The notes beneath the pieces were generated by a model that was given only the letters and a program-made list of their open reading frames with translations, ran no database searches and was not told the DNA's origin. A DNA stretch of 40,208 nt from Jimgerdemannia flammicorona (taxonomy: Eukaryota > Mucoromycota > Endogonomycetes > Endogonales > Endogonaceae). Shown one piece after another: positions 1-40,208 of this stretch (the first letter of the stretch is position 1; each line of letters starts with the position of its first letter). The position numbers were made by a program, and so were the translations under genes. The DNA is taken from contig RBNI01000148.1 of NCBI GenBank assembly GCA_003990745.1, forward strand, positions 1 through 40,208, read 5' to 3'.

Positions 1-1382
1 TCTCCTTGCACCGGTAAGATCAAGTCACCCAGATCTGCCACTTGTGGTGGCCCCCACTCTTCCAGTGTATTGGCAATCGCCTCCTCATCTGCACCCCCTT
101 CTTCCTCACTCCACAAACCCTGCCATCGCTCCTTCAGAACCCCTAAGATTTGTTGCATACCATGCACCATGTCCCCATCGGTATCCAGGATCCCATCCCA
201 CCGATGTCGCACTCTCCTAGCATTGAGGAGTCTCGACAAGTACCTAGTAGGCCGCTCTCCCTCCTCAAGCCCCTGCCACCTTAGCCTGGCCGCCATGCCT
301 CGCAAATGAGTCTCCTCCTCATCCTGCAATACCTGTTGTAGTTCCACTATCTCCAATTTCGCCCTTTCCACCCTCCATCCCTCCACTCCATCAGAAGTGA
401 GCAGATCCGCCCAATCCAACTGCAATCTCCTCAGCCTGTTGGAAGCACACCTAGTGCGCTCCCTCCTCCGCCTCCCAGCCTCCCTCCCAGCTCCTCTCCA
501 AAAGCCCCTCGCAGCCTCCTTCAAATATTTCCAACAAACATCCACAGACAAACCCTCATGCCGCCACACAGCAACCTGCACCTGAATGTCCTCCACCCAT
601 GAGTCCCACAACCCCTTCTCGGCCAGTAGGGAGGAGTTAAGGCGCCAATGTCCAGGTCCATCTCCACTCCCCCCAAACCGCCCCTGCCCCAACAGTCCCC
701 AATGGTCAGACCATGGGCACCACTCTACCTCCAAGGACTTCCAAACGTCAGAACCCCAACACTCAGCCATCAGAATCCAGTCAATCCTGGTACCTAAGCC
801 ATTCACCCAATGCGTATAAACTCTTGCATCACCCCATCGCGTCCTGCCCATATCCCCCAGTGAGCTCAACCTCTCCACCTCCTCCCATGCCCCCAGCCCT
901 CCACTTCTCCCCCCTGCACTCCTCCCTCCATCAGTCCTGTCGAGATACTGATCCCAAACCATGTTAAAGTCCTCCCCCAGAACATCCACCCCTTCCTCCA
1001 AGAGAGTACCCTCCTCCATCAGTTCCTCGATCCAAGCAATCCTCTCACCCCTAACCGCAGGGCAGCAGCAAGAGCCAACCCGCACTGACTCCCACCCCGG
1101 CCTCTGCCAATCTCCCCAGACCAGTCGATCACCCCAGCTCCTGACGCTCTCCAAGTCTCCTCTACCCTTCCTCACCAGAATTGCCACCTTCCCAAACCAA
1201 ACAGCAGCCCCACCCCATTCTCTAGTCCACTCCATCCTATCATCCTCATCCTCACACCTCACATCCTATAGTAGAAATAAGTCCGCCTCCAATCCCTTGA
1301 GCCAAGTAAAAATGTTCTTCCGCCGCCCAGATCCTCTCAACCCATTCACGTTCAAAGAGAAAATGTTCGTTGTACTGTTCAT
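1..1382 (-). pseudogene. LINE-1 ORF2, N-terminal AP endonuclease part (one internal stop, truncated by window)
   Basis: Start is ATG at 1382-1380, 31 nt after the ORF1 stop and in another frame; the same start context occurs in LINE-2 at 36498. The N-terminus reads NIFSLNVNGLRG, motif I of exonuclease/endonuclease/phosphatase-fold LINE endonucleases. GEDFN lies near 975-960, RIDWI follows, and the catalytic SDHWG lies near 715-700. These are the residues that nick target DNA to prime reverse transcription. Codon 39 is TAG (1268-1266) where LINE-2 has CAA (Gln), so a C-to-T change has broken the frame; the rest to base 1 is open. The position usually occupied by the catalytic Gln-Glu reads stop-Asp here and Gln-Asp in LINE-2. 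The RT domain should lie beyond the left edge. Confidence 0.87.
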
Positions 1383-1413
1383 AGGAAATAATGTTAAATG
1401 AATATTCCATCCT

Positions 1414-3450
1414 CTACAAGTCGGCATTCCGCTCCTCCTGCACTAAGTCTAATGCACGCTCAGCAGCTCGTTCCCTTTCCCCTGATTCCTGCGCCTCCAA
1501 CCCTTTCAGAAGTTCTACCATAGCTCCATCCTCCCTCTCCTCAAAGTCCTCCCTATACTCCAGACACGCCTCTCTCCAGAGCCACAAACCATGATGCTCA
1601 ACCCAACAGTAGGCCACCCTCTCACCCGCGGCTACCACCAGCTCCGCCTTCCTCACTCCATCGACCTCATAACCCTCCTCCTCCAGGAAGATCGCAAGAA
1701 TTTCCCCTTTCAGTGCCTCCACCACACTCTCGCCCTGCAGAACCCTTTCCCAGTGCTCCTCTGGCATCGCCCACAGGTCCACCTCTCCCAACGTATCCGC
1801 GGCGAGGTTATCCATCATCGTGCGTATCCACAGCAAGTTCCCCACCTCCTTCCCTCCAGGGGTTGCTGGCCGCCCTGCATCCAACATCGTGACGTCGGCA
1901 CCCACACTGGCGGCCTCATCCCACTCCTCCTCAAGGACATCCACCAGCTCATCCTCGCCGGCTGCTACCACCTGGCCCCCTTTTTCCACATCCGGAACCC
2001 CAAAGCGCACCCGCTGGGCCCCCTTCATCACCACATCCTCAGGTGCCCTCCTCTTCACGGCCGGGCCCCTCCTGATAAGAGGAGGGGGGGTGCCATCCAA
2101 ATCCTGTTCCCAGACTTCAAAAGTGCCGTCAGTATAGGGGTCCTTGCCCAATACCTTCCCAGCCTCTTCCTTGCCTGCCTCATCCTCCCCTCCACCATTA
2201 CCTGCCCAGACACTGGCACCGGCACCCCCAGACACCTCAGCTCCAACTTTCTTCTTCTTCTTCTCTGCCGTCATACTTGCCAGAAGTTCCCTCTGCCTCC
2301 TACGCCCCTGTACCCTCTCCCACTGCCTCTTGTCCATGCGGACACGCTTCCCCTCGACAACCTCCAGATGCGTCGACTCCTCGAAAAGCTTCCAGGCCTT
2401 CGCCCTCTTTTCCACTGCTCCACTCAGCTCCTCCAACGCCTCCAACAAATCCTCCTCCTCCTCCTCACTCCCCTTCACCCTCAACACCCTACAGACGACA
2501 GCACCCCACATCAACACCGAAGGCCAGTCCCTCTCCTTTCCGATGGCCTCCCTCCCTGCCAGCCTAATCCTGACATCCACATCACCTGTCCTGATTTCCG
2601 TCCCCTCCCACACCCTAAACCCAACATCCACCACATCGCCATACTCGGCCATCACCTCCTCAACCCTCCTCCTGGTCTCCATCTTCGTCACCATAGGCAC
2701 CCCCTTGACCATCAACTGTACTACCCTGGGGTCCCACCTAAGGCACCTCACTATAGGGACCGCCACTTCGCCAACCACTACTCCCGTCTTCATCGCCACA
2801 TCCAGTGGGCCTGCCTCCTCAAATCCCACCTCCACCCCCTCCAGCCCCTTCAGGAACTTCACCGAAGCAGCCCCAGCCACCTGCTGTGAGATAAGCCCCA
2901 AGACCATCCTCGCCATCACCGCCAAGCCTCGGAAGCACAAGGTGACCGCAAACTCCGAAATCGACTTCTTGAGTAATGGCGCTACCACCAGCCCCGTCAC
3001 ACCATCAGCCAGGTCCCCCTTCCAAATCGGTAGCCCCAGCCCCACTCCGCCATCAGCCGTCACATCTCTTTTTTTTTCCTGATTCCCTGTCATGCCTCCA
3101 TCAGCAGTCCCGCCCCCAGCCACAACCCCCCCAGACCCTATGCTTGCACCCCCAGGCTGGGGTTGTGGAGAGGCCTCCTTGCCACTTGAGGTAGCAGCTG
3201 CCTTCCCTAGCTCCAGCCAGCCATCCAGTCCAGTCGCCAGTTTTCCCATCCTGACCTTATCTGCGAAGGACATCCTCTCTCCCCCATGTTGCTTCGCCCC
3301 ACCTCTGCCCCCTCCTCCGGCTCCACGTCCCCTTACCGAGGCGCTCGGCATGCCAAGACCAGCACCTCGACCCCTCCCAACATGTTGCCAGTCAAAGGCA
3401 CTGGGGCCCCCCTGCCCAGTACGCTCACCAGAATGCTTGTTACTCGCCAT
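1414..3450 (-). CDS. LINE-1 ORF1, 678-aa RNA-binding (gag-like) protein, intact
   Basis: An uninterrupted 678-codon frame from an ATG in good context (AAGATGGCG). ORF1 proteins of LINEs bind the element RNA and form the particle needed for retrotransposition. The first 60 residues are rich in Arg-Gly (GRGRGAG, RGRGAGGGGRGG), an RGG-box type RNA-binding tract. Around residues 240-310 the segment VVQLMVKGVPMV, a predicted helix (RRRVEEVMAEYGDVV) and DVDVRIRL look like the beta-alpha-beta pattern of an RRM, but this is a visual judgement. Residues 310-420 and the C-terminus are acidic and helix-rich (SEEEEEDLLEALEEL). I see no CCHC zinc knuckle, which many Tad-like ORF1 proteins have. The homologous ORF1 at 34582-36463 is broken. 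Being intact, this copy is probably recent. Confidence 0.85.
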   Translation of the reverse strand: MASNKHSGERTGQGGPSAFDWQHVGRGRGAGLGMPSASVRGRGAGGGGRGGAKQHGGERMSFADKVRMGKLATGLDGWLELGKAAATSSGKEASPQPQPGGASIGSGGVVAGGGTADGGMTGNQEKKRDVTADGGVGLGLPIWKGDLADGVTGLVVAPLLKKSISEFAVTLCFRGLAVMARMVLGLISQQVAGAASVKFLKGLEGVEVGFEEAGPLDVAMKTGVVVGEVAVPIVRCLRWDPRVVQLMVKGVPMVTKMETRRRVEEVMAEYGDVVDVGFRVWEGTEIRTGDVDVRIRLAGREAIGKERDWPSVLMWGAVVCRVLRVKGSEEEEEDLLEALEELSGAVEKRAKAWKLFEESTHLEVVEGKRVRMDKRQWERVQGRRRQRELLASMTAEKKKKKVGAEVSGGAGASVWAGNGGGEDEAGKEEAGKVLGKDPYTDGTFEVWEQDLDGTPPPLIRRGPAVKRRAPEDVVMKGAQRVRFGVPDVEKGGQVVAAGEDELVDVLEEEWDEAASVGADVTMLDAGRPATPGGKEVGNLLWIRTMMDNLAADTLGEVDLWAMPEEHWERVLQGESVVEALKGEILAIFLEEEGYEVDGVRKAELVVAAGERVAYCWVEHHGLWLWREACLEYREDFEEREDGAMVELLKGLEAQESGERERAAERALDLVQEERNADL

Positions 3451-3531
3451 CTTGATATCACCAATGCTTGAAGACGTTGTCGAAAGTGTTGTCAGAGTCT
3501 TGTGTCACCCGAATGGTACTGGTGAAAGATG

Positions 3532-4096
3532 GTACTAGTTGGCTTTGATGACTCCATCTTGATGCCAGTTATTTTCTCCATTGAGTGTTCGGCAGGGTGT
3601 CTGGCAGTCCAATATCTCTATGTAAAGACCACTTTCTGATCAAGGGTCAGTGCAGCTGGGGTAGATCAGATTGCTAGGACAATTTCAGAGTGAACTCCTT
3701 TGAGGAAGGTTGAATCTGCTATTTGTTCCTTGAGGTGGTCATCATAGCCAGCCAAGACAATCTGGTGGCAAATTCGGGTATAGAATGAGTTGGGATCTTC
3801 ACTAGTCCCTGGCAGATAGTATTGAGTTGATCCTTGAGAGCTTGCTTGATCTCTTCAGTATAATATATTGCTCTGAGGAAGGCCTTCATGTTGGCAAGTT
3901 TGGCTACACTAGCATCAGCAATGGTGGCTATATTGAACTTATATCTAGCAGGTTCTCTGAGGCTGACTAGTAGAAGGGCCAATTGAGCATCCACACCAAG
4001 GGCTCATATGGCGGCGAATTGTTCAAAGTCTTCAATGAAGGTCAGGATTGACTCTTCAGTAGTATATTCATAAAATGTGGGAGGGCACATTTCCAT
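3532..4096 (-). pseudogene. DUT-Gypsy gag fragment (copy B)
   Basis: Start ATG at 4096-4094 corresponds to the gag starts at 7867 and 28316. The translation contains DAQLALLLVSLREPARYKF and EEIKQALKDQLNTICQGL, shared with the gag of the other copies; this is the retrotransposon capsid region. It carries an in-frame TGA just before DAQLALL, at the same place as in the full copy, and a 1-nt deletion after CQGL. It still has CGA (Arg) at a position where the full element has TGA, which documents a CGA-to-TGA change in that copy. LINE-1 cuts the frame at 3532. Confidence 0.82.
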
Positions 4097-4199
4097 CTTG
4101 TCTTGAATTCTTGCAGGGGTGACTCTTGTAGTCAGAGTAGTTATTGTGGGGGTTATTCATTTTTCAGCTTGAAAGTGAGGGATTCATCTTGAATCACCA

Positions 4200-4216
4200 G
4201 CCAATGAGTACCAAGT
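4200..4216 (-). promoter_or_regulatory. primer-binding site, copy B
   Basis: Immediately inside the LTR the minus strand reads acttggtactcattggctgg, one or two changes from the family sequence TGGTGCCCATTGGCTGG seen in the 4.0-kb element. The leading TGG is the complement of a tRNA CCA end. I could not assign the tRNA. Confidence 0.6.
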
Positions 4217-4696
4217 TGTCACGTAGTGGTCACTGAGTCCTTCAAATACACCAGATTCTCTTCAAGGTATATCTCTTAGACTAACTCAAGTTTGTTATAA
4301 GCAAGTTCTTATTGGAGTACCTTCCCAAGGTCTTATAGTCCTCAAACTTCTTATCTTTAAACTGTCTTGTTATCTCTTAGATTGCTTGCAAGGAAGTGTG
4401 TGTATTGTACTAAGAGGAACTGACTTTATTTTAGAGGAAATAAGAGGAGTATTTATATAAAATATAATTCAATAGTTGCTAAGATATAAAGCTAAATATA
4501 AATTCCAATAACTAAAACTACTAAGTTTCAGGGTCAGCACTGATGGTTGTACAGGTTCAGGATGCTGGTATTATTTAGTGTCACATCAAAATGCCAGTGC
4601 TAGAACAATTTCACATTACCTCAGAATACCAGTACTGGCATTATCTAGTGTTACATGAGAATACCAGTACTAGCATTATCCAGTGTAACAAGGAAC

Positions 4697-5502
4697 TTAG
4701 AGCAGAATGTTCAGGATCATGGGGGCTTCATCATCATCATCATCATCACTGAAGGAGATGAGATCTGCAAATTTGTCATTTTTGTGTGCTTCAATGTCAT
4801 GTGGGTGATGTCATCACTGATGATGTCATCACATTTGGTGGGGAAATCGGGAACAAGATCTGGAGCTCTCCAGTCTATGAGGTTCTCTTCCACAAAATAA
4901 GGAACAAATGTGGGGTCTTGGGGAGGTCTAACTTAGATGCTTGGGCCTTGGAATACTGAGATCAATCCTTGTAGGAATTGGTCTGAGTTGTCCTGAAGGA
5001 TGGGATGCCAGAAGTCTTCTACTTCTTTACTGTTGAGAGTGATAGTGGACTGGGCTTCTGTAGCCACTCTGGCTTCTAGTGTATTGATATAGTGGAATAA
5101 CAGGTCTCTGAAATCTGAGACTCTAATATACTCTAAGTTGGAAATTGACCATGGTGCATGTCTGAAGATCTGATGGATCTTCTTAGCTATTCTCGTTTTG
5201 CATATATCCATGGGAGTGGCATCTTGTAGCTCTTGAGTACTGGCCTGTGGGAACTCCTGGCAGAGGAGGTTTCTTATTTTATACTCCTGCCATATTTGGA
5301 GGTATTCGGTAGCAATGGTGATCCTTGTTTCCATTTCATGATGGTAGAGAATAAAGTGGTAAGGGTCTACAGTACCCAGGTTGACACTGGGAGTCCTTCT
5401 AGTACAGGTCCCCATAGCTCTTCTGATGTCTTGGAACATCCTTTCCTCAACTGAGATGCCTTAGTGATTCCTTAACCTTGAGGTTTGGCAGATAGCAGAC
5501 AT
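4697..5502 (-). pseudogene. LTR-encoded gene, copy B (broken)
   Basis: Homologue of the LTR protein at 6488-7309. The ancestral start ATG lies at 5502. A TAA in the first 15 codons, a TAA after FQGPSI (about 4933) and a late frameshift near the acidic tail inactivate it. The stretch 5439-4933 is still open for 168 codons (MFQDIRRAMGTCTRRTPSV onward) and aligns without gaps to the intact copy. The final acidic tract is longer here because of extra GAT codons. Confidence 0.8.
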
Positions 5503-5581
5503 TTCATTTGTAGTAAGTCTTTGAGCTATTTTGGGATTGGTGGTTCTTGTTGGTTGCTACTACTGCAGTTCCTTGATCCTT

Positions 5582-5626
5582 CTTTTATATTCTTCAGGAT
5601 GCTTGTACTGTGATCACAATGACTCA
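5582..5626 (-). promoter_or_regulatory. LTR gene promoter in copy B: TGAGTCA and TATAAAAG
   Basis: On the minus strand TGAGTCA (5626-5620) is followed about 30 bp later by TATAAAAG (5589-5582), the same arrangement as in the other four LTRs. TGAGTCA is the consensus for Gcn4/AP-1 bZIP activators. Function is inferred. Confidence 0.55.
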
Positions 5627-5744
5627 CAGTTGGTCATCATTGCTCATCTCATATGCTGTATGATCTTCTTGTGCTCTGATCTGGTGGCTTATAAGGAAAG
5701 GCTGTCTCCTGTGCTGATGTCATCATTCTGAGGTCACTGTTACA

Positions 5745-6245
5745 ATATCTAGAGAATAACTTCACAAGACATATATAGAAAATAACACAACCCAGCAACT
5801 ATTTGAGAAATGATTAAAGTATATATCTGAGATCCTCAATCTTATATATATAGATATATATAGGCTGATATATATATTACCATATTCTAACAAGAAGTAT
5901 TTTATTATATTTATTAATAATTATATATGTAAAGTATATATATATTTCCTATTAGTAAAGAGTAAAGCCTTAGAAAAATTCAAAGAATTCAAAGTGATGA
6001 TCAAGAATAAAATAGGATATAAAATATATGCTATATAATTAGATAACAGATATGAATATATCAATGTATTCAGGTAATTTCTGAAAAATTATAGTATATA
6101 TATAATATCAAATGACAGCTTTCTATATATCTCAGCAGAATAGTATTTAACTATACAGTTATAGAAATGGCTTATATGATGATAAATATAGCTAAACTAG
6201 AATATTTCTATTAGGCTGAAGCTATTAATATGAAAACTTATATAT
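5745..6245 (+). pseudogene. Copia integrase core remnant
   Basis: From about 5890 the frame reads KYFIIFINNY, then VKSKALEKFKEFKVMI and NKIGYKIYAI, matching the Copia integrase pattern (YFLTFIDDYSR, LKSKSEALEKFKEF, N-x-T-G-x-K-I-K-x-L-R-S-D). After a frameshift comes QMTAFYISQQN (QLTAPYTPQQNG) and TVIEMAYMMINIAKLEYFY (the NRTLVEMARSML region), then AEAINMKTY at the junction. The DDE residues are mostly mutated. About 5745-5880 is too decayed to read. Confidence 0.78.
6242..6245. repeat. target-site duplication ATAT, left
   Basis: ATAT immediately left of the 5' LTR matches ATAT at 14984-14987 right of the 3' LTR. In AT-rich DNA this match alone is weak, but two further insertions of the same family also show 4-bp duplications. 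Confidence 0.65.
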
Positions 6246-6363
6246 TGTAATAGTAACCCCAGAATGATGACATCAGCACAGGAGACAGTCTTTCCTTATA
6301 AGCCACCAGATCAGAGCATAAGAAGATCATATGGCATATGAGATGAGCAATGATGACCAACTG

Positions 6364-6408
6364 TGAGTCATTGTGACCACAGTACAAACATCCTGAAGAA
6401 TATAAAAG
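6364..6408 (+). promoter_or_regulatory. LTR gene promoter: TGAGTCA site and TATAAAAG box
   Basis: TGAGTCA at 6364-6370 (Gcn4/AP-1-type bZIP consensus) lies 30 bp upstream of TATAAAAG at 6401-6408. The ancestral start codon of the LTR gene is 80 bp further on, a sensible 5' UTR length. The pair is retained in all five LTR copies (13562/13599, 15224/15261, 17659/17696 and, on the minus strand, 5626/5589), although the surroundings have mutated. Promoter activity is inferred. Confidence 0.6.
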
Positions 6409-6550
6409 AAGAATTAAGGAACTGCAGTAGCAGCAACCAACAAGAACCACCAATCTCAAAATAGCTCAAAGACTTACCACAAATGAAATGCCTGCCACCC
6501 ACTAAACCTCAAGGTCAAGGAATCACCAAGGCATCTCAGTAGAAGAAAGG

Positions 6551-7309
6551 ATGTTCCAAGACATCAGAAGAGCCATGGGGACCCACACCAGAAGGACTCC
6601 TAGTGTCAACCTGGGTACTGCAGATCTCTATCACTTTATTCTCTATCACTGTGAAATGGAAACAAGGATTACCATTGCTACCGAATGCCTCCAAATGTGG
6701 CAGGAGTACAAAATAGGAAACCTCCTCTGCTGGGAGTTCCCACAGGCCAGCACTCAAGAGCTACAAGATGCCACTCCCATGGATATACACGAAATGACGA
6801 CAGCTAAGAAGATACATCAGATCTTCAGACATGTACTATTGTCAATCTCCAACTTGGAGTATGTTAGAGTCTCAGACTCCAGAGACCTGTCATCCTACTA
6901 TATCAATGCACTAGAAGCCAGAGTGGCTACAGAAGCCCAGTCCACTATCACTCTCAACAGTGAAGAAGTAGAAGACTTCTGGCATCCTATCCTCCAGGAC
7001 AACTCAGACCAATTCCTGCAAGAATTGATCTCAGTATTCCAAGGCCCAAGCATCCAGGTTAGACCTCTCCAAGACCCCACATTTGTTCCTTATTTTGTGA
7101 AAGAGAACCTCATAGATTGGAGAGCCCCCAATTTCTCTGCCACTGAATGTGATGATGTCATTGGCGATGACATCATCCTGTATGACTTTGATATATCCGA
7201 AGCACGCGAAGTATGCGAAACGTATGACCTGTATAATGAATTCATAGATCTCATCTCCTTCAGTGATGATGATGATGAAGCCCCTATGATTCTGAACTTT
7301 CTGCTCTAA
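6551..7309 (+). CDS. LTR-encoded protein, open for 252 codons, unknown function
   Basis: Open frame MFQDIRRAMG...LNFLL inside U3. In the 3' LTR and the solo LTR at 15105 the same frame extends 21 codons upstream to an ATG (MPA.HQTSRSR...). Here that ATG (6488) is followed by a TAA where the others have CAA, so the ancestral protein was 273 aa (6488-7309). I recognise no domain. Residues 1-150 look helical and mixed in charge; the last 60 are strongly acidic with interspersed hydrophobics and end SFSDDDDEAPMILNFLL, a tail kept in four copies. That composition recalls acidic activation domains, but this is only a suggestion. There is no signal peptide or membrane segment, so an Env is unlikely. 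It has its own TATA box upstream and would share the LTR polyadenylation site. Confidence 0.72.
   Translation: MFQDIRRAMGTHTRRTPSVNLGTADLYHFILYHCEMETRITIATECLQMWQEYKIGNLLCWEFPQASTQELQDATPMDIHEMTTAKKIHQIFRHVLLSISNLEYVRVSDSRDLSSYYINALEARVATEAQSTITLNSEEVEDFWHPILQDNSDQFLQELISVFQGPSIQVRPLQDPTFVPYFVKENLIDWRAPNFSATECDDVIGDDIILYDFDISEAREVCETYDLYNEFIDLISFSDDDDEAPMILNFLL
7151..7177. repeat. inverted repeat inside the LTR gene, ATF/CRE-like
   Basis: Arms GATGATGTCAT (7151-7161) and ATGACATCATC (7167-7177) are perfect inverted copies with a 5-bp spacer. In the solo LTR the matching place reads GATGACGTCATC (16024-16035), a perfect palindrome containing the CRE/ATF consensus TGACGTCA. A C-to-T change at its CpG would give the form seen here. 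Confidence 0.5.
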
Positions 7310-7316
7310 GTTCTTT

Positions 7317-7417
7317 GTTATACTGGATAATACCAGCACTGGTATTCTGAGGTGATGCAAAATTGTTCCAGCACCAGCATTTTGATATGACACTAGATAA
7401 TACCAGCATCCTGAACC
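7317..7417 (+). repeat. 35-bp minisatellite in LTR, about 3 degenerate units
   Basis: Tandem units resembling ACTGGATAATACCAGCACTG plus 15 bp, starting 8 bp after the LTR gene stop. Unit number differs among LTRs (four at 14515-14650, three at 16178-16282) and accounts for most of their length differences. Confidence 0.75.
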
Positions 7418-7512
7418 TATACAACTATCAGTACCGACCCTGGAACTTAGTAGTTTTAGTTATTAGAATTGATATTTAGCTTTATATCTTAGCAACATTG
7501 AATTATATTTTG

Positions 7513-7545
7513 TATAAATACCCCTCTTATTTCCTCTGAAATAAA
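7513..7545 (+). promoter_or_regulatory. second LTR promoter and polyadenylation signal: TATAAATA and AATAAA
   Basis: TATAAATA at 7513-7520 is followed by AATAAA at 7540-7545, and the same pair occurs at 14746/14773 and 16379/16406. This is the usual LTR arrangement: transcription would start just downstream and, in the 3' LTR, cleavage would follow the AATAAA. It is placed to drive the genomic RNA and to end transcripts of the LTR gene. Confidence 0.65.
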
Positions 7546-7749
7546 TTCAGTTCTGGTTTCACTTACACATACTTCCTTGCAAGCAATCTAAGAGATAACA
7601 AGATAGTTAAAGATAAGAAGTTTGAGAACTATAAGACCTTGAGAACTCCAATAAGAACTTGCTTACAACAAACTTGAGTTAGTCTAAGAGATACATCTTG
7701 AAGAGAATCTGGTATATTTGAAGGACTCAGCGACCACTATGTGACAACT

Positions 7750-7766
7750 TGATGCCCATTGGCTAG
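7750..7766 (+). promoter_or_regulatory. primer-binding site, copy A
   Basis: TGATGCCCATTGGCTAG, three bases inside the 5' LTR, is the family sequence TGGTGCCCATTGGCTGG with two G-to-A changes. The same leader occurs at 4216 and 28415 on the minus strand. The primer tRNA was not identified. Confidence 0.65.
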
Positions 7767-7866
7767 TGATTTAAGACGAATCCCTCACTTTCAAGCTGAA
7801 AAATGAACAATCCCCATAACAACTACCCTGACTACAAGAGTCACCCCTGCAAGAATTCAAGACAAG

Positions 7867-8925
7867 ATGAAAATGCATCTCACCACATTCTATAGATATA
7901 CTACTGAAGAGTCAATCCTGACCTTCATTGAAGACTTTGAACAATTCGCCGCTGTATGAGCCCTTAGTGTGGATGCACAATTGGCCCTTCTACCAGTCAG
8001 CCTTAGAGGACCTGCCAGAGACAAGTTCAATATAGCTACTATTGCTGATTCTGGTGCAGCCAAACTTGCCAATATGAAAACCTTCCTCAGAACAACATAT
8101 TATACCAAAGAGATCAAGCAAGCTCTTAAGGATCAACTCAATACTATCTGCCAGGGACTTAGTGAAGATCCCAACTCATTCTATACCTGAATTTGCCACC
8201 AGATTGTCTTGGCTGGCTATGATGACCACCTCAAGGAACAAATAGCAGATTCAACCTTCCTCAAAGGAGTTTACTCTGAAATTGCCCTAGCAATCTGATC
8301 TACCCCAGCTGCACTGACCCTTGATCAGAAAGTGGTCTTTGCATAGAGATATTGGACTGCCAGACACTCTGCCGAACACTCAATGGAGAAAATAACTAGC
8401 ATCAAGATGGAGCCATCAAAGCCAACTAGTATCTTACCTGCTATAGTCATAAACAGACAACCAACCTCACCTATCCCCAAGACAGCCAAAGCTGACCCAG
8501 TGGAGGAACTCACCAAGCAGTTTGCCAAGATGACTGCACACCTTGGTGATGTTGTTAGAGAAGTCTAAAGCACCAACAGGAGACCAGTGCAGAGAATTGC
8601 AGCCGCTACAGAAGAATGCAATATCACATACTTCAGATATAGAGAAGAAGGCCACTATGCAAAGAGTTGCATGACCGAAACAAGATGCAAAGCCCAACCA
8701 AGCAATGCTAGCAGAACCAGAGAACAAACTAATGCAGTAGTCATCGAGGAGATTGGTGACACTGATGATGAAGAATACTATGAGGAGCTTGAATTCTACC
8801 CTGCTACTGAAGGTACCAGAACCCAGTCCAAGCTCTATGATAAGAAGAGCAACAGCAAGCCAGTTGGAAGACCAAAGAAGACCCCAGCTGTCACTATTCA
8901 AAGCAAGACCCAACCCGAGGGATTG
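7867..8925 (+). pseudogene. DUT-Gypsy gag (copy A), capsid and degenerate zinc knuckle
   Basis: Gag packages the element RNA. The start ATG (7867) matches the gag start of the 4.0-kb copy. The capsid-like region contains EESILTFIEDFEQFAAV, DAQLALLPVSLRGPARDKF and EIKQALKDQLNTICQGL. In-frame stops include three TGA where relatives have Arg codons, a TAG for Gln (AQRY) and a TAA near 8566. The nucleocapsid zinc knuckle, CYSCREEGHYSYEC in the 4.0-kb copy, reads YFRYREEGHYAKSC here: the first two cysteines are Tyr and Tyr through G-to-A changes, so the knuckle is dead. A 1-nt deletion near 8920 shifts the frame into the protease part; the relative shows gag and protease were originally continuous. 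Confidence 0.85.
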
Positions 8926-9239
8926 ATCAAGACATGGAGTTAGATGAAGCTGCCTACCAAATTATTGAAAGCACTACTCCAGTCTCAGGAGAAAGTGAAA
9001 GCAAGAAGGAACAGAAGCTGCACAAGACCAAGATCCACCAGTATGACATCTACAAAAACCTCAAGGAACAGAAGGTCAATGCCACTTTTGGATAGCTAGC
9101 TGAAGTCCCTGCCTTCAGACAGCAGTTGAGAGTAGGACTTGCAACTACCACCAAGAATCAAGAGTACAAGATTGTAGAAGCTCACAATGTACAGGAAGAA
9201 TCCAAGAACTCAGGTGAAGAATCCAAAGACCAGCACAAG

Positions 9240-9593
9240 ACATCAGCCTATACCCCATATCAGATTGAAAATTGTATCTTTGATGCCATCATTGATACTG
9301 GTGCTGGAGGATGCCTTATGAGCAAGAAGGCAATTGACTGCCTAGGCTGGGACATTGAAGAGTCTACCAAGATGGTCTATGTCACAGCAGACGGTACACG
9401 AGCTACCCCCCTTGGCAAAATCCAAGAAGTCTCCATCAAGATAGGAGGAGCTACCATCCCAGTAGACATGATTGTTACAAGCACCACCAACTATGACATT
9501 CTCATTGGCAACCAATGGCTTCACAAGGCCAAGGCCATCATTGACCTCAATGCCCAGAAGATGCAGATCAACTATAGAGGAAGAAAGGTATGA
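9240..9593 (+). other. aspartic protease domain (copy A)
   Basis: The retropepsin active site is seen as IFDAIIDTGAGGCLMS (DTG followed by AGG instead of the common A-S/T). Further on are the ADGTRATPLGKI flap-side segment and YDILIGNQWLHKAKAIIDL, matching the ILG-x-x-W(L) motif of Gypsy proteases. It would cleave the Gag-Pol polyprotein. The same domain is intact in the 4.0-kb element at about 26990-26640. The active-site region here has no stop; the frame ends at 9591-9593. Confidence 0.85.
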
Positions 9594-9761
9594 GTCTCTA
9601 TCAATGTCCACAAAGGAGTTCTACCAGACATAGAGGAAGGAGATAAAGAGGATACAGAGGTCTTCATGCACTCGGTGAACAAGAACAAGAGCAAGACACC
9701 CAAGCTCACAGATGAGCAGTGGTATAACAAGATCATTGATGGATATGCCTCTCAAGGAAGA

Positions 9762-9818
9762 TGCCCCCATGGTACTAGGATGTACTGCTCCAAACACCTG
9801 AATGACTGCTGGTCCTGT
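9762..9818 (+). other. conserved Cys/His motif between protease and dUTPase
   Basis: CPHxxxxYCxxHxxxCxxC, preceded by GYA.QG, is kept in all three copies that cover it (here, about 26445-26389 minus, about 34075-34018 minus). The spacing of the Cys and His residues suggests a metal-binding module. I know of no named domain with this pattern. A Lys/Glu-rich linker follows it and leads into the dUTPase. Confidence 0.6.
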
Positions 9819-9969
9819 ATCAGTGAAGTCAGAAAAATCTGCCAACAGAAACATGAGCAAGAAGCCGCTGAAGCAAAAAGGAAAGCCGAAGAAGATGACC
9901 AGCCCCCAGAGCTTCAAGCTGACAGTGATGATGAGGAGAAACAAGAATCAGACATCACCCTCAAGGTCA

Positions 9970-10379
9970 AGAAGTTTCACCCTGAAGTCAAGATCCCAGA
10001 ATACAAGACTGAAGGAGCCATAGGAATGGACCTTACCAGTATTCAAGATACTACCCTTAAACCACAGACCACCACCCTACTTGGCACTGGAATTGGAGTC
10101 AAGTTGCCAGAAAACTACACCAGAATTATCAAGACCAGGAGCAGTCTGGCCAAAAGCAAAATCTCAGTTGAAGGAGGAGTAATTGACCCTGATTACACTG
10201 GCGAGATCTTCCTCATAGTCAGAAATCACAATCACACCACCCTCTTCGAAGTCAAGAAGCATAACAGGATCGGCCAGATGCTGATCCATGAAATCAAGAA
10301 GCCCAAGATCATAGAAGCCATCAAACTCATCAAGATCGAGAGAGGAGAACAAGGCTTTGGATCTACTGGAAGAGGAGCC
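9970..10379 (+). other. dUTPase domain in pol (copy A), all five motifs
   Basis: Trimeric dUTPases hydrolyse dUTP to dUMP and pyrophosphate and so keep uracil out of DNA. Motifs in order: 1, GAIGMDLTS; 2, TRSSLAKSKI; 3, GGVIDPDYTGEI, including the Asp that activates water; 4, NRIGQM (usually DRIAQ); 5, RGEQGFGSTGRG, the nucleotide-closing arm. The stretch has no stop or frameshift in this copy, so the domain itself looks functional. Its place between protease and RT differs from non-primate lentiviruses (between RNase H and integrase) and from betaretroviruses (fused upstream of protease). Recurs at 25820-26210 and 33460-33870 on the minus strand. Confidence 0.88.
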
Positions 10380-10629
10380 TATGTCACTACCAAGATTACT
10401 GAACTTGAGCACAAGAAAGACAAGGACCAGAACAAGCACACATATACCATTGGAGAAAACTTTCCCCTGGAGGAACAACTTCTCAAGATCCTGCACCAGA
10501 ACAAAGGAGTACTTGCTACAGACTTTAGGGATATCCATAATCAAGAACCCAAATACTACTATGAAGTTGACACTGGTGATACCAAGCCCATCTATCAGAA
10601 AGCCAGACCCATACCACCTATCTATAGAG

Positions 10630-11330
10630 AATGGCTGTGAGCAGAACTCAAGGAAATGGAAGAAGCCAGAATTATCAAGCAAGCTATCAGCCCCTGGGCT
10701 TTACCTATTGTCCTTGCCCCAAAGAAAGGAAGCAAGCCTGGAGAGTTTGCACTAAGACTCTGTATTGACTACAGGAAGCTCAATGCCATCACCAAGAAGG
10801 ATAGGCAGCCCTTACCAAATATTCAAGAAATCCTTACCACCCTTGGAAGCAAAGCCAAATACTACACCACCTTAGATCTGTTCTCAGGCTTTCATCAGAT
10901 TGGTCTCACTCAAGATGCCAGTGAGAAATCAGCCTTCATCACACCTGATGCCACCTATATCTACCTGCAAATACCATTTGGAATGTGCAATGCCCCAGCA
11001 AGTTTCCAGCGAATGATGAACAGCATCTTCAGCAATGAGATTGGAAAATAGCTCTTTGTCTATGTTGATGATGTGATCATCTTCAGCAACACAGCACAGG
11101 AACATGTCAATTACATACAGCTAGCCCTCAAGAAACTCAAGGAACATGGCCTCTACATTAAGCCCAAGAAATGTAAGTTTGCAGCTCAGGAAATCGCCTA
11201 TCTAGGACACCTCATCAACCAGACTGGAATCCACACAGATCCCATGAAGATCGAGGCTGTTGCAGCCTACCCAAGACCCAGAACAACCATAGAAGTCCAT
11301 GCCTTCCTTGGACTGGCCAGCTACTATAGA
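10630..11330 (+). other. Ty3/Gypsy reverse transcriptase domain (copy A)
   Basis: Copies element RNA to DNA. Visible segments: EARIIKQAISPWALPIVLAPKK, LRLCIDYRKLNAITKKDRQPLPNI, TTLDLFSGFHQIGL (first catalytic Asp), IPFGMCNAPASFQRMMN, and LFVYVDDVIIFS with the catalytic YVDD. The FLGLASYYRRFI region follows into the connection. A TAG at 11049-11051 just before LFVYVDD is TGG in the minus-strand copy (32790 region). All catalytic residues are retained. Confidence 0.88.
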
Positions 11331-11479
11331 AGATTTATCAAAGGATACTCCAATATTGCAGCACCTATCTATGAGCTACTGAAGAAGGAGACCAAATTCA
11401 AATGGACCAAGGAGCACCAAGAAATCTTCAATGAACTCAAGACCAGATTGACCCAAGCACCTATCCTCAGAAGACCAGA

Positions 11480-11890
11480 CTGGAACCTAGAATTCATCCT
11501 GCAGATAGATGCGAGTGCTATAGGACTTGGAGCAGTCCTAGCTCAGAAGAAAGATGGATATGAATATATCATCTCCTATGTAAGCTGAGGTACCCATGGA
11601 GCAGAACAGAACTATGAGTCATACAAGCTTGAATGCTTAGTGGTAGTTTGGGCAGTAGACAAGTTCCACTACTACCTAGCTGGGAAACACTTCACTATTC
11701 AAACAGATCACTCTGCTCTCACCTGGCTATTCCACACTCTGAACCCCAAAGGAATATATGCCAGATGGATCTACAGGCTGTAAGAGTATGACTGTACTGT
11801 CAAGCACTGCTCAGGAAAGACCAACACCAATGCCGATGCACTCTCAAGAATACCCCAAAACACCCACATCAAGACCATTCAACATGAATA
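11480..11890 (+). other. RNase H domain (copy A)
   Basis: FILQIDASAIGLGAVLAQ supplies the first Asp of Gypsy RNase H, followed by EQNYESYKLECLVVVWAV with its Glu, HFTIQTDHSALTWL with the third acidic residue, and TNTNADALSRI at the end. It removes RNA from the RNA-DNA hybrid. The TGA after YVS (11586) and a TAG after YRL (11780) break it; both are transition-type changes. Confidence 0.82.
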
Positions 11891-12049
11891 AGGAGCTATA
11901 CTATGGATTAATCAGCTACCTTGGGCAGCAGAAGATGCCCAACCACCTCAAACCCTGAACAATTACCATCATCAACCAGACTTGGAAACAGTTTGAACTA
12001 GACAATACTATACTCAGAAAAGGAGGAAAACTAGTAATATCCGAACATA

Positions 12050-13080
12050 AGAAGTATCAAGTAAAGAAGGAAGTACATGAGCAAGGACACTTAGGAGGAA
12101 TCAATATATATAACAAGACAAGAAGAACTATATAGTGGCCCAAGATGGAAGAAGACCTGTGCCAATTTGTCAAAGGGTGTGACAAGTGCCAAAAACAGAA
12201 ACAAGATCAGCAAGACCAGGCACCCAGGTCATCAAGAATTGAGCCTATCCTCTTCCACCACATCACAATAGATATCATTGGACCACTACCAGTAACACTA
12301 TCAGGAAATAACTATATTATAGTTATTGTAGACCTCTTCACCAAATAGATAGAGGCAAGAGCATTACAAGAAGCCAATACCCTCTTTATAGCCAACTTCT
12401 TGCACCAAGAAATCATCTGCCACTACAAGATACCAAAGCAAATCACAACAGACTGCAGCCTGGAATTTGTCAATGGATTCCACAAGATAATGTATCAGAA
12501 ATACAAGATCCAGCACATCAAGACCACCGCATACCACCCTCAAGGAAATGGACAGATAGAGAGAACCAACAAGACCCTCAAGAACATCCTAACGAAGATC
12601 TCAGAGACATATGAGAATTGGGATAACTATCTCCCAACCGCCCTCCCTATCCTATGAGACATACAGTCACAGAGCACACACTTTACTCCAAGAGAGCTGC
12701 TCTTCGGAGAAGAAGATTCTGATGGAACCTCAGCCACAAATCTAGACCTAACTTGGAGACAGGTTGATGCAGAAATCCGGAGACTATACCAAATCAGGAA
12801 GAAGGCTGAAGATTACATCACCAAGTCACAAGCACTGACAAGAAAGAATGCAGAAAAGAATCACAAGGCCCTAGAACCCATCTGGATCAGAGAAAAGATT
12901 CTACTGTATCAAAATATGGTAGAAGCCTCATGGTCACGAAAACTGTAGCCCAAATGAGAATGACCTTTCTACATACAAGATATCAAAAGAACTACCTTCT
13001 GGCTTAGAAAAATCTCAGGGACCATACTGCCTACTATGGTACATAGGAACAGACTCAAGAAGTACTATGAACCTATATAA
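12050..13080 (+). other. integrase: zinc finger, DDE core, GPY/F-like C-terminus (copy A)
   Basis: In the first frame. The HHCC finger shows HEQGHLGG and CDKCQKQK. The core has HHITIDIIGPLPV (first Asp), QITTDCSLEF (second Asp) and TAYHPQGNGQIERTN (Glu). The C-terminal part PFYIQDIKRTTFWL... VHRNRLKKYY resembles the GPY/F module of Gypsy integrases. Stops: TAG near 12136, 12346 and 12946, and TGA at 12655. No chromodomain is seen after it. Confidence 0.83.
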
Positions 13081-13433
13081 GAGAAGCAAAACATGATGAC
13101 TGCCCACAAGGTTCTAGTCTGCGAATCATAACATATGTCCTGTGACCAGCAGGCTATCTGTCTGGACCATTCTCTAAGAGATACAGTACTGGCAACTACT
13201 CATCTGTGAGACTTTTGAAGTCAGAGGAGTTTGAACCATCAACTGATTGGTCAAGATCAGAATCAGGCCCTTGCTCTATATAAAGGGAGCGACCCTTCAC
13301 CATCATGCCAAAATATAAAGGGAAGATGCCAGCCCATAAACACCACTTTTCGACCCCTTGCCAGAGGTTATGGGATCAGCAAATTTTTCAGGACTGGACC
13401 AATGAATAAGGATGCTCAGGAAGATTCTTATTC
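13081..13433 (+). other. 3' internal spacer of copy A with TATA-like box and 34-codon ORF
   Basis: No pol similarity. TATATAAAG at 13277-13285 is followed by ATG at 13305, opening a 34-codon frame (MPKYKGKMPAHKHHF... ending at 13409). The position, between integrase and 3' LTR, is where env or accessory genes sit in other elements. The ORF is short and could be chance; the TATA could also serve the LTR gene downstream. The other copies do not cover this segment, so conservation is untested. Confidence 0.35.
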
Positions 13434-13443
13434 AGGAGGAAGA
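13434..13443 (+). promoter_or_regulatory. polypurine tract
   Basis: AGGAGGAAGA directly before the 3' LTR, the usual primer for plus-strand DNA synthesis. The preceding bases ATTC are also shared: the 4.0-kb element has the same ATTCAGGAGGAAGA at its 3' LTR. Confidence 0.75.
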
Positions 13444-13685
13444 TATAATGGTAACCCCAGAATAATAACATCAGTACAGGAGACAGCCTTTCCTTACAAG
13501 CCACCAGATCAGAGCATAAGAAGATCATATGACATATAAGATGAGTAATGATGACCAACTGTGAGTCATTGTGACCACAGTATAAGCATCCTGAAGAATA
13601 TAAAAGAAGGATCAAGGAACTGCAGTAGCAGCAACCAATAAGAACCACCAATTCCAAAATAGCTCAAAGACTTACTATAAATGAA

Positions 13686-14507
13686 ATGCCTGCCACCTGC
13701 CAAACCTCAAGGTCAAGGAATCACCAAGGCATCTCAGTAGAAGAAAGGATGTTCTAAGACATCAGAAGAGCCATGGGGACCCACACAAGAAGGACTCCTA
13801 GTGTCAACCTGGGTACTGCAGATCCCTATCACTTTATTCTCTACCACTGTGAAATGGAAACAAGGATCACCATTGCTACCAAATGCCTCCAAATGTGGCA
13901 GGAGTACGAAATAGGAAACCTCCTCTGCCGGGAGTTTCCACAGGCCAGCACTTAAGAGCTACAAGATGCCACTCCCATAGATATACATGAAACAAGGACA
14001 GCTAAGAAGATCTATCAGATCTTCAGGCATGCACCATGGACAATCCTCAACTTGGAGTATGTTAGAGTCTCAGACTTCAGAGACCTGTCATCCCACCATA
14101 TCAATATACTAGAAGCCAGGGTAGCTACAGAAGCCCAGTCCACTATCACCCTCAATAGTGAAGAATTAGAAGACTTCTGGCATCCTATCCTTCAGGACAA
14201 CCCAGACCAATTCCTGTAAGGATTGATCTCAGTATTCCAAGGCCCAAGCATCTAGGTTAGACCTCCCTAAGACCCCACATTTGTTCCTTATTTTGTGGAA
14301 GAGAACCTCATAGATTAGAGAGCCCCTGATTTCCCCACCACCGAACATGATAATGTCATTGGTGATGATGTCATTCCACATGACTTCGACATACCTGAAG
14401 CATGCGAAGTATGCGAAACGCATGACCTGCATGACAAATTCGCAGATCTCATCTCCTTCAGTGATGATGATGATGAAGCCCCCATGATCCTAAACTTTCT
14501 GCTCTAA
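13686..14507 (+). pseudogene. LTR gene in the 3' LTR (273 codons, stops)
   Basis: Same 273-codon length and frame as the 5' LTR copy, with no net indel. Here the upstream start is preserved: MPATCQTSRSRNHQGISVEE precedes RMF. A TAA directly after MF (CAA in others), a TAA after QAST (13952), a TAA (14217) and two TAG (14252, 14316) break the frame. Every one of these corresponds to a Gln or Trp codon in another copy. The acidic tail and LNFLL end are retained. Confidence 0.78.
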
Positions 14508-14514
14508 GTTCTTT

Positions 14515-14650
14515 GTTACACTGGATAATGCCAGCACCGATATTCTCATATAATACTGGATAATACCAGCACTGGTATTCTGAGGTGATATGAAATTGTT
14601 CCAGCACTGGCATTTTGATGTGATACTAGATAATACCAGCATCCTGAACC
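14515..14650 (+). repeat. 35-bp minisatellite, about 4 units (3' LTR)
   Basis: Four degenerate units starting at 14515, 14550, 14585 and 14620, one more than in the 5' LTR. Confidence 0.75.
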
Positions 14651-14983
14651 TGTACAACCATCAGTACTGACCCTAGAACTTAGTAGTTTTAGTTATTGGA
14701 ATTTATATTTAGCTTTATATCTTAGCAACATTGAATTATATTTTGTATAAATACCCCTCTTATTTCCTCTGAAATAAAGTTAGTTCTGGTTTCACTTACA
14801 CACACTTCCTTACAAGCAATCTAAGAGATAACAAGATAGTTAAAGATAAGAAGTTTGAGGACTATAAGACCTTGGGAAGGCACTCTAATAAGAACTTGCT
14901 TATAACAAACTTGAGTTAGTCTAAGAGATATACCTTGAAGAGAATCTGGCATATTTGAAGGACTCAGTGACTACTATGTGACA

Positions 14984-14987
14984 ATAT
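14984..14987. repeat. target-site duplication ATAT, right
   Basis: Matches 6242-6245 on the other side of copy A. Confidence 0.65.
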
Positions 14988-15104
14988 ATAATCAATGTAT
15001 ATCTTAAGTACTAAGTAAGAAAGCTAGTAATAACAAGTATAAGAATAATGATCTCACTTCTAAAGAATTATAGAATAGATCTAAGTTTGATATATCAAAT
15101 CTAT
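14988..15104 (+). pseudogene. Copia integrase remnant, second segment
   Basis: Translates as INQCIS.VLSKKASNN..., then TSKEL.NRSKFDISNLY, matching the Copia pattern LINRCPSKALNGKTP...YELWNGKKPDISNLRVFG. It continues the frame broken off at 6245. It is cut at CTAT by the solo LTR that starts at 15105. Confidence 0.75.
15101..15104. repeat. target-site duplication CTAT, left
   Basis: CTAT left of the solo LTR equals CTAT at 16618-16621 on its right. Confidence 0.75.
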
Positions 15105-15347
15105 TGTAACGGTGACCCCAGAATGATGACATCAGTACAGGAGACAGCCTTTCCTTACAAAGCCACCAGATCGGAGCATGAGAAGATCATATAGCATATG
15201 AGATGAGCAATGATGACCAACTGTGAGTCATTGTGACCACAGTACAAGCATCCTGAAGAATATAAAAGAAGGATCAAGGAACTATAGTAGCAGTAACCAA
15301 TAAGAACTACCAATCCCAAAATAGCTCAAAGACTTACTACAAATGAA

Positions 15348-16170
15348 ATGCCTGCTGCCCACCAAACCTCAAGGTCAAGGAACCACCAAGGTATCTCAGT
15401 CGAAGAAAGGATGTTCCAAGACATCAGAAGAGCCATGAGGACCTACTCAAGGAGGACTCCTAGTGTCTACCTGGGTACTGCAGACTCTTATTACTTCATT
15501 CTCTACCACCGTGAAATGGAAACAAGGATCACTATTGCTACCATGCCTCCAAATATGGCAGGAGTATGAAATAGGAAACCTCCTCTGCCAGGAGTTCCCA
15601 CAGGCCAGCACCCAAGAGCTACAAGATGCTACTCCCATAGATATACATGAAACGAGGACAGCTAAGAAGATCCATCAGATCTTCAGGCATGCACCATGGT
15701 CGATCCCCAACTTGGAGTATGTTAGAGTCTCAGACTTCAGAGACCTGTCATCCCGCCATATCAATGTGCTAGAAGCCAGGGTGGCTACAGAAGCCCAGTC
15801 CACTATCACCCTCAATAGCAAAGAAGTAGAAGACTTCTGGCATCCCATTTTTCAGGACAACCCAGACCAATTCCTGCAAAGATTGATCTCAGTATTCCAA
15901 GGCCCAAGCATCCAGGTTAGATCTCCCCAAGACCCCACATTTGTTCCTTATTTTGTGGAAGAGAACCTCATAGACTGGAGAGTCCCAGACCTTGTTCCCG
16001 ATTTTCCTGCCACAGCTGAACGTGATGACGTCATCAGCGATGATGTCATCCCGTGCAACATCAACATATGCGAAATGCGCGACCTGCATGACAAATTCGC
16101 AGATCTCATCTCCTTCAGTGATGATAATGATGATGATGAAGCCCCCATGGTCCTGAACTTTCTGCTCTAA
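15348..16170 (+). pseudogene. LTR gene in solo LTR 1 (one frameshift)
   Basis: Retains the original start at 15348 (MPAAHQTSRSRNHQGISVEE) and an open frame to about 15569. A frameshift around 15540 (ATIATMPP for ATECLQM) moves to the frame that stays open to the stop at 16168-16170. Apart from that indel there are no stops in this copy, making it the best guide to the ancestral protein. The acidic tail reads SFSDDNDDDEAPMVLNFLL. Confidence 0.8.
16024..16050. promoter_or_regulatory. CRE/ATF palindrome and a second near-copy
   Basis: GATGACGTCATC (16024-16035) is a perfect 12-bp palindrome with the TGACGTCA consensus of CREB/ATF-type bZIP proteins. GATGATGTCATC (16039-16050) is the same with the CpG changed to TpG. 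They lie inside the LTR gene, so coding constraint is an alternative reason for conservation. Confidence 0.45.
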
Positions 16171-16177
16171 GTTCTTT

Positions 16178-16282
16178 GTTACACTGGATAATGCCAGCAC
16201 CGGTATTCTTATGTAACACTGGATAATGCCAGCACTGGTATTCTCATGTAACACTGGATAATACCAGCACCAGTATTCTGAG
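16178..16282 (+). repeat. 35-bp minisatellite, 3 units (solo LTR 1)
   Basis: Units at 16178, 16213 and 16248, each starting G-T-T/A-A-C-A-C-T-G-G and differing at few positions. This is the most regular version of the array. Confidence 0.85.
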
Positions 16283-16617
16283 ATGACACGAAATTGTTCC
16301 AGCCCTGGAACTTAGTAGTTTTAGTTATTGGAATATATATTTAGCCTTATATCTTAGCAACTATTGAATTATATTTTGTATAAATACCCCTCTTATTTCC
16401 TCTGAAATAAAGTCAGTCAACTCAGTACAATACACACACTTCCTTGCAAGCAATCCAAGAGATAACAAGATAGTTAAAGATAAGAAGTTTGAGGACTATA
16501 AGACCTTGGAAAGGCACTCCAATAAGAACTTGCTTATAACAAACTTGAGTTAGTCTAAGAGATACACCTTGAAGAGAATCTGGCATATTTGAAGGACTCA
16601 GTGACCACTACATGACA

Positions 16618-17526
16618 CTATATATATTTAGATCCAATATATATATCTTTGATAAAAGTAATACCAATTAGCATAAATTTGAGCTAAAAGTCAGCAAGCA
16701 TATATTTCTTAGATATTCCAGCAAGATATATATACTCTGAGATCTACACAAGTAGTATATTATTATTTTATATAATATAGAGTTCTGAAAAAAGAGAGAA
16801 AATAGTTCAGAGATCTACATAGATGTACTGGTCAATATATCTACATCTATATCTATATCTCAGTTAGTACAAATATAGCAACTAAAGCAATACCCATCAT
16901 CAATCTCTCCAGTAGTCAATTAAAAATATTTTCAATTGCTATATGTATCTGAGCCTGAGCCAGAGTTGCCTAAGCCAAGAATAATGGAGATTAAGGATAA
17001 AGATGACAGTGAATTCAACAATGAGAGATCCTCTATAAAGAACAAGCAAAAGTATTTTAATGTATACTGAGAAACTCATTCCAATTTAGAAAGTTATTGA
17101 GACATATTAATAAGCCCTAGACAGCAATGATAAGACCACATAAGCTATACCAAAGCATATAAATACACATATATTATAATATCTTCTGATGAGACAAATA
17201 TATACAACAAAGCTATAATTAGCTCTGATAGTAAGAAATGGAAATATATAATAGATGAGGAATATGATTTACTCATCAAGAATAGTATATGAGATCTCAT
17301 ATTCCTTCTGCCAAATTACCAAATGATTGAATCCAAATAGATCTATAGAATTAACATAAGAGAAATAAATATATAGAGTGATATAAAGCTTATTTTATTA
17401 TAAAGGATTATTTATAGAATTATAGCATAAACTATGACAAGATATTTTCATCAGTATTCAAGCTAACTTTACTTAGAATACTCCTTATAATTAGTATACT
17501 ATATGACCTCAAAATCTATCAAATAG
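16618..17526 (+). pseudogene. Copia integrase C-terminal part and N-terminal RT remnant
   Basis: Just after the solo LTR the frame reads YIFRSNIYIFDKSN..., then KFELKVSKHIFLRYSSKIY, matching the Copia stretch LRVFGSxAYIF...KFEPKAxKGIFLGYSxNIYRLW. From about 17200 SSDSKKWKYIIDEEYDLLIK and NSIWDLIFLL correspond to the start of Copia RT (S-x-D-S-x-K-W-K-E-A-M-D-E-E-Y). YYMTSKSIK ends at the next insertion. About 16900-17180 lies between the two domains, and I read no clear match there. Confidence 0.78.
17523..17526. repeat. target-site duplication ATAG, left
   Basis: ATAG here equals ATAG at 19169-19172 after solo LTR 2. Confidence 0.75.
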
Positions 17527-19168
17527 TATAATGATGACCTCAGAATAATGACATCAGCACAAGAGACAGCAATTCCTTGCAAGCCACTTGATCAGAGCAT
17601 AAGAAGATTATACAGCATGACTCACCCAGGCTATAAGATGAGCAATGATGACCAACTGTGAGTCATTGTGACTACAGTACAGACATCTTGAGGAATATAA
17701 AAGAAGGATCATAGAACCACAGTAGCAGTAACTCAATAAGACCCACCAATCCCAAAATAGCTCAAAGACTTATCACAAATGAAATACCTGCTGCTCACCA
17801 AACCTCAAGGTCAAGGAACTACCAAGGTACCTCCGTTGAAGAAAGGATGTTCCAAGACATCAGAAGAGCCATGAAGACCCACATAAGAAGGACTCCTAGC
17901 CTCAACCTAGGTACCAGAGATCCTTATCACTTTATTCTCTACTACTGTAAAATGGAAACAAGGATCACCATTACTCCTGAATGCCTCTAAATATGGCAGA
18001 AGTATGAAATAGGAAACCTTCTCTGCCAGGAGTTCCCACAGACCAGCCCTCAAGAGTTACAAGATGCCACTCCCATGGATATATGTGAAATAAGGACAAC
18101 TAAGAAGATTCATCAGATCTTCAGATATACACCATGGTTGATCCCCAACTTGGAGTATGTTAGAGTCTCAGACTTTAAAGATCTGTCAGCCCACCATATC
18201 AATGCACTAGAAGCCAGGGTGGCTACAGCAGTCTGCTATTACTCTCAATAGTGATGAAGTAGAAGACTTCTGGTATCCTATCCTCCAAAACAACCCAGAT
18301 CAATTCCTGCAAGGATTGATCTCAGTATTCCAAGGCTCAAGCATCCAGGTTAGATCTCCCCAAGACCTCACATTTGTCTCTTATTTTGTAGAAGAGAACC
18401 TCATAGACTGGAGAGCCCTGGATCTCCTCACTCTCTCTGCTACTGCTGAATGTGATGATATTATCAGTGATGACATCATCCTACATGACATATATAAATC
18501 ACATGATATATGCAAACCATGTGATATATGCGAAATGAGCAATCTATGTGATGAGACTGAAACATTTGTAGATCTCATCTCCTTTAGTGACAATAAGGAT
18601 GAAGCCCTCATGATTCTGAACATTCTGCTCTAAAGTCTCATAGTTACACTGAATTATGCCAGCATTCTTTTCCTGTGTAACAGCTGTTCCTCAACTGGTA
18701 TTCTGATCTTGTGTGACTCAGAATTATTCCAGCACCCTTTTCCTATATCACCAAAATTATTCCAGCACCCTTTTTCTATATTACCAAAATTATACCAGTA
18801 TCTTGAACCTGTACAACCATCTGTGCTGACACTGGAACTTGGCAATTTTCTGTATCCCAGCATTTTATTTAGTTATTGAAATTTATATTTAGCTTTATAT
18901 CTTAGCAACTATTGAATTATATTTTGTATAAATACCCCTCTTATTTCCTTCAAAATAAAGTCAGTCTACTCAGTGCAATACATACAATTCCTTGCAAGCA
19001 ATCTAAAAGAGATAACAAGACAGTTTAAAGATAAGAAGTTTGAAAACTATAAGACCTTAGGAAGGCACTTCAATAAGAATTTGCTTATAACAAACTTGAG
19101 TTAGTCTAAGAGATATACTTTGAAGAGAATCTGACATATTTGAAGGACTCAGCAACCATTACATGACA
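17527..19168 (+). repeat. DUT-Gypsy solo LTR 2 (1642 bp)
   Basis: Begins TATAATGATGACC (TG to TA) and ends ACATGACA, flanked by ATAG. It is longer and more diverged than the other LTRs, with a differently expanded repeat region at about 18655-18830. TGAGTCA at 17659 and TATAAAAG at 17696 remain. It splits Copia RT between YYMTSKSIK and IDIKRAFLN. Confidence 0.88.
17784..18633 (+). pseudogene. LTR gene in solo LTR 2 (start lost, several breaks)
   Basis: The start codon position reads ATA. Several stops and indels follow (a TAG shortly after DIHRS-like coding, a deletion near 18230). The last third, from 18316, is open for 105 codons and includes IQVRSPQDLTFVSYFVEENLIDWRA and the tail SFSDNKDEALMILNILL. 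The acidic part has an extra repeat of ICKPCDICE-like residues. Confidence 0.7.
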
Positions 19169-20440
19169 ATAGATATAAAGAGAGCATTTCTAAATAGTGA
19201 TGTAGATACCAAACTATATGTCTGTCAACTGCAAGAATACAAAAAAGGCAAGCTTGTATATAAATTATATAAAGGATTATATATATAGTATTAAGCAAGT
19301 AGTATAACTATAAAATAAAAGAATAGATAAACATCTCTTCAATAATGGATTTATGTATTACAAAGTAGATAACTACATATATATCCAATACTATAATGAT
19401 GGCATAGTATTTATTGATATTTGGATTGATGATATTATTATCATTATCAGTAAGAACAGACTTAATGGAGTCAAAAAAGCCCTATACTGAGAATTTAAGA
19501 TGATAGATATGAGTGACATATCCTTTGTTTTGGGGATATCCATTATACATAACAGAAATACATATACAATATATCTCTTGCAAGTAATATATACTCAAAC
19601 AATCCTTGAATATTTCAATATAAATTAATGCAAGTCTATTAGCACTCTTATAAATACTTTTGTGAAGTTAAGAAAACCAGACACTACTCTTGAGGATGAT
19701 AACAATATGTAAGCTAAGAATAGTATTAAAGATATATCTTATTAGCAAGCAGTTAGTTCTCTCATATATCTCATACTAGGAATAAGGTCTAATATATTAT
19801 ATATTATAAATAAGATGGTACAATATTCCTCCTGCTTTGACAATATATATTAGAGTACTGTCAAGAGAATATTTAGGTATCTTAAGAGTATAGCATACTA
19901 TATACTTATATTGAGTAATAGTGATAGCAGGAGAAATAATAAGAAAAATACTATTTGACTATTTAGTATATATAATACTGATTGGATAGATGATCTTAAT
20001 GATTATTAATCTATAATAGGCCATCTTTTCTATATTAGTAATAAAGGATCTATTATATCCTAACAAATATATAAGCAGAGTTTGGTGGCAATATCATCAA
20101 TGCAGGCAGAGTACCAGATATTGTTAATGATAATAAAAGAAATAATATAGCTCTACAAATTGTTAAAAGAGCTTGGTTTCACTCAGAAGAACTCTACATT
20201 AATCAAGTAAGACAATTAATCAACAATAGCATTTGCCAAAAACTCAGTATATTATAGTAGAATAAAATATATCAATATATAGTCTATTTTATTTATAAAT
20301 ATATAGAGTGTAAAAGTATATGCTTGAAATATATCCCTATAGAGTATATGATTACTAATTCACTTATGAAAGTCCTTTCAAAGCTGAAGTTTGAGAAATA
20401 TATTAAAGGAATGGATCTTCTTCTTATAAGTAATATACCA
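19169..20440 (+). pseudogene. Copia RT C-terminal half and RNase H remnant
   Basis: Continues directly from 17526: QIDIKRAFLNSDVDTKLYV, then GKLVYKLYKGLY. At about 19400 IDIWIDDIII corresponds to the YVDDI active site, followed by GVKKALY and SFVLGISIIHNRNTYTIYL. RNase H follows: AVSSLIYLILGIRSNI, KRIFRYLKSIAYYI, LVAISSMQAEYQIL and TIAFAKNSVYYSRIKYINI, each a clear echo of the Copia consensus. Stops and frameshifts are frequent. Confidence 0.82.
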
Positions 20441-20939
20441 GTTTAGCAGTTAATCATAAGATATTTTTCAGGCTCTCAAAAGCCTCTCTTTCTATATTTG
20501 TATTATTTATATCTATATTTTATATTCTCTCTTTTATGAGTGGATTTTTGTAGATATTTCACATATTTTAGATATATTTTAGAATACTTTTTAACTTATA
20601 AAAATTTCTTAAGTATAGGATTATATATATATATGTATATATAATTTTTAAGTTATTTATATTTCTAGTTTTTATATATATTAGGCATTGCTTTTTACTC
20701 TAGTTTGCAGTTTGTATTCTCTTTTTGGATTATATATCTCATTGAGTAGAAGTATTAGGATAGTAACTCAATATATCAATATATGACTTATGCTATTTTA
20801 TCAGATTTATATCATTCATTAGTAATGTATGAAATATGTGACTTTAAGAACTTCAATAAATACCTCTCTTTTACAATATATATTATATTAAATATATTGA
20901 AGATTGTTTCTCTTATATTATAGAGATCAAAAAGAGGAG
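20441..20939. other. AT-rich spacer, nothing recognised
   Basis: Between the Copia RNase H and the next Gypsy relic. It contains TA-repeat tracts (about 20620-20645). It may hold the 3' LTR of the Copia element, but I could not delimit one. Confidence 0.5.
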
Positions 20940-21639
20940 ATCCAAAATTACTAAAATCTTGATAATTTTAAATAAAGACCTCAAAAGTCTCTAGAGTCAA
21001 GAGAATATTACAGATTAAGTCAATAATTGAAAAAATCCTGATTGTATTAATCTTCAAAGACAAATTAAAAAATACTTAATAAATATATTCATCAATAGTA
21101 GTATAAGCCAATACTATCTAAATTATGAAATTGCTAGAAAATTGAAGTCAATATATAATAAAATCTCATATCAACTACTGTGTAATTTAGAAATATAACT
21201 ACTCAATCACTGACCACTATTGTTAAGAATGCAATTCTGACTCTTGAGAGCTATCAATATAAGACTCAGTAAACCTTCCATATTGCAGACCTCTCAGAAT
21301 ATAAAGTTATTTTAGAAAAAACCTAACTTTCAAAAGTAAACTCTATAATTAACTAGAGAATCAATATATTGACAATTGGTACTATAATTCTAAATCCAAC
21401 TCAACTATAGAAACCATATAACCTCATTATAGTAATTCAACTCAAGAAGATACTATATGAGCCCAAAGTAGGAATATTCTTAGTCTATATTAAGGAAATA
21501 TTTATATATAAGTAAAAGGATGATAATAATGAACTACTAGAACTCTGAGAACTCAAAGAAGAATTTATATAACAATATCTTTCAAGAATCAAAGGAACTA
21601 CTACCAAAATGACAAATTGATCATATAATTGAAGTTATA

Positions 21640-22870
21640 CTAAAATCTGAATCTCCTTTTTAAAGTATTTATTAACTAATGCAATCTGAGCTTCAAATGT
21701 TTAAAAAATAGCTCAATGATTTCTTTGAGAAGAAACTAATTCAACTATCACTATTACCAATAGAGTACTAATTCTTTTTGGTAAGAAAAAGAATGGAAGC
21801 ATATAAATATATATTGACTATAGAGCTCTCAACAAAATTACTATCAAGAATTGGTATACTCTATCTAAAATTAATGAGCTTCTAGATCAAGTCTATAGTA
21901 TACAAGTATTCTCTCTTATTGATCTCATATCTGAATACTATTAAATATAAATCAAGAAAGAAAATATTTCAAAAACAGACTTCTAAATATGATTTAATCA
22001 CTAAAAATTTATAGTTATATTATTCAAACTTATTAATATTCTTACAATATATCTTCTAGAGTCTTTATATTAGTATATATTGATAATATTCTTATCTATA
22101 GCCCTAACTAATAAATATACCTAGACTATTTATGAAATATTATAGCAAACTGACTGTTTACTAAAAGATAGAAGTATAGCTTTTTTAAGAAAGAAATCAA
22201 ATATCTTGGACACCTTGTCTCTGACAAATATATTGTTACTAATTTTGGCAAAATCAATGTAATTCAAAACTGATCTATTCTGAAAACTCTCAAATTTTTA
22301 TAGAGATTCAATAGACTAGTAGGATTTTATTAAAGATTTATTAAAGAATTCTCCTATATGACTATCTCTCTAATAGCTCTCATATATAAAAGTATTAATA
22401 TTATAAAGAATTAGAGACCTGAACATACTAGAGCTTTCAATAGCCTTAAGAAAACTCTTACCAAAGTATTAGTTCTAGCAGTACCAGATTTAAAAGAACT
22501 ATTTAAGATAATAACTGATACTGATAGTATTATTATTAGTACTATACTTAAACAAAATAGCTATTTAGTTGTATATCTATTTCAAAAATTAAATAAATAT
22601 GAGCTCAACTATATAACTCAGGATAAGGAACTTCTGATAGTAATATAAAGCTATTGAATCTAGTGATACTTCCTTATTAAAAAACTCTTCACTCTCTAGA
22701 TAGATCACAAACTACTCTAATATATTCAGATATAACTAGTTTTTACCAAGCAGTATACTCAATAGATACAATAACTGACTCTTTATGATATCACTATCAA
22801 ATATATTACTAGAATAAAAAATATTATAGCAGATGTACTATTATATAGTATACAAAAGAATAATCTGACT
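21640..22870 (+). pseudogene. RT and RNase H of the chromodomain Gypsy relic
   Basis: [19 protein letters not shown] is almost unchanged from the Gypsy consensus, and [25 protein letters not shown] follows. The YIDD motif survives only as an ILIIF-like remnant near 22080. Connection and RNase H residues YELNYITQDKELL and IDHKLLQYIQ remain. Many TAA/TAG codons and several frameshifts. It is distinct from the DUT-Gypsy pol, so a different lineage. Confidence 0.78.
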
Positions 22871-23069
22871 AGCATCTCTCTCTTCTAAAATGATCTAGTT
22901 CAGACTATAAAAAATGACTATATCAAGAATCTGGCCCTACAGAAAATTGCCAATAATCTACTATAAGAGTATCTAATCTCAACAGATCTACAAGAATGCT
23001 GCAAACAAAAATAGTTATATCTTTCTGGATAACCAGTAACTCTAGATCCCAAACACTTCTATCTAAATC

Positions 23070-24290
23070 AAAATCCTCCAAGAAGCTTATAATGTACCAT
23101 ATATTAGATATATGAGATTTGAGAAAATCTATCAAACTGTCATATAAGAATTTTACTAGTCAAAGATGATGCAAGATATCAGAAAATATATCATAAGCTA
23201 TAAAATATACCAATAATATAAGTCTAATAATCTAGTTTCATCTGAAATACTCCAGTCCTCTCTTAATCTTAACTAGAAACTAAGATTACATTGACTTAGA
23301 TTTTATCATGCAGCTATTAAAAATAAAGAAGAGAAGAGATATAATTATTATATTCATAGATTATCTCAGTAAATAAGTATACTTTACTATAATAGATATA
23401 TTAGTCACAGCTCTCAAAACTGTCTAACTATTTTTGGAAAACATATTTCAACTCTATAGATTACTAGCAGTTCTTAAGAGATGTATAATTTATAAGTAAC
23501 TTCTGGAAGACACTATTTAAGAGTCTAAGAATATAGCTTATAATATCTACTATCTTTTATCTACAAACTGATAGACATACTGAAAGGATTAACTAAATCT
23601 TCAAGCAGATGTTCAGTATCTATTACAATTATATACCGAACAATTGGGATGAATACCTAGTCTTAGTTAAATTTATATATAATAACTCTATATCTAGTAG
23701 TACTAAACTCATATCATTTGAAGCTATTAGTAATCAGAAGTTCCAAACACTAATCAATGTAATATAGTTTTAAGTACTAGTAGCTTAAAATGTAATTAAA
23801 ACTATTAAAGAAAAGATACAACAAGTATATAATACTCTGATTTAAATATAGTATAATCAGATTACCAATACTAATAGATATAGAAATAAAGTCACATTTA
23901 CTTCTGGTGACCAGGTACTACTAAATACTAAGTATCTCACATTAGACAATATTGGACCCAAAAAGAAACTCAGACCCCACTTTATTAGACCCTTTAAGAT
24001 CTTGGAATGAATTAAAGAAACTACTTACAAACTTCAACTATTAGATAGATGAAAAATATATCTAGTATTCTATATCTTGCAACTCAGAAAATATACTCCA
24101 AACCTATTCAAAGAATGATCTATATCATTACTTGTACTAGTTCAATTCAAAGACTATAAAAAATTTAAAGCAGAACAAATCTTAAAGTATAAGGAAAGAA
24201 AGTATAAATAATTAAAGAATCAATAAGATACTATCTAATCAAGTAGAAAAGCTACTCTAACTGAGATGCTATCTAAGAATATAAAGAACA
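23070..24290 (+). pseudogene. integrase and chromodomain remnant
   Basis: Zinc-finger-side residues EAYNVPY, MMQDIRKYI and YKIYQ can be read, then degraded core sequence. The C-terminal part is clearer: VTFTSGDQVLLNTKYL, KKKLRPHFIRPFKILE and YLVFYILQLRKYTPNLF. The following KFKAEQILKYKERKYK fits the first strand of an integrase-linked chromodomain (F-x-V-E-x-I-L-x-x-R). Such domains direct insertion to heterochromatin in chromoviruses. Confidence 0.7.
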
Positions 24291-24300
24291 TCTCTGACCA

Positions 24301-24861
24301 AATATAACTGAATAACTCAATACTTATAAAGGAAAGTATAATCTATAATAATCTATCAAATACTAAAAAGTAGTCTTCAGGTTACTCAAAAGCCACCAAC
24401 AGAAACCATATAATTTAACAAGAACAGATAAGTAGATAATACCAAACAATTTACTGAAAACAAAATAAATATCCAAGTATAAATTAATAAACTCATTAAT
24501 ATTCTTAAAGAAAAAGTTATTCAAACTATCATCTTCTTCTTTTCTGATAAACTTATTATATAAAAAGATGAAAACTACTATTTCTTCACTACCTTTAAAT
24601 AATATCTTTAATAGAATAAATAAGTTTATCACCAAAATGAATTTCTAATATAATATGAAATAGAAATATAATTCTAGTACTATTAATATCAAAACAACTT
24701 AAAAAATATTCACATATTTATAGGAATTGATATAGATATCCAGAAGAACCAAATACACTATAGTTTAACCTTAAACAAATTGATAGAACTAATTGAAACT
24801 TCCTCCTTAACTTTTTAAACTAAAGTCTGACTATATCAATATCTATTAAATAAGTAACTGA
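24301..24861. other. AT-rich sequence, nothing recognised
   Basis: Left flank of the 4.0-kb Gypsy derivative; it would be continuous with 28888 onward before that insertion. A chance minus-strand ORF of 90 codons is made of A/T-rich codons. I see no domain. Confidence 0.5.
24858..24861. repeat. target-site duplication CTGA, left
   Basis: CTGA adjoins the LTR and is repeated at 28884-28887. Confidence 0.8.
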
Positions 24862-25326
24862 TGTAATGTAGCGGATGCTTAACCTTGTAAGTATGTCGGA
24901 TTTCTGTATCTTGAATTCTTGATCTTCTTTGACTTCACGGAGTCCTCGGTATGCAGGGGTGGGTGAGTTCGAAGTATATCTGCCCACAGGCTTACTAGTT
25001 CCTTTGCTTTCTCTTTGCTTTGAACTATTTCAATCTGAGGTTTATTCACTTGAAGATACTGGGTTATTTATACAAGTTTTGCTAACTATAAGGTGGCTAA
25101 GTAATGAGTCATTCTGCAAGTATCGGATCTTTCAACATCTGCTAGGATTCCGCTGATTGCAAACATTCTAACATCTTCTAAATCTTTGCAAATGTTAAAG
25201 TTTCTGCACTTTGCAGAATATGACTGCTATTTATAAGGCTAAACTATATAGGGAATCGGATTCAGGTACCATGATCAAATGTCTATTCCCCCTGTTTCAT
25301 GTTACTAATTCGGATCAACTGTCACA
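24862..25326 (-). repeat. 465-bp LTR (3' LTR of the 4.0-kb element)
   Basis: Plus-strand text runs from TGTAATGTAGCGG to CTGTCACA. It is near-identical and equal in length to 28419-28883. On the minus strand it has AATAAA (plus-strand TTTATT near 25040), which the 5' LTR lacks (AAGAAA there). Confidence 0.93.
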
Positions 25327-25339
25327 TCTTCCTCCTGAA
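25327..25339 (-). promoter_or_regulatory. polypurine tract of the 4.0-kb element
   Basis: Minus strand TTCAGGAGGAAGA next to the 3' LTR, identical to the tract before 13444. Confidence 0.75.
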
Positions 25340-25819
25340 TAGGTGATTCATCCTTGGAGCATCCTATTCACTCGAACTCCCAGGCTTCTATGATTTGTAT
25401 CTCCTTGTACTGCGCAATTTGTACCATTATGTTCCTCCAGTGTTGCCTCTTGACATATCCAAACTCTCCTGGGGTTACTTCCCAGAAGTGGGCTAGTACG
25501 ACTGGTGAAGCCCAGGGACTACTGACTTCTTTGATGATACCAGCTTCTTCCATCTGCTTGATTTCTTCTCTGAGCCATTCGCAGTAGGCTGGTGGGATGG
25601 GTCTTGCCCTCTAATAGATTGGTTCAGTGTCTCCTGTGTCCACATCATGATAGTAATGCAGGGTCTTTCCTTTGATATCTTTGAAATCTGTGGTAAGAAC
25701 ATCCTCAAATTCATAGAGTATCTTCTTGAGTTCTTTCTTGAGAGGAAACTCATTCCCAATGGTGTAGCTGTGCTTGGTTGTGGTCTCCTCCTTCTTGTGA
25801 TCTAATTCGGTGATTTTGG

Positions 25820-26210
25820 TGCTGGCAAATACTCCCCTTCCTGTGGATCTGAATTCCTTCTTTCCTCTCTCTGTTTCCTGCAACTTCTTGACTTCCATGA
25901 TCTTCGGTTATAGTACTGAGAAGATCAGCATCTGTGCCAATCGGTCCTTCTTCTTGATTGGGAATGGGATTGTAGGATTGTGGTTTCTTGCAATAAGCAA
26001 TATTTCTCCAATATAGTCTGAATCGATAACTCCTCCTTCAATGGTGATTTTGCTTTTTGCTAGGCTGCTTCTTGTTTTGAGAATTCCAACGTGATCCTTT
26101 GGGATGATCATCTCCAGTCCCATTGTGAGTAGGGTGGTTGTCTGGGGCTCCAGTATGGTTTCCTCCACTGTGGCAATATCCATTCTGGCTGTATTTTTCG
26201 ACTTGTATTC
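25820..26210 (-). other. dUTPase domain of the 4.0-kb element
   Basis: Motif 1 TARMDIATV (the usual Gly is Arg), motif 2 TRSSLAKSKI, motif 3 GGVIDSDYIGEI with its Asp, motif 4 KDRLAQM, motif 5 RGKKEFRSTGRG, in which two glycines have become Glu and Arg. The stop at 25908 lies between motifs 4 and 5. The motif 5 changes fit G-to-A transitions (GGA to AGA or GAA). Ancestrally an active-looking enzyme; this copy is not. Confidence 0.83.
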
Positions 26211-26388
26211 TGGTAGAACTGCATCAGGATGGATTTTCCAAATCTTGACCTTGATCTCTTCTTCATTGTCACTGTCTTCTAGGAGGGCTGGTGGTTCGCC
26301 ATCTTCCTCCTCTTCCTTTTTTCTTCTGGCCTGTTCTTCGAGAACCTTCCGTTTTCTTTCATAGTGGATCTTCTTGATTCTACCAGTG

Positions 26389-26445
26389 CATTGGTAGCAA
26401 TCATTGACATGCTCCATACAGTACATCTTGATTCTGTGGGGGCAG
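26389..26445 (-). other. Cys/His motif, 4.0-kb element
   Basis: CPHRIKMYCMEHVNDCYQC, all Cys and His in the spacing of copy A while intervening residues differ. This supports selection on the metal-binding positions before decay. Confidence 0.6.
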
Positions 26446-26639
26446 ACTCCTTGTGGCGCATATCCTTCTGCAATCTTCTTACACCATTCCTCCTCACTCA
26501 TCCATCCAACTTTCTTCTTCTTTTTCTGTGTGATTACCATGTAGGCTTCCTCTTGCTCACCTTCTTCTTCCTCCATCTCAGGGAGCACTCCTTTGTTAAC
26601 ATTGATAGGGATTCGCATCTTTTGTCCTCGGTAGACAAT

Positions 26640-26990
26640 CTACATCTTCTGTGCATTCAGATCGATTATTGCTCTGGCTTTGTGAAGCCACTGGTTGCCG
26701 ATGAGGATGTCGTAGTTGGTTGCATTGGTTACAATCACATCAACCGGGATGGTTGCTCCTCCAAACATGATGAGAACATCTTGGATCTTTCCCAGAGGGG
26801 TGGCTCTTGTACCATCTACTGTGACGAATACTAGCTTAGTTGCTTCTTCAATCTCCCATCCTAAGCGATCTACTGCCTTCTTACTAAGGAGACATCCTCC
26901 TGCTCCTGTGTCTATGATGGCTTCAAAGATTCTATCTTCGATTTGGCAGGTTGCATAGGCAGAAGTCTTGCGGTTGTCTTCACTTTCTTC
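26640..26990 (-). other. aspartic protease domain, 4.0-kb element
   Basis: IFEAIIDTGAGGCLLSKKAVD active site and NYDILIGNQWLHKARAIIDL, without a stop until TAG 26640. It would process the polyprotein. Confidence 0.85.
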
Positions 26991-27499
26991 TCCGGAGTCT
27001 TCTTGAACATTGTTGGCCTCCATTATCTTCCAACCTTGCTCCTTGGTGGTTTCTGCAAGTCCAAATCTCATTTGCTGCCTGAATGTGGGGATTTCTGCCA
27101 GCTGGCCGAAGGTTGCATTGACTTTTTGTTGGCTGAGATCCTTGAAGATATCATACTTGAAAGTCTTGGTCTTGCGAAGCTTCTTCTCCTTTTCTCCTTC
27201 ACTTGCTGGAGTGGTTCCTCGGATAATATCTTGGACTGCTTGCTCGAGCTCTATGTCTTGATCCATTTCTTCAGCTTGGCTTTCTGTGGTTATTTCCATC
27301 TGCTTTTCCACTGGGTTCTTCTTGGGTCTTCCTGGCAGTCTCTTGTAGGGTTCCTTGCAAACATCCTTCTTAGTGGTCTGAGCAGGATAGGCCTCCCATT
27401 CCTCGTCTGAATCTCCAATCTCCTCGAAGGTGATAATGTTGGCTTGCTCCTTATTTCTAGTAGTAGCATTGCTTGGCTGGGCTTTGCGCTTGGTTTCAC

Positions 27500-27560
27500 T
27501 CATACATTCATATGAGTAGTGGCCTTCTTCTCTGCAGCTGTAGCAGGTACCTTTCTTCTT
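27500..27560 (-). other. CCHC zinc knuckle of Gag
   Basis: CYSCREEGHYSYEC has the C-x2-C-x4-H-x4-C spacing of retroviral nucleocapsid knuckles, which bind genomic RNA. Intact here, destroyed in copy A. Confidence 0.88.
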
Positions 27561-28398
27561 GTCCGAGGTAGCGGCAAACTTCTGAATTGGGCAGCGATCT
27601 CTTCCTCTGATTTCTTTTACCACATCTCCTAGGTGAGTAGTCATTTCGGCAAACTGCTTGGCAAGTTCCTCCATAGGATCACCGTTTCTCTGTTGTTCTG
27701 TAGCTCTTGGTTGTGGTGTCTTTCAATTGATCATAGTGGTAGGGATAACACTGGTTGTCTTGGGTACTTCAATTCTAACTCCAGTCACTCTTTCCATTAT
27801 GTGGTCTTGTGGATGTCTGGCTATCTAATATCGCTGAGCGTAGGTGACTTTTTGTGCCAGATCCAGGACTACTAGTGATGAGCGGATGGCCAAGGCTATC
27901 TCTGGGTAAACTCCTTTCATAAAGGTTGCTTCAGCTACTTGGTCTTGGATGGCATCAGCATAATCCGCAAGGATTATCTGATATCGGATTCTTGTGAAGA
28001 ATGTGTTTGGATCCTTGCTCATTCTTTGACATGTTGTATTGAGCTGGTCCTTCAGGGCTTGCTTGATCTCGTCTGTGTAATAGGTATTCCGGAGCCAGGT
28101 CTTCTGTGCTATCAGTATAGCATCGGCATCATTTCCTGCATGGGTTGCGGCTGTGAATGCTGCTCTTACAGGTCCTTGTAGGCTGTAGAGCATGAGGGCT
28201 ACTTGCTGTCCTGCAGTTAAGGTCCTAACAGCAGTATACTGCTCAAAATTGTCTATGAAGGTGACGATTGATTCATCTGAAGTGTATCCATGAAATACAG
28301 GTGGTCTCATGTCCATTTTGTCTGATTGTGTTATATGAGTTCTTGTGGTAGTAGTTGTTCATTGTTCAGCTTGAAAGTGAGGGATTCGTCTTGAATCA

Positions 28399-28415
28399 CC
28401 AGCCAATGGGCACCA
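28399..28415 (-). promoter_or_regulatory. primer-binding site of the 4.0-kb element
   Basis: Minus strand TGGTGCCCATTGGCTGG, 3 nt inside the 5' LTR. Least mutated version in the window. It would pair with a tRNA ending GGGCACCA; identity not assigned. Confidence 0.7.
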
Positions 28416-28418
28416 AGT

Positions 28419-28883
28419 TGTAACATAGCAGACACTTAACCTTGTAAGTATGTCGGATTTCTGTATCTTGAATTCTTGATCTTCTTTGACTCTGCGGAGT
28501 CCTCGATATGCAGGGGTGGGTGAGTTCGAAGTGTATCTGCCCGCAGGCTTACTAGTTCCTTTGATTTCTCTTTGCTTTGAACTATTTCAATCTGAGGTTT
28601 CTTCACTCGAAGATACTGGGTTATTTATATAAGTTTTGCTAACTATAAGGTGGCTAAGTAATGAGTCATTCTGCAAGTATCGGATCTTTCAACATCTGCT
28701 AGGATTCCGCTGATTGCAAACATTCTAACATCTTCTAAATCTTTGCAAACGTTAAAGTTTCTGCACTTTGCAGAATATGACTGCTATTTATAAGGCTAAA
28801 CTATATAGGGAATCGGATTCAGATACCGTGATCAAATGTCTATTCCCCCTGTTTCATGTTACTAATTCAGATCAACTGTCACA
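28419..28883 (-). repeat. 465-bp LTR (5' LTR of the 4.0-kb element)
   Basis: Plus-strand text runs from TGTAACATAGCAG to CTGTCACA. A TATATAAATA box (minus strand, 28631-28622) marks the likely promoter. Differences from the other LTR are few and mostly transitions. Confidence 0.93.
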
Positions 28884-28887
28884 CTGA
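28884..28887. repeat. target-site duplication CTGA, right
   Basis: Matches 24858-24861. Confidence 0.8.
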
Positions 28888-30149
28888 TATTGGATTTTTC
28901 TCTTTTGAATTAGAATATGATCACCTCTCTTATACATTGAGAGATCTTTTTAAAAATAGTCTAATAAAATCAATATTCTTTGACTCTGTCTCTTTGTAAT
29001 AAGACACTTATAGATATATACTCTAGGCTACTAATAAATAGTACTTTGCTATATATTTACTATAAATAAACTCTTAAACCAAGCAATTACTGAGTTATCA
29101 ACCTTTGATCAAAAGGTCTTTACTAGAGAGTATAAGGCCCTCAAGTACTCTATAAACTCTAGAAACTTATTGACCACATCTATATAGAACATTATCTAGC
29201 TAATATTATCTTATATACTTATAGAATACTAACTATATAAATTATAGTAATAAAAATTTCCTGTCTCAATTTTAAGAAGAGAAGAATGTAGCAAAATACT
29301 ATAAAAATACTGATATAGTTAGATAATATTTTATAGTTAACCTCTAAAATATTATAGCTATAAATAGTTTATATATGTAATTTCTATACTATTCTGAGGA
29401 GAATTTTTACTAAATTATATAAAAGCTCTCATCAGAGTCACACAAATCCAAATATAGTTTAGCAGTTACATAACTTAGCTAACTTTATACTAGAGTGCAC
29501 AGTAACTAACTTATATAAATAACTCAATCTGAGTAAATGTAAGACCTCAGCTTCACCTTTATTTCAATAAAGAGATAACTAAATATCTTATTATATAACT
29601 AAGAACTACAACCTCTTCTGGATTACAATACTTGGTCTGATCAGCCAGATATTCTAAGAGACCTCCAAAAGTACTATATAAGACTGATCAAAGATATAAA
29701 AAAGCTACAAGAGATAATCAAAATCTAGACAGATATACTGAGGCCCAGGATTGAATTCTATTCTATTCTATACAACATTTTAGAATAGCCAAAGACTAAT
29801 TCTGTTACATCTTTTAACTAAATTAGATATTATTTTTAAGTTATATAATAATAGATTATTATTATAGATTAAGATTTTTTCTCTCACTATTTCAGTAAAT
29901 CTTAATAGCTTTATTTTATTTTTATTTTTATTTTTATTAATATTGAATAAATTATTATAATTAAAGTAATTTTTTCTCTAAGTATTATATATAAGATTTT
30001 TACTCTTCTTATCTAAGTAACTATTGAGTAAATTATTTTTCAGACTCTCCTTAATAGTAGACAAGCTGAAGTTGAATTAAATATTAAATTTTGAACTTTA
30101 ACTTATATTTTAAGTTTTTCAACTAAGATTTATTTACTCAAATTACTAG
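28888..30149. other. AT-rich sequence, nothing recognised
   Basis: Continuation of the sequence that ends at 24861. One frame (about 29070-29250) can be read with few stops if TAG is taken as Gln, suggesting a decayed coding relic, but no motif is identifiable. A pyrimidine/A-rich tract with TTTTTA repeats lies at about 29915-29940. Confidence 0.45.
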
Positions 30150-30257
30150 TGTAATGAGTAAATAGTATAATATAGCCAGATGATGTGAACCTCCAGCATA
30201 GCATAGTTACCCACCATACTTATAATTAGCCAAGGACACTAAATTAGAGTTATTTAT

Positions 30258-30352
30258 CTATGTCCTAAAGATACACCTATGTCCAGCAGACACACTTATG
30301 TCCTGCAGATATACTCATATCCTACAGATACACTCATATTCTATAGACATAT
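30258..30352 (+). repeat. 19-bp tandem repeat, 5 units
   Basis: Units like TATGTCCTGCAGATACACT, with transition-type differences among them, upstream of the TATA-like box. Confidence 0.8.
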
Positions 30353-30415
30353 CCAAATATTACCAAAAGTAGTAAATCTATAATTATCCAGATAGCAACT
30401 AGATAGCAACTAACT

Positions 30416-30449
30416 TATATAAAATACCCCAGAGACAAGAGTGAATAAA
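30416..30449 (+). promoter_or_regulatory. TATA box and AATAAA of the LTR-like sequence
   Basis: TATATAAAA at 30416-30424 and AATAAA at 30444-30449, the order and spacing seen in the other LTRs here. Confidence 0.5.
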
Positions 30450-30760
30450 CCTCAGTCTGAATTGAAGTACAAACCAAAGAAGCCTCTAAAGATTGAGCAT
30501 TGGTCCCCTTATTCCCACTCTGGTCCACTTTCTGATACAAAGCCTTAGTTTACTTATCAGATACACCTGAAGATTTGCTATCTAAGTTTAAGGAAGAACT
30601 TCACCACCTTTTGAAGAGAAATCTGCATTCTCAAAGAGTCTGCTATTCTTGTCACAAACCAGTCTTCTGATACAACTTTGCAGTAATTCATTTGTACAAA
30701 TGAAGCCAGTCTCAACATAACTTGCCAAGAACCTGAGTTATTGAGTTATTTGCTAACAGT

Positions 30761-30860
30761 TATTATTCCCAGAGAGTCTGCTGATTCAGAAAGAATCTGC
30801 ACCACCCAAGTATTATTCTCAGAGAGTCTGCTGATTCAGAAAGAATCCACAATATCTGAG
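30761..30860 (+). repeat. 50-bp tandem duplication
   Basis: 30761-30810 and 30811-30860 share AGAGAGTCTGCTGATTCAGA and neighbouring bases, diverging in the last 12 bp. Confidence 0.85.
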
Positions 30861-31243
30861 TTATTCACCTGTTTCCAGTGAATCCAATAAGAATCTGCTG
30901 CCAGTACAATTTCCAGTAAGCTAATTTAGGAAGAAACCTATGATTCAGAAGAATCCACACCAAAACTGAGTTATCTGCCAGAAATCGAGATCATCATACT
31001 ACACAGAGATCACCACTCCAAAATCATTATGCTAAGATTGTTATGTCAGAAATTGCATACTTTTGGAAATCATCATACTATACAGAGAAATCACTACCAC
31101 TCAAGAAGGAAAACTGCTAAATTGCTAGACTGTCATACATATATAAGAAGATCACTACATCACATGTACAAATTACTACTATACTCAGAGAATCATCCTC
31201 ATAAGGAAATCAATATACAAATCACTTACAGATATCTAGCTTT

Positions 31244-31246
<3 letters not shown>

Positions 31247-31289
<43 letters not shown>
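31247..31289 (-). repeat. 43-nt T run (poly-A tail on the minus strand)
   Basis: Joined directly to the Gypsy fragment. On the minus strand the junction reads TGACTAT followed by A43. LINE-2 ends TGACTAT followed by A7 at 40208, so the tract is probably a LINE-type tail. Exact length may suffer from sequencing error. Confidence 0.7.
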
Positions 31290-31292
<3 letters not shown>

Positions 31293-34200
31293 GTCATGCA
31301 GTAGTCTTGATGTATTGGATCTTATATTTCTGATACATTATCTCATGGAATCCATTGATGAATTCTGTGCCATAGTCTGTTGTGATTTATTTTGGTGTCT
31401 TGTAGCAGCAGATGATTTCTCAGTACAGGAAGTCAGCTATAGAGAGGGCATTGGCTTCTTATAATGCTCTTGCTTCTATCTATTTAGTAAAGAGGTCTAC
31501 AATAACTATAATATAGCAGTTTCCTGATAGTGTTACTGGTAGTGGCTCAATGATATCCATTGTAATGTGGTGAAAGAGGATAGGCTCAATTCTTAATGAT
31601 CTGGGTGCCTGGTCTTGCTGATCTTATTTCTGTTTTTGGTACTTGCCACACCCTTTGACAAATTGGTACAGGTCTTCTTTCATCTTGGGCCACCACATAG
31701 TTCTTCTTGCCTTGTCATATGTGTTGGTTCCTCTTAGGTATCCTTGCTTGTGTACTTCCTTCATTACTTGATACTTCTTGTATTCAGATATTACTAGCTT
31801 TCCTCCTTTTCTGAGTGTAGTATTGTCTAGTTCAAACTGTTTCTAAGTCCAGTTGATGATGGTGATTATCCAGGGTTTGAGATGGTTGGGCATCTTCCAC
31901 TACCCAAGGTAGCTGATTAATCCATAGTATAGCTCCTTATTCATATTGAGTAATCTTGATAGGAGTGTTTCAGAGTGTCCTTGAGAGTGCATCAGCATTG
32001 GTATTGATTCTTCCTGAGTAGTACTTGACAGTACAGTCATACTCTTATAGCCTGTAGATCCATCTGGTATATATTCCTTTGGGGTTCAGAGTGTGGAATA
32101 GCTAGGCAAGAGCAGAATGATCTGTTTGAATGGTGAAGTGTTTCCTAGCTAGGTAGTAGTGAAACTTGTCTACTGCCCAAACTACTGCTAAGCATTCAAG
32201 CTTACATGACTCATAGTTCTGTTCTACTCTGTGGGTACCTTGGCTTGCATAGGAGATGACATATTTATGTCCATCTTTCTTCTGAGCTAGGACTGCTCCA
32301 AGTCCTATGGCACTTACATCTGTCTACAGGATGAATTCTAGGTTCCAATCTGGTCTTCTGAGGATAGGTGCTTGGATCAATCTGGTTTTGAGTTCATTGA
32401 AGGTTTCTTGGTGCTCCTTGGTCCATTCAAATTTAGTTTCCTTCTTCAGTAGCTCATAGATAGGTACTGCAATATTAGAGTATCCTTTGATGAATCTTTT
32501 GTAGTAGCTGGCCAGTCCAAGGAAGGCATGGACTTCTGTAGTTGTTCTGGGTCTCAGGTAGGCTGCAATAGCCTCAATCTTCATGGGGTCTGTATGGATT
32601 CCAGTCTGGTTGATGAGGTATCTTAGATAGGCAATTTCTTGAGCTACAAACTTACATTTCTTGGGCTTGATGTAAAGGCCATGCTCCTTGAGCTTCTTGA
32701 GGGCTAGCTGTATGTGATTGACATATTCCTGTATAGTATTGCTGAAGATGATCATATCATCAATATAGACAAAGAGCCATTTTCCAATCTTGTTGCTGAA
32801 GACTCTATTCATCATTTGCTAAAAACTTACTGGGGTATTGCACATTCCAAATGGCATTCACAGGTAGATATAGGTGGCATCAGGTGTGATGAAGGCTGAT
32901 TTCTCACTGGCATCTTGAGTGAGACCAATCTGATGGAAGCCTGAGAACAGATCCAAGATAGTGTAGTATTTGGCTTCACTCTTAAGGGTGGTAAGGATTT
33001 CTTGAATATTCGGCAAGAGCTGCCTATCCTTCTTAGTAATGACATTGAGCTTCCTGTAGTCAATACAGAGTCTTGGCACAAACTCTCCAGACTTACTTCC
33101 TTTCTTTAGGGCAAGGACAATGGGTGAGGCCCAGGGGCTGATAGCTTGCTTGATGATTCTGGCTTCTTCTATTTCCTTGAGTTCTGCTCACAGCCATTCT
33201 CTATAGGCAGATAGTATGGATCTGGCTTTCTGGTAGATGGGCTTGGTATCACCAGTATCAGTACTTGGGTTCTTGATTGTGGATATCCCTAAAGTCTGTA
33301 GCAAGTACTTCTTCATTCTGGTGCAGGATCTTGAGAAGTTGTTCTTCCAGGGGAAAGTTTTCTCCAATGGTATATGTGTGCTTATTCTGGTCCTTATCTT
33401 TCTTGTGCTCAAGTTCAGTAATCTTGGTGGTGGTATAGACTCCTCTTCCTATAGATCTAAAGCCTTATTCTCCTCTCTTGGTCTTGATGAGTTCAATGGC
33501 TTCAGTGATCTTGGGCTTCTTGATTTTGTGGATCAGTATCTGGTCAATCCTGTCATACTTCTTGATTTTGAATGGGGTAGTGGAGTTGTGATTTCTGACT
33601 ATGAGGAAGATCTTATCAGTATAATCAGGGTCAATTACTCCTCCTTTAACTGAGATTTCACTTTTGGCCAGACTGCTTCTGGTCTTGATAATTCCAGTAT
33701 GGTTTTCTGGCAACTTGACTCCAATTCCAGTACCAAGTAGGGTGGTGGTCTGTGGTTCAAGAGTAGCATCTTGAATGCTAGCAAGGTCTATTCCTATGGC
33801 TCCTTCAGTCTTGTATTCTGAGATCTTGGCTTCAGGGTGAAACTTCTTGACCTTGAGGGTGATATCTGATTCTTGTTCCTCCTCATCATCACTGTTGGCT
33901 TGAAGCTCTGGGGGCTGGTCATCTTCTTCAGCTTTTCTTTTTGCTTCAGCAGCTTCTTGCTCATATTTCTATTGGCAGATTTTCCTGACTTCACTGATAC
34001 AAGACCAGCAGTCATTCAGGTGTTCAGAGCAGTACATCTTAGTACCATGGGGGCATCTTCCTTGAGGAGCATAGCCATCAATGATCTTGTTATATCACTG
34101 CTCATCTGTGAGCTTGGGTGTCTTGTTCTTGTTCTTGTTCACTGAGTGTATAAAGACTTCTGTGTTCTCTTCATCTCCTTCCTTCATGTCTGGTAGGACT

Positions 34201-34489
34201 CTTTTGTGAACATTGATAGAGACTCATACCTTTCTTCCTCTATAGTTGATCTATATCTTCTGGGCATTGAGGTCAATGATGGTCTTGGCCTTGTGAAGCC
34301 ATTGGTTGCTAATGAGGATATCATAGTTGGTGGCACTTATAACAATCATATCTACTGGGATGGTAGCTCCTCCTATCTTGATGGAGACTTCTTAGATTTT
34401 GCCAAGGGAGGTAGCTTGTATACCATCTGCTGTAATATAGACTATCTTGATGGACTCTTCAATGTCTCAGCCTAGGCAGTCAATTGCCA
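31290..34489 (-). pseudogene. DUT-Gypsy copy C: protease to integrase fragment
   Basis: Minus-strand pol: end of protease (34489-34220), Cys/His motif (about 34075-34018), dUTPase (about 33870-33460), RT (33190-32500 with LFVYIDDMIIFS), RNase H and integrase up to TTD and the residues before the catalytic Glu. It lacks gag, both LTRs and the integrase end. Protein pieces are closely similar to copy A (for example KKLKEHGLYIKPKKCKF), but stops differ: TGG is kept at GKWLF while RGE.GF and others are stopped. The left end is the T43 tail, the right end is cut at CAATTGCC near LINE-2. Confidence 0.87.
33460..33870 (-). other. dUTPase domain of copy C
   Basis: TRSSLAKSEI, GGVIDPDYTDKI, YDRIDQI and RGE.GFRSIGRG represent motifs 2 to 5, with a stop inside motif 5 and Gly-to-Arg and Gly-to-Asp type changes. 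Third independent copy with the domain in the same place. Confidence 0.82.
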
Positions 34490-34581
34490 TAAGAATCTCA
34501 CATCTTTCACCAGTACCATTCGGGTGATACAAGACTCAGACAACACTTTCGACAACATCTTCAAGTATTGGTGCTATCAAG

Positions 34582-36463
34582 ATAGCGAGCAACACACATT
34601 CTGGTGAGAGTACTAGGCAGGGGGGCCCTAGTGTCTTTGACTGGCAACATGTGGGAGGGGGTTAAGGTGCTGGTCTTGGCATGCCAAGTGCTTCGATAAG
34701 GGGACGTGGGGCTGGAGGTGGTGGCAGAGGAGGTGCAAGGCCACATGGGGGAGGGAGGATGACCTTCGTGGATAAGGTCAGGATGGGGAAGCAGGCAACT
34801 GGACTGGATGGCTGGCTGGAGCTGGAGAAGGCGGCTGCTATCTTGAGTAGCAAGGAGGCCTCTCCACTGGGGGGACAGCATAGTGGGGCTGGAGGTGTAG
34901 TGGCTGAGGCAGTGACTATTGATGGCAGTGTGACAGGTAATCTGGAAAAAAATCCAGATGTGACAGCTGATGGAGGACCTGGACAGGGGAGTGGCACGAG
35001 ACCCAGAGACCTGGCTGATGGTGTGATGGGCCTAGTGGCAGCCCCGTTACTCAAAAAATCTTGATTGGAATTCGCCATCATGCTGTGCTTCCATGGCTTA
35101 GCAGTGATGACAAAGATGGTACTGGGGCTGCTGGCTAGTGAGGTGAAAGGAGCAGCCTTGGTTAAGTTTTTGAAGAAGCTGGAGGCAGTCGAGGTGGGGT
35201 TTGAAGAGGAGGGTTTACTACTGGAGGCAGTGGAGAAGGGTGTGGTGATTGGAGGGATTTCGGTGCTAATGGCGAGGTGTATACATTGGGATCCCCGAGT
35301 GGTTCATCTGGTGATTGCGGACTTGCCGACAGTGAAGAAGGAGGAGGTGAGGAGGCTGGTCATGGATGTGGTGAAGGAGTATGGTGAGGTGATCAACATT
35401 GAGGGTATAGGAGGAGACTGAGCTCAGGACAGGTGATGTGGATGTCCGGTTGAGGCTGTTTGGGATGAAGAATACAGGGAAGGCTAGGGACTGGCCAGTG
35501 GCGTTGAAGTGGGGCCCAGTGGAGTGTAAGATTTCGAGGGTGAAGGGGTCAGAGGAAGAGGAGGAGGACCTGCTGGAGGCACTTGAGGACCTAGCTGGGG
35601 CCGTGGAGAGGAGGCAAAGGGCTTGGAGGGCTTACAAGGCTAGGACGGTAGTGGAGGTGATTGAGGGCAAGAAGGTGCAAATGGACAAGGTACTTTGGGA
35701 GAAGGTAAAGGAGAGACAGCTGCAGAAGGATTTGTTGGCCAGTTTGGATGGGGGTCAAAGGGCCAGGGCTACAGAGGAGGGCATGGGAGCAAGTGCTAGC
35801 ATCTGAGCAGAGGTAGGGCAGCAAGGGGGGAAGGCGAAGGAGAGTGGGGGACAGGGACTGGAGGAGGCTGTAGTGGACATGGTGATGGTGGAAGATAATC
35901 TGATCCAGTATGGTGTTCCTGAGGTGGGAGAGGGGGAGCTGGAGGATGTGTCTGAGGATAGTTGGGATGAGTCTGTGCGAACTGAGGAGAGGAAGGAAGG
36001 GGAGGCGGATTTGGTGCAGGCAGCAGAGGTAGTTGGAGGGGAGAAGTGGCTATTGAGAGTGCCGCAAAATGTGGCAGCTGAGGAACTGGGCAAGATTGAC
36101 TTCCGAGTGATCAGTGAGGAATTCTGGGGGCGAGTGCTATGAGGGGAGGAGGTCGTGAGGAAGTTGAGAGATGAGATGATGGCAGCTCTTCTGGAGGTGG
36201 AGGAGTATGAGGTCACTGAGGCAAGGGAGGCAACACTTTTGGATATTGCTAATGAAAGGGCAGCTTATCTGTAGGGGCTGCGGAAGAGACTGGAAAAGTG
36301 GCAGGTGGTGTGTGAGGAGTATCAGGCATCAATGGAGATGGTGGATGGTGAGGACTGTGCGGAACTGTTGGCAGCTCTGGATGAATAGCAAAATGTGGAA
36401 GATGAGATTGTGGCAGAATGAAACCTGGATCTGGCTGGAGAGGAAGTGAGCATGGAATTGTAG
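34582..36463 (+). pseudogene. LINE-2 ORF1 (broken)
   Basis: Homologous along its length to the 678-aa ORF1 of LINE-1. The start codon is ATA. A TAA (about 34663), a TGA after LLKKS (35062), a frameshift near 35422, TGA at 35804 (Trp in LINE-1), TGA at 36140 and TAG at 36272 follow. RG-rich N-terminus, RRM-like segment (35290-35420) and SEEEEEDLLEALEDL are recognisable. It ends at TAG 36461-36463, 34 nt before ORF2. Confidence 0.83.
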
Positions 36464-36497
36464 ATGTGAAGATTTCAATATTATCAAATATTTCACT

Positions 36498-39400
36498 ATG
36501 AATAGTACAACCAACATTTTTTCTTTGAACATCAATGGGCTTAGGGAGACTGGGAGGTGATGTATGATTTTTGGATGGCTGAAGAAACTGGAGGCAGATA
36601 TCTTCTTACCTCAAGATGTATGGTGTGAGGGAGAGGAAGATGGACTGGAATGGACAAGAGAGTGGGGTGGGGCGGCAGTTTGGCAGGGTAAAGTGGGAAT
36701 CCTGGTTAGGAAGGAAAAAGGGGACATTGCAGACACTGGACATTGGGGTAGTAGATTAGTGTGGGGGACATGGCGGAGGCCTGGATGGAACTCAATTGTA
36801 GTGGGATCTTGTTACTGCCCAGCTGAGAGGGGGACCCGAGTGGTATGGATTGGAGATCTGCAAGATTCTGGGCTCTTGGTTGAGGCTGGGGTAGATTGTC
36901 TGGGGGGTGATTTTAATATGATATGGGAGAGTAGACTGGACAGAACTGATGGGGGATGGGGTATAGCAGGAAGGAGTGGGAGATTGGAGGACTGGGAAGA
37001 GGTGGAACAGCTCAGCTCACTGGTAGACGCCATGTGACTTCAGGATGGGGATCGACATCTATATACCCACTGGGTGGAAGGGCTGGATACTAGGATTGAT
37101 TGGGTTCTGACTGCTGAGTGTTGGAGATATACAGTTTGGGAGATGATGGAGGTCGAGCAGTGCCCTTGGTCAGATCACTGGGGTATTCGGGGAGGTGGGA
37201 GGTTTGGAGAGAGTGGAGAGGGGCCAGGACATTGGCATCTGAACTCTTCACTGTTGGATGAAATGGATCTGTGGAATGAGTGGGTGGCAGAGGTACGATC
37301 CAAGGTCAATAATTGGAGGCAAGCAGGGATAAGGATTGGAGATAGGTGGCGTAGACTGAAATCTGAAGCTCAGAGGTACTGGGGGGAAGTGGGGAAGAAG
37401 TGAGGTACTCAGCGGAGGAGATAAGTCCGATGGGTATCTAGGAGACTAGAAAGACTACTTCTGAATTGGGCTGGGCTATTGGAGGAGGAGGAGGTATTGA
37501 ACTGGAAGGCTAAGCAGGCTAAGTTAGAAGTAGTGGAACTATAGGATTTGTTGAGGAAGGAGGAAGCAGTACAGGCTCAGGCTATAGCAGCCAGGTTAAG
37601 GTGGCAAGGATTGGAAGAAGGAGAGCAACCTACGAGGCTTTTGTCTCATCTCCTTCATGCTAGGGGAGCAAGACACTGGTGGGAAGGAGTCCTTAATGAT
37701 GAGAGAGAGATGGTATTAGGCATGCAGGGGATCCTTGGCCAGCTGAGCACCCGCTGGAGTAACCTCTGAAGTGAAGAGGAGGGAGGGGAGGTGGTGTAGG
37801 ATATTGATCAGTATCTGGAAGATTGGCACCTGAATCTGGTAGCAGGGTTGGGGGATCTTGGCCAACTGGTTTTGGGTGAGGAGATCCTTCAAGTTCTGGC
37901 ATCAACAACCCTAGAAATGGCACCTGGGGAGGATAGTCTGCCTTGGGACTTTTGGAAATGAATGGCATCCATAGAGGAGGTTCTGGAGGAGATGTTGTTG
38001 ATGTGTGATGCAGTCGTCAGTACCGGGGAGTAGATTGGAGGGCAGCAGTTGGGGCTGGTTTCCCTGCTATACAAGGACAAAGGATATAAGGAGGACTGGA
38101 AAAATTAGAGGCCAATCATGCTGCTGGATATGGACTGCAAGTTGGTCACCAAAATTCTAGTGGCAAGGTTACAGGGTGTGGCACAATAGGTGATAGGGAA
38201 AGAGCAGCAAGGCTTTGTTGGAGGCCGACTGATCTGAGATAGCACGGCATGGGTTCACGGCATCATTGAAGGTGCTAGAGCTGCAGGGGTGGATAGCCAT
38301 TTGGTATTTCTGGACCAGGAGAAGACCTATGATAGGGTGCAGAGAGTATGGTTAGAGAAGGTACTAGAGCACATTGGAGTACTAGTGGGCATGTGTCAGT
38401 CACTTATTGGATTGCTAGAGGGGAGTAGGGCTGTGATTCTGGCAAATGGTCACAGGGGGACTTCCTTCCCCTTGGGGAGGGGGGTGCCTCAGGGGGATCC
38501 GCTGTCACCTATCCTTTATGCCTTTGCCCTGGAGCCGTTGTTGGATCGGATCTGGCACAAAGTTGGTGGACTGAATATCTTGAGGGTTAATTGGAAGGTG
38601 GGGGCCTTTGCAGATGATATGGTGGTTGGGTTGAGTTCAGTGGCAGATGTAGCTATACTCAAGGAGATAGTTGAGTGGTATGAGAGATGCTCTGGGGCGA
38701 AACTCAACTGGCACAAGTGTGAGACAATGGTCCTTAGGGAAGGAGTCATAGGGGGGGATGTCATTGGAACAATTGTTCTGGCAGGAGGAGTGGTATGGTA
38801 CTTGGGTATCTATTTCTCGGTATATGGCTCTCTGCTTCCCAAGGAGTGGTGGGAGCGCAAGCTGGTAGAATGGGGGACAGTACTGATGAGTTGGGGTGGT
38901 AGACAGGTGTCGCTGGTGGGAAGGGTAACTGTTCTGAATGTGTATTGGATGCCAAAGCTTTGGTATCTGGGCTACCATTTGGATTTCCCTAAGTGGGTGG
39001 TCAAAAAGCTTCTCAAGATGGCCTGCTCTTGACTCTGGGCTGGATGCCAGAGTCAGATTGGTTGGGAGGTATTAGCACTTCCTGTGGATCATGGAGGCCT
39101 TGACCTGGTGGACTTTCTCAAGAGGCTACTCTGCTTGAGGGCATGGTGGATGAAGAGGGCTAGTGAGTTGAGAGGAGGAGAATAAGTGCCCCTTATGCAG
39201 CGTTTGTGGGAGATAAGGGTGTCGCCAAGGGGTGGCTCAGGTGATCTACTGTCCTTGGTGGCCTTGGATGGTAGCCAGAGGATACGATACAAAGAATTCT
39301 GGTGGGGAGTGGTAGATGGGGCCCACCGTATTGGGATCTATTGGTGAGGTACTGAAGAGGATGAGGACTGGAGTCTGGAAATGTGGAGGTGGGACAGGCT

Positions 39401-40140
39401 CTTATTGGAAAGGAATCTGGTTGAGGACTTCTGCTATGGAGTGCCTTAGGGGTCTGGGGCAGGACCTTTGGCCAGAGGCTTGGCAAGGGGCTGGGATCAG
39501 GGAGAGGTGGGACTGGGCAGGCGTATGGTCTTGGTTTAAGATTGTGTCGAGGTGACTCCCACCCAAACTCTGGGTAGCATAGTGGAGGCTGTTGCATCAG
39601 AATATGATGTTAAACTTTAGGACTAGACATCTGGTAGATGGCAGGGTCTTTGACTGTGAGGAGTATCATAATGTAGGGCAGGAGGGAGGGGTGGTACAGA
39701 CTCCTGAACATTGGCTGGGGGAGTGTAAGAGTATGGAGAATTTTTGGAAGATTGTTGGGGTGAGGCTGGAAGTGTCTGCGCCAAACCCTGAGGTGGGTGA
39801 GCGGTGGGCGGCACTGCAGTCAAGGCTGGTGGGGGGGGTGGAGAATGAGTGGCTGACAGTTGGCTGGGCCATTGCATTTTGGGTGGGGCTTGCAGAACAC
39901 TGGCAGAGCACATTTGAGGAGGGCCCCCAGAGGTCGGTGAGACTGAGGATAGTGAGGTGGGAGGAGCTGATGCTAGAGCTCTTCAAGGCATGGTGGATTG
40001 GGTGGGGCCCCAAGGGGGAGAAATGTAAGGGACTAGTAAGGAGGATTGTAGTGAAGAGTGGTGGTAGGGTTGCAGTGAAGGTAGATGAGGTGTCATTTGT
40101 AGGAACTAAGGAAGGGGAGGGGCCCTGTGGGATAGGTTGA
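36498..40140 (+). pseudogene. LINE-2 ORF2: endonuclease, reverse transcriptase, C-terminal zinc-knuckle region (broken)
   Basis: About 1,210 codons. Endonuclease: NIFSLNINGLR, LPQDVWC, GGDFNMIW, RIDWV, SDHWG (36507-37190). RT (38080-39030): RPIMLLDMDCKLVTKIL, VFLDQEKTYDRV (motif A), RGVPQGDPLSPILYAFAL (motif B), FADDMVVG (catalytic Asp pair), GAKLNWHKCE. C-terminal region: DCEEYHNVG...PEHWLGECKSMENFW, a Cys/His pattern with one Cys apparently changed to Tyr. No RNase H domain seen. Breaks include TGA near 36557 and 37034, TAG at 38106, 38188 and 38239, TGA at 39029, and frameshifts after 39180. The region 38289-39032 is open for 247 codons. Confidence 0.87.
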
Positions 40141-40208
40141 GTGCCTAGGCTGTATTAATATTATTATAGATTCGGGTAATAAAGGGAGTCTAAGTGACTA
40201 TAAAAAAA
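40141..40208 (+). terminator. LINE-2 3' UTR, polyadenylation signal and tail
   Basis: AATAAA at 40178-40183, then 18 bp to TGACTAT and A7 (40202-40208), where the window ends. The tail may be longer beyond it. Confidence 0.75.

Follow-up and report, generated by a model that had tools for sequence, protein, structure and literature searches.

Gypsy elements in the window

The window, the 40,208-nucleotide stretch of Jimgerdemannia flammicorona contig RBNI01000148.1 analysed here, contains five LTRs of one Gypsy family, recovered by blastn of the window with an LTR of element A (LTR A). A frame of about 820 nt, the putative U3 gene, sits entirely within the U3 of the LTRs of this family. The elements that concern us are the following.

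4217..5744, minus strand: LTR of a truncated copy with a gag remnant at 3533-4216 (blastn)
6246..7746, plus strand: 5' LTR of element A, TG...CA (blastn, 90% to 13446-14983; junctions from the sequence)
7747..13443, plus strand: internal region of element A with decayed gag, PR, dUTPase, RT, RNase H and IN pieces (Pfam, sequence)
13444..14983, plus strand: 3' LTR of element A (blastn, sequence)
15105..16617, plus strand: solo LTR with CTAT on each side (blastn; flanks read from the sequence)
17527..19168, plus strand: more diverged solo LTR, 78% to LTR A, with ATAG on each side (blastn; flanks from the sequence)
24861-28884, minus strand: sister dUTPase-bearing Gypsy element, body 66% identical (blastn)

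The body of element A gave Pfam matches to protease, dUTPase, RT and RNase H, with Integrase_H2C2 just under the cut-off at 2.2e-5 and a weak rve_3 match downstream. The order PR-RT-RNase H-integrase and the flanking LTRs identify it as a Gypsy element, and with a dUTPase between PR and RT its type is Ty3/Gypsy, PR-dUTPase-RT-RH-IN. End features of Gypsy elements were also recognised by eye, namely TG...CA, 4-bp flanking repeats and a PPT-like AGGAGGAAGA that closes the internal region of element A. The 5' LTR of the element runs TG...CA and the 3' LTR has TA instead of CA, and both solo LTRs are bordered by 4-bp repeats (CTAT and ATAG).

The LTRs of the sister element are about 470 nt long, 95.9% alike and devoid of the U3 gene; thus, either one lineage acquired the gene-bearing U3 or the other has lost it. 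By eye, the sister LTR has a TATAAATAA and AATAAA arrangement like that of element A, and the two elements share the same primer-site neighbourhood. The sister pol is truncated: only a short distance separates the RT start from the 3' LTR. A second pol-region copy (31296-34488, minus strand) matches the body of element A at 90% identity, and blastn with LTR A found no LTR beside it. The interval 19200-24850 is very AT-rich (GC 0.24-0.26 at 20-24 kb) and almost CpG-free, and by eye it suggests an ancient retroelement that has accumulated many mutations. Two further regions probably represent copies of a single LINE-type element: a reverse transcriptase region of non-LTR-like type (RVT_1) at 36564-40140, and a 678-aa minus-strand frame at 1414-3450, which has inverted repeats in common with 34501-35129. 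Neither Rfam nor tRNA scanning yielded a match in the window.

The U3 frame and its surroundings

The five window copies of the frame are in different states of decay.

4697..5502, minus strand: U3 gene in the LTR of the truncated copy, two stops and a frameshift
6488..7309, plus strand: U3 gene, 5' LTR copy of element A; codon 6 is TAA, and the frame is uninterrupted between 6551 and its stop codon (7307-7309)
13686..14507, plus strand: U3 gene, 3' LTR copy of element A, with six internal stops
15348..16170, plus strand: U3 gene, copy of the first solo LTR, its frame shifted once between positions 15533 and 15538
17784..18633, plus strand: U3 gene, copy of the diverged solo LTR; ATA replaces the start ATG, one stop is present and the frame shifts near 18228

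The initial annotation described a 273-codon frame recurring in all five LTRs. The frame does occur in all five at these positions, but none of the five copies is open from end to end over 273 codons. Both LTRs of element A carry it over 822 nt with no net indel, as had been noted; in the 5' LTR the ATG lies at 6488 and the frame is open from Met22, giving 252 aa. Since all five copies are broken, the window alone is insufficient to judge whether there is a gene.

Around the frame, the LTR of element A carries several candidate signals and one variable stretch.

6364..6370, plus strand: TGAGTCA motif upstream of the U3 gene, present in 66 of 74 LTRs
6401..6408, plus strand: TATAAAAG, TATA box and candidate promoter of the U3 gene, 87 nt before the ATG, in 71 of 76 LTRs
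7310..7460, plus strand: fast-diverging post-ORF stretch, with 35-bp tandem repeats there in related LTRs
7513..7521, plus strand: TATAAATAC, second TATA and candidate promoter of the genomic RNA (sequence)
7540..7545, plus strand: AATAAA, candidate poly(A) signal, probably common to the U3 gene and the genomic RNA (sequence)

Three of these, TATAAAAG at 6401, TGAGTCA at 6364 (which we take to be a Gcn4/AP-1 type motif) and AATAAA at 7540, had been picked out beforehand and are confirmed in the sequence. Compared with stretches of equal length, TATAAAAG and TGAGTCA rank only at the 92nd and 83rd percentile of conservation, which does not set them above their surroundings. The layout suggests two promoters and a single poly(A) signal, in which the first TATA would serve the gene and the second the genomic RNA. 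A scan of the LTR for sigma-70 promoters and terminators, using a model unsuited to this organism, gave results below chance.

Tandem arrays occur in 51 of 72 post-ORF segments, 48 of them with a period of 35 or 70, and run to 1.9-4.6 units. Transversions per site amount to 0.049 in these repeats and 0.043 in the coding tail, compared with 0.003-0.015 elsewhere. The 35-bp units differ among copies in both number and sequence and are rich in CCAGC: the 72 segments average 4.1 occurrences of CCAGC/T each, compared with 0.19 after mononucleotide shuffling.

Genome-wide evidence for coding

The genome searched comprises 134.8 Mb in 7754 contigs. Searches for copies covered the best 45 of 3175 first-look candidates at the DNA level and the best 142 of 4424 at the protein level. 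A search with the diverged relative P0004 covered the best 152 of 3743 first-look candidates and found identities of up to 80%, so the family probably comprises several subfamilies. As all these figures come from the best matches only, the copy numbers of the family are lower bounds. Among 71 tblastn stretches, 56 were long enough in a single frame, and 55 of these were distinct.

In these 55 copies, each picked by one long unbroken frame match and hence biased toward retained frames, in-frame stops averaged about 1.5 per copy and were absent from 15. The other two forward frames held about 9.4 and 21.8 stops per copy, the latter figure being based on 51 copies, and averages of 10.6, 9.0 and 23.7 were counted in the three reverse frames (55 copies). 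Indel lengths followed the frame as well, with the proviso that a single event may be split over several alignment rows: where indels were common to at least five LTR copies, 11 of 12 inside the frame were multiples of three, compared with 2 of 21 outside it. The triplet contrast was weak for indels in two to four copies (14/39 in the frame, 10/37 outside), and singletons were multiples of three in 51 of 98 cases in the frame and 16 of 69 outside.

Shifting the frame served as a control. Omega for 17 copies was 0.71 in frame, and rose to 1.03 and 1.36 when the frame was displaced by one and two bases, respectively. A dependence of divergence on codon position, proposed earlier as a check of the frame, was also observed: the shares of differences by codon position were 0.33, 0.24 and 0.44 in the 17 copies, compared with 0.31-0.37 per phase in the non-coding parts of the LTR, where no phase stands out strongly.

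A sceptical reading would take the frame for a chance open stretch, or for a by-product of biased C-to-T decay, with no gene involved. It fits the state of the window, where five of five copies are broken, and the nature of the differences, which are mainly transitions, C/T above all at CpG. However, stops are scarce in one frame only, omega is frame-specific, indels common to at least five copies come in triplets, low omega is confined to the active-lineage part of the divergence (see below), and metagenome relatives exist at 56-82% identity, two of them spanning the whole query. The frame control and the comparison of LTRs within and between elements refute this reading, which we reject as scarcely credible. 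Judged from sequence, the U3 of the family almost certainly contains a true gene for a protein, about 270 codons long, and the genome-wide pattern of stops, omega and indels bears out the original proposal of an accessory protein gene in U3, encoded twice per full element.

Selection in active lineages and decay of inserted copies

Decay of the LTRs, as seen in the 55 U3 frames, is mostly by transitions. The number of C/T-differing pairs relative to C-sharing pairs is 0.83 at CpG, 0.17 at CpA and CpC, and 0.04 at CpT (55 U3 frames). These CpG-centred differences resemble the decay of methylated CpG and are unlike the CpA pattern of repeat-induced point mutation, a process of ascomycetes.

Because the decay is transition-heavy and CpG-biased, omega was calculated with a spectrum-corrected expectation: the nonsynonymous changes observed were set against an expectation in which each base change is moved to a random site that has the identical base and 3' neighbour. 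Frameshifted copies were excluded from every omega count. Over all 1485 pairs of the 55 copies omega was 0.65, ranging from 0.52 to 0.69 by distance class and lowest in the closest class.

An element inserts with two identical LTRs, and any differences between the pair must have arisen later. This allows the divergence between elements to be divided, and the omega of the active lineage was obtained from the between-element divergence minus the post-insertion part, with copies on both sides of the comparison selected alike. From 24 planned 5'/3' LTR pairs, eight were not carried on (six whose partner had no frame match, one frameshifted and one partial); two of the remaining 16 failed the single-frame filter, and two of the 14 left were dropped as they did not group on the tree (omegas 0.69 and 0.96).

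For the 12 confirmed pairs, omega within elements was 1.14 (bootstrap 1.06-1.23; 670 nonsynonymous among 941 changes), which indicates that resident copies decay without detectable coding constraint. Between elements of the same set it was 0.74, giving an active-lineage omega of 0.25 (0.16-0.32), with 0.20 (0.11-0.27) for the core of the frame and 0.50 (0.19-0.82) for the tail. Retaining all 14 pairs gave 1.08 (0.97-1.19) within elements and 0.23 (0.12-0.30) in the active lineage. The comparison of dN/dS across copies that had been recommended for this frame thus comes out well below 1 in the active lineage, and with the frame control it identifies a coding frame in an LTR under purifying selection.

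The U3 gene is, as far as these substitution patterns tell, selected in active elements and not in resident or solo LTRs. Selection while transposing and none after insertion points to a benefit to the element, not to the host. The initial annotation had gone further in supposing that solo LTRs retain the gene, whose product could act after the body of the element is lost; the within-element omega does not support this.

A gag fragment of the U3-gene family had an omega of 0.91 (0.82-1.01) between elements (19 copies); its divergence of 8.7% is about what post-insertion decay alone would give, so gag is no strong yardstick or positive control here. Divergence between elements was 13.6% for the U3 gene (17 loci) compared with the 8.7% of the gag fragment (19 loci). 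The excess lies largely in the tail, the rest of the frame being at about 10% and the element body at 8.6%; possibly, varied U3 modules are carried on more uniform element bodies.

The U3 protein and its relatives

Seven metagenome proteins are related to the U3 protein. Six came from the first search, at 56-82% identity and with two covering the whole query, and a second, profile-based search added one short relative, P0007. The metagenome relatives retain the frame, and one has both its ATG and its end in common with the U3 frame. No homologue outside the Gypsy family was found among the best matches listed by these word-based searches, and none of three pattern matches in viral contigs was confirmed as a relative. 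By sequence comparison, the U3 protein is an orphan with relatives detected only in metagenomes.

Domain searches offered no firm assignment. Pfam gave no match above the cut-off for two window proteins and five relatives: CMAS on the minus-strand copy was far below the cut-off, ATG5_HBR in two of the five relatives was below it, and the 252-aa window protein had no match at all. Three relatives were without a match in NCBIfam, and the same number gave a single weak match in PHROGs (E 0.1). Matches to PDB by sequence were Vta1 (E 0.8) and shikimate kinase (E 0.21), which we take as chance. An AlphaFold2 model from nine sequences was uninformative (mean pLDDT 36) and hence supplies no DNA-binding fold to back a regulatory role.

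Full-length P0002, one of the metagenome relatives, has a pI of 4.5, with a basic first 45 residues (+8) and an acidic last 70 (-17). Maximum hydropathy lies between 0.12 and 0.97 in six of the seven relatives and reaches 1.78 in P0004, a possible membrane segment. Lysine is scarce, at a mean of 4.8 of 272 residues (68 copies), compared with 8-12% in the pol pieces of element A and its sister; in the gag fragment of the sister element it is likewise only 3.7%. The U3 proteins are rich in arginine, and all 68 copies retain a pair of neighbouring lysines, whose codons are probably slow to decay. Lysine deserts are described as averting ubiquitin-dependent degradation (PMC10169902, PMC10665810).

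An amino-acid make-up unlike that of pol and poor in lysine could betray a captured host gene, a passenger spread by the element and useful to the host, although the sister gag fragment is also low in lysine. Against such an origin, the inserted copies are neutral, so that no benefit to the host is detectable, and a host homologue was not found among the best-scoring matches. We consider a captured host gene highly unlikely.

Proposed function

Our preferred reading, put forward tentatively, is that U3 contains a coding gene whose protein regulates the LTR or chromatin of its own family in the service of the element. The U3 gene would be transcribed from its own promoter TATAAAAG (6401) and its transcript would end at the LTR AATAAA (7540). 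The genomic RNA would start near the second TATA (7513), end in R of the 3' LTR and carry the U3 gene as a third frame behind pol. The product would be a small, acidic regulator, most of whose relatives lack an evident membrane span, and it would promote expression through the family's own LTR or chromatin; regulator and target would then sit together in U3. Of this scheme, we infer the use of promoter and poly(A) signal, the nuclear action and the target of the protein. An acidic protein with a basic N-terminus, low hydropathy in six of seven relatives and no domain match argues for a regulator over an enzyme or Env, as do the fast-diverging tandem repeats that adjoin the gene. The P0004 stretch with a hydropathy of 1.78 counts against it.

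Yeast Ty1 p22 is a truncated Gag that limits its own family, and the U3 protein could likewise restrain its family through copy-number control or superinfection exclusion. Being encoded in the LTR, solo LTRs included, its dose could rise with copy number, and the protein is small and separate from Gag. However, the gag homology that a p22-type protein would have was not found: hhalign against the 163-aa gag fragment of the sister element gave a probability of 0.1%. A brake could be selected in the active lineage, but this needs a benefit to the element. Self-limitation is, in our estimation, rather unlikely.

The U3 protein might instead be a particle or trafficking factor, encoded by a third frame that follows pol and occupies the position of env or other ORF3 genes. 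Captured ORF3 genes of bdelloid LTR elements are described at this same position, the 3' end of the genomic RNA (PMC5408684), and the hydrophobic stretch of P0004 would suit such a role. On the other hand, the gene lies entirely in U3 with its own TATA box and not between pol and the LTR, the other six relatives have no comparable stretch, and no Pfam match rose above the cut-off. This role also appears improbable to us. We therefore rank the regulator first, still as a tentative choice, with self-limitation and a particle or trafficking role following, both of them doubtful.

Comparison with known systems

Genes in LTRs are known from retroviruses, and genes lying wholly inside LTRs are, to our knowledge, very rare. 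The sag gene of MMTV is a protein gene in the LTR, and is hence present twice per provirus; its product is a membrane superantigen that acts on vertebrate T cells. The initial annotation drew this parallel, which holds for the location of a protein gene in the LTR and goes no further, as nothing connects the proteins: no Pfam match above the cut-off related two window proteins and five relatives to the Sag family. In contrast to sag, the U3 protein has no detected relative outside its family and belongs to a Gypsy element with a TATA box within U3. Foamy virus Tas/Bel1 and lentiviral nef are 3'-terminal accessory genes that overlap U3, and Tas activates its own LTR. These retroviral genes overlap the LTR only in part, whereas here the entire frame and its candidate promoter lie in U3.

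Exact-phrase searches of the open-licence literature found no report of a gene in a fungal LTR. PosPlaTy3-5 of Postia is described as having a dUTPase between protease and reverse transcriptase (PMC2864245), and fungal elements including Tmt1 of Tuber are cited as carrying one (PMC6431247, PMC5408684). Tmt1 and PosPlaTy3-5 thus share the dUTPase of element A, and the passages on them mention no LTR gene (PMC2864245, PMC6431247, PMC5408684). In the crapaud element of Podospora anserina, the LTRs of one family are described as differing mostly in U3 and being alike in the rest; in this U3 variability it resembles the U3-gene family, but the description gives it two ORFs, GAG and pol, with no LTR ORF (PMC10787394).

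The protein could also be a counterpart of VANC, with U3 encoding a sequence-specific regulator or anti-silencer and the 35-bp repeats as its fast-evolving target, an analogy that we regard as improbable. VANDAL elements are DNA transposons of plants, and thus of another kind than the Gypsy U3-gene family. VANC of Arabidopsis VANDAL is presented as an anti-silencing accessory protein whose target tandem repeats vary between related elements (PMC5735166, PMC10398659). An accessory gene beside fast-diverging, element-specific repeats is the feature in common, matched here by layout only. If the analogy were correct, each LTR would be a self-contained cassette of gene plus target, and U3 variants would diversify so as to escape silencing in a genome whose repetitive DNA is losing CpG.

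Implications

The U3 of an abundant Gypsy family carries an LTR-borne gene, for which no relative was found outside the family. The LTR pair of each element provides a built-in control, in which selection on active elements can be set against the decay of residents, and this comparison within and between elements could be applied wherever a gene is suspected in an LTR. Should the protein prove to act on the LTR that encodes it, the family would offer a compact model of a transposon that holds regulator and target in one repeat.
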